From Odontesthes bonariensis (taxonomy: Eukaryota > Chordata > Actinopteri > Atheriniformes > Atherinopsidae), in assembly GCF_027942865.1 (NCBI RefSeq), contig NC_134521.1, forward strand, positions 1,123,501 through 1,187,500: a stretch of DNA of 64,000 nt, given 5' to 3'. Positions 1 to 64,000 of the stretch are shown one piece after another. The translations under genes were made by a program, and so were the position numbers. The notes under the pieces were generated by a model, which saw only the letters and a program-made list of their open reading frames with translations, had not been told where the DNA came from and did no database searches. The number at the start of each line of letters is the position of its first letter. Position 1 is the first letter of the stretch.

Positions 1-1258
1 CTGGTTCCACCATCGTGGAGCTGGAGCTGGTCCACCCATCGTGGAGCTGGAGCTGGTTCCACCATCGTGGAGCTGAAGCTGGTTCCACCATCGTGGAGCT
101 GGAGCTGGTCCACCCATCGTGGAGCTGGAGCTGGTTCCACCATCGTGGAGCTGGAGCTGGTTCCACCCATCGTGGAGCTGGTCCCACCATCGTGGAGCTG
201 GAGCTGGTTCCACCATCGTGGAGCTGAAGCTGGTTCCACCATCGTGGAGCTGGTTCCACCCATCGTGGAGTTGGAGCTGGTTCCACCATCGTGGAGCTGG
301 TTCCACCATCGTGGAGCTGGAGCTGGTTCCACCATCGTGGAGCTGAAGCTGGTTCCACCATCGTGGAGCTGAAGCTGGTTCCACCATCGTGGAGCTGGTT
401 CCACCCATCGTGGAGTTGGAGCTGGTTCCACCATCGTGGAGCTGGTTCCACCATCGTGGAGCTGGAGCTGGTCCACCCATCGTGGAGCTGGTTCCACCAT
501 CGTGGAGCTGAAGCTGGTTCCACCATCGTGGAGCTGGTTCCACCCATCGTGGAGTTGGAGCTGGTTCCACCATCGTGGAGCTGGTTCCACCCATCGTGGA
601 GTTGGAGCTGGTTCCACCATCGTGGAGCTGGTTCCACCATCGTGGAGCTGGAGCTGGTCCACCCATCGTGGAGCTGGAGCTGGTTCCACCCATCGTGGAG
701 CTGAAGCTGGTTCCACCATCGTGGAGCTGAAGCTGGTTCCACCATCGTGGAGCTGAAGCTGGTTCCACCATCGTGGAGCTGGAGCTGGTTCCACCATCGT
801 GGAGCTGGTTCCACCATCGTGGAGCTGGAGCTGGTTCCACCATCGTGGAGCTGGTTCCACCCATCGTGGAGTTGAAGCTGGTTCCACCATCGTGGAGCTG
901 GAGCTGGTTCCACCATCGTGGAGCTGGTTCCACCCATCGTGGAGCTGGTTCCACCATCGTGGAGCTGGAGCTGGTTCCACCATCGTGGAGCTGGAGCTGG
1001 TCCACCCATCGTGGAGCTGGAGCTGGTTCCACCATCGTGGAGCTGGTTCCACCATCGTGGAGCTGGAGCTGGTTCCACCATCGTGGAGCTGGAGCTGGTC
1101 CACCCATCGTGGAGTTGAAGCTGGTTCCACCATCGTGGAGCTGGAGCTGGTTCCACCATCGTGGAGCTGGTTCCACCCATCGTGGAGCTGGTTCCACCAT
1201 CGTGGAGCTGGAGCTGGTTCCACCATCGTGGAGTTGGAGCTGGTTCCACCATCGTGGT
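1..1258. repeat. GC-rich minisatellite, about 20/26-bp units
   Basis: Tandem units of the form GGAGCTGGTTCCACCATCGT, with frequent variants that double GGAGCT or add one C, run from the window edge to about 1258. The array starts outside the window. Open frames through it lack stops only because the unit lacks them; no coding role is inferred. Confidence 0.95.
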
Positions 1259-1339
1259 GGTGGATAAGGAGGAAGAGGAGCTGCAGGGTGGAAGTGAGGG
1301 CGGATGCGCCTCAGTTTCTCTGGGTTTGCCCTTTAGCTG

Positions 1340-2275
1340 CATCTTCCTCCTCCTCCTCCTCTTCTTCCCACACTTCCTCCTCCACCTCTTCCTCCACCTC
1401 TTCCTCCTCCACCTCTTCTTCCTCCTCTTCCTCCTCCACCTCTTCCTCCTCCACCTCTTCTTCCTCTTCCACCTCCTCCTCTTCCACCTCTTCTTCCTCC
1501 TCCACCTCTTCTTCCTCTTCCACCTCCTCCTCTTCCACCTCTTCTTCCTCCTCCTCCTCTTCCACCTCTTCCTCCTCCTCTTCCTCCTCCACCTCTTCTT
1601 CCTCCTCCACCTCTTCCTCCTCTTCCACCTCCTCCTCTTCCACCTCTTCTTCCTTCTCCTCCTCTTCCACCACCTCCTCCTCCTCTTCCACCTCTTCTTC
1701 CTCCTCCACCTCTTCCTCCTCCACCTCTTCTTCCTCTTCCACCTCCTCCTCTTCCACCTCTTCTTCCTCCTCCTCCTCTTCCACCACCTCCTCCTCCTCC
1801 TCCACCTCTTCTTCCTCCTCCTCTTCCACCACCTCCTCCTCCTCTTCCACCTCTTCTTCCTCCTCCTCCACCTCCTCCTCTTCCACCTCTTCTTCCTCCT
1901 CCTCCTCCTCCACCTCCTCCTCCTCCACCTCTTCTTCCTCCTCCTCTTCCACCACCTCCTCCTCCTCTTCCACCTCTTCCACCACCTCCTCCTCCACCTC
2001 TTCGTCCACCTCCTCCTGTTCCTCCACCTACACCCCCTCTTCCTCCTCCACCTCTTCTTCCTCTTCCACCTCCTCCTCCTCCACCTCTTCTTCCTCTTCC
2101 ACCTCCTCCTCCTCCACCTCTTCTTCCTCTTCCACCTCCTCCTCCTCCACCTCTTCTTCCTCTTCCACCTCCTCCTCCTCCACCTCTTCTTCCTCTTCCA
2201 CCACCTCCTCCTCCACCTCTTCGTCCACCTCCTCCTGTTCCTCCACCTACACCCCCTCTTCCACCTCCTCCTCCC
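1340..2275. repeat. Polypyrimidine tract (TCC/TCT/ACC triplets)
   Basis: An almost pure C/T strand made of TCC, TCT and CAC triplets. About 180 bp (1993-2030 and 2216-2250 are the easiest marks) recur as a higher-order duplication ending in a CACCTACACCCC block. The minus strand reads as Glu/Val repeats and the plus strand as Ser/Thr, purely from triplet composition. A smaller tract of the same kind lies at 2503-2580. Confidence 0.9.
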
Positions 2276-2289
2276 TCAGTGGACCATCG

Positions 2290-3480
2290 GCTCAGAGCTG
2301 CTGCTGCTGTAAACAAGCGGCCTGTGAACTACAGCTCCCATCATGCCCCGCGCGGCCGGGCTCGTCTCGCCGTTCCTCCGGTCGGGTTGTTTTTGTTTCT
2401 GTCGGCTTTCTGCTCAGATGTTCGGCTGTCAGCGGGACTGCGGAGGGACGGTGAGATAAAATAAGAGGAAGATCTCAGGCAGGTGCTGCTGGAGCTTCGC
2501 CCCTCCTCCTCCTCCTCCACCTCCTCTTCTTCTTCCTCCTCCACCTCCTCCTCCTCTTCCTCTCTTCCTCCTCCTCCTCCTGGCACCGTAAAATGTTATT
2601 TATGAATGCCCGCCGCTCACGGGCGTGTGCACGCAGATTTTTCATTATTATGTGGTAATAATCGGAGGACGGGACGGTGATTGCAGCCTGTGCGCGGGTC
2701 TCAGCCGGAGCCTGCGCGGTTGATGCGGCTTTGATTCATCGTGCTGGTTCTGCGCCGGTTCTGCCCCGTAATAACACTGGGTCGGTACACCGAGCACCGC
2801 CGCTGTCTGCCAGCCCGCTGCACCCACCGGGGCCGCCTCACCTCGCCCCCCGACAAGGTAAGCAACCCACCGGGCGGACAGGCACCGGAGGGAGAGCGGA
2901 CTCGGTTCGGGGGGGAGCTCGGAGTCCGGGCTCCATCCGCAGCATCCCGCCGTGTTCCTCCTCCTCCTCACGCCGCTCGGGGAGCTCCACAGGCCGGCCC
3001 GTCTGCTCCAGAGCACCGTTAAGTGTCTCTGTTATCGGCCTGTGCTGGTTCCGGGTGAGAACCGGCCTGTGGGGGGGTTCGGGTTCCCGCAGAAACTGCG
3101 TGTCTGGGCTGAAGGTGGACCGGAGCATCCCGTGTGATGAAATCACGGCAGCTAACCGCCGCTAGCAGGTCCGGTAGCTGCTGCCGCTAAAACCGTTAGC
3201 TGCCGCTAACCGCTGCCCGCCGCCCGGGATGCTGCCAGGCGGCCCTGCGAGCCCCGCAAACCTCCCGGGCCGGACCTGTCCGAACCGCCCGGGTCAGTGA
3301 GGCTCTGCGGGGAAACGCGGTACCGTCCAAACGGGTTTAATTATGTGGGTAAAATGGCTGAATTAATTGCGCCGACCTTGAGAGAAATAACATGACTTAA
3401 TATTTATAGCAGCTAGCTAGCCGCTCAGGTGAGCTGTACGGGGGCAAGAGGCAGCTCGGAGGGGCACCCGGGGGTTGGAA
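2290..3480 (+). promoter_or_regulatory. CpG-rich promoter region, likely fam53c 5' end
   Basis: Dense CpG and GC sequence with a ZNF143-type motif and a good donor (ACAAG then GTAAGC) after 2857, as expected for a non-coding first exon. The nearest downstream plus-strand gene is fam53c. The assignment is inference, because no transcript evidence is available and the intron to 8655 would contain a 4.3-kb satellite. Confidence 0.5.
2327..2346 (+). promoter_or_regulatory. ZNF143/SBF-type motif
   Basis: AACTACAGCTCCCATCATGC closely matches the ACTACA-TTCCCA-ATGC site bound by ZNF143/STAF, which is typically near vertebrate CpG-island transcription start sites. It lies at the left edge of the CpG-rich region. 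Confidence 0.6.
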
Positions 3481-3764
3481 CCCTCCGAACATGAATTACT
3501 TTATCTTCCACATCAAGTTTACTTTCATGTTTTGTGATGGCATCCCCTCATTCTGTCGGGACTCTAACGGGATATCGGTATATAAACGTGTTAGCATCCC
3601 TCATTAAAAATAATGGGATGCGTTAGCCTCGAGCTAACAAACAGCAGCCGCAGGAGCCTATGCAGCGGCCTCAGAGAGCCCAGCCTCAGAGAGGCGGCTC
3701 TGCCCGGGCTGCACGGTGGCTCCTGCCGCCGGGGACACCCGGGTAGCGGGGTCCCGCCTCAGCT

Positions 3765-3847
3765 ATGCCCGGTACCGGTGACAGTAACCGGCAGGATGTC
3801 CTGTTTGTGTCCCCTGACCTCATTAACTGGCCCCAGAGAGCCAGGAA
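3765..3847 (+). CDS. Candidate upstream coding exon (unproven)
   Basis: An ATG at 3765 opens 27 codons plus two bases (starting MPGTGDSNRQ), then meets a strong donor, AGGAA followed by GTAAGTAC. Its phase fits fam53c if it is spliced to acceptors at 8747/8748 or 8780/8781, since both give the fam53c frame. That would supply the in-frame ATG the fam53c exon lacks. I do not recognise the peptide. It could equally be a chance ORF beside a CpG island or belong to a non-coding transcript. Confidence 0.25.
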
Positions 3848-4136
3848 GTAAGTACTTTTATAGTAGCACTCTGAGTTCTGAGGATGAAAATGTTGAAAAT
3901 TAAATCAGACTCATTAATGTGCAGATCAATTACCCACGCGCTGATTAATGGACTGAAAGTTCAGCTTAATTAAATGATTGGAAAACCTGGTCCATTAATT
4001 TGTTGTTCTGGTTCTGATGATTTTTCAGACCTGGATACAAAATGATCGATTATTCTCCTTCCCAACACGTCTGAAATATTAGTTTTCTGGAAGCGTTTTT
4101 CACGTTTTGTTTTTTTTCGGTGGTGTGTGCCTCTCG

Positions 4137-6558
4137 TAGGTGGTTTTGTGCCTCGTTGTTTTTGATTCTCTTGTAGGTGGTTTTGTGCCTCTCGTTGGTG
4201 GTTTTGTGCCTCTTGTTGGTGGTTTTGTGCCTCTCGTTGGTGGTTTTGTGCCTCTCGTTGGCGGTTGTGTGCCTCTCGTTGGTTGTTTTGTGCCTCTCGT
4301 TGGTGGTTTTTTGCCTCTCGTTGGTGGTTTTGTGCCTCTCGTTGGTTGTATGTGCCTCTCGTTGGTTGTTTTGTGCCTCTCGTTGGTGGTTTTTTTGCCT
4401 CTCGTAGGTGGTTTTGTGCCTCTCGTTGGTTGTTTTGTGCCTCTCGTTGGTGGTTTTTTGCCTCTCGTTGGTGGTTTTGTGCCTCTCGTTGGTTGTATGT
4501 GCCTCTCGTTGGTTGTTTTGTGCCTCTCGTTGGTGGTTTTTTTGCCTCTCGTAGGTGGTTGTGTGCCTCTCGTTGGTTGTTTTGTGCCTCTCGTTGGTGG
4601 TTTTTTTGCCTCTCGTAGGTGGTTTTGTGCCTCTCGTTGGTTGTATGTGCCTCTCGTTGGTTGTTTTGTGCCTCTCGTTGGTTGTATGTGCCTCTCGTTG
4701 GTTGTATGTGCCTCTCGTTGGTGGTTTTTTGCCTCTCGTTGGTGGTTTTGTGCCTCTCGTTGGTTGTATGTGCCTCTCGTTGGTGGTTTTGTGCCTCTCG
4801 TTGGTTGTATGTGCCTCTCGTTGGTTGTTTTGTGCCTCTCGTTGGTGGTTTTTTTGCCTCTCGTAGGTGGTTGTGTGCCTCTCGTTGGTTGTTTTGTGCC
4901 TCTCGTTGGTGGTTTTTTTTGCCTCTCGTAGGTGGTTGTGTGCCTCTCGTTGGTTGTTTTGTGCCTCTCGTTGGTGGTTTTGTGCCTCTCGTTGGTTGTT
5001 TTGTGCCTCTCGTTGGTGGTTTTGTGCCTCTCGTTGGTTGTTTTTTGCCTCTCGTAGGTGGATTTGTGCCTCTCGTTGGTTGTTTTGTGCCTCTCGTTGG
5101 TGGTTTTTTGCCTCTCGTAGGTGGTTTTGTGCCTCTCGTTGGTTGTTTTGTGCCTCGTTGGTGGTTTTGTGCCTCTCGTAGGTGGTTTTGTGCCTCTCGT
5201 AGGTGGTTTTGTGCCTCGTTGGTGGTTTTGTGCCTCTCGTTGGTTGTATGTGCCTCTCGTTGGTTGTATGTGCCTCTCGTTGGTTGTATGTGCCTCTCGT
5301 TGGTTGTTTTGTTCCTCTCGTTGGTGGTCTTGTTTCTCTCGTTGGTGGATTTGTGCCTCTCGTAGGTGGTTTTGTGCCTCTCGTTAGTGGATTTGTGCCT
5401 CTCGTAGGTGGATTTGTGCCTCTCTTAGGTGGTTGTGTGCCTCTCGTTAGTGGTTTTGTGTGCCTCGTAGGTGGATTTGTGCCTCTCGTTGGTGGTTTTG
5501 TGCCTCTCGTTGGTTGTATATGCCTCTCGTAGGTGGTTGTGTGCCTCTCGTTAGTGGTTTTGTGTTTCTCGTTGGTGGATTTGTGCCTCACAGGTGGTTT
5601 GGTGCCTCATAGGTGGATTTGTGCCTCTCGTAGGTGGATTTGTGCCTCTGGTAGGTGGATTTGTGCCTCTCGTAGGTGGATTTGTGCCTCTCGTTAGTGG
5701 TTTTGTGTTTCTCGTAGGTGGATTTGTGCCTCATAGGTGGATTTGTGCCTCATAGGTGGATTTGTGCCTCTCGTAGGTGGATTTGTGCCTCTGGTAGGTG
5801 GATTTGTGCCTCTCGTTAGTGGTTTTGTGTTCCTCGTAGGTGGTTTTGTGCCTCTCGTAGGTGGTTGTGTGCCTCTTGTTTCTCTCGTTAGTGGTTTTGT
5901 GTTTCTCGTAGGTGGATTTGTGCCTCTCGTTAGTGGTTTTGTGTTTCTCGTAGGTGGATTTGTGCCTCTCGTAGGTGGTTGTGTGCCTCTTGTTTCTCTC
6001 GTTAGTGGTTTTGTGTTTCTCGTAGGTGGATTTGTGCCTCTCGTTAGTGGTTTTGTGTTTCTCGTAGGTGGTTGTGTGCCTCTCGTTAGTGGTTTTGTGT
6101 TTCTCGTAGGTGGTTGTGTGCCTCTCGTTAGTGGTTTTGTGCCTCTCGTTAGTGGATTTGTGCCTCTCGTTAGTGGTTTTGTGCCTCTCGTTAGTGGTTT
6201 TGTGCCTCTCGTTAGTGGATTTGTGCCTCTCGTAGGTGGATTTGTGCCTCTCGTAGGTGGTTGTGTGCCTCTCGTTAGTTGTTTTGTGTGCCTCGTAGGT
6301 GGATTTGTGCCTCTCGTTGGTGGTTTTGTGCCTCTCGTTGGTTGTATATGCCTCTCGTAGGTGGTTGTGTGCCTCTCGTTAGTGGTTTTGTGCCTCTCGT
6401 AGGTGGATTTGTGCCTCACAGGTGGTTGGGTGCCTCATAGGTGGATTTGTGCCTCTCGTAGGTGGATTTGTGCCTCTCGTAGGTGGATTTGTGCCTTTCG
6501 TAGGTGGATTTGTGCCTCTCGTAGGTGGATTTGTGCCTCTCGTTAGTGGTTTTGTGCC
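4137..6558. repeat. GT-rich satellite A, 21-bp unit
   Basis: Consensus GTGGTTTTGTGCCTCTCGTT plus G, about 110 units with variants (GTTAGTGG, GTAGGTGG). The plus strand is nearly free of A. It lies in the presumed long first intron of fam53c. Long ORFs on both strands are repeat artefacts. Confidence 0.95.
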
Positions 6559-8460
6559 TCTGGTTGGTGGGTTTGTGCGCCTCTGGTTGGTGGGTTTGTT
6601 TGCCTCTGGTTGGTGGGTTTGTGTTTCTCGTAGTTGGATTTGTGTGCCTCTGGTTGGTGGGTTTGTGTGCCTCCGTTTGGTGGGTTTGTGTGCCTCCGTT
6701 TGGTGGGTTTGTGTGCCTCCGTTTGGTGGGTTTGTTTGCCTCTGGTTGGTGGTTTTTTGCCTCTGGTTGGTGGTTTTTTGCCTCTGGTTGGTGGGTTTGT
6801 GTGCCTCCGGTTGGTGGGTTTGTTTGCCTCTGGTTGGTGGTTTTTTGCCTCTGGTTGGTGGTTTTTTGCCTCTGGTTGGTGGGTTTGTGTGCCTCCGGTT
6901 GGTGGGTTTGTGCGCCTCTGGTTGGTAGGTTTGTGTGCCTCTGGTTGGTGGGTTTGTGCGCCTCTGGTTGGTGGGTTTGTTTGCCTCTGGTTGGTTGGTT
7001 TGTGTGCCTCTGGTTGGTAGGTTTGTGTGCCTCTGGTTGGTGGGTTTGTGCGCCTCTGGTTGGTGGGTTTGTTTGCCTCTGGTTGGTTGGTTTGTGTGCC
7101 TCCGGTTGGTGGGTTTGTTTGCCTCTGGTTGGTTGGTTTTTTGCCTCCGGTTGGTGGGTTTGTGTGCCTCCGGTTGGTGGGTTTGTTTGCCTCCGGTTGG
7201 TTGGTTTGTTTGCCTCTGGTTGGTGGGTTTGTTTGCCTCTGGTTGGTGGGTTTGTGCGCCTCTGGTTGGTGGGTTTGTGCGCCTCTGGTTGGTGGGTTTG
7301 TGCGCCTCTGGTTGGTGGGTTTGTGCGCCTCTGGTTGGTGGGTTTGTTTGCCTCTGGTTGGTGGGTTTGTTTGCCTCTGGTTGGTGGGTTTGTGCGCCTC
7401 TGGTTGGTGGGTTTGTGCGCCTCTGGTTGGTGGGTTTGTGCGCCTCTGGTTGGTAGGTTTGTGCGCCTCTGGTTGGTGGGTTTGTTTGCCTCCGGTTGGT
7501 GGGTTTGTGCGCCTCCGGTTGGTGGGTTTGTGCGCCTCTGGTTGGTTGGTTTGTGCGCCTCTGGTTGGTGGGTTTGTTTGCCTCCGGTTGGTGGGTTTGT
7601 GCGCCTCCGGTTGGTGGGTTTGTGCGCCTCTGGTTGGTGGGTTTGTGCGCCTCCGGTTGGTGGGTTTGTGCGCCTCCGGTTGGTGGGTTTGTTTGCCTCC
7701 GGTTGGTGGGTTTGTGCGCCTCCGGTTGGTGGGTTTGTTTGCCTCTGGTTGGTGGGTTTGTGCGCCTCCGGTTGGTGGGTTTGTTTGCCTCTGGTTGGTG
7801 GGTTTGTGCGCCTCTGGTTGGTTGGTTTGTTTGCCTCTGGTTGGTTGGTTTGTTTGCCTCTGGTTGGTGGGTTTGTGTGCCTCTGGTTGGTTGGTTTGTT
7901 TGCCTCTGGTTGGTTGGTTTGTTTGCCTCTGGTTGGTGGGTTTGTTTGCCTCTGGTTTGTGGGTTTGTTTGCCTCCGGTTGGTGGGTTTCTGCGCCTCCG
8001 GTTGGTGGGTTTGTTTGCCTCTGGTTGGTGGGTTTGTTTGCCTCCGGTTGGTGGGTTTGTGCGCCTCTGGTTGGTGGGTTTGTGCGCCTCTGGTTGGTGG
8101 GTTTGTGCGCCTCTGGTTGGTGGGTTTGTGCGCCTCTGGTTGGTGGGTTTGTGCGCCTCTGGTTGGTGGGTTTGTTTGCCTCTGGTTGGTGGGTTTGTGT
8201 GCCTCTGGTTGGTGGGTTTGTGCGCCTCTGGTTGGTGGGTTTGTGCGCCTCTGGTTGGTGGGTTTGTGCGCCTCTGGTTGGTGGGTTTGTTTGCCTCTGG
8301 TTGGTGGGTTTGTTTGCCTCTGGTTGGTGGGTTTGTTTGCCTCTGGTTGGTGGGTTTGTTTGCCTCTGGTTGGTGGGTTTGTGTGCCTCTGGTTGGTGGG
8401 TTTGTGTGCCTCCGGTTGGTGGGTTTGTGCGCCTCTGGTTGGTGGGTTTGTGTCTCTTAG
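6559..8460. repeat. GT-rich satellite B, 23-bp unit
   Basis: Consensus GTGGGTTTGTGCGCCTCTGG plus TTG, about 80 units. It is related to the 21-bp array to its left but has two extra bases and CTGG for CTCG. The change occurs over one or two units near 6560. GGTTGGTGGG runs on the plus strand could form two-tetrad G-quadruplexes. Confidence 0.95.
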
Positions 8461-8913
8461 GTGGTTTTAAGCCTCTCGTTGGTAATATGTTGTCGTTGTC
8501 ATTACTGGTCCAAAAATGTCAGAATAATTCCTATTACGTCCAAATATTTTTACCTGAGATTCCCATCCCTTTTCATCGTTTCGTAGTCTGAGAGATGAAT
8601 TCTTTTACTAAATGTATGATTCCACGTCACTCACTTGCCTGTTCCTCCTCTCCAGGTGTGTTGCCAGGACAACAGCTGACTGATGATGCCCTTGTGAGAG
8701 TGGGCGGGGCTACGTGGCCCTGAGGTGGTAAGGAGGAGGGGTCTCAGCCCTCAACCTCTTCCTCCTTCTTCTGGACACAGACCGAACCCACGGACACACA
8801 ACCGGACACAGCTTTCCCCTCCCTCCTCCTCCCCCTCTCTCCTCCCTGGTCTCCCCCCTCCTGCCCCCGGCTCCTCCCCCCCTGCCTCCCCCCTCGCCCC
8901 TCGCCACCATGCT

Positions 8914-11900
8914 GTGGTCGCACTGCTGGTGGAGAGCCTGAGGAAGCAGACTCTGGAAGGCGACCCTGCTCAGCCGGGGGACTCCTACCTGGTCAGTGTC
9001 GCACCCACAGCCGGCTCATATAGCACCAGAATGCAGTGAAACGGTCTAAACTGATAAAAAATTAATCTCTGAAGCCGTTCAGGTACAAACAGAAATATCT
9101 TAATTTAAGACGACAGTTCACAGAACAGACATGTTTCAGCTGCCAAGAAGTTAGTTTCACTTCAATTTAATTAAGTTTTACTTTAAACTGAAGTCATCAC
9201 CAGAGATTGTATGCACTCTGAGGGGCTGATCAAAGCAGCTCTAACTTAAATCTAACTTAACTGACTTAAATCTGTCGTTTTAACGTTAATATGAAACTGC
9301 TTGTTGACGGGTCTGTATCTTTGGAGAGTCAGTCGTTACAGACTTCAGCTTAATGGTTCCACAGAGAGGGGCCTCATAACCGAAGGCTCTGCCTCCCAAA
9401 CTGGCAGCTGGTTCCACAGAGAGGGGCCTGATAACTGAAGGCTCTGCCTCGCAAACTGGCAGCTGGTTCCACAGAGAGGGGCCTGATAACTGAAGGCTCT
9501 GCCTCCCAAACTGGCAGCTGGTTCCACAGAGAGGGGCCTGATAACTGAAGGCTCTGCCTCCCAAACTGGCAGCTGGTTCCACAGAGAGGGGCCTGATAAC
9601 TGAAGGCTCTGCCTCCCAAACTGGCAGCTGGTTCCACAGAGAGGGGCCTGATAACTGAAGGCTCTGCCTCCCAAACTGGCAGCTGGTTCCACAGAGAGGG
9701 GCCTGATAACTGAAGGCTCTGCCTCCCAAACTGGCAGCTGGTTCCTCAGAGAGGGGCCTGATAACTGAAGGCTCTGCCTCCATAAACTGGCAGCTGGTTC
9801 CTCAGAGAGGGGCCTGATAACTGAAGGCTCTACATTCCTCAGTGCTACTTCAGCTTTTTTACACGGGTCAACCGAACCTTTCGGGCTGCACTCCATCTTG
9901 TACTGAAGAGACAGAAATAACTAAATGTTCCTTCTGCATGTGGTTCTGAAGCTTCAGGAACCCGTTTGTTTGTCTTTCAGTCCCTGCTGGACCCAAAAAC
10001 CCTGGCAGAGTTCTGGCCCCCAGATGGCTTGATGCCTGGTGAGTACGTCTTCAGGGTTTGGGAAGATTTTCTGTTTTCATGCTCTACATTTAAAGGTGAC
10101 ATTTTGTGCCCTTTTGGTAAGATCAGCAGAAAATAAATCAAAGAAGGTGACTCTGACAGAACTGAAATTATATCATTTTAAACTGGAGTCTCAAACAGGA
10201 TGTTGGTGAAGGGTTAGCTTAGCTGTAAGCTAGCAGCAGACGCTAGCAAACAATGCTTTCTCATCAACATTGATGGACCAAGCCGGAGATGTACACAGCC
10301 TAACTCGTAGTAATGCATGTGTACAGTTAATTACTGCGTTTAAACACTTTGTATATATTAACCTCATTAAACAGTCATACTGGGAGACCTCCATCTTTAT
10401 CAGAAACATGCCGATAATGTAACGTTAGCACACCGAGAGTGAGGAGAGGACCGGTGTTGTGTTGGAAACCGACCTTATCCACACAGCTGCAGGTTGATGA
10501 GTTACAGAACGGAACCATTCAGCTAACAAAGTAATGTGGGAACAATAATGTTCATCTTTCAGAAAGTAACAGCAATAACTCCTTAGAAGCTGGTGTACGT
10601 CACCTTCATTACCTAAGCTGTTAGCGTTAGCTGCTGCTAAAGGAACAGCAATAACTCCTTAGAAGCTGGTGTACGTCACCTTCATTAGCTAAGCTGTTAG
10701 CGTTAGCTGCTGCTAAAGCAACAGCAATAACTCCTTAGAAGCTGGTGTACGTCACCTTCATTAGCTAAGCTGTTAGCGTTAGCTGCTGCTAAAGGAACAG
10801 CAATAACTCCTTAGAAGCTGGTGTACATCACCTTCATTAGCTAAGCTGTTAGCTTTAGTTACTGCTAAAGGCACAGCAATAACTCCTTAGAAGCTGGTGT
10901 ACATCACCTTCATTAGCTAAGCTGTTAGCTTTAGTTACTGCTAAAGGCACAGCAATAACTCCTTAGAAGCTGGTGTACGTCACCTTCATTAGCTAAGCTC
11001 TTAGCTGCTTCTAAAGGAACAGCAATAACTCCTTAGAAGCTGGTGTACGTCACCTTCATTAGCTAAGCTGTTAGCGTTAGCTGCTGCTAAAGGAACAGCA
11101 ATAACTCCTTAGAAGCTGGTGTACGTCACCTTCATTAGCTAAGCTGTTAGCGTTAGCTGCTGCTAAAGGAACAGCAATAACTCCTTAGAAGCTGGTGTAC
11201 GTCACCTTCATTAGCTAAGCTATTAGCGTTAGCTGCTGCTAAAGCAACAGCAATAACTCCTTAAAAGCTGGTGTACGTCACCTTCATTAGCTAAGCTGTT
11301 AGCTGCTGCTAAAGGAACAGCAATAACTCCTTAGAAGCTGGTGTACATCACCTTCATTAGCTAAGCTGTTAGCTTTAGTTACTGCTAAAGGAACAGCAAT
11401 AACTCCTTAGAAGCTGGTGTACGTCACCTTCATTAGCTAAGCTGTTAGCGTTGGCTGCTGCTAAAGGCACAGCAATAACTCCTTAGAAGCTGGTGTATGT
11501 CACCTTCATTAGCTAAGCTGTTAGCGTTAGCTGCTGCTAAAGGAGAAAATAACTCCTTAGAAGCTGGTGTACATCACCTTCATTAGCTAAGCTGTTAGCG
11601 TTAGCTGCTTCTAAAGGCACAGCAATAACTCCTTAAAAGCTGGTGTACGTCACCTTCATTAGCTAAGCTGTTAGCTGCTGCTAAAGGAACAGCAATAACT
11701 CCTTAGAAGCTGGTGTACATCACCTTCATTAGCTAAGCTGTTAGCTTTAGTTACTGCTAAAGGAACAGCAATAACTCCTTAGAAGCTGGTGTACGTCACC
11801 TTCATTAGCTAAGCTGTTAGCGTTAGCTGCTGCTAAAGGAGAAAATAACTCCTTAGAAGCTGGTGTACATCACCTTCATTAGCTAAGCTGTTAGCGTTAG

Positions 11901-14900
11901 CTGCTTCTAAAGGCACAGCAATAACTCCTTAGAAGCTGGTGAATGTCACCTTCATTAGCTAAGCTGTTAGCGTTAGCTGCTTCTAAAGGCACAGCAATAA
12001 CTCCTTAGAAGCTGGTGAATGTCACCTTCATTAGCTAAGCTGTTAGCGTTAGCTGCTGCTAAAGGAGAAAATAACAGCAATAACTCTTTAGAAGCTGGTG
12101 TACGTCACCCTCATTAGCTAAGCTGTTAGCTTTAGTTACTGCTAATGGCACAGCAATAACTCCTTAGAAGCTGGTGTATGTCACCTTCATTAGCTAAGCT
12201 GTTAGCGTTAGCTGTTGTTGAAGGTGAAAATAACTCCTTAGAAGCTGGTGTACGTCCAGTGTTGTATAAAGTACAGAAATCTCACACTCAAGTAGAAGTA
12301 TAGGTACCCCTCCAAAATATGATTTTGGTAAAAGTCCAAGTCACTGACTGAAATGTGACTTGAATTAAAGTCTTAATGTATCCGAAACATCTTGTACTTC
12401 AGTATGAGAAGTATTGTAAAAATAGATGTACTTAAGTAATGTAATGAAAAGTATAAGTAAAAAGTAAACAAGGCAAATGCAGTGTGAATGACATTTATAT
12501 TTTGGTAAACTTTGAAGGTCAAATACACTTAAAATGTACAAACAACCAAGTGCAGGCAAAATTTAGACAGAAAATACAAACTTTTTGTAAGCCTTCAGTT
12601 TTTCTTCTTCAAGTAAGGTCAGTGCTATACACTTAAAAAATGTACACTTCAAGTGCAGGCAAAATTTAGACCAGTAACATATTTGACGATGGCTTTCTCA
12701 ACACTCTTCTGAGGAGTCATGGCCAATGTGAGCGTCAATGTGGCCTGCTTGCTGCCGGGGGTCGGTGGTGGTCCACTGGCCCTTTTTCGCTTTGCTGTGG
12801 TCAATTCAATGTATTTCTGAACATGGTGCGGATGCTTTCTCTGAAACAGACAAAAAAAAAAAAGTCAAAACTGGACAAATTGATTCACCCACACATCATT
12901 TACAAATACTAATTTCCTTAGGTTGCTACAGAAATGCAAAATAATCTAGTACAATGTAAACACTTCCCAATTCGGGAATTATTCATTCAGAATCAAAGCC
13001 ATCATGTAAACGTAGCCATTATAGCAATTCGAAAAGACTTCAAGGTCAGCTAACCTCGGCTTTGTTAAGACACCAGACGCACACACAAAGTTTGTTTCAG
13101 TTTTAAAGAGTAGCACATGTTAATGGTTTGTGGTTTTGAACTTGCATGCCTTTCGTATATTCATTAAATTTAGTCTAAATAGCTATCGCTTTCGCATTCG
13201 TCTGCCCTTGGACCGAAGAGGCTAGGTAGCCTGCTACAGCCAACACTTGGCCTACGCTAAATACACCACGTGTGGAACCGAAACGATGCAAAACAAAAAG
13301 TTCATTTGTACAGGTAACGTTATGCTCAAGATTTCACAATAGTGCCTAATGACCATGCTATGGTTACTGAAACAGGAGGATTATAACCATTTCATAAGAA
13401 GTTACCTCGATGTGTTTAAGTTGGACGGGGAGTTTCTGCCACGGGTTCTCATCACCAGCTGGTGGTTCCCCTGTAGCCGAGTCAGATGTAGTTGCAGTCG
13501 CTGTTGTTGTCCCCGTCTCCTCTTCCATGTGGCTGCTGATTGCGAGCTGGCTTTTTGCTTAATGGGAGAAGCCAAACAGGTGTACCCTATTGGCGGTGAT
13601 GAACAAGCCCAGGCATGTCCTGACTTCTTTGCAGTCAGTCAGTAGGTGGGGTCAAAACACTGTTGCGTTTTTTTCTCTCTCTCTTTTTTTTTTTGTAACG
13701 AGTAACTAAACCAAACAATGAAAATGTATCGGAGTAAAAGTATGCAATTAAGTTCAGGAAAAAGAGTGAAGTAAAAGTGAAAGTTGTCAAAAAAATTTAA
13801 ACTTGAGGAAAGTACAAAGTATTCCAAAATATACTTAAGTACAGCCGTGAAGCATTTTTACTCCGTTACTATACAACACTGTCACCTTCATTAGCTAAGC
13901 TGTTAGCGTTAGCTGCTGCTAAAGGAGAAAATAAATCAGTAAATAAACCAGGAGGAATTGTTTCTCAGAATGCTTCCATTTCCCTGCTCTGAAGTGTGGG
14001 CGGGGCTTAACAGAGGAGGCGGGGTCAACTTAAGGAGTGACGTACTTTAGAAATGAAAATCATTTTAAGTGTGGTCACATGACCTTTGACCCTTGTAACT
14101 CTGTGTGGTCACATGACCTCTGACCTTTGTAACTATGTGTGGTCACATGACCTCTGACCCTTGTAACTCTGTGTGGTCACATGACCTTTGACCCTTGTAA
14201 CTATGTGTGGTCACATGACCTTTGACCTTTGTAACTCTGTGTGGTCACATGACCTCTGACCTTTGTACCTCTCTCCCCCCTCAGAGAGCAGCTACTGGCA
14301 GCTCTGTCCTCCCTCTAAGTCCGGCCTGCAGGGGGCGTTGCTGAGCTCTAGTTTCCCCCCCGGCCCCGTGCCCCTGGTGCCCCCAGATGCTCGCCTGCAG
14401 GAGGGCGGCCCCCTGGACGGGGGCCCCTCGCAGCCCCAGCAGCACCGCCCCCTGGCGCCCAGCACCTCGGCGTCTGAGCTGTCGCCCCCCGGAGCGGCGG
14501 CGCCCCCCCCCGGGCCCCCGCCCCCTCCCCCCCCGCCCCCCAAACGGCACTGCCGCTCGCTGTCGGTGCCCGAGGACCTGTCCCGCTGCCGCTACACGTG
14601 GCGGCCCAGCGCCTCGCGGGTCTGGACTCCCGTCAGTCGCCAGCAGTGCCACGGCGGAGCCGGGGGGGCGGCAGGCGGGGGGGCGGCGGCCGGCGGCGGC
14701 ATGGGGATGGCGGGGGGCGGAGTCTGCCCCCTGCGGGCGCCCAGCTCCTCGCTGAACTCCTCGCTGCACTCCTCGTCCAGCCCCACCTTCTTCAGCCTGG
14801 CGCTGTCGCCCGACTCGCCGCTGCCCTGGAGCTTCCCCTGGGACCCCAGCGAGGCGGCGGCGGGGGGCGGAGCCTGCTGCTGCTTCTTCCCCTCGCCGTC

Positions 14901-15607
14901 CTCCTGCTCCTCCTCGCCCTCCCCGCTGCACCCGCCCCCACCGCAGCGGCGCTTCTCGCTCTCGCCCGTGCTCATCAGAGACTCGGCGGCCTCCACCTTC
15001 CTTCCTCCGCCTCCGGCGCCAGCGGCGCCGCCCCCGCCGGGCCGCGCCTGCTCGGGCAGAGCGCCCGCGGGGGGCCCGGTGCCCGCCTCGCCCTCCTCGG
15101 CCTGCAGCACGCCGTCCTCTGTCCGTCGCAGCCTGCCGCCGCCGCTGCCGCGCTGCCACTCGCAGCCGTGCGACCTGCTGCTGCTGAAGCCGGGGCTGAA
15201 GCGGCGCCGCGACCCCGAGCGGCCGTGCGCCCGCCCCGTGCTGGACTTCACCAAGATGACGCAGGTACGCTCCATCAGATCATTCAGGTCATGTGACCCG
15301 CTGGGTTTGTTGTCTCACGCCTTGTTGTCTCCCGCAGACGCGCAGCATCGACCCGCAGGCGCTGGAGCGCGGCGGCCGGCCGGGCGGCGGCGGGGACGTC
15401 TGCATGGACGTCTTCATGGGGGACTTCCGGGGGTCCTGCTCGCCGGCCGAGTGCCTGGGCAGGACCAGCATCGGACCGCTCAGCGAGAGCGACGAGGAGT
15501 GCCGCGAGGACGAGGAGGAAGACGGCGAGGAGCGCGAGGCGGCGCAGCAGCTCGTGTTCGAGCGGGACTGCACGGAACTGGACCTGAACCTGATAGAAGA
15601 AAACTGA
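8914..15607 (+). CDS. fam53c: FAM53C protein
   Basis: Four coding exons can be traced: 8914-8991, 9981-10038, 14285-15264 and 15338-15607. All have GT-AG borders and compatible phases, giving about 461 residues; human FAM53C has 392. The first exon reads VVALLVESLRKQTLE, aligning with the FAM53 N terminus (MITLITEQLQKQTLD). Exon 3 carries the family motif KRHCRSLSVPEDLSR (about residues 132-146), then WRPSASRVWTPV, the QRRFSLSP motif and a basic LKRRRDPER stretch. The protein ends ELDLNLIEEN, the family C terminus. FAM53 proteins are nuclear regulators with 14-3-3-type phospho-motifs, and FAM53C is reported to bind the kinase DYRK1A. The protein is unusually rich in Pro, Ser and Ala. The oddity is the start: no in-frame ATG occurs in the first exon. 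A perfect Kozak ATG at 8909 is out of frame, and GTG stands where ATG is expected. Intron 2 holds a 76-bp array and a hAT element. Confidence 0.88.
9357..9835. repeat. 55-bp minisatellite in fam53c intron 1
   Basis: About 8.5 near-identical 55-bp copies containing GGTTCCACAGAGAGGGGCCT and GGCTCTGCCTCCCAAACTGG. It lies between the exons ending 8991 and starting 9981. The apparent minus-strand ORFs are repeat readthrough. Confidence 0.95.
10563..12256. repeat. 76-bp satellite in fam53c intron
   Basis: About 22 copies of a ~76-bp unit containing AACAGCAATAACTCCTTAGA and GTGTACGTCACCTTCATTAG followed by TTAGC/GCTAA segments that can pair (TTAGCTAAGCTGTTAGCGTTAGC). Some units lack 6-12 bp. The array is interrupted at 12257 by a hAT-like element and its last partial unit resumes at 13882-13924. 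Confidence 0.95.
12257..13881. mobile_element. Non-autonomous hAT-like element (1.6 kb)
   Basis: Starts CAGTGTTGTATAAAGTAC and ends ACTATACAACACTG, giving 12-bp terminal inverted repeats of the hAT CAGTG...CACTG type. It sits inside the 76-bp satellite, whose sequence continues on both sides (GTGTACGTC | TCACCTTC). Only TC is visibly duplicated, so an 8-bp target duplication is not evident. No transposase ORF is intact. Subterminal AAGTA repeats are typical of fish hAT derivatives. Confidence 0.75.
14069..14270. repeat. 34-bp array of E-box/DR1 units
   Basis: Six tandem units, each starting GTGTGGTCACATGACCTTTG or GTGTGGTCACATGACCTCTG. It ends 15 bp before the fam53c exon 3 acceptor (AG at 14283-14284). 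Each unit holds the palindromic E-box GGTCACATGACC. Units 1, 4 and 5 have TGACCTTTGACC, a nuclear-receptor DR1. Confidence 0.9.
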
Positions 15608-15874
15608 CAGGTGTGCAAAGGATGGCTGTCCTCTGTTTTCTAACCTGACCCCGCCCCCCGACCCGCCATCAGCTCAGCGCTCGCCGCCTCCTCTCCACCA
15701 ATCAGCAAGGCTCTCAGGAACAACGCCTCCTCTCATTGGACGAGCTGATTGACCACGACAGTGATGATGTGACCTCCCACGTTAACCTGAGAGGCGACAG
15801 GTACGCGCCGCCACTCTGACACCCGAACGCATCGCCACGCGCTCCGGGCTTTAACTAGGCTCCGCCCACTTAAC
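15608..15874 (+). other. fam53c 3' flank with possible 62-nt intron
   Basis: Four bases after the stop, ACAG|GTGTGC could be a donor. TTCTAAC and a pyrimidine-rich run precede CATCAG at 15672. The following segment 15673-15801 is open (LSARRLLSTNQQ...), followed by GACAG|GTACGC. This could be a spliced 3' UTR or an unrelated exon; I do not recognise the peptide. Confidence 0.3.
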
Positions 15875-16105
15875 ACAGAATGACTCATCCATGTTTATTT
15901 ATTTATTTCAAATCTCTAGAAAATCTCCAGAATACAGCGAAGAATAGAAAAGAGAATAATTTGAAAATCTAATTTATTTCATGGGGACTGATGGGCGGGG
16001 CCTAATCAGGCCCCTGGAGCCGACCAATCAGAGCAGACGGAAACCTGCAGAGGTGGAAAAGTGACTTAAAGTGGAATTCCACAGACGGCCACTAGGGGCT
16101 GCTCC
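15875..16105. repeat. Dispersed repeat copy 1 (pairs with 18118-18333)
   Basis: Shares with 18118-18333 the motifs AATGACTCATC, TTATTTATTT, ATCAGGCCCCTGGAGCCGAC and CAGACGGCCACTAGGGGCTG in the same order and orientation. The spacing differs by small indels. Nature unknown: either a segmental duplication or an old repeat. Confidence 0.7.
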
Positions 16106-16140
16106 TGGGTCACGGCTCTGGACCCAGAACCTCCAAATTT

Positions 16141-16596
16141 AAAGTCCTCCTCCTTCTTCTTCTCCTCCTCCTTCTTCTTCTCCTCCTCCTTCTTCTTCTC
16201 CTCCTCCTTCTTCTCCTCCTCCTCCTCCTTCTTCTTCTCCTCCTCCTCCTTCTTCTTCTTCTCCTCCTGTGCTACAACAGAAATTTAAATCTTCATCTTC
16301 TGCTTCTCCTCCTCCTTCTTCTTCTCCTCCTCCTCCTTCTTCTTCTCCTCCTCCTTCTTCTTCTTCTTCTTCTCCTCCTCCTTCTCCTCCTCCTTCTTCT
16401 TCTCCTCCTCCTTCTCCTCCTTCTCCTCCTCCTTCTTCTTCTTCTGCTTCTCCTCCTCCTTCTTCTCCTCCTCCTCCTCCTTCTTCTTCTCCTCCTCCTT
16501 CTTCTTCTTCTCCTCCTTCTCCTCCTCCTTCTTCTCCTCCTCCTCCTCCTTCTTCTTCTCCTCCTGAGCTACAACAGAAATTTAAATCTTCTCCTT
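16141..16596. repeat. CTT/CCT polypyrimidine tract
   Basis: Triplet-based pyrimidine array (TCTTCTCCTCCTCC...). It is broken twice by CTACAACAGAAATTTAAATC at about 16271 and 16570, which shows the tract itself was duplicated. The Ser/Pro ORF it contains is not taken as a gene. Confidence 0.9.
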
Positions 16597-16747
16597 AAAA
16601 CTGTACGACACTAACGTGTCAGAGTCATGTGACCTGGGTGTGGCGATGCGTTTGGTTTCCGCGGCGGCGTCCTGTCAGTCTGCACTGAGGGCAGGAACTC
16701 ACTGATGCTGTTGTTGTTCACACATTCCTGTTCATACACCATCTGTA

Positions 16748-16750
<3 letters not shown>

Positions 16751-16808
<58 letters not shown>
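16751..16808. repeat. (TG)n microsatellite
   Basis: About 29 uninterrupted TG dinucleotides, then TGCGCG. Confidence 0.99.
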
Positions 16809-16812
<4 letters not shown>

Positions 16813-17159
16813 TCAGCTCTGACATCACACTCCGGTGGTCATGTGACTTGTGTCCAGACTGAATCCAGACTGAGGACGAAACATTTAGACCCTTAAATAT
16901 CGACATGAACACTTTGTTCGGCCATTTTATTTAAAATGTTTAAAACAGTTCATTTATTTCCAGTAATATTTAAACCTACTGGAAGTTTTAATCCAATAAG
17001 ATGCTTTTTATCACTTAAACTTTAAGCCTTTATAAAATTTTTCATTTCACACTAAACTGTCGTTTTTCATCTTTCTAAACTTTATTAATTTCTGATAATT
17101 CAGTTTTTAAACTTTATTCATTTCTGATAATTCAGAGTTTTTCATCTTTTTAAACTTTA
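16809..17159. other. No gene seen
   Basis: AT-rich sequence with a repeated AAACTTTATT/TTTCTGATAATTCAG block (three imperfect copies at 17060-17160 and one beyond the next element at about 17717). This suggests the element at 17160 inserted into a short tandem repeat. Confidence 0.5.
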
Positions 17160-17717
17160 TTAAAGTCGGGGTAGGGGATCTTTTTCTGGAGCATTTTTTT
17201 ACATATTGCTTGAAATACTCTTCACACCCCCATTGCAACCAATTAATTAAAAGTTTTGACACAAATATGAAAAGTTTTAGTGGCCTCTAGAACGTACAAT
17301 CTAGGAAAAGCAGAATCCAATCATACTGAACGGACCGTTAACGATGATTGGATTCTGATGCGTCTATCAAACTGCAATCTGCTCCTTCCTCCCCCTCCTC
17401 CCCCCTGTGTGCGTACCCTGCTCCGTGAACGAATTACGCGTCCAGAAGCTTGGCAGGAAGCTAAACTAGAGCCAGCTTGGCTAGCACCTAGCATTATTAA
17501 ACGTATAGTTAGCATATACTAAATACTAAATACGGCAACGATCGATGCTTGCTGTCAGAACAGCGCTCGTGCACCTTCGTGCTCGTGCACGTTCATGTAC
17601 TCTAGAGGCGTGCCTTCGGGGGGAAAGTGAAGAAAAGGGTTGGGACTTTTTACCGGTGTATTTTCAAAATGCAGCTTCGCTGGACTCAAAATCCAGGATC
17701 TCCTACCCTACCTTTAA
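17160..17717. mobile_element. MITE with TTAA ends
   Basis: Left end TTAAAGTCGGGGTAGGGGAT mirrors the right end (reverse complement TTAAAGGTAGGGTAGGAGAT). Both ends are bounded by TTAA, the piggyBac-type target. There is no transposase inside; the short ORFs at 17280-17522 are not recognised. It is inserted in the AAACTTTATTAATTTCTGATAA repeat. Confidence 0.7.
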
Positions 17718-18117
17718 TTTCTGATAATTGAGAGTTTTTCATCTTTTTCCACCACAGAAGGTTCTGCTCGGCCTCGTTTCTTTGCACGTTTCCATGGAAA
17801 CATGAAGAATCTGCAGTGATTTACTGAAACATGAGTAGAGATGCAGAAACATTTTCCCCTAAAATCTGCTGCTTAAATGTTTGTTTATCATCTACTTTTC
17901 TTTACACCACCCACCCCCCCCCCCCCCAAACATCAGGATCTAACTCTGAATCTGATAAAACACCCCCAGGAAACAGCTGTTATTTCTCCTTAAACACAGG
18001 AAAAACATTCCTGTTAAAATAAAAGCCTCCAGAGAAGCCCTCTCTGCTCTGATTGGTCGGATCCGGCGGCCTGAACATGCTCCACCCACCACCCAGTCAA
18101 CAAAGTTAACACCCCCC
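17718..18117. other. No gene seen
   Basis: Single-copy-looking AT-rich DNA with a poly-C run at about 17907-17926. No recognisable coding sequence. Confidence 0.5.
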
Positions 18118-18333
18118 CAGGTGCAGAATGACTCATCGATGTTTATTTATTTAAAATCTCTAGAATACAGTAAATTTAAAAAACTTATTTATTTCATGGG
18201 GACTTTAAGGAAAGCTGATGGGCGGAGCCTGATCAGGCCCCTGGAGCCGACCAATCAGAGCAGACGGAAAGCTTCAGAGGTGAAAAAGTGACTTAAAGTG
18301 TATTTCCACAGACGGCCACTAGGGGCTGCTCCA
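18118..18333. repeat. Dispersed repeat copy 2 (pairs with 15875-16105)
   Basis: Same ordered motifs as the copy at 15875-16105, including AATGACTCATC and CAGACGGCCACTAGGGGCTG. A shorter pyrimidine segment is absent here. Confidence 0.7.
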
Positions 18334-19318
18334 ATGTAGATGAATCATTTCTTTGTGTTTTATATAAAAACAGCTGCAGCTGAAACATTAAACAAAATTA
18401 AATTAATTAAACATAATTAAACAGATTATAGATTAAACATAAATAAATTCCTCAGAAAAAGGACTGAAGAAGCAGAAAAAGAGCTTCAGAAAGCTGCAAA
18501 ACTGTTGATCACTTTTCCTCCTTTAAGTTCAATTCATTTTTATTTATATAGCGAACAAATGTCATCTCAAGGCCCGTAAATAATAATAAAGTCATTATAA
18601 TCCTAATTATCCTGAGTTCAGGGGCTCTGATCTGGGTTCAGTCTCGGCTCTGAAGACGCACAGAAACACCAGGTTTGACTTGTCGGGAAAGTGGAATAAA
18701 AGCAGCTGCGAGTTGTTGATGTGATTCTGTTTCCTCTGATTTTATTTTATTTTTCAAACAAGAAGCCCGTTAAAGATGTTCCAGTTTCACGACGCGGCCC
18801 GAGGTCGGAGAACCTCTGCTTCCCCGCCGGTGAGACGATCCGTCTCATCCATGTTTAGCAGCTTCTCTTGTACAGGAAACTTTGCAGAGTTGGCAGAAAA
18901 AAAAGAAGACAATCAGCACATAAACACCAGTTTAAAAGGTCATCCAGCAGAAAAGTGAAGGTGTCTAAATGTTGACGGGTGGATTATCAGCATTCAGTGT
19001 GGCTACTTTACTGTTAAACCTTCACATGTTTGTGTGACTCCTGCAGCAACTTTAATGTGTTTCTGTAACGAAGCCGTTCTGCCCTCCAAAGGTCGGAGAG
19101 CACGTCAGCATTAAGATGCTAACGCTAACACGCTGGAACCGACGAGCATCTCCGACTTCACTAAGAACGACTGTTTGGTCATTTTCCAGCAGGTTCATCC
19201 AACGTTTGTTTTACTTTGTAGATGTTGATTCTCCAGCTGAAGTTTATCAGGATAAAGTTTGGTGTGAAGTCGATGCTGCCGATGAATTATTTCCTGTTTC
19301 TTCTGAACTAAAGTGTTT
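18334..19318. other. No gene seen
   Basis: AT-rich intergenic DNA. TTCAATTCATTTTTATTTATATAGC at 18529-18553 resembles the 3' end of common fish LINE/SINE tails. The 60-residue frame at 18776-18958 has no recognisable domain. Confidence 0.5.
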
Positions 19319-19966
19319 GGCTGTGTTCGAAACCGCCTGCTACATGCTACATACTACATGCTACATACTAAATGCTACATGCTACATACTACATACTGCA
19401 TACTCATCGATCAGACAGTATGCAGAGCGTTTACCCACAATGCATTTCGTTCCTGCCCGAGCCGAAATCAGCCGGCCTGAAGCTGATTTCTCTTAAGCTC
19501 TAAACTCTGTAAACTTTAGCAACATTTGAAACATTTTCAGGAGAGAAAGTAGTCGTTTAGATCCCCAACGTGTTGAAAACCTGACAAAATACCGGCTGTT
19601 TACAATTTTGTTCCCACGAATTCGGCGCTGCTAAAGCTAGCCGCAGTGAGCTAACGCACTTCCTGTTATTTTCACAAAATAAAATACCCGTTGCCTTTTA
19701 TCATAGGGAAAGCCATTACCATACAATTGGTGCTTTTGTTTTGAAAACAGGAAGTGAACCTACCCTTGTTGTAGCTAGCTTGAAACTGCCGTTTTGACAG
19801 GAAATGACGATCGGCGACGTCACGTTACGTTGCATCTTGGGTAGTTTGAGTATGAGTAGTAACCTCATGATGCATACCCAACATTTAGGAGAATCTAGTA
19901 TGGATCCGGGAACTTAAAAAAAGTTAGTGGGAGTTGTAGGAGAAGTAGGCGGTTTCGAACACAGCC
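19319..19966 (+). mobile_element. TIR element, family M1, full copy
   Basis: Perfect 20-bp terminal inverted repeats, GGCTGTGTTCGAAACCGCCT at the left and its complement at the right, with TTT on both sides as a possible 3-bp target duplication. The left inner part carries a short CTACATACTACATG array. There is no transposase. Other copies are at 47264-47602 (truncated) and 56465-57587 (inverted, expanded array). Confidence 0.85.
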
Positions 19967-20740
19967 TTTGTTTCCAGACCCAAGCGTCTCAGCCTGCAGT
20001 TACTGCTGTCGGCCTCTGTGGGGCAGTGTTGCTTCTGAGGACTTCATCCCTGTGTTTGATCTGTCAGGATGAAATTCTAGAGATTTCACTTTGTGCGATT
20101 TTTCATTTTCTCATTCAGCAAATTTAAAGGAACAGTTGGACGTTTTAGAGCCACTCCATGGTGTTTCCTGAGGGCAACGGCCTCATGTTTGTGTGTGAAG
20201 TGTGGGAGCTGGAGTCCAGATGTGGGCAGCTGGGCATGTAAATACAGAACCGCAGGGGTCTTCCAACAAGCCGGCAGACGAGCTGCCTTCATATCATTTA
20301 AACCATCATTACGAGCATGAACTCATGACAGCCTGACTTTTAATTCCACTTCTAATAGTTTAGTTTACTGTAGCAGAGACGACTCTGGATATAGAAATAA
20401 AGTCACAGAGAACAACGGACTTCTCCCAGAGAACCACCAGTTAATTATCGGCACGATGGAACTCCCTTTACCTCGTTTTATGAGAGCTACTGTATTATTT
20501 TCTTTTTAAAATCAGCTCTGGTTTTACTTATGTTTTCACTTTTGATTGGTAATTACTGAAAATAAAATGTGAAAAAGAAAGTCTTTCATTTCTAAAATGT
20601 TATGTATTTGTACAAAGTGATGAAAATAATCTGTTCCAGGTGTTAAAAGGAGATAAATCCGTCCTCAAAACAGCAAAACACAGAAGCAGAGAGTTAAAAA
20701 AGTAAGCAGAAGTTCTGTCAATTTATTCAGCTGTGAGTTA
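19967..20740. other. No gene seen
   Basis: Intergenic AT-rich sequence. Short open frames at 20086-20320 overlap on opposite strands and have no recognisable similarity. Confidence 0.5.
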
Positions 20741-20741
20741 A

Positions 20742-20965
20742 CACAATGCCAAGGAGGAAAGACATCAGCAACGATCTCAGAGAAGCATCAACCTGGGAAG
20801 GGTTAAAGGGCCATTTCCAAACTATCTGGAGTCCATCGTTCTACAGAGTGAAAGATTATTCACAAGTGGAAAACATTCAGGAGTGGACGTCTCCAGCAAG
20901 GTCACCCCAAGGTCAGAAACCCAAGAGCTACATCTCAGACTCTGCAGGCCTCAGTTAGCATGTTT
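20742..20965 (+). pseudogene. Tc1/mariner transposase 5' remnant
   Basis: Begins ATGCCAAGGAGGAAAGACAT and reads MPRRKDISNDLREA, the helix-turn-helix start of fish Tc1-like transposases. Internal deletions then shift the frame (the HFQTIWSPSF and VKDYSQVENIQEW blocks are from other frames of the same gene). It ends in AGAGCTACATCTCAGACTCT and TGCAGGCCTCAGTTAGCATG. It is a deleted, non-functional copy abutting the forkhead-motif array. Confidence 0.85.
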
Positions 20966-20984
20966 TTTTTTGCAAAAAGTAAGT

Positions 20985-21955
20985 CCTGTAAACAAACACA
21001 AAGGGTCCCCGTAAGTCCTGTAAACAAACGCAAAGGGTCCCCGTAAGTCCTGTAAACAAACGCAAAAGGTCCCCGTAAGTCCTGTAAACAAACGCAAAGG
21101 GTCCCCGTAAGTCCTGTAAACAAACGCAAAGTGTCCCCGTAAGTCGTGTAAACAAACGCAAAGGGTCCCCGTAAGTCCTGTAAACAAACGCAAAGGGTCC
21201 CCGTAAGTCCTGTAAACAAACACAAAGGGTCCCCGTAAGTCCTGTAAACAAACGCAAAGGGTCCCCGTAAATCCTGTAAACAAACGCAAAGGGTCCCCGT
21301 AAGTCCTGTAAACAAACGCAAAAGGTCCCCGTAAGTCCTGTAAACAAACGCAAAGGGTCCCCGTAAGTCCTGTAAACAAACGCAAAGTGTCCCCGTAAGT
21401 CATGTAAACAAACGCAAAGTGTCCCCGTAAGTCGTGTAAACAAACGCAAAGGGTCCCCGTAAGTCGTGTAAACAAACGCAAAGGGTCCCCGTAAATCCTG
21501 TAAACAAACGCAAAGGTCCCCGTAAGTCCTGTGAACAAACGCAAAGGGTCCCCGTAAGTCGTGTAAACAAACGCAAAGGTCCCCGTAAGTCGTGTAAACA
21601 AACACAGTCTCCCCGTAAGTCGTGTAAACAAACGCAAAGTCTCCCCGTAAGTCCTGTAAACAAACGCAAAGTCTCCCCGTAAGTCCTGTAAACAAACGCA
21701 AAGGGTCCCCGTAAGTCGTGTAAACAAACGCAAAGGGTCCCCGTAAGTCGTGTAAACAAACGCAAAGGGTCCCCGTAAGTCGTGTAAACAAACGCAAAGG
21801 GTCCCCGTAAGTCGTGTAAACAAACGCAAAGGGTCCCCGTAAGTCGTGTAAACAAACGCAAAGGGTCCCCGTAAGTCCTGTAAACAAACGCAAAGGTCCC
21901 CGTAAGTCCTGTAAACAAACGCAAAGGGTCCCCGTAAATCCTGTAAACAAACACG
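20985..21955. repeat. 32-bp satellite carrying a forkhead motif
   Basis: About 30 copies of a 32-bp unit containing GTAAGTCCTGTAAACAAACG then CAAAGGGTCCCC. Every unit holds TGTAAACAAAC, a textbook FOX (FOXO/FOXA) site. Variants are GTCGTGT, GTCTCC and a few 31-bp units. Long minus-strand ORFs are repeat artefacts. Confidence 0.95.
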
Positions 21956-22652
21956 TTCAAACAGAATGATTCTGATTTTATAATGTAATGAAGACATTAG
22001 AATGATGTAATTTAATGTTTTATTATATTTATTCAAATTGTTACGCTAGACAAAGATAATTCATGACAAAACAAACACTGCAGAGCAATAAAATAGTTAT
22101 TATATGTAAAAGAAATGAAACCATAAGTCACTTTTGTCATGAAAACAACAGTTTTTAAGATAAATGGAACATTGTAAAATAGACCAGCTTTGTTTGACAG
22201 TTTGATGTTTTTTTCTGGATTATTTCAGACAAACGAGAGTAAAAAATAAAATATTCTGCTAAAGTAAAGATGAAAAACATCAGATTTGTAGTTTCTGCCC
22301 GTCAGATCGAGCAACACGGATGAAACAAAGATGGCCGAACATGAGACGTCTCGTCGTGTGTTTTTTATTAGAACTGAAGGGAAGATTGTCTTAATCTGCT
22401 GAATAACTCAACTTTATTTATAAAGCCCTTTAAAACAGCTGTGGCTGAAACAAAGTGCTGCACATGAGTAACAGCTCGAAGTATAAGTTATAAAACATAA
22501 GACACTAAACATTCAGTTAATCTCTAACAGTTCAATCCTTAAATGTCATTCATTCATTAAAGAAAACATCAGATTTGTGGTTTCTGCCCGTCAGATCGAG
22601 CAACACGGATGAAACAAAGATGGCCGAACATGAGACGTCTCATCGTGTGTTT
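21956..22652. other. AT-rich flank with a 113-bp direct duplication
   Basis: Segments 22274-22379 and 22564-22676 are near-identical (ATCAGATTTGT, CGTCAGATCGAGCAACACGG, AAGATGGCCGAACATGAGAC). The second copy forms the hsp30 3' flank. CAACTTTATTTATAAAGCCC at 22410 resembles a fish LINE tail. Confidence 0.7.
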
Positions 22653-22658
22653 TTTATT
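22653..22658 (-). terminator. hsp30 polyadenylation signal
   Basis: AATAAA on the minus strand (TTTATT on plus), about 130 nt past the hsp30 stop. It lies within the duplicated 113-bp segment. Confidence 0.5.
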
Positions 22659-22790
22659 AGAACTGAAGGGAAGATTTAACCTGTTGAATAAGACACTAAA
22701 CATTCAGTTTATCTCTAACAGTTCAGTCCTGTTCCCTTCACAATAAAAGCACAGCAAAGATGTGTTAGTAGCTGCGATGCACCACTCGGC

Positions 22791-23450
22791 TCAGTTTTTC
22801 TCAGCAGGGAGGCTCTCTGTGGTGGTGCTCTGCTCCGACGCCCCGCTGGTGGAGGAGCTGGAGGTGGAGGTGGAGGTTAGGGCCGGGGCGGAGGCCACGC
22901 TGATGGGGACGATCCGCTCCTTCCCGTCGGGCAGCGCCCTCTCCCGGGGGGCCTGGATCTGCAGCCGGCCCCCCAGCAGCGAGCAGGTGACGGTGTCGGC
23001 GCTGACGCCCTCGGGCAGCTGGAACTCCTGCCTGAACTCCTGGCTGCTGTAGGAGCAGCAGCCCGCCCCGTCCTCCTGCTTCCTCTCCGTCCGGCCGCTC
23101 ACCCGCAGCTTCCGGCCCACCTGTTTGACGGACAGCTCCTCCGGGGAGAACTCCTGGGTGTCCAGGCTGAGGGCGAAGCCGCCCCCGTCCTGCCCCAGCT
23201 CCTGGAAGGCGATGGGCCGGAAGCCCCCCGCGGAGAGGGACGTGGGGTCGATCTCCTGGAAGATCTGGTGGTGCAGCCGCTCCATGTACTCCATGTTCTG
23301 CCGCATCTCCTGCATGTGCTGCAGCATCTCCTGCTCCATGCGGTAGAAGAGCGGCCGGGCCTCGGGCCACAGGCTGCGCACCGGCCAGTGCAGGTCCAGG
23401 AAAGGCCGGAGGGGGAGGTGGGCCGGCTGGAAGGCGCTGGGACACAACAT
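22791..23450 (-). CDS. hsp30: HSP30-type small heat-shock protein (hspb11-like)
   Basis: An intronless 219-residue protein. The N terminus, MLCPSAFQP...WPVRSLWPE, matches the fish/amphibian HSP30 subfamily, as does the helix with HHQIFQEID (residues 60-68). The alpha-crystallin domain spans about residues 88-172, with FSPEELSVKQVGRKLRVSG (101-119), EFRQEFQLPEGV and LLGGRLQIQAPRE. It is followed by an IVPI motif (180-183) and a Ser/Thr-rich tail. Such proteins are ATP-independent cytosolic chaperones that form oligomers and hold unfolded clients after heat stress. The frame is open upstream, but the ATG at 23450 gives the family N terminus and has A at -3. Promoter signals lie 55-110 bp upstream. 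There are no intact neighbours within 6 kb. The precise paralogue within the HSP30 group cannot be fixed by eye. Confidence 0.93.
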   Translation of the reverse strand: MLCPSAFQPAHLPLRPFLDLHWPVRSLWPEARPLFYRMEQEMLQHMQEMRQNMEYMERLHHQIFQEIDPTSLSAGGFRPIAFQELGQDGGGFALSLDTQEFSPEELSVKQVGRKLRVSGRTERKQEDGAGCCSYSSQEFRQEFQLPEGVSADTVTCSLLGGRLQIQAPRERALPDGKERIVPISVASAPALTSTSTSSSSTSGASEQSTTTESLPAEKN

Positions 23451-23505
23451 CCTGTTTGCTTTGCTTTGGTTTGGGAGGTCTGACCCAGCCTCTGTCTGCC
23501 TGCTG

Positions 23506-23557
23506 CTTTTATACGCCGACACCAGAACCAGAACCACTCCCACAGCCGGAAAGTTCC
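23506..23557 (-). promoter_or_regulatory. hsp30 promoter: TATA box and heat-shock element
   Basis: Minus strand: GGAACTTTCC (23548-23557) is an inverted nGAAnnTTCn pair, with another GGAA 11 bp upstream. TATAAAAG follows at 23513-23506, 56 bp before the ATG. The arrangement fits HSF1-driven transcription. Confidence 0.75.
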
Positions 23558-23667
23558 AGCAGCATTCCTGCGCCTGTGCGTCTGTGCGCTCACCTGCTTT
23601 ATTAAGACTGTGACCGAGGAAGAGACGGGAATAGAACAAAGCTGAGACGTGCCGGCATGTGGCAGCT

Positions 23668-23670
<3 letters not shown>

Positions 23671-23702
<32 letters not shown>
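23671..23702. repeat. (AC)n microsatellite
   Basis: About 16 AC dinucleotides, 220 bp upstream of hsp30. Confidence 0.98.
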
Positions 23703-23704
<2 letters not shown>

Positions 23705-23929
23705 ATGCCAGTCTTTGTGAGGATCATCACTGACACGACACATTCCCCGGTTCCTAAAACCAGAACCAATCAGAACCGAGTCTGAACTCTCCAAGTCCTG
23801 AGAACAAACAGCGGCCGTACTGAAACACTTACTGAGGCTGCCATGATTCTTCATGACTTAAACCTCGTTTCTACTCTTCAGAACGGTACGGGTCGAGTCT
23901 CTTTGGGGTCAGCTTTTGGGTTACAGACA

Positions 23930-24115
23930 TGGGAACGGGTTCCATGGTAACGGGTTCCATGGGACCGGGTTCCATGGGACCGGGTTCCATGGTAACGGGA
24001 TCCATGGTAACGGGATCCATGGTAACGGGATCCATGGTAACGGGTTCCATGGTAACGGGATCCATGGGACCGGGATCCATGGTAACGGGATCCATGGTAA
24101 CGGGTTCCATGGGAC
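23930..24115. repeat. 15-bp ATGG/GGTAAC minisatellite
   Basis: About 12 units of TCCATGGTAACGGGA or TCCATGGGACCGGGT. CCATGGTAAC is one half-site of an RFX X-box; the left half is one base short, so full sites are not formed. It is 480 bp upstream of hsp30. Confidence 0.9.
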
Positions 24116-25320
24116 CGATACGCTTTGGTGGGAAACACTGAAATAAGTGAACCGGACTGAACCGACCCGTACCGGACTGCAGAGTGGGAACACGCCATAA
24201 AACTCCTGGATGTTTCCTGTAACCAGTTTAAAGCTCCACCTGTCTGAATAAGCAGAGCTACAGGGAGCTGGTTTGTTTCCACCAACATCATTTATTGTTA
24301 ATGTAAAAACAAACAAACACATTTAGAAGTTAAGCCTGTAGTTAAGTTATATATGTTGGACTCCCTGTACGACTTCCTCTGGAGCTTTTCCTTCGGTGGA
24401 CTGATGTCCTTTTACAGTAGCGACCTCTACAGTTTAGGATGAGGACTGCACCTCACACAGCAGCCAATACAATGATTATAACTGCAGTTAAATGACCTTC
24501 TGTACCTTTTGAGGAATAATTTTGGTCCTCATTTTACAATCAGCAGTTATTTCCTGCTAGCTGCCACGCTACATGCTAACCATGAACTACTTTCATGTTT
24601 AGTCACTCACTAAATTAGCTTTTATCCATACCTGAGTGCTCATGAGACATTAATAAACACATAAACTACCTTTTTTAGGCCGTTACTCCATCTCTTGCCC
24701 TCCCTAAGCTGTCAAAGCCAGCTTCTAACATCTGAGTCACATCTGACCAACATGACATAACCAAGTTAGGCCGAGCTCATGTACTTTGGTCTTTGGTTTT
24801 GATTCAATTCAATTCAAAATGTATTTATGTAGCACATTAAAACAACCTCAGCTGACCAAAGTGCTTCACAACAGCAACTGCATCACAAGAGAGTCATCAA
24901 TAAAAGCAATAAGAAGGACTTCATCACAGATGAAAATAAAATTGGAGATAAAATTAGCAATAAAATAACAGTAACAATAAAAGTAGCAAATTCCTGCACA
25001 TCAAAAAGATTTGGCCTGGCGTTGGACACAAAACATTAGCATAGCCAGTGGAAGTCACAATTCATGCTAGCTGTTTATGCTTAGCAAGCATCCAGAAGGT
25101 GTTGTTATTGGGGGGAAAAAATGCCTGTGAAACATTACCTAAGGTGTGTTTTGATATTTTAGCTCTTTTTATAACTTCATTGTGAAGAAATAATTAAAAA
25201 TGAATTAAACTGAGTGAGCTGTGTGTTGTTGAATTTAGTAGGAAACAGTCATCCTCCAGGTTAAGTCTCTGAGCAGGCAGCTCTATTTTTACTCTTTACC
25301 ATGTTAACACTGCCCGCTCT
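24116..25320. other. No gene seen
   Basis: Intergenic. TTCAATTCAATTCAAAATGT at 24802 followed by AAAGTGCTTCACAACAG is a common fish dispersed repeat tail. No coding signal recognised. Confidence 0.5.
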
Positions 25321-25324
25321 TCCC

Positions 25325-25450
25325 GCCCTTCCATCCCAGCCAATAGGATCGCTCCTCGATCCGCTCTGAGCCAATCAGCCTGTCAGCTGACAACTCGGTG
25401 AGTCTGTCGCCTCTTCAGTTGACGTGACGTGTCGGCGTCAACGTAAACAT
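25325..25450 (+). promoter_or_regulatory. Possible orphan promoter
   Basis: Two CCAAT motifs (AGCCAATAGG at about 25339, AGCCAATCAG at about 25370), then CTCGGTGAGTCTG (a donor-like site) and TTGACGTGACGTG, a CRE-like pair. No coding exon was found on either side, so this is weak inference. Confidence 0.25.
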
Positions 25451-26006
25451 CATCCGGACTCATCAACGTTAAATCACGTCGGGGTGAAAAAATGCTCTGA
25501 GAAAGGAGCTAAAAAAGGGGGGAGAGGAAGAGATCCTCCGAGGTCGACTTAGTTCTAACAATGTAGAGCCAAAGCAGGACTTCCGCCAAAGGTTCTGACA
25601 ACAACTGACCGTTAGTGGAAGGTTAATATCGGCGCCATTTTAGAATTGTTCCCAGTAACAGGCAGACGTGATCGGTCTGTGCCGCCATTAAAAGTCAAAG
25701 TATCACCCAGAAAATACAGAATAATGAAACATCAGAGACATTTTTCCCTGCAGCGGCATCCAGGCGGCATCTCTGTGTTTTATGGAAGATTCTGAGTTTT
25801 AAGTTAGTCGCGTTCTCCCGCAGTGAGCTGGACTCGAACCTACGACCTGCCGGACAGAGCTCTGACGCACCCGACGATCAGAAATCCGATCGCGATTTCT
25901 GATCATTTGTGTTGATTAATACTTATTTTGTGTGTATTACTAAGAACATGGCTGTAGCTTTAGGATTATATGCCCCCAATGACAAGTAATGCTTATCTTA
26001 TATTCT

Positions 26007-26047
<41 letters not shown>

Positions 26048-26360
26048 GTGCCCTCAAAGACTGATCAGAGGCTCAGTCATAGGAGGGTAATTTTAGTTGT
26101 TTTTCTGTAAACATCAGTGATTTAGTTTATCTGATTGGTTTTGATGTTTGGAAGGGAAAGATTTTTGTATTTTGTTTTTACATTCATTTAAATCATTTTA
26201 TTTGTTTCTCTTTATATTCTTTTATGTATTTTAATGCTTCTTGCACTCCCTGCTGCAATGCTTTTATCTTATGTAAAGCACTTTGAACTGTTTGTACATG
26301 AAATGTGCTATATAAATAAATTTGATTTGATTTGATTTCAGGTGAAATATGAACAAGGAT
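25451..26360. other. Intergenic with (AAT)n microsatellite
   Basis: A TAA/AAT run at 26005-26043. ATGTGCTATATAAATAAATTTG and (GATTT)n at 26300-26338 mark a LINE/SINE 3' tail. No gene seen. Confidence 0.6.
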
Positions 26361-26625
26361 AGATAGATAAGTACTTTATTCATCCCAATTTGGGATATTG
26401 TTGTTGCAGCAGCAGCGTACATTTAACAAGCAAATAGAATAAATAGAATAGAAATAGAGAATAAACATCAGCTATATACAAATCTACAGTATGAAGAGTA
26501 GGGTAAATAATAATAATAGTAATAATAATGAACATCAGTAAACTAAATAAAATAAAACAGATTTGTACATTTAACAATAAAGGTAAAAATAAATTTAACT
26601 GAGCAGACTGAACCAATAAGAAATA
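26361..26625 (-). mobile_element. LINE 3' tail (L2/Rex1 type)
   Basis: (GATA)n then AGTACTTTATTCATCCCAAT and TTTGGGATATTG, the 3' end of a fish non-LTR retroelement in reverse orientation. The same tail recurs at 45365-45620 and 46965-47010, and forward at 48930-48972 and 62571-62600. Confidence 0.7.
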
Positions 26626-26873
26626 TGGGGTATGTGGATAAATATGGATGCATTGTCAACTTCAGATTTGAAGTATTTTATTTAAATAAATGCTGAAAAA
26701 TGACCTGAAACACCATGTTTGCCTGATGTTGAATATATTTCCATCCATGCAGGCTGCCTGTGTGACCAGTTAAACCTGCAACCTGCACCTGATAAAGTCA
26801 GAATCATTTTCTAAATGTGAGTAAATACTTCAGGCCGGAGTTAAGGACCGTACTGGTGTCATGACATCACACC

Positions 26874-26956
26874 GTCAGGATGGCCGAGCGGTCTAAGGCG
26901 CTGCGTTCAGGTCGCAGTCTCCCCTGGAGGCGTGGGTTCGAATCCCACTTCTGACA
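26874..26956 (+). tRNA. tRNA-Leu (CAG)
   Basis: A type II tRNA of 83 nt. Acceptor stem GTCAGGA pairs with TTCTGAC. The A box is TGGCCGAGCGG, the anticodon stem-loop CTGCG-TTCAGGT-CGCAG has CAG at 26908-26910, a long variable arm follows, and the B box is GGTTCGAATCC. Downstream CTTTTTTTC is a Pol III terminator. There is no intron. It looks intact. Confidence 0.96.
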
Positions 26957-27319
26957 GCTCCTTTTTTTCTTCTTTTACTACCAACCCCAAGCCGTGGCAA
27001 ATTCCAACCGTCAAAGTTTCAATAAACCAAAGATTGTAAAAAATAAATAAAGAAACAGCAAACACAGAATGTGAACCTACTCAACAAGTTTAATTTAATT
27101 TATTTTATTTTATTTCAGGAGCTGAAACGTGTGTTTGTCCTCTGAGCTGACATGGATGCAACGTTATGTCTTCTTTTTTTATCCTGCCTGTTTCGGCTTT
27201 ATGTTGTACCAATGCTCTGCTGCTGAACTTTATTCTTACAGTACCTACGGTGTGTCTTTCAATCCACTTCAATCAGACATCTTAGCATGTTGTGCTGTCA
27301 GTTACGGTTTCTGTGTTCT

Positions 27320-27333
27320 CCACTAGGTGGCGC
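27320..27333 (+). promoter_or_regulatory. CTCF core motif
   Basis: CCACTAGGTGGCGC matches the CTCF core CCASYAGRKGGCRS at every position. It lies between the hsp30 and drc2 regions and 364 bp from tRNA-Leu. Binding is inferred. Confidence 0.55.
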
Positions 27334-27337
27334 CCCT

Positions 27338-27490
27338 GTGAGGCAAGGCAAGGAAAGTTTTTTTGTACAGCACAATTCAACTACAGGGCGATTCAAAGTG
27401 CTTTACAGATACATTAAAACAGTATAAATTAAAATTTAAATCATGCTTTTTAACAAAAAAGAAAGAAAGTTAAAATGTGATTAAGTTTTG
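27338..27490 (+). repeat. Dispersed LINE/SINE-type tail
   Basis: AGGCAAGGCAAGGAAAGTTT, then CAAAGTGCTTTACAGATACA and ATTAAAACAGTATAAATTAA: a very common teleost repeat end. Confidence 0.6.
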
Positions 27491-27807
27491 AAACTCAAGC
27501 TTCAGATTTCTTCAGATTCTGTAGCATAAAACTTTTCTAGTCCATTTTCAAAGGTTTTTTTTCTCCCTCTTTCTACAGAAGAAAAGGAAACACGAAGTAC
27601 TGAAATGTACTCGATTCAGAATTTTTCTGTCATTTCCTCGTCCTTTAGTCACACGATGGCTGGTACAGTCCCGGCATCCCAGCCTACATGTTGGGAGGGT
27701 CCTCAGGTGAGGCCCTGAACCCCGATGTGTTCCTCACCTGGAAGTCTCTTTGGATGAGAGCGTATCCTCGATGACGGTCATGCAAACATGGAATGAAAGT
27801 CGTATCA
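27491..27807. other. No gene seen
   Basis: Intergenic sequence; overlapping short frames on both strands have no recognisable domain. Confidence 0.4.
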
Positions 27808-28110
27808 CTAGAGCTAGGGATGGGAATCGAACCCGGTTCTTGTTGAGAACCGGTTCCCAGTGTTTCAATTCCTTGGAATCGTTTGGCGATTTTGCAAACG
27901 ATTCCCGTATCGATTCCACTGGGCGCGAATGACGTCACCACGCAACGTTGCGTGGTGAGTCCAGCGCAGCCAGCAGCCAACAGTAAACATGGCGCCCAAG
28001 CGGTACAAACGCTCGAAAGTTTGGTTACACATCCCTAAAAAAGACGACAACAGGGCAACTTGCAAAGTGAATATTTCACCAAAGGGAGGAAATACTACCA
28101 ACATGCAATA
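27808..28110 (+). pseudogene. hAT element 5' end with broken BED finger
   Basis: Starts AGGGATGGGAATCGAACCCG, the terminal style of a fish hAT. An ATG at 27989 reads MAPKRYKRSKVW, then KKDDNRATCKVNISPKGGNT, which is a BED zinc-finger N terminus (KKDDNRATC..C...GGNTTNM) missing its second cysteine. A stop follows soon after. It is a decayed remnant. Confidence 0.7.
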
Positions 28111-28242
28111 ACTATGAATGAATGTCGCGTTTTCGATCCGCTCCGGACTAACGCTGGTGAATTTTAAATTCATCCTGAGATACAAAGAGATGTCAAACGG
28201 AATAATAATGGCCTAAAAAGTTCCACTACATCAGCGTTAGCC

Positions 28243-28856
28243 CCTTTCACACTGCCGAATAACCCGCGTTTAATCCGCGAATTTAGCGTGTCCGCTGTTG
28301 TGTTCACACTGCCGACCCGGGCTGCCGCGTCAACTCGACTCGCCTTTCGACCCGCGTCGGACCCTAGTCTTTTTGCCGAGTCGAGTTTGGTGTGAAAGCA
28401 ATCGACGCGGGTCGGACGTGGGCGTGGCGTGAGGAGTTTAAAAGACAGAAGGGACAGCTGATTCAGAACATCAGCGACAGGTGAGGACAAGTTTGACTTC
28501 AAGTTCTACTCTGCAAGTTGGAGACATTTTTCAAGATGGCCAACTGGGGAGACAAGGAGGTCCGCGAGCTCCTCAGCCCCCGAACAGAGGACGTTATTTA
28601 CCGCCACATGTTGGGACGGTGAAGGATGGACCTCTGCTGGAAGGGCTGAAGAGAAAGATGGGAGAGCGCGGTGTCCCGCCTACGTCATTGTACACGCCCA
28701 GCATTTTATGTGTTTCGTGTGACGCTCTGCCACTAGGCCACGCCCCCTGAACTCGGCTTCAGGCGACACGGGTCACCAACACGCCAAGCGTTCACATTGC
28801 TCGACGCGGGATGAAGTGGCAATTTGGACCCGCTAAGGTAGCGGGTCTCAGTGTGA
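28243..28856 (+). mobile_element. Harbinger-like element with Myb/SANT remnant
   Basis: Ends are TTTCACACTG at the left and CAGTGTGAAA at about 28849-28858. Internal ACCCGCG/CGCGGGT motifs are symmetrical. An ATG at 28535 reads MANWGDKEVRELLSPRTED. A second frame has TVKDGPLLEGLKRKMGERGV, together the start of the Myb/SANT-like protein of PIF/Harbinger transposons. It is disrupted by a frameshift and stops. Confidence 0.65.
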
Positions 28857-28859
28857 AAA

Positions 28860-29330
28860 CAGCTACTGTTTCACTGACGGAAACAATGGGCTCAATGCCC
28901 GTCACACACAGTCGCATTCAGACAGAGCCGTTCTAAGAGCGCTCCTCCTGGAATGCCGTTCTGATAACCGCCCTTCCCCAGCGGAACTGTTTCAGTCTGC
29001 ATTCCCACATGAGTCGGACCTGATAGGGACTGATGCGGCGCAGCCGTCTGCGACAGCGACGTGTTACTTTAGCGCCACATTCAACAACAAAACGGAACAA
29101 AACAAAACCCGGTAAAAGTAAGGAGAGAAGAAGAAAACAGCACCAAGAAGCTAACATGGAGAGCGGGGAGGCCACCGTGTTTATGGTCTGCATGATGGTG
29201 ATATTAATCATGGACGATCACATCAGGCGTCTAACATGGAGGCTGGAAGAGCTCACAGAGAGAGTCAGGAGACGAAGGATGGAGCGCAGGCTCATTTTAA
29301 CTTATTAAACACGCCAAGGTTGTGTCCGTG
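28860..29330 (+). other. Possible Harbinger-associated ORF fragment
   Basis: ATG at 29156 reads MESGEATVFMVCMMVILIMD, then an Arg-rich stretch (RVRRRRMERR) and a stop at about 29308. The hydrophobic start plus Arg block resembles N termini of fish Harbinger transposases, but the similarity is weak and the catalytic part is absent. Confidence 0.25.
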
Positions 29331-29369
29331 TCGTATGAGGAAACATTTCAGCCTGACAACATGACAAGA

Positions 29370-29530
29370 GGCGGAGCTACCGACCACCAAGGGGCGGAGC
29401 TACCAGCCACCAAGGGGCGGAGCTACCGACCACCAAGGGGCGGAGCTACCAGCCACCAAGGGGCGGAGCTACCGACCACCAAGGGGCGGAGCAACAAACC
29501 ACCAAGGGGCGGAGCTACCGACCACCAAGC
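29370..29530. repeat. 23-bp minisatellite
   Basis: Seven units of GGGGCGGAGCTACCGACCAC plus CAA, alternating CCGACC and CAGCC. GGGCGG repeats are Sp1-like. Confidence 0.95.
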
Positions 29531-29595
29531 ACCTCCGTCAGGTGTGTTCCTATAGAACCCAGAACAGATCCAGCTGAGGAGAAGGAGCTGAAATG

Positions 29596-29712
29596 GTTCC
29601 AGGAACTGAGGGCCCTGGTCCCGAGTTCCCGAGGGCCGTGGTCCCTAGTTCCCGAGGGCCCTAGTTCCCGAGGGCCGTGGTCCCTAGTTCCCGAGGGCCC
29701 TGGTCCCTAGTT
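29596..29712. repeat. Short GC-rich repeat
   Basis: Units of GTTCCCGAGGGCC(G/C)TGGTCCCTA, about five imperfect copies. Part of it recurs at 30100-30112 beyond the next element. Confidence 0.85.
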
Positions 29713-30105
29713 CCATCCATCCATCCATCCATCCATTATCTATACCGCTGAATCCGTCAGTCGGGTCGCGGGCGGGCTGGAGCCTATCCCAGCAGTCAAT
29801 GGGCGAGAGGCGGGGTACACCCTGGACAGGCCACCAGTCCATCGCAGGGCCACATAGAGACATACGAGACAAACAACCATGCACGCTCACACTCACTCCT
29901 TAGGACAATTTAGAGATGCCAATCAACCTAACATGCATGATTTTTGGACAGTGGGAGGAAGCCGGAGTACCCGGAGAGAACCCACGCATACACGGGGAGA
30001 ACATGCAAACTCCACACAGAAAGGCCCCAGCTGGGTGTTGAACCTGGAACCTTCTTGCTGTGAGGCGACGGTGCTAACCACCACACCACCGTGCAGCCCC
30101 ATGTC
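29713..30105. mobile_element. High-copy teleost dispersed repeat with (ATCC)n end
   Basis: (CATC)n then TATCTATACCGCTGAATCCG, GGAGCCTATCCCAGCAGTCA, CACCCTGGACAGGCCACCAG, GGAGTACCCGGAGAGAACCC and ending CACCACACCACCGTGCAGCC. This is one of the most abundant fish repeats; I do not assign the class. It interrupts the TCCCTAGTTCC repeat, whose sequence reappears right after it. Confidence 0.8.
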
Positions 30106-30255
30106 CCTAGTTCCTGTATGTGCGAATAAGGAAAAAAAAAACTCGTTCCTGTAGTAGTTTTCAATCCCTGAACTTAACTGATGGCATCTTAATGTCTCTT
30201 TTGTTTGATTTATGGATAAAATGGACTAAAACCGCTGATCAGGGTAAACTTCTCA

Positions 30256-30261
30256 TTTATT
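30256..30261 (-). terminator. drc2 polyadenylation signal
   Basis: AATAAA on the minus strand, 63 nt past the drc2 stop codon. Confidence 0.6.
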
Positions 30262-30323
30262 TTACAGTCACACAGTTACAGTTACAGACTTTAATTCAGA
30301 CCCAGACGTGTGTCCCTGCGGCC

Positions 30324-33300
30324 TTAGAAGTGTTTGACGGCGTGCGCAGCTTCAATGACGGTGTGGCGTTGGTCGGAGTGGGGGGGAACGGAGGTGGTCG
30401 GGGCCCGGGGGGCCCGGGAGGCCGTCAGCGGACTGTGGTATTGGTCCAGGCCGTCGGCGTGCTGACTCAGCAGGAGCTCCAGCTGCTCGTTCTCTCGGCT
30501 CAGATCCTCTCGGTGTTTCCTCAGAGCTGCACGGTGCAGCAGAGCGGCGTTCAGGCGCTGCTGCACCTGCTGCACCTGCTGCTGATGCTGCACCTGCTGC
30601 TGCACCTGCTGCTGATGCTGCACCTGCTGCTGCTGCTGATGCTGCACCTGCTGCTGATGCTGCACCTGCTGCTGCACCTGCTGCTGCTGCACCTGCTGCT
30701 GCACCTGCTGCTGATGCTGCACCTGCTGCTGATGCTGCACCTGCTGCTGCACCTGCTGCACCTGCTGCTGCTGCACCTGCTGCTGCACCTGCTGCTGCAC
30801 CTGCTGATGCTGCACCTGCTGCTGATGCTGCACCTGCTGCTGCTGCACCTGCTGCTGCTGCACCTGCTGCTGCACCTGCTGATGCTGCACCTGCTGCTGC
30901 TGCACCTGCTGCACCTGCTGCTGCACCTGCTGCACCTGCTGCTGATGCTGCACCTGCTGCTGCTGCACCTGCTGCTGCACCTGCTGCACCTGCTGCACCT
31001 GCTGCACCTGCTGCAGATCCTCAACCTCACCAACCTGCAGACAGACGCAGAGCTGTTCAACATCGGTTTCAACATTCGGGTCCCCCCACCCAGGAGTCCC
31101 CCGGCCCGAGAGTCCCTGACCCCCCTACCTAGAGTCCCCCGACCCCAGAGTCCCCGACCCCCCTACCTAAAGTCCCCTGACCCGAGAGTCCCCCGGACCC
31201 CGGCTGACCCCGGCCTACCTGTGCAGGCCTGCTGCTCACCTGTCTGTGCTCCTCTGGTGGGACTGATGATGCTGACAGGACAAGATGTCCTGTTGATGTC
31301 CTGCTGATGTTCTCCTCCAGCTTGCGGCACATTTCAGCGACACGTAGAATCTTCTCGCCCTGAAAGACCGAGCAGAAGCTGAAGGGGACCAGGTGTGGAC
31401 AGGTGTGTGGACAGGCGGGTGGACAGGCGTGTGGACAGATGTGTGGACAGGTGTGTAGACAGGTGTGTGGACAGGTGGGTGGACAGGCGGGTGGACAGGT
31501 GTGTGGACAGGTGTGTGGACAGGTGGGTGGACAGGCGGGTGGACAGGTGTGTGGACAGATGTGTGGACAGGTGTGTAGACAGGTGTGTGGACAGGTGGGT
31601 GGACAGGCGGGTGGACAGGTGTGTGGACAGGCGGGTGGACAGGTCTGTGGACAGGTGTGTAGACAGGTGTGTGGACAGGTGGGTGGACAGGTGGGTGGAC
31701 AGGCGGGTGGACAGGTGTGTGGACAGGCGGGTGGACAGGTGTGTGGACAGGTGTGTGGACAGGTGGGTGGACAGGTGGGTGGACAGGCGGGTGGACAGGT
31801 GTGTGGACAGGCGGGTGGACAGGTGTGTGGACAGGTGTGTAGACAGGTGTGTGGACAGGTGTGTGGACAGGTGGGTGGACAGGCGGGTGGACAGGCGTGT
31901 AGACAGGCGTGTGGACAGGTGTGTGGACAGGTGGGTGGACAGGTGTGTGGACAGGCGAGTGGACAGGCGTGTAGACAGGCGTGTGGACAGGCGGGTGGAC
32001 AGGTGTGTAGACAGGTGTGTGGACAGGTGTGTGGACAGGTGGGTGGACAGGCGGGTGGACAGGCGTGTAGACAGGTGTGTGGACAGGTGTGTGGACAGGT
32101 GGGTGGACAGGCGGGTGGACAGGCGTGTAGACAGGCGTGTGGACAGGTGTGTGGACAGGTGGGTGGACAGGTGTGTGGACAGGCGAGTGGACAGGCGTGT
32201 AGACAGGCGTGTGGACAGGCGGGTGGACAGGTGTGTAGACAGGTGTGTGGACAGGTGTGTGGACAGGTGGGTGGACAGGCGGGTGGACAGGCGTGTAGAC
32301 AGGCGTGTGGACAGGTGGGTGGACAGGTGTGTGGACAGGTGTGTGGACAGGCGTGTGGACAGGCGTGTGGACAGGTGTGTGGACAGGCGTGTGGACAGGT
32401 GTGTGGACAGGTGTGTGGACAGGCGGGTGGACAGGCGTGTGGACAGGCGGGTGGACAGGCGTGTGGACAGGCGAGTGGACAGGCGTGTAGACAGGCGTGT
32501 GGACAGGCGGGTGGACAGGTGTGTGGACAGGTGTGTGGACAGGTGTGTGGACAGGCGGGTGGACAGGCGTGTGGACAGGCGTGTGGACAGGCGGGTGGAC
32601 AGGTGTGTGGACAGGTGTGTAGACAGGTGTGTGGACAGGTGTGTAGACAGGCGGGTGGACAGGTGTGTGGACAGGTGTGTGGACAGGTGTGTAGACAGGC
32701 GGGTGGACAGGTGTGTAGACAGATGTGTGGACAGGCGTGTGGACAGGTGTGTAGACAGGTGGGTGGACAGGTGTGTGGACAGGTGTGTGGACAGGTGGGT
32801 GGACAGGTGGGTGGACAGGTGGGTGGACAGGCGGGTGGACAGGTGTGTGGACAGGCGGGTGGACAGGTGTGTGGACAGGTGTGTAGACAGGTGTGTGGAC
32901 AGGCGGGTGGACAGGTGTGTGGACAGGTGTGTAGACAGGTGTGTGGACAGGTGTGTGGACAGGTGGGTGGACAGGCGGGTGGACAGGCGTGTAGACAGGC
33001 GTGTGGACAGGTGTGTGGACAGGTGGGTGGACAGGTGTGTGGACAGGCGAGTGGACAGGCGTGTAGACAGGCGTGTGGACAGGCGGGTGGACAGGTGTGT
33101 AGACAGGTGTGTGGACAGGTGTGTGGACAGGTGGGTGGACAGGCGGGTGGACAGGCGTGTAGACAGGCGTGTGGACAGGTGGGTGGACAGGTGTGTGGAC
33201 AGGTGTGTGGACAGGCGTGTGGACAGGCGTGTGGACAGGCGTGTGGACAGGTGTGTGGACAGGCGTGTGGACAGGTGTGTGGACAGGTGTGTGGACAGGC

Positions 33301-36300
33301 GGGTGGACAGGCGTGTGGACAGGCGGGTGGACAGGCGTGTGGACAGGCGAGTGGACAGGCGTGTAGACAGGCGTGTGGACAGGTGTGTGGACAGGTGTGT
33401 GGACAGGCGGGTGGACAGGCGTGTGGACAGGCGTGTGGACAGGCGGGTGGACAGGTGTGTGGACAGGTGTGTAGACAGGTGTGTGGACAGGTGTGTAGAC
33501 AGGCGGGTGGACAGGTGTGTGGACAGGTGTGTAGACAGGCGGGTGGACAGGTGTGTAGACAGATGTGTGGACAGGCGGGTGGACAGGCGGGTGGACAGGC
33601 GTGTGGACAGGCGTGTGGACAGGTGTGTGGACAGGTGGGTGGACAGGTGGGTGGACAGGTGTGTGGACAGGTGTGTGGACAGGCGGGTGGACAGGTGGGT
33701 GGACAGGTGTATGGACAGGCGTGTGGACAGGTGTGTAGACAGATGTGTGGACAGGCGTGTGGACAGGTGGGTGGACAGGCGTGTGGACAGGCGTGTGGAC
33801 AGGTGGGTGGACAGGTGTGTGGACAGGCGTGTGGACAGGTGTGTGGACAGGTGTGTGGACAGGTGTGTGGACAGGCGGGTGGACAGGTGTGTGGACAGGT
33901 GGGTGGACAGGTGGGTGGACAGGCGTGTGGACAGGTGTGTGGACAGACGGGTGGACAGGTGTGTGGACAGGCGGGTGGACAGGTGTGTGGACAGGTGTGT
34001 GGACAGGCGGGTGGACAGGCGTGTGGACAGGCGTGTGGACAGGTGTGTGGACAGGTGGGTGGACAGGTGTGTGGACAGGCGTGTGGACAGGTGTGTGGAC
34101 AGGCGTGTGGACAGGTGTGTGGACAGGCGTGTGGACAGGCGTGTGGACAGGCGGGTGGACAGGTGGGCGGAGCTTCACCTTGGTGACCACAGCCTGCAGC
34201 TTCTTGATGGCGCCCTCGCCCTGGACGGTGAGCTCTGTGAGCTGCTTCCTCGCCGCTCGGCGATCTCGGGCCAGCTGGTCGCGCAGCTTGTGACACTGTT
34301 GGTTGACTTGGACTCGGGCGTCCGTCAGGTTCTGCTTCGTCACCTTGTTTTCTACTTCGCTGGACATCATCTGCTCCGTCAGCTGGGTGTTTTTTTCCTG
34401 ACAGACGGAGGTAAACGGGGTCAGAAACACCGTCACAAAGATGGGGAACGATGTGCCAGATGTCCTGGAAGTCTTCAAAATAATTCCTCACAAACACAGA
34501 AACAAAAACAAAAACAAACTTTAATATTCATTACGGATCTGTTGAACAGACGGATAATCAGGAAGGCTGATGCCATTCTTTCCTTTACGTTCCAGTTCCA
34601 GTTCCTGCCTCCTGGCCCCGGCTCAGACTTCCTGGGATGAACAGTAACAGGTACCAGCACAGGGTAGGAGGAGCCGCACCTGATTGGTTGATACTGTTTC
34701 TGTTTCTTGGGTCCATGGTCCGCACTGTGGGGGCTGATTCTGATGTTTCAGCACACTGTATCATCCCTCCCTCAGACTTTCTATGGTTTGTCTTTGATCT
34801 GATGTCTTTTTCACTTTATAAAAAGCTGAATCTGAAAACTCGGCTGTGTGGTGTCACCACAGGGGGCGCTATAGGTTGAACTGTCAGTGGTGGTAATTTA
34901 GGAGAAGAAGTAGTTCTAACAGTGAACAAACCTGAAGGAGGAAAAAAACAACAACAGCTGTGGTGGACATCCACAAGATGGAGAGGGCTCTTCTTCAGGA
35001 ATTACTTTAATCTTTGGGAATATAAAATCTGATCTTCGGGGGTTAGCTGGAGTCTGCCGGGGTCAGGATTTAGTCTCATGAGTGTGGAACACTGACCTGC
35101 AGCCTCATCAAGTTCCTCAGGTCTGAGCCGATATCTTGGCAGTCTCTGGAGACCTGCTGGTCCAGCCTCTTCAGCTTGGTGCCGCTGAGCTGCAGAGCCT
35201 CCAGGTTCTCCGCGGTGCCGTCCTGCAGGTCCTTCCTGGTGACCCTGTACACCTGTCCAAGGGAGACGCAGACATGCATCACACAGCTGAGGGAAGGCTG
35301 GAACCACCACAGATAGGTGTGAGCTGCCCCCCTCAGATACCTGGTGCATCCTCAGCGTCTTCTCGTACAGCTCCTGGGCCTCCTCCATCTCGTCTTTGTT
35401 GTGCTGCTCCGCAGACAGGACATAGTCCTGCATCTGGACCTGCTGCTGCTGGGACTGGGCCAGCATCTGCTTCCTGTAAACACCACACGGCTTTATGGGA
35501 GAGGACACGAAAGCAGGTCCACCAGGGACCACCAAGTACAGCTCCTCACCCCTCAACATCAAACCTTCACAACAGAGAAAGAACTGAGACCAGTGGACTG
35601 GTTTCATGAACACATTCCCCCGATGCTGAGCAGAGATCAGCTGAAAACCGCCTGCTGGACCCGGAGAAAAGAAACGACACCAGAGGTGGCCTCCTCGCAT
35701 GGCTGAGACGACCAAAGAGCCCCAAGGAGGACCAAAGAGGACCAAAGAGCCCCAAAGAGGACCAAAGAGCCCCAAAGAGGACCAAAGAGCACCAAAGAGG
35801 AGGACCAAAGAGCACCAAAGAGGAGGACCAAAGAGCACCAAAGAGGAGGACCAAAGAGCCCCAAATAGGACCAAAGAGCACCAAAGAGGAGGACCAAAGA
35901 GCCGCAAAGAAGACCTAAGAGCACCAAAGAGGACCAAAGAGGACCAAAGAGCCCCAAATAGGACCAAAGAGCCGCAAAGAAGACCTAAGAGCACCAAAGA
36001 GGACCAAAGAAGACCAAAGAGCCCCAAAGAGGACCAAAGAAGACCTAAGAGCACCAAAGAGGACCAAAGAAGACCAAAGAGCCCCAAAGAGGACCAAAGA
36101 GCCCCAAAGAAGACCTAAGAGCACCAAAGAGGACCAAAGAGGACCAAAGAGGAGGACCAAAGAGCCCCAAAGAGGACCAAAGAGGACCAAAGAGGAGGAC
36201 CAAAGAGGAGGACCAAAGAGGACCAAAGAGCACCAAAGAGGAGGATCAAAGAGCCCCAAAGAGCCCCAAAGAGGAAGAAAGAGGAGGACCAAAGAGGACC

Positions 36301-39300
36301 AAAGAGGACCAAAGAGCACCAAAGAGGATCAAAGAGCCCCAAAGAGGACGAAAGAGGAGGACCAAAGAGGACCAAAGAGCCCCAAAGAGGACGAAAGAGG
36401 AGGACCAAAGAGGACCAAGGAGGACCAAAGAGCACCAAAGATGACCATAGAGCCCCAAAGAGGACCAAAGACCACCAAAGAGGACCAAAGAGGAGGACCA
36501 AAGAGGACCAAGGAGGACCAAAGAGGACCAAAGTGCACCAAAGAGGACCAAAGAGCCCCAAAGAGGACCAAAGAGGACCAAGGAGGACCAAAGAGCCCCA
36601 AAGAGGACGAAAGAGGAGGACCAAAGAGGACCAAGGAGGACCAAAGAGCACCAAAGATGACCATAGAGCCCCAAAGAGGACCAAAGACCACCAAAGACCA
36701 CCAAAGAGGACCAAAGAGGAGGACCAAAGAGGACCAAGGAGGACCAAAGAGGACCAAAGTGCACCAAAGAGGACCAAAGAGCCCCAAAGAGGACCAAAGA
36801 GGACCAAAGAGCACCAAAGAGCCCCAAAGAGCCCCAAAGAGCACCAAAGAGGACCAAAGAGGACCAAAGAGGACCAAAGAGGACCAAAGAGCACCAAAGA
36901 GGACCAAAGAGCCCCAAAGAGGACCAAAGAGCACCAAAGAGGACCAAAGAGGACCAAAGAGGACCAAAGAGGACCAAAGAGCACCAAAGAGCCCCAAAGA
37001 GGACCAAAGAGGACCAAAGAGCCCCAAAGAGGACCAAAGAGGACCAAAGAGCCCCAAAGAGGACCAAAGAGCACCAAAGAGCACCAAAGAGCCCCAAAGA
37101 GCACCAAAGAGCACCAAAGAGGACCAAAGAGGACCAAAGAGCCCCAAAGAGCCCCAAAGAGGACCAAAGAGCCCCAAAGAGGACCAAAGAGGACCAAAGA
37201 GGACCAAAGAGCACCAAAGAGGACCAAAGAGCCCCAAAGAGGACCAAAGAGCACCAAAGAGGACCAAAGAGGACCAAAGAGGACCAAAGAGGACCAAAGA
37301 GCACCAAAGAGCCCCAAAGAGCCCCAAAGAGGACCAAAGAGCCCCAAAGAGGACCAAAGAGCACCAAAGAGGACCAAAGAGGACCAAAGAGGACCAAAGA
37401 GCACCAAAGAGGACCAAAGAGGACCCGGGACTTATCTGAACCGGTGGGAAAAGCTCGTGGAAGGGTTCAGGTATAATGTGGAACCGCAGCGCCATCTAAT
37501 GAGGAACTGTGGTCAAACACGTGGTCACGGAGTTATTAAACCGAGCTGTTTCTAGTTATCTGTATTTATTGATTTAATTATGTATTTACGTCCCATCTAA
37601 AGCACGTTCAACAGAGGCGGGTCGTATCTGTAAGGCAGCAGTTCAAACATGTAAAACACTGATCTGTGGAGCTGAGCTTTTATGTGTAAATACGGTGACG
37701 CCTCAACTCTGGAACTTTATCAGGTTCATCAGCCATGTACATGTGACATCACTCAGTGGGGTCACATGACTGAAAGGATCAGATTATTGGCTAAATTACA
37801 ATCAGACTGAGCTGAGCAAGGGTAATTAACCTTGGATATATGGCGGTGAATGAATGGGATCAGAGGAAGCCGTTAGCTCATGCAGCTAACAGGAAGTGTT
37901 TGGCCGTTAGCTCATGCAGCTAACAGGAAGTGTTTGGCCGTCAGCTCATGCAGCTAACAGGGAGTGTTTGGCCATTAGCTCATGCAGCTAACAGGAAGTG
38001 TTTGGCCGTCAGCTCATGCGGCTAACAGGAAGTGTTTGGCCATTAGCTCATGCAGCTAACAGGAAGTGTTTGGCTGTCAGCTCATGCGGCTAACAGGAAG
38101 TGTTTGGCCGTTAGCTCATGCAGCTAACAGGAAGTGTTTGGCCGTTAGCTCATGCAGCTAACAGGAAGTGTTTGGCTGTTAGCTCATGCGACTAACAGGA
38201 AACGTTTGGCCGTTAGCTCATGCAGCTAACAGGAAGTGTTTGGCCGTTAGCTCATGCAGCTAACAGGAAGTGTTTGGCCGTTAGCTCATGCAGCTAACAG
38301 GAAGTTTTTGGCCGTTGGTTCATGCAGCTAACAGGAAGTGTTTGTATGCTGACCTCACTAAAAAGTCGGGGTTGAGCTGTTTCAGTCAGGTTCAGAGAAC
38401 CCACAGGTGTTTCAAGCATCTCAATAAGAGCTCAGAAATACGCCACCTTTTATGCAGTTCACTGCCAGAGGGAAAGGAGAGCGATGGATCGGAGATGGCT
38501 CCGCCCCCGCAGAGGTGAGGGAGGCATGCGGTGGGTGGACTAAATAACAGAAAAAGATCAGAAGTGTGTTCATGTACTCTTAAAAAAATAAAATCGTGTG
38601 GAAATGTGTTCAGAATCCAGTGGTCACTACAGTGATGTCATCAGTGATGTCACCACATGTAAATTAGGGGATTAAATGACCTTCATATCTGAGCAGCTTT
38701 AATCTGCAGCCTGTTTAAAATCTGTCAGAATGAAGTTTTCTGTTAAAACTCGGAGCTGAAAGGGTTGAGGTTGGCTCTGGCGACCCGTGCACTCACTTCT
38801 CAGAGCTGCAGGTGGCGCTCAGGCCCCGCAGGCCGCCCTCCCACTGCTGCTGCAGCGCCGCCAGCCGCCCGTCCTGCTGCGCCCACAGACGCTCCACGTG
38901 CTGCAGGTGGCTGCGCTGCACCTGGGCCGCCTGGCACGCCGACTCCTGCAGGTCCCGCACCAGCCTCTGCAGAGACAGCACCGAGTCAGCACCGAGTCAG
39001 CAGGTCAGCACCGAGTCAGCAGGTCAGCACCGAGTCAGCACCGAGTCAGCAGGTCAGCGAGTCAGCAGGTCAACGGGTCAGCAGGTCAACGAGTCAGCAG
39101 GTCAACGGGTCAGCAGGTCAACGGGTCAGCAGGTCAACGAGTCAGCAGGTCAGCGAGTCAGCACAGAGTCAGCAGGTCAACGAGTCAGCAGGTCAGTGAG
39201 TCAGCACAGAGTCAGCAGGTCAACGAGTAAGCACAGAGTCAGCACAGAGTCAGCACAGAGTCAGCAGAGAGTCAGCACAGAGTCAGCAGAGAGTCAGCAC

Positions 39301-42300
39301 AGAGTCAGCACAGAGTTAGCACAGAGTCAGCACAGAGTCAGCACAGAGTTAGCACAGAGTCAGCACAGAGTCAGCACAGAGTTAGCACAGAGTCAGCACA
39401 GAGTCAGCACAGAGTCAGCACAGAGTCAGCACAGAGTCAGCACAGAGTTAGCACAGAGTCAGCACAGAGTTAGCACAGAGTCAGCACAGAGTTAGCACAG
39501 AGTCAGCACAGAGTCAGCACAGAGTTAGCACAGAGTTAGCAGGTCAACGAGTCAGCACAGAGTTAGCACAGAGTCAGCACAGAGTCAGCACAGAGTTAGC
39601 ACAGAGTTAGCAGGTCAACGAGTCAGCACAGAGTTAGCACAGAGTCAGCACAGAGTCAGCACAGAGTCAGCACAGAGTCAGCACAGAGTCAGCACAGAGT
39701 CAGCAGGTCAACGAGTCAGCACAGAGTCAGCACAGAGTTAGCACAGAGTCAGCACAGAGTTAGCACAGAGTCAGCACAGAGTTAGCACAGAGTTACCAAA
39801 GAGTCAGCACAGAGTCAGCACAGAGTTAGCACAGAGTCAGCACAGAGTCAGCACAGAGTTAGCACAGAGTCAGCACAGAGTCAGCACAGAGTCAGCACAG
39901 AGTTAGCACAGAGTTAGCACAGAGTCAGCACAGAGTCAGCACAGAGTTACCACAGAGTCAGCACAGAGTTAGCACAGAGTCAGCACAGAGTTAGCACAGA
40001 GTTAGCACAGAGTCAGCACAGAGTCAGCACAGAGTTAGCACAGAGTCAGCACAGAGTTAGCACAGAGTCAGCACAGAGTTACCACAGAGTTAGCACAGAG
40101 TCAGCACAGAGTTAGCACAGAGTCAGCAGAGAGTCAGCACAGAGTCAGCAGAGAGTCAGCACAGAGTTAGCACAGAGTTAGCACGTCAACGAGTCAGCAC
40201 AGAGTTAGCACAGAGTCAGCACAGAGTTAGCACAGAGTTAGCACAGAGTCAGCACAGAGTCAGCACAGAGTTAGCACAGAGTCAGCACAGAGTTACCACA
40301 GAGTTAGCACAGAGTTACCAAAGAGTCAGCACAGAGTCAGCACAGAGTTAGCACAGAGTCAGCAGAGAGTCAGCACAGAGTTAGCACAGAGTTAGCACGT
40401 CAACGAGTCAGCACAGAGTCAGCACAGAGTCAGCACAGAGTCAGCACAGAGTCAGCAGGTCAACGAGTCAGCACAGAGTCAGCACAGAGTCAGCAGGTCA
40501 ACGAGTCAGCAGGTCAGCGAGTCAGCACAGAGTCAGCAGGTCAACGAGTAAGCACAGAGTTAGCACAGAGTCAGCACAGAGTTAGCACAGAGTCAGCACA
40601 GAGTCAGCACAGAGTTAGCACAGAGTCAGCACAGAGTCAGCACAGAGTTAGCACAGAGTCAGCACAGAGTTAGCACAGAGTTAGCACAGAGTCAGCACAG
40701 AGTCAGCACAGAGTCACCAAAGAGTTACCACAGAGTCAGCACAGAGTTAGCACAGAGTTACCACAGAGTCAGCACAGAGTCAGCACAGAGTCAGCACAGA
40801 GTTAGCACAGAGTGAGCACAGAGTCAGCACAGAGTCAGCACAGAGTTAGCACAGAGTCAGCACAGAGTTACCACAGAGTCAGCACAGAGTCAGCACAGAG
40901 TTAGCACAGAGTCAGCACAGAGTCAGCACAGAGTCAGCAGGTCAACGAGTCAGCACAGAGTCAGCACAGAGTCAGCACAGAGTCAGCACAGAGTCAGCAC
41001 AGAGTTACCACAGAGTCAGCACAGAGTCAGCACAGAGTCAGCACAGAGTTACCACAGAGTCAGCACAGAGTCAGCACAGAGTTAGCACAGAGTCAGCACA
41101 GAGTCAGCACAGAGTCAGCACAGAGTTAGCACAGAGTCAGCACAGAGTCAGCACAGAGTCAGCACAGAGTTAGCAGGTCAACGAGTCAGCACAGAGTCAG
41201 CACAGAGTCAGCACAGAGTTAGCACAGAGTCAGCACAGAGTCAGCACAGAGTTAGCACAGAGTTACCACAGAGTCAGCACAGAGTTACCATAGAGTCAGC
41301 ACAGAGTCAGCACAGAGTTACCACAGAGTCAGCACAGAGTCAGCACAGAGTCAGCACAGAGTCAGCACAGAGTTAGCACAGAGTCAGCACAGAGTTAGCA
41401 CAGAGTTACCACAGAGTCAGCACAGAGTTAGCACAGAGTTACCACAGAGTTACCACAGAGTCAGCACAGAGTTAGCACAGAGTCAGCACAGAGTTACCAC
41501 AGAGTTAGCACAGAGTTACCACAGAGTCAGCACAGAGTCAGCACAGAGTTAGCACAGAGTCAGCACAGAGTCAGCACAGAGTCAGCACAGAGTCAGCACA
41601 GAGTTAGCACAGAGTCAGCAGAGAGTCAGCACAGAGTTAGCACAGAGTCAGCACAGAGTTACCACAGAGTCAGCACAGAGTCAGCACAGAGTCAGCACAG
41701 AGTCAGCACAGAGTTAGCACAGAGTCAGCACAGAGTTAGCACAGAGTCAGCACAGAGTTAGCACAGAGTCAGCACAGAGTCAGCACAGAGTTAGCACAGA
41801 GTTAGCAGGTCAACGAGTCAGCACAGAGTTAGCACAGAGTCAGCACAGAGTCAGCACAGAGTCAGCACAGAGTTAGCACAGAGTTAGCAGGTCAACGAGT
41901 CAGCACAGAGTTAGCACAGAGTCAGCACAGAGTCAGCACAGAGTCAGCACAGAGTCAGCACAGAGTCAGCACAGAGTCAGCAGGTCAACGAGTCAGCACA
42001 GAGTCAGCACAGAGTTAGCACAGAGTCAGCACAGAGTTAGCACAGAGTCAGCACAGAGTTAGCACAGAGTTACCAAAGAGTCAGCACAGAGTCAGCACAG
42101 AGTTAGCACAGAGTCAGCACAGAGTCAGCACAGAGTTAGCACAGAGTCAGCACAGAGTCAGCACAGAGTTAGCACAGAGTTAGCACAGAGTCAGCACAGA
42201 GTCAGCACAGAGTTACCACAGAGTCAGCACAGAGTTAGCACAGAGTCAGCACAGAGTTAGCACAGAGTCAGCACAGAGTCAGCACAGAGTTAGCACAGAG

Positions 42301-45054
42301 TCAGCAGGTCAACGAGTCAGCACAGAGTTAGCACAGAGTCAGCACAGAGTTACCACAGAGTTAGCACAGAGTTACCAAAGAGTCAGCACAGAGTTAGCAC
42401 AGAGTCAGCAGAGAGTCAGCACAGAGTTAGCACAGAGTTAGCACGTCAACGAGTCAGCACAGAGTCAGCACAGAGTCAGCACAGAGTCAGCACAGAGTCA
42501 GCAGGTCAACGAGTCAGCACAGAGTCAGCACAGAGTCAGCAGGTCAACGAGTCAGCAGGTCAGCGAGTCAGCACAGAGTCAGCAGGTCAACGAGTAAGCA
42601 CAGAGTTAGCACAGAGTCAGCACAGAGTTAGCACAGAGTCAGCACAGAGTCAGCACAGAGTTAGCACAGAGTTAGCACAGAGTCAGCACAGAGTTAGCAC
42701 AGAGTCAGCACAGAGTTAGCACAGAGTTAGCACAGAGTCAGCACAGAGTTAGCACAGAGTCAGCACAGAGTTACCACAGAGTCAGCACAGAGTCAGCACA
42801 GAGTCAGCACAGAGTTAGCACAGAGTCAGCACAGAGTCAGCACAGAGTCACCAAAGAGTTACCACAGAGTCAGCACAGAGTTAGCACAGAGTTACCACAG
42901 AGTCAGCACAGAGTCAGCACAGAGTCAGCACAGAGTCACCACAGAGTCAGCACAGAGTCAGCACAGAGTCAGCACAGAGTCAGCACAGAGTTACCACAGA
43001 GTCAGCACAGAGTCAGCACAGAGTCAGCACAGAGTCAGCACAGAGTTACCACAGAGTCAGCACAGAGTCAGCACAGAGTCAGCACAGAGTTAGCACAGAG
43101 TTAGCACAGAGTCAGCACAGAGTTAGCACAGAGTCAGCACAGAGTTAGCACAGAGTCAGCACAGAGTCAGCACAGAGTTAGCACAGAGTTACCACAGAGT
43201 CAGCACAGAGTCAGCACAGAGTCAGCACAGAGTCACCACAGAGTCAGCACAGAGTCAGCACAGAGTCAGCACAGAGTTACCACAGAGTCAGCACAGAGTT
43301 AGCACAGAGTCAGCACAGAGTCAGCACAGAGTCAGCACAGAGTTAGCACAGAGTCAGCACAGAGTCAGCACAGAGTCAGCACAGAGTCAGCACAGAGTCA
43401 GCACAGAGTCAGCACAGAGTTACCACAGAGTCAGCACAGAGTTAGCACAGAGTCAGCACAGAGTCAGCACAGAGTCAGCACAGAGTTACCACAGAGTCAG
43501 CACAGAGTTACCACAGAGTCAGCACAGAGTCAGCACAGAGTCAGCACAGAGTTAGCACAGAGTCAGCACAGAGTTAGCACAGAGTCAGCACAGAGTTAGC
43601 ACAGTCAGCACAGAGTCAGCACAGAGTTACCACAGAGTTAGCACAGAGTCAGCACAGAGTCAGCACAGAGTTAGCACAGAGTTAGCACAGAGTCAGCACA
43701 GAGTCAGCACAGAGTTAGCACAGAGTCAGCACAGAGTTACCACAGAGTTAGCACAGAGTCAGCACAGAGTCAGCACAGAGTCAGCACAGAGTTAGCACAG
43801 AGTCAGCACAGAGTTAGCACAGAGTCAGCACAGAGTCAGCACAGAGTTACCAAAGAGTTAGCACAGAGTCAGCACAGAGTCAGCACAGAGTCAGCACAGA
43901 GTTACCACAGAGTTACCACAGAGTCAGCACAGAGTTAGCACAGAGTCAGCACAGAGTCAGCACAGAGTCAGCACAGAGTCAGCACAGAGTTAGCACAGAG
44001 TCAGCACAGAGTTAGCACAGTCAGCACAGAGTCAGCACAGAGTTACCACAGAGTTAGCACAGAGTTAGCACAGAGTCAGCACAGAGTTAGCACAGAGTCA
44101 GCACAGAGTCAGCACAGAGTTAGCACAGAGTCAGCACAGAGTTAGCACAGAGTCAGCACAGAGTCAGCACAGAGTTAGCACAGAGTCAGCAGAGAGTCAG
44201 CACAGAGTTAGCACAGAGTCAGCACAGAGTTAGCACAGAGTCAGCACAGAGTTAGCACAGAGTCAGCACAGAGTTACCACAGAGTCAGCACAGAGTCAGC
44301 ACAGAGTCAGCACAGAGTCAGCACAGAGTTACCACAGAGTCAGCACAGAGTCAGCACAGAGTCAGCACAGAGTTACCACAGAGTCAGCACAGAGTTACCA
44401 CAGAGTCAGCACAGAGTCAGCACAGAGTCAGCACAGAGTCAGCACAGAGTCAGCACAGAGTTAGCACAGAGTCAGCAGGTCAACGAGTCAGCAGGTCAAC
44501 GAGTCAGCACAGAGTCAGCAGGTCAACGAGTCAGCAGGTCAACGGGTCAGCAGGTCAGCAGGTCAACGAGTCAGCAGGTCAGCAGGTCAACGAGTCAGCA
44601 GGTCACTGAGTTAGCAGGTCAGCAGGTCACCGAGTCACCGAGTCAGCAGGTCAGCGCACGGCGGGGGGCCGGCCGGAGACCGTCTCACCTGGATGATGGA
44701 GTTCAGCTGGTCCAGCTGCCTCTCGAACGTCTGCCGCAGCACGGCGACGTCCTGGCGCAGCTCGGCGTCTCGAGCCTGGCGCAGGACGAACCTCCAGCCC
44801 TCGTTGAGCTTCAGCAGGTTCAGCGCCATGTTCCTGTGCTCCTTCTGCAGCTTGTCCTGCTCCACAGAGTTCAGAGGTCAGAGGTCAGAGGAACGCGCTG
44901 GGAATGATGTTCGACCACACGTTACCTTCAGGTACAGCGTGAGCGTCTCCTCCTTCTTCCTCGCCATCTCCTCCTCAGCCTGAGCTCGCTGCTGCCGCTG
45001 CAGGAGGCGCTCCTCCTCCGTCTTCTCAACACCTTTCTTGGCTTTCTTCGACAT
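30324..45054 (-). CDS. drc2: Dynein regulatory complex subunit 2 (CCDC65)
   Basis: Eight exons (minus): 45054-44926, 44856-44689, 38966-38797, 35473-35341, 35252-35097, 34397-34179, 31359-31240 and 31034-30324. All have GT-AG borders and consistent phases, giving about 601 residues; human DRC2/CCDC65 has 484. The start MSKKAKKG...EEEMARKKEE, then DKLQKEHRNMALNL and LRQTFERQLDQ, matches the family N terminus. GEKILRVAEMCRKLEE and the end VIEAAHAVKHF match its C-terminal part. DRC2 is a coiled-coil subunit of the nexin-dynein regulatory complex that links outer-doublet microtubules in motile cilia; CCDC65 loss causes ciliary dyskinesia. Oddities: residues about 373-524 are a Gln/Val/His repeat, the family segment with FWKRYNKV is not found, and introns 2, 3 and 6 are almost wholly satellite DNA. 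The middle exons are the most diverged. An X-box promoter lies upstream. Confidence 0.9.
30558..31013 (-). repeat. Coding CAG/GTG triplet array in drc2
   Basis: On the minus strand, CAG, GTG and some CAT codons repeat in groups (QQV, QQQV, QHQQQV) for about 152 codons without one frameshift or stop. It encodes residues about 373-524 of DRC2, between VGEVEDL and QRLNAALLHRAAL. Confidence 0.9.
31390..34165. repeat. 12-bp satellite in drc2 intron 6
   Basis: About 230 units of GTGTGGACAGGT with variants GGGTGGACAGGC and GTGTAGACAGGC. It fills the intron between the exons at 34179 and 31359. A ~1-kb higher-order duplication is visible: the order around 31850-32700 recurs at 32930-33560. The unit is 12 bp, so three frames per strand stay open for over 900 codons; these are not genes. 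Confidence 0.97.
34398..35096. other. drc2 intron 5, unique sequence
   Basis: About 700 bp between two drc2 exons. It holds an AACAAAAAC repeat at 34500-34517 and ACCACAGGGGGCGCTATAGG at 34857, a partial CTCF-like motif. No other gene seen. Confidence 0.6.
35700..37428. repeat. 10-bp purine-rich satellite in drc2 intron 3
   Basis: About 170 units of GGACCAAAGA, with GCACCAAAGA and GCCCCAAAGA variants. The left half has scattered 3-bp GAG insertions; the right half (36840 onward) is regular. It lies between the exons at 38797 and 35473. Confidence 0.96.
37429..37857. other. drc2 intron 3, unique sequence
   Basis: Unremarkable intronic sequence between two tandem arrays. No gene seen. Confidence 0.5.
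37858..38345. repeat. 34-bp minisatellite with hairpin motif
   Basis: Fourteen units containing GTTAGCTCATGCAGCTAACA and GGAAGTGTTTGGCC. TTAGCTcatgcAGCTAA is an inverted repeat that can fold into a 6-bp stem in every unit. Confidence 0.95.
38346..38790. other. drc2 intron 3, unique sequence
   Basis: Between the 34-bp array and the exon ending at 38797. The frame 38288-38518 starts in the repeat and is not a gene. Confidence 0.5.
38985..44640. repeat. 12-bp satellite in drc2 intron 2 (5.7 kb)
   Basis: About 470 units of GTCAGCACAGA(G) and GTTAGCACAGAG with ACC and CAGAGA variants. Both edges are made of GTCAGCAGGTCAACGA(G) units, which also punctuate the interior. A block of over 1 kb recurs (for example 39540-40560 and 41790-42610). 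It fills the intron between the exons at 44689 and 38966. Confidence 0.97.
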
Positions 45055-45065
45055 CCCTCCTTCCT

Positions 45066-45170
45066 GCTGTAGTGCTGCAGCTTCAGCGGCAGCAGGCAGT
45101 GATACGAGGGGAGAGAAAATAGGGCCAAGAGATTGTGAGGTCGGACTTTTTCCTGGAGAACCATTTTGTG
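45066..45170 (-). repeat. Dispersed repeat next to drc2 exon 1
   Basis: The reverse complement reads GAAAAAGTCCGACCTCACAA, then TCTTGGCCCTATTTTCTCTC and ATCACTGCCTGCTGCCGC. The same order occurs forward at 62230-62298. This places an old repeat across the drc2 5' leader. Confidence 0.75.
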
Positions 45171-45364
45171 ATGCAAATGTATTACTCTGTTGAACGCATA
45201 TTGTTTTGTTTGTTTGTTTGTTTTTATTCAGTCACAATAAACATCAAATGTGTTCAGTACAATCATAACATTTAAGTGACTGAAAAGGCTGAAGCGTAAT
45301 GCTGTTGAACAAAATGAAGCTACCCATCAACCTATATTTTTACAAATACTAAAGTAAGAAGAAA

Positions 45365-45620
45365 AATAATAGATAGTAAGTACTTTATTCATCCCAATTT
45401 GGGAAATTGTGTTGCAGCAGCATACAGTATAAAGATATGTAAACAATTAAAGGAAAAACAAGCAAATAAAATAGAATAAAATAAAAATGGTGAACAAACA
45501 TTAGCTATTTATAGTAAAAAGAGAAGAGAAAAAAAACAGAATTGCATCCAATAAAGTAAAAAAAATAGAAGAATAATGAAGCAAAATCATAAAAAAATAA
45601 AATAAAATAAAAATCCTTCA
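45365..45620 (-). mobile_element. LINE 3' tail (L2/Rex1 type)
   Basis: ATAGATAGTAAGTACTTTAT, TCATCCCAATTTGGGAAATT and GCAGCAGCATACAGTATAAA: the same tail and internal sequence as 26361-26625. Confidence 0.7.
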
Positions 45621-45837
45621 CAATTTATAAATACTTGTAGCCCTCAAAAATTGTTTTGAGAAGCAAAACGCTTTATTTTTTAAACCCCAGCCAACTAGCC
45701 GGACTACCTTCATCAGCACCAAAACGAGGCTGGAACTCTGCTCACAGGACGCAGCAGGGGGTAAGAAGATGTTCAGAAATGATGTTGCTGATATGGGATG
45801 TTACACAGCTTCATGTCAAAAGAGGCGAACTGTCCCT

Positions 45838-46320
45838 TTAAGCTGCTCAGAACTGAACTAACTCTGGTTCTGCCTCAGATTCTGGGTTTATGTTCATGTT
45901 GGAACATGTTTCAGTGAATCTCTGCAGCTGTTACCATGGAAACATCTGCAGATATTCACTTTAAAGCTGCTCAGAACTGAACTAACTCTGGTTCTGCCTC
46001 AGATTCTGGGTTTATGTTCATGTTGGAACATGTTTCAGTGAATCAGCTGCACCTGTTACCATGGAAACATCTGCAGATATTCACTTTAAAGCTGCTCAGA
46101 ACTGAACTAACTCTGGTTCTGCCTCAGATTCTGGGTTTATGTTCATGTTGGAACATGTTTCAGTGAATCTCTGCAGCTGTTACCATGGAAACATCTGCAG
46201 ATATTCACTTTAAAGCTGCTCAGAACTGAACTAACTCTGGTTCTGCCTCAGATTCTGGGTTTATGTTCATGTTGGAACATGTTTCAGTGGATCAGCTGCT
46301 TCCTGTTTCCATGGAGATGA
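45838..46320. repeat. 125-bp tandem repeat carrying RFX X-boxes
   Basis: Nearly four copies of a 124-125-bp unit containing AAGCTGCTCAGAACTGAACT and GGAACATGTTTCAGTGAATC. Copies 1-3 each hold GTTACCATGGAAAC (45930-45943, 46055-46068, 46179-46192), a full X-box; copy 4 has the weaker GTTTCCATGGAGAT. Confidence 0.92.
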
Positions 46321-46658
46321 TTAAAGATCAGGGCCGAGAATCTGATCAGCAACTTAGAAGCTTCAAACATGTCAGAGTGAAAGTTTATCAGTGATATTAA
46401 GGATCTCCTCAGCATCAGGCTCCATAAATCCTGCAGATGCATCAGCTTTAAAACCTTTAAATGAACCTCTTCCAACAGGAAGCAGGTTTCCTTCAGACTG
46501 ATTATTATCAATAAAGACTTCATTTGAACACATCCAACCCGGTTATTTATCCACTTAAACTCTCCCTTTCTTCACTTGTTAGTAGCAGACATGTTTCTGT
46601 ATCACATTAAATCACTTAAACTCTGCTTTTCTTCACCTGTCAGCGGACATTAGCTCAC

Positions 46659-46910
46659 CTGTGCCGCGGCTCTCCAGGTGTGTTTAACGGACAAAAAGCG
46701 TCACTTTGCCTCTTTTTAACGGCTGCAGTTTCCACCCGTAGCTGTCACGTGATTAAACGCGTCCCGGTGACCGTTTTCTACCGTTAACCGTTGAGCAAAC
46801 CCGCCAAGTTGTCGCTCAGTCCGAGACGGTCGCTGCTGTGTGTTTGCGGTCCGTCTCCATAGCAACCGCTTCGAGAGCAAACGTCGCGTCGGGTGACCAA
46901 AGGGCCACGT
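46659..46910 (-). promoter_or_regulatory. Likely drc2 promoter and non-coding exon 1
   Basis: A CpG-richer stretch. On the minus strand GGCACAG|GTGAGC at 46659 is a strong donor, and CACTACAG just before the drc2 ATG can serve as acceptor. An X-box lies at 46853. The placement is inferred. Confidence 0.5.
46853..46866 (+). promoter_or_regulatory. RFX X-box
   Basis: GTCTCCATAGCAAC matches the ciliary X-box consensus GTNNCCATRGNAAC at every defined position. It sits at the upstream edge of the presumed drc2 promoter, where RFX factors control motile-cilia genes. Confidence 0.7.
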
Positions 46911-46964
46911 GACAGCCTGTTTGTTTTTGTTTGAAGAACTAAACGGTTTAAACTGCTTTTTATG

Positions 46965-47050
46965 AAATATAAAAATACTTTATTCATCCCCCAATGGGGG
47001 AAATTCAAATTAGTCAAGTAGCTCAACATTTTTTTTAAATATTTACAATG
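46965..47050 (-). mobile_element. LINE 3' tail fragment
   Basis: AAATACTTTATTCATCCCCC then AATGGGGGAAATTC: the LINE tail again, followed by AT-rich sequence to 47190. Confidence 0.6.
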
Positions 47051-47263
47051 TTAACAACAACAATAATGATACCAATTCTAGTAAAAAATACTACTACTAA
47101 CTAATAATAGTAATACTAAATAAACAAATAATTATTATTTTTTTTAAAATCAATCAATCAATTTGAGAAGAACTCAGCATTTTATGAAATAAAAGCAGAA
47201 CAACGAGGGAAAAGGTTCTGTTGGACCCGCTGCTCCGGACCACCTTTTACCAGAGATGGGACC

Positions 47264-47602
47264 TGTGTTCGAAACCGCCTACTACATACTACATACTACA
47301 TACTACATGCTACATACTGCATCCTCATCGATCAGACAGTATGCAGAGCGTTTACCCACAATGCTTTTCAGCCGGCCTGAAGCTGATTTCCCTTAAGCTC
47401 TAAACTCTGTAAACTTTAGCAACATTTGAAACATTTTCAGGTGAGAAAGTAGTCGTTTAGATCCCCAACGTGTTGAAAACCTGAAAAAATACCGGCTGTT
47501 TACCATTTTGTTCCCACGAATTTGGCGCTACTAAAGCTAGCCGCAGTGAGCTAACGCACTTCCGGTTATTTTCACAAAATAAAATACCCGTTGCCTTTTA
47601 TT
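47264..47602 (+). mobile_element. TIR element family M1, truncated copy
   Basis: TGTGTTCGAAACCGCCTACT begins a copy of the element at 19319. It is colinear through AGCCGGCCTGAAGCTGATTT to ATACCCGTTGCCTTTTAT, then stops and is replaced by ACATTTT repeats. The right inverted repeat is lost. Confidence 0.85.
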
Positions 47603-47689
47603 TTACATTTTACATTTTACACTCACTGACTGAAACGGTGTCAGGCTGCCTCTGCTCGGTCAGGTTCAATCTGTTAAAAAGAAAAAAAG

Positions 47690-47762
47690 TGTTTCCGCCC
47701 GGTTTCGAACCGGGGACCTTTCGCGTGTGAGGCGAACGTGATAACCACTACACTACGGAAAC
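47690..47762 (-). tRNA. tRNA-Val (CAC)
   Basis: A 73-nt cloverleaf. Acceptor GTTTCCG pairs with CGGAAAC; the anticodon loop is CTCACAC with CAC; the B box is GGTTCGAAACC. T7 follows as a Pol III terminator. Identical to the copies at 48135 and 57697. Confidence 0.96.
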
Positions 47763-47799
47763 CGCTGCCTGTGGGAGGATATGACGTGTAGATACCGAG

Positions 47800-48120
47800 A
47801 GATACAGGAGGTGCTTCCTGCTAGCAGTATGTCAACCACATACACAATCATACACAGTAAAATGTGCAGTGCAATTCTTCCTGGTCCTGCTACCGATAAC
47901 AAGATGATTAAAATTAAATATCATATATGAATAAAAATGAATAAATAAATAATAAAAAATAAAAATGATCATTTGAATCAGGTGTGCTAGAGGAGGGAAA
48001 AATCGAAAACATTGAAAACATGCAGGGTAGTGGGAACTGAGAAACACTGACTACCGGGTGAACACTTTGGACCTCATGTATGTGCCCCCAAGCAGCAAGG
48101 TCGATATTTAATTCTGATTA
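47800..48120. other. Spacer between tRNA-Val genes
   Basis: AT-rich. CACAGTAAAATGTGCAGTGC is a repeat-like segment. No gene seen. Confidence 0.5.
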
Positions 48121-48134
48121 AAAAGGGCGACATG

Positions 48135-48207
48135 TGTTTCCGCCCGGTTTCGAACCGGGGACCTTTCGCGTGTGAGGCGAACGTGATAACCACTACACTA
48201 CGGAAAC
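48135..48207 (-). tRNA. tRNA-Val (CAC)
   Basis: Same 73-nt sequence as 47690-47762, with CCCTTTTTAA downstream as terminator. The flanks beyond the gene differ from the first copy, apart from a few bases. Confidence 0.96.
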
Positions 48208-48640
48208 CTGTACCCACATGGAAACAGGACTTTTAGAAGCGTACAGCCTTCAGATGTGGAGCTGAGGGGTCCGTTTAACCTGCCATAAAAACTCTAAAGC
48301 ACATAGAAACACAACCTTTAAATATAAATATAAGCCTTAAAACACATCTGGGTGTCCAGAACAAAGTTCTTTCTCTCGGAAAAACTCGGTAGTTTTCACA
48401 CAGAGACCGTTTGTTTGAGGCTGTTTTCTGTCTGCTGGCTGAGAAACTGTTTAAAAACGTTTTTAAACTCTAAAGTTTAAACTCTAACTAAGCGGAGGGT
48501 TACAGTTTAGTGACTTAACCTGGAGCCGTTAACCACGGAGACATTTGTGCTCTTTCAGGACAGTTTTACTCAGATTTCCAGCCCGACCTGCCGCCCCAGT
48601 TTGTCTGGATGTTACATCACAGCCTCCGGGCGGCCCGCCA
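48208..48640. other. No gene seen
   Basis: Unique-looking sequence between tRNA-Val and the SRE pair. Confidence 0.5.
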
Positions 48641-48642
48641 GC

Positions 48643-48700
48643 AGGAAGCACCATATAAGGGCAGGACATCCGCCGCCCGGCCAGGAAACACCATATTTGG
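48643..48700. promoter_or_regulatory. Paired serum response elements downstream of egr1
   Basis: Two perfect CArG boxes, CCATATAAGG (48651-48660) and CCATATTTGG (48691-48700), are spaced 40 bp start to start. Each is flanked by Ets cores: AGGAAG at 48643, GGACATCCG at 48664, AGGAAA at 48683 and TTTCCT at 48706. On the minus strand GGATGTCC precedes CCTTATATGG, as in the c-fos SRE. It lies 0.9 kb past the egr1 stop. Confidence 0.65.
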
Positions 48701-48751
48701 GTGATTTTCCTGCTGAGCCAGGTGGCAAAGTCTGATCCCATTGGTTGTTCT

Positions 48752-48754
<3 letters not shown>

Positions 48755-48782
<28 letters not shown>
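48755..48782. repeat. (AC)n microsatellite
   Basis: CACACA run followed by GCACGCGC. Confidence 0.97.
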
Positions 48783-48786
<4 letters not shown>

Positions 48787-48929
48787 GCGCACTCAGGGAG
48801 GATTTACCGACATCACAGATGTAGCGTTCCTCTCTAATCCAAACATTTCTCCTTTAAACTGTTTAAACTGTTTTTTTTAATTGTTTATAATTGTATAAAC
48901 ATTTTTATTGCTTTATGTTTTGGTGCTGG

Positions 48930-48975
48930 ATGCTTGAATTTCCTTCGGGATCAATAAAGTATCTATCTATCTTTT
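48930..48975 (+). mobile_element. LINE 3' tail, forward
   Basis: TGAATTTCCTTCGGGATCAA then TAAAGTATCTATCTATC: an L2-type 3' end with a (TATC) tail. From 48976 to 49349 no gene is seen. Confidence 0.65.
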
Positions 48976-49349
48976 CATTCTGGGATCTTTTCTCAGCTCT
49001 TTGCTGACAGAAAAACATAAATAAAGTAAAGTAATAAGGATAAAGTTCGATAAAATTAGGATAAAGTAAATAAATGAACCGTTTCAGACCCCAGCTGGTC
49101 CAGGCCGATGGTTCCTGGTTCTGGTTCTGGTTCTGGGGCAGTTGTTTCTCCCCACAGTCGCCTCCTGCTCAGGACTGATTGGACCAGAGAGAAGTTTGAG
49201 TTAATCTGCTGGTTTCCTGAGCTGGAAGCTGTTTTAAATCGGCTCTGAATGAACCCGACTCAGAGAAGTGTCGTAGAAAACAAACTGAAAGAATAAAAAT
49301 GTTGAATAAACTCAAATAAACTGGCTGAGACAAAGAAGATTTTACAGGT

Positions 49350-49355
49350 TTTATT
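49350..49355 (-). terminator. egr1 polyadenylation signal
   Basis: AATAAA on the minus strand, 222 nt past the stop. The short 3' UTR also contains TGTACATA (49466-49459), a Pumilio-type element. Confidence 0.6.
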
Positions 49356-49576
49356 TCAGGAGAAACAGAAACAAACCTGCGAACAGACAAACGTCCCAGA
49401 ACCTACGCAGTAGGTAACACCCCACGTGCACAGACGTGCACATCTGTGCACGCTCTCATATGTACAGTATCAACATGTAAACAGCATGAAGTTCATCATC
49501 AGTTCATCCTCTGACCTGTGAGAGGAAAGTCTGGGTCAGAGGTCAGAGGTCAGAGGTCAGGCCGGCCTCCTGCCCG

Positions 49577-51328
<1,752 letters not shown>

Positions 51329-51681
51329 CTCCCCGGAGGAGGAGGAGGAGGAGGAAGAGGCGGTGCGGGGTGAGGAGCTCAGCCGCGCACGGAGCGCTTC
51401 CTGCAGGGACACCGGCTCGGTCTCTGCTCCTGAGCCCCGCGGAGAGGCGCTGTGGCCGGGCGGACGCTGCTGCTGCTGCTGCCCGGAGGAAGCCAAGGCT
51501 GGAGGCTGCAGGGCTCCGGGTCCGGCGGCTGTTTCCGGCGGTTTGCGTGGGATCGGGGGACGTAAACAACAACAACAACAACAACAGATGTTTGTTTCCG
51601 GTTGGGGGGCCGGTGTGTTCACGTGCGCGCGGTCACAACTTGAACTTGAGTTCTGTCAGGAGCTCGCTCGGGATTCCCGGC

Positions 51682-51743
51682 TTTATAAAGACTCCTGCGT
51701 GACGTAGGTTCCCATATATGGCGGGGAGGAAGCCCATATTTGG
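51682..51743 (-). promoter_or_regulatory. egr1 core promoter: CArG x2, CRE, TATA
   Basis: Reading toward the gene: CCAAATATGG (51743-51734), CCATATATGG (51721-51712), TACGTCAC (51706-51699), then TTTATAAAG (51690-51682). Transcription should start near 51655, giving a 5' UTR of about 330 nt. The order SRE-SRE-CRE-TATA is that of vertebrate EGR1. Confidence 0.85.
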
Positions 51744-51988
51744 GCAGAGCGGGGAACGCGCGGCCCTGGCTTCCGGGTGCCGCTGCTGCCTTTGTGTCGC
51801 GTGTTTCAGAGCGTGAACGGCCTGGTTCGGTCCCGGACCCGGACCGGGTCCGCTGGGGCCCACGTGGCGGCCGGGACCCGGAGCACGGCCCGCCGCCGCG
51901 GCCGGAAACCCCGGGGACACGTCACAGCCAAGTTCTCCGGGCGCTACGTCACATGGAGCTCTTCCAAGCGCGTCATCACTTCCTCAGG

Positions 51989-51998
51989 CCTTATTTGG
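51989..51998 (-). promoter_or_regulatory. Distal egr1 CArG box
   Basis: CCTTATTTGG with an adjacent Ets core (ACTTCCTC at 51978-51985), 0.3 kb upstream of the core promoter. A TACGTCAC CRE-like site lies at 51943. Confidence 0.65.
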
Positions 51999-52019
51999 GC
52001 GTTTTCCTGTCAGACCATT

Positions 52020-52880
52020 GAGCTCAGTTCATGTTTTCAGTTTGAATGTAATGAAGAAATGAATGGAATTAACGGTGGGATCACCATGAGGCCACATCGC
52101 GCTCGGCTTGCAGACACGAAACTCTCGAATATTATATTTTGCAAGTGCAATACTTAGTAAAAAGGGACTTATTGATGTACTCTGCAGACAGACCTGTGGA
52201 ATGTAACAAAGCTTAAAGGTGATAGAGAAAGGTTGAATGGGGCATTAATCCTTGTTCTGTGATGTGATGTGTAGCCCAAAAGAAAAGGCTCTCTGAAACA
52301 GCTGTTACTATGCTGGGTTTAGAATGCGTCGTTTGCCCTTATTAGCGTCGTTTCAGAGCTTATCTGGCAACCTCATTATGAAATGCAGGTAGGTGTTGGG
52401 GCTATTCGGTTGCCGCTGCTTGATTGGCTGCCCCTGCTCTCACTGAAAGCAGAGCGATAGAGTAAAGCTGAGTTTATGCTTTGACGCATAGCCTCTGCAA
52501 CCGTCAAATCTGTCTCTGTGCGTGACCACGCCCCCGCGCAGAGGGTCTGCACCCGTCGTCGCGCACCTCAGAAAAGTCCTGACTACACGTCGGACGGACG
52601 CAAACCCACGCAGAGCTCAAGCAAACAGCAGCTGTGATTGGTCCTTGGTGTGCCTTTCCGCTTGTCTGTGGTTGTTCTTCTCGTTCAGTGCTGGGGCGCC
52701 ATATTCTCGCGAGTTCTCGAATACTTTTGGGGGGAAACTGCTGTGCGTCCCTAATAATTCCAGACCGAGGGCGCAGATGCATAACAGCAAAACTGGTTCG
52801 CGACCAGACCCAAGCGACAATTGATGTGCGCAGTTGCAGAAGTCTAATTTGCCCTTCATACACTGACTGGAAAGAAAGCT
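52020..52880. other. Upstream of egr1, repeat-like
   Basis: Contains GTTTATGCTTTGACGCATAG and TGATTGGTCCTTGGTGTG, of MITE style, but clear ends were not found. No gene seen. Confidence 0.4.
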
Positions 52881-53220
52881 CATTCCCTTTAGATATAATA
52901 ATAAAAAATAAAGAATAAAAATATATGAATATAAAATGTACAAGGTGTGTACAACAATACACAGTATCCAATATACAGAGCAACAACAGTGCAGCTTCAT
53001 TAGTGCAGTTTTAATGATGGTAAAGTGACTGGGGCAGGTTATGAGGTGATTATGAAGTGTTCATAAGTCCAACTGCAAGGGGGAAAAACTGTTTTTGTGA
53101 CGGGAGGTTCTGGTCCGAATGGACCGAAGCCTCCTGCCCGAGGGGAGCGGTGCAAATAGAGAAGGGTCAGCTGTGATCCGACCTGCTCGCCCCAGAGTCC
53201 TGGAGACGTGCAGGTTATGG
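52880..53220 (-). pseudogene. LINE reverse-transcriptase C-terminal fragment
   Basis: The minus strand reads HVSRTLGRAGRITADPSLFA, then PLPSGRRLRSIRTRTSRHKN and SFSPLQLDL. This is the conserved C terminus of fish L2/Rex1-like LINEs (DPSHP...LPSGRRYRSIRTRTSR). It is decayed, with a 3' AT-rich tail toward 52890. Confidence 0.75.
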
Positions 53221-53790
53221 ATAGATGGGAGGCTGCAGGTCATGGATAGATGGGAGGCTGCAGGTCATGGATAGATGGGAGGCTGCAGGTCGTGGATAGA
53301 TGGGAGGCTGCAGGTCATGGATAGATGGGAGGCTGCAGGTCATGGATAGATGGGAGGCTGCAGGTCGTGGATAGATGGGAGGCTGCAGGTCAGGGATAGA
53401 TGGGAGGCTGCAGGTCATGGATAGATGGGAGGCTGCAGGTCATGGATAGATGGGAGGCTGCAGGTCGTGGATAGATGGGAGGCTGCAGGTCATGGATAGA
53501 TGGGAGGCTGCGGGTCATGGATAGATGGGAGGCTGCGGGTCATGGATAGATGGGAGGCTGCAGGTCATGGATAGATGGGAGGCTGCAGGTCATGGATAGA
53601 TGGGAGGCTGCAGGTCATGGATAGATGGGAGGCTGCAGGTCATGGATAGATGGGAGGCTGCGGGTCATGGATAGATGGGAGGCTGCGGGTCATGGATAGA
53701 TGGGAGGCTGCGGGTCATGGATAGATGGGAGGCTGCGGGTCATGGATAGATGGGAGGCTGCGGGTCATGGATAGATGGGAGGCTGCAGCC
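53215..53790. repeat. 25-bp minisatellite
   Basis: Twenty-three units of GGATAGATGGGAGGCTGCAG plus GTCAT, with GTCGT and GCGGGTCAT variants. It begins exactly where the LINE fragment continues (SLPSIH-N-LHVSRTL). Confidence 0.95.
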
Positions 53791-54490
53791 GATCAGCTTC
53801 TCAGCGGAGCGCACAGCTGGCTGCAGTCTGTCTGTCCCTGGCAGAACTGAGCCTCTACTGAAGCCTGCTCGGAATCGTGTAAGCTTTGTGAAACTGTACT
53901 CCGTGAAATGCGCAGAGCAAAGGAAAAGTCGGCGGTTGTACGTACTGGGGATGCTGTTAAAAATAAATAAAAGCCATTGATTGCGAACATTGCTTTCCGG
54001 GATCGTAGTCCGCTTTCACAGCCTTGGAAGGCTCACCTGTTCCTGTTTCTCGCCGAAGGGGCGTGTCTGAAACGGGTGGCTGTGGACTTGGGTGTGGGGG
54101 GGGGGCGATTGCTGAAAAAGTGACGTCACTTTTTCACAAACACGGATTGGCACTTTTTCTGGGGGATATTCAAAAAAGGGGGAGTACGTGAAACAGAGGT
54201 TCTGACGCTTGCTGGCACAGTGTGTACTCCCCACAGCGGGGAGACTCAGAACTAACACCAAAAACGGGAAAAAGACGATTTTGATTCTCTATCCCCTTTA
54301 ATGTTGTATCCTCGCTGTGAGGGAATCTCTTTCTATGGACTGAATGTTGGAAGTTGAACTGCTCAGAGCTCTGGTGTCTCAGATGATACAGAAACATACA
54401 GATGTTTCTGATTCTTTATGTTCTTTCAGATGATTTTTACATGTTTGCCTTTTTTCTTGTTAACTGCAAGGCAACTGAAATACTAAACAC
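53791..54490. other. No gene seen
   Basis: Repeat-like sequence. AAGTGACGTCACTTTTTCAC at 54118 is palindromic and CRE-like. CTCTATCCCCTTTAATGTTG at 54279 marks a possible MITE end. Confidence 0.4.
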
Positions 54491-54502
54491 TATAATCAGA
54501 AG

Positions 54503-55620
54503 TTGTTTAGATTGAAAGCCATCAATAAATCATTTTATGAAGTCATCCGGGACCTGGGCCTGAACACACCACTGTGCGACTGGATCCTGGACTTCCTGAC
54601 AGACCGCCCCCAGTCGGTGAGAGTGGCTGGTCGGACCTCCTCCAGTCTGAGTCTCAGCATTGGGGCACCACAGGGCTGTGTCCTCAGCCCTCTCCTGTAC
54701 TCCCTGTACACCTACGACTGCGTAGCGACACAGACATCGAACCATGTTGTGAAGTTCGCTGACGACACGGCAGTGGTGGGTCTGATTTCTGGCGGCGATG
54801 AGTCGGCCTACAGGGAGGAGGTGGCCATCTTGGAGCAGTGGTGTATGGCCAATCACCTCTCTCTGAATGTCAGCAAGACCAAAGAGATCATGGTGGACTA
54901 CAGGAAAAAGAAGGAGGAGCTACAACCAGTCACCATCAACGGCTCAGAGGTGGAGAGGGTGGACACCTTCAAATATCTTGGTGTAAACATTGAGAAGGAC
55001 CTGACTTGGGACTGCCATGTGACCGCAGTTGTCAGAAAGGCCCAACAGCGCCTGTATGGACTCAGGCGCCTGAAGCAATTCGGCCTGAGACCCAACACCA
55101 TCAGGGACTTCTCCAGAGGCACAGTAGAGAGCCTCTTGACAGGCAGCTTCACATCCTGGTACGGCAGCTGAACGGACAGAAACCGCAAGGCGTTGAGGAG
55201 GGTTGTTCGCACTGCCAAGAACATCACCGGGTGTGAGCTGCCCAGTCTGGAGGACCTCTACGCCCAGCGCTGCCTGAACAAATCCCTGAGGATTATTAAA
55301 GACCCCACCCACCCCCATAAAAACCTTTTTTCCCTGCTAAAATCCAAAAGGGTGAAGGGATACAAGATCCTACCAACGCGCACCAGCAGACTGAGGAACA
55401 GTTTTTTCCCACAGGCTGTCAGACTTTTAAACAACAGTGAAAACTGATATGCTTGCCTATGTTTATTTATTTATTGTTTTAAGTGTTTTAGGTTTTCGGT
55501 TGTTTTTATCATGTTTTATTTTGTTTTTAGTATATCGGAGCTTCCAAGCTTTTCACATGTATGTACCCACAGTGCATCTAAGTGACGAATAAAGTGAATC
55601 TGAATCTGAATCTGAATCAT
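54503..55620 (+). pseudogene. Non-LTR retrotransposon RT (L2/Rex1-like), 5' truncated
   Basis: The frame reads LNTPLCDWILDFLTDRPQSV, then GAPQGCVLSPLLY, FADDTAVVGL (the catalytic (F/Y)ADD box), LSLNVSKTKEIMVDYR, FKYLGVNI and LYGLRRLKQFGL. One stop, TGA at 55169-55171 after WYGS, breaks the frame; it then continues in phase as LRRVVRTAKNITGCELPSLE to SFFPQAVRLLNNSEN at 55447. The element ends in (GAATCT)n at 55597-55620, a typical LINE microsatellite tail. The N-terminal endonuclease and first RT motifs are missing, as expected of 5' truncation at insertion. Confidence 0.88.
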
Positions 55621-55857
55621 TTCTGTTCTGTTTGATTCCATGATGTATTTAACTGATTATCAGTAATTACAATGCAAATCCAAATGATTGTTTTAACTTT
55701 TAAACAGGTTGGACACATCGGCCCATGATGTTTACTGACAGTTACTTTTATCTCGTCTTTTCACTTTATTAGGATCAGATTCTGCAGGTAAAATTGCAAT
55801 AATAAGGTGACTTTGACTTGCCCAAGAAAAAATGACTGACTTGCACATGTGTAACTT

Positions 55858-56454
55858 TAGCCTGGCGACGCCATCCTACGTACATCCGCCCAAAGATTTT
55901 GGCTCCGCACATAGTCTGGCCAAATCCCCCTACCTCGGTTCGCTCAGTGTTTTGCCAATCAGCAAACAGTTGCGAGTGGTGACGCAGAACTCACGCGCGG
56001 AGTCCATTGTAGTCCATATAATTGTAGTTCAACCGCAGCGGAAATAAACATGGCGACAGAAGAAGATACACTAGAAGCTATCCATGAAGTTGTCTCAACT
56101 CTGGAGAGCATTACACAATTAAAACGAGAGCAAGAGGAATGCCTCGTCAACTTTGTTAGTGGCAAGGATGTCATAGCTCTCCTTCCAACTGGCTTTGGGA
56201 AAAGTTTGTGTTAGTGTTGCAACCCGGTATAATGAAAGCGGATGTGGGAAGCGTGATTCGCGAGCTAGAGCCTCGCGAGAGTAAGCAAGAACTTCGTTGC
56301 ATAACCAACGTCATTTCTAAACATTACTGATTGGTTAAGGGAACTCCAGTGAATTTAAGTTGCTGAGTAAGGTCCCACCCTCCATGGAAACAGATTCCTC
56401 TTGGATTTTTCCAGACTGTTTGACAGAGTCAACAGTCGGCTTTCGCCCAGGCTA
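55858..56454 (+). mobile_element. Non-autonomous DNA element with helicase fragment
   Basis: 597 bp with ends TAGCCTGGCGA and TCGCCCAGGCTA (inverted repeats). It is bounded by the direct repeat GTGTAACTT at 55849-55857 and 56455-56463, a 9-bp target-site duplication. Inside, an ATG at 56050 reads MATEEDTLEAIHE, then QLKREQEECL and GKDVIALLPTGFGKSLC followed by a stop at about 56213. LPTGFGKS is a Walker A motif in RecQ-like context. The superfamily is unassigned. Confidence 0.8.
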
Positions 56455-56464
56455 GTGTAACTTG

Positions 56465-57275
56465 GGCTGTGTTCGAAATCGCCTACTTCTCCCACTACTC
56501 CTACTAACTTTAACTTCTTTTAAGTTCCCGGATGCATACTAGATTCTCCTAAATGTTGGGTATGCATCATGAGGTTACTACTCATACTCAAACTACCCAA
56601 GATGCAACGTAACGTGACGTCGCCGATCGTCATTTCCTGTCAAAACGGCAGTTTCAAGCTAGCTACAACGAAGGTAGGTTCACTTCCTGTTTTCAAAACA
56701 AAAGCACCAATTGTATGGTAATGGCTTTCCCTATGATAAAAGGCAACGGGTATTTTATTTTGTGAAAATAACCGGAAGTGCGTTGCTCACTGCGGCTAGC
56801 TTTAGTAGCGCCAAATTCGTGGGAACAAAATAGTAAACAGCCGGTATTTTGTCAGGTTTTCAACACGTTGGGGATCTAAACGACTACTTTCTCACCTGAA
56901 AATGTTTCAAATGTTGCTAAAGTTTACAGAGTTTAGAGCTTAAGGGAAATCAGCTTCAGGCCGGCTGATTTCGGCTCAGGCAGGATAGAAATGCATTGTG
57001 GGTAAACGCTCTGCATGGTGTCTGATTGATCAGTATGCAGTATGAAGTATGTAGTATGCAGTATGCAGTATGCAGTATGTAGTATGTAGTATGCAGTATG
57101 TAGTATGTAGTATTTAGTATGTAGTATGCAGAGTTTGTAGTATGCAGTATGCAGTATGCAGTATGTAGTATGTAGTATGCAGTATGCAGTATGTAGTATG
57201 CAGTATGCAGAGTTTGTAGTATGCAGTATGCAGTATGCAGTATGTAGTATGTAGTATGCAGTATGCAGAGTTTGT

Positions 57276-57309
<34 letters not shown>

Positions 57310-57368
57310 TAGTATGCAGTATGCAGTATGCAGTATGTAGTATGTAGTATGCAGTATGCAGAGTTTGT

Positions 57369-57409
<41 letters not shown>

Positions 57410-57438
57410 TAGTATGCAGTATGCAGTATGCAGTATGT

Positions 57439-57486
<48 letters not shown>

Positions 57487-57515
57487 TAGTATGCAGTATG
57501 CAGTATGCAGTATGT

Positions 57516-57563
<48 letters not shown>

Positions 57564-57587
57564 TAGTATGCGGTTTCAAACTCAGCC
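56465..57587 (-). mobile_element. TIR element family M1, inverted copy with expanded array
   Basis: Starts GGCTGTGTTCGAAATCGCCT and ends GCGGTTTCAAACTCAGCC. It is colinear, in reverse, with 19319-19966. The short CTACATACTG part has expanded to about 540 bp of TAGTATGCAG/TATGCAGTAT units (57030-57570) with four GTTTGTAG interruptions. Its left end starts one base after the target duplication of the preceding element. Confidence 0.85.
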
Positions 57588-57696
57588 TCTGTCTTTCTGT
57601 ACAGCTATTACAAGCTTTTATTCTGAAGAGTATTCACCTTCTGTACCTTCTGTATCTCTCAGTAAATGTACACGTGATACCTAGTTGTGGGAACCA

Positions 57697-57769
57697 GTTT
57701 CCGTAGTGTAGTGGTTATCACGTTCGCCTCACACGCGAAAGGTCCCCGGTTCGAAACCGGGCGGAAACA
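57697..57769 (+). tRNA. tRNA-Val (CAC)
   Basis: Same 73-nt sequence as the copies at 47690 and 48135, here on the plus strand. CCTTTTTAACAGATTGAAC follows; this flank is shared in inverse with 47660-47690, so gene and 3' flank were duplicated together. Confidence 0.96.
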
Positions 57770-57832
57770 CTTCTTCCTTTTTAACAGATTGAACGGCTGA
57801 GGTTCAATTAAATTGTGTGATGGTAGAAATTT

Positions 57833-64000: not shown

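Follow-up and report, generated by a model that had tools for sequence, protein, structure and literature searches.

An in-frame repeat of 152 codons in the last exon of a fish drc2 gene: probably a young, slippage-grown insert tolerated without heptad register

How does the gene for a coiled-coil axonemal protein come to carry an array of 152 repeat codons in its coding sequence, and does such an array lengthen the coil? The question is raised by drc2 (ccdc65) in the 64-kb stretch of DNA analysed here (the window), where an in-frame repeat tract lies at 30558..31013 on the minus strand. The original prediction described about 152 CAG, GTG, and CAT codons in the last drc2 exon, read without a frameshift, and proposed that their valines are spaced as in a heptad repeat, so that the expansion may lengthen a coil. 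The description of the tract proved exact: its 456 bp consist of 109 CAG, 33 GTG, and 10 CAT codons and no other codon, all 152 of them in exon 8, where they form residues 373-524 of a 601-amino-acid model and are in frame with both flanks of the exon.

The gene was assembled by reading the minus strand to locate exons and then joining them; the joined frame is open to the stop codon. It has a start codon, eight exons, seven GT/AG introns, and a stop, and the model comprises 601 amino acids. Exon 1 (44926..45054) holds the start codon (MSKKAKKG) and is followed by exons 2 (44689..44856), 3 (38797..38966), 4 (35341..35473), 5 (35097..35252), 6 (34179..34397), and 7 (31240..31359; GEKILRVAEMCRKLEE...), all on the minus strand. 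The last exon, exon 8 (30324..31034, minus strand), is composed of VGEVEDL, the tract, a conserved C-terminal helix, a tail, and the stop codon TAA; its splice acceptor (ctgtctgcag/GTTGGT) has the top acceptor score of the stretch scanned. A candidate polyadenylation signal, AATAAA (30256..30261, minus strand), is found 62 bases past the stop codon, although this hexamer is common in the window (129 places). Just beyond the 3' end of the gene, at 29712-30110, (TCCA)n is followed by a dispersed-repeat-like element, presumably of a type typical of teleosts. The gene is located between a frame matching HSP20 (22794-23561, minus strand) and one matching an early growth response zinc-finger protein (49580-50653, minus strand); a frame matching FAM53 is also present in the window (14260-15645, plus strand).

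That the gene encodes DRC2, a coiled-coil axonemal protein, as originally proposed, is borne out by domain and structure matches. The NYD-SP28 domain (PF14772) was identified at residues 22-123 with 67.4 bits against a cut-off of 22.1, and five PDB sequences matched at E <= 1e-5 (best, 3.5e-42), four of which carry the name DRC2; the fifth, 8tek_B, is named "coiled-coil protein, putative" and belongs to entry 8TEK, the Tetrahymena "N-DRC base plate". The C-terminal tail found no match in the PDB; its IEAAH sequence we take to be the DRC2 tail. No relatives of exon 6 were found in viral contigs, and none of the first 148 amino acids in bacterial and archaeal genome contigs. The drc2 gene thus looks complete, and the tract lies in its final coding exon.

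Glutamine makes up 72% of the 152 residues of the tract, and it lacks the long uninterrupted glutamine run of a pure polyQ stretch, the longest run being 5. It is parsed into 33 valine-ended units of six types, with mixed steps of 9-24 bp: QQQV (nine copies), QQV (eight), QHQQQV (seven), QQQQV (six), QHQQV (two), and QHQQQQQV (one), followed by a terminal QQ. An 18-mer of the tract, with up to two mismatches, matched the window 33 times, always within 30558-31016 (mean in 100 shuffles, 0.01); by this one 18-mer, no copies of the array were found elsewhere in the 64-kb window. Units tend to be longer towards the 3' end of the coding strand (Spearman 0.42, P = 0.014), and its 5' end has four plain QQV units; a polarity of growth is possible. 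A second array of triplet type is present at 1314-2027 on the minus strand: 238 stop-free codons that, if coding, would read mostly Glu with Val (VEEEEEVVEEEE...), a frame that had no Pfam match at E <= 0.001.

Codon usage in the tract is uniform. Valine is encoded by GTG in 33/33 cases inside the tract vs 7/27 in the remaining gene and histidine by CAT in 10/10 vs 1/16, while the glutamine codon CAA is used in 0/109 cases inside vs 5/53 in the remaining gene; all ten CAT codons stand in the context VQHQQ. This uniformity indicates DNA copying rather than amino-acid choice. No long internal duplication beyond that seen in unit shuffles was detected in the tract (longest repeated word, 18 residues; P = 0.89), and the absence of a long duplicated block fits growth by small-step slippage. 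The setting is rich in tandem repeats, which by our count (intervals merged by hand) occupy 10,765 of the 12,925 bp of drc2 introns (about 83%) and ~39% of the whole window, with unit lengths from 2 to >100 bp. In the exons, they occupy 0 bp in exons 1 and 3-7 and 41 bp in exon 2. The gene offers a clean case: a repeat-flooded gene in which the sole large exonic array is of the triplet type.

Does the intact frame of the tract tell of selection? The tract is stop-free in all three coding-strand frames; thus, the absence of stops is little evidence. The two flanks, VGEVEDL on the upstream side and the conserved helix on the downstream side, are read in the same frame, and this evidence is real but modest. 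The original prediction contrasted the tract with frameshift-prone arrays in the introns. These arrays served as controls, the off-period spacings between exact motif matches being counted as phase slips. The contrast is borne out by the 11-bp array in intron 2, which together with a 16-bp array spans 38972..44655 (27/298 spacings off period, counted over 39155-44520), and by the 10-bp array of intron 3 (13/86). It is not borne out by the 34-bp array, also in intron 3 (0/10), or by the 12-bp array of intron 6 (31393..34165), which fills 2,773 of the 2,819 bp of its intron with 0/224 spacings off period. The latter array is noncoding and still has no slips; thus, phase can be kept without coding selection, and the lack of a frameshift in the tract is weak evidence of selection.

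The proposed heptad spacing of the valines did not hold. The 32 intervals between them measure 4 (nine), 5 (eight), 3 (seven), 6 (seven), and 8 residues (one), so that the spacing said to occur "mainly", 3 or 4 residues, accounts for 16/32. The best global heptad register places 11/33 valines at a/d positions, below the means for spacing shuffles (13.1) and random placement (12.7), and 98.7% of 2,000 spacing shuffles equalled or exceeded it. Only 4/31 adjacent spacing pairs read 3-4 or 4-3, none of the 125 28-residue windows of the tract has at least six of eight core positions filled, and local register agreement is 0.553 vs 0.539 in spacing shuffles (P = 0.34). Valine periodicity was also considered at heptad (3.5 residues; power, 0.17), hendecad (3.67), and 3.6-residue periods; there is no peak at any of them, and over periods of 2.5 to 13 residues the power is highest at 3.07. 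The tract therefore does not show the alternating 3-4 spacing that would place hydrophobic residues at a/d positions, and a valine-zippered heptad coil is not supported. On the other hand, an AlphaFold2 model of exon 8 from one sequence predicts one helix from residue 2 to residue 196, spanning the tract, with a pLDDT that averages 65 and is about 50 in mid-tract but 80-90 at the conserved C-terminal helix. Of the proposal that the tract lengthens a coil, a helix is thus possible, with low pLDDT in mid-tract, whereas a heptad coil lacks support. The tract is probably helix-prone, without heptad register; as a helix, it would be about 23 nm long.

The position of the tract within DRC2 is best seen in the part of exon 8 that follows it (30324..30557, minus strand), the helix of which, RLNAALLHRAALRKHREDLSRENEQLELLLSQHADGLD, corresponds in the alignment to RYNKV...QYLDGIS in the six DRC2 sequences from the PDB. 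The site itself reads MENFWKRYNK in 9fqr and in human 8j07, LNNFYKRYNK in 8tek (Tetrahymena), LNCFFRRYNK in 7ju4 (identical in sequence to 8glv, Chlamydomonas), LERFWTKYNK in 9e5c, and LDRFWVKHNK in 9y6s, as against LQQVQQRLNA in the window protein. VQQRLN is thereby aligned with F[WYF]x[RK][YH]N, a motif in 6/6 PDB DRC2 sequences, and the Phe-aromatic pair that all six contain is absent from the window protein at the tract. When exon 8 is reduced to one QQVQQ unit, it fits the PDB DRC2 segment ungapped; thus, this seems to be where the array grew, in place of the aromatic pair, although the pair may have been lost earlier. By cryo-EM, C-terminal fragments of DRC1/2 are reported to build a base plate on the A-tubule, where they touch DRC4, CCDC39/40, CFAP91, and CFAP20 (PMC10504270, the source of structure 8TEK). 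The tract lies just before the base-plate helix, so that linker coil and anchor are parted by it. The Pfam model PF14775 scored 17 bits on the after-tract piece alone, vs a cut-off of 27, and gave no match to exon 8 as a whole or to the full protein at E <= 0.1. For the C-terminal piece without the tract, one-sequence AlphaFold2 predicts a helix at residues 2-40, with pLDDT of 95-98 over the first 30 residues; the helix is predicted equally well or better without the tract, which is therefore not needed for it.

The region downstream of the tract is divergent. In an alignment of 46 columns, the six PDB rows agree throughout at 13, and the window protein keeps 8 of these, losing F, K, Y, L, and S. 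We then left out one PDB group at a time and scored it and the window protein on the same invariant columns: the window protein departs at 7/17 vs 4/17 for 9fqr/8j07, 5/13 vs 0/13 for 8tek, 6/14 vs 1/14 for 7ju4, 5/13 vs 0/13 for 9e5c, and 7/15 vs 2/15 for 9y6s. Judging from these sequences, the C-terminal divergence may reflect relaxation specific to this lineage or may be teleost-wide.

These departures, at more columns than in any left-out group, argue for a different explanation, in which the array is a symptom of decay or relaxed constraint in this copy of drc2 or in its C-terminal anchor; the 5/13 lost columns fit decay as well as tolerance, and the C-terminal helix shares only 12/38 residues with human 8j07, compared with 19/38 for Tetrahymena 8tek. 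However, every exon is open and every splice site intact, and the N-terminal part is identical to the human protein at 60/133 positions, above the 42/125 of the human-Tetrahymena comparison. Relative rates in the C-terminal region (window-unique to human-unique changes of 12:7, 9:7, 12:4, and 9:4) show a weak excess, chi-square reaching 4 with one of four outgroups. We consider decay unlikely, if still worth keeping in mind. Lengthening of the DRC1/DRC2 coiled coil, with valines at a/d positions, is a poorer prospect. DRC2 is already a coiled-coil protein, the predicted helix runs across the tract, and glutamine is reported to be tolerated at all seven heptad positions (PMC8386614), so that a Q-rich coil could do without valine; moreover, the residues beyond one ancestral QQVQQ number 147, by arithmetic exactly 21 heptads, a fit expected by chance once in seven that would speak for a coil. 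Against this stand the valine register, which most shuffles surpass, and the partner: a coil extended by 152 residues would presumably require an equal extension of DRC1.

Could the tract be absent from the mature mRNA, as an exitron or through an alternative acceptor? It holds 33 donor-like (CAG/GTG) and 109 AG acceptor-like sites, mutually in frame, and an acceptor after the tract, with an exon start at 30526, scores 4.8, more than two (3.5 and 4.3) of the seven acceptors used in drc2. However, by weight matrices, sites in the tract score no more than 0.5 (acceptors) and 4.1 (donors), below drc2's own (acceptors, 3.5-9.6, with 7.5 for exon 8; donors, 5.6-11.2), and joining exon 7 to 30526 places a stop at the second codon. 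Removal by splicing thus appears unlikely from the sequence, and we give this account a very small chance. Almost as improbable is that the exact tract length is an accident of assembly or allele: tandem repeats are reported to yield assembly errors, coding regions included (PMC6868369), but the tract is an irregular mix of six unit types without a long duplicated block, and arrays of several kilobases adjoin in the same sequence. A bolder proposal is that the tract is translated as a length-variable helical spacer between the N-DRC linker and the microtubule anchor, for which the aromatic anchor was traded away. If this were true, slippage would determine one of the mechanical dimensions of the axoneme in the sperm of this fish lineage; we regard it as a long shot.

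The explanation that we favour, and hold to be probable, is a young coding minisatellite that grew by slippage in a repeat-flooded drc2 and is tolerated as a Q-rich insert without heptad register. An interrupted CAG-type triplet array would have expanded within the last exon, through slippage at replication or through unequal exchange, starting, as the alignment suggests, at codons of a Q-rich helical turn before the base-plate helix. Each step of growth would have been a multiple of 3 and left the protein readable, so that selection against truncation would not have removed the array, and tract length may be polymorphic. If translated, the gene would yield a DRC2 in which 152 Gln, Val, and His residues are inserted between the linker coil of the N-DRC and the base-plate anchor; lacking heptad register, the insert would most likely bulge or loop out rather than pair with DRC1. 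The AlphaFold2 prediction of an unbroken helix, low in confidence and based on a single sequence, speaks against looping out.

RNA folding and aggregation were also considered. Unusual folding of the tract RNA was rejected: at -218.1 kcal/mol, it folds as expected from its codons (mean of 20 codon shuffles, -214.6; range, -220.8 to -210.5), and 152 pure CAG codons give -185.8 kcal/mol. No structured RNA families reached gathering score at 29000-46000. On the one hand, CAT (His) interruptions are reported to reduce aggregation in ATXN1 models (PMC3723530). On the other hand, interruptions that follow odd numbers of glutamines are reported to allow Q-zippers (PMC10624427), and the longest beta-face run in the tract is 20 Gln, a length not exceeded in 98% of residue shuffles (mean, 12.2) and 95% of unit shuffles (mean, 14.4). 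The number of beta-face runs of at least 6 is five, which is ordinary against shuffle means of 5.6 and 6.1. The long run speaks against a harmless insert, but as a post hoc observation it is suggestive only.

Reports of the N-DRC extend from Chlamydomonas to humans (PMC11910659), and the whole complex is reportedly lost when DRC1 or DRC2 is mutated (PMC10504270). How strictly the base-plate junction must be built could be tested on a natural DRC2 that carries 152 inserted residues there. No paper on ccdc65 was among the literature matches listed, which does not show that none has been published.

Even so, the drc2 tract is a striking example rather than a new kind, as coding VNTRs and repeat-rich fish are already known. 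The repeats of involucrin, which are likewise Q-rich and coding and are said to stem from CAG, differ from it in forming an ordered ten-codon repeat with a cross-linking role. Exonic VNTRs, such as those reported for mucins, FLG, and ACAN (PMC12776774), share with the tract an array in a coding exon, multiple-of-3 steps, and in-frame flanks; as an in-frame tandem array in a putatively translated exon, the tract would belong among them. It departs from those described in that source in its pure triplets, its mixed steps of 9-24 bp, its place in an intracellular scaffold, and its being known here from a single sequence. The CAG tract of ATXN1, as reported (PMC3723530), is also a CAG array with CAT (His) interruptions, whereas the drc2 tract is far longer (152 codons) and has 33 GTG (Val) interruptions in addition. 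Cod and haddock, reported to carry coding trinucleotide repeats (PMC5894186), are likewise fish rich in coding repeats; however, what is described there is short tandem repeats genome-wide, whereas drc2 presents one long composite array in one gene.
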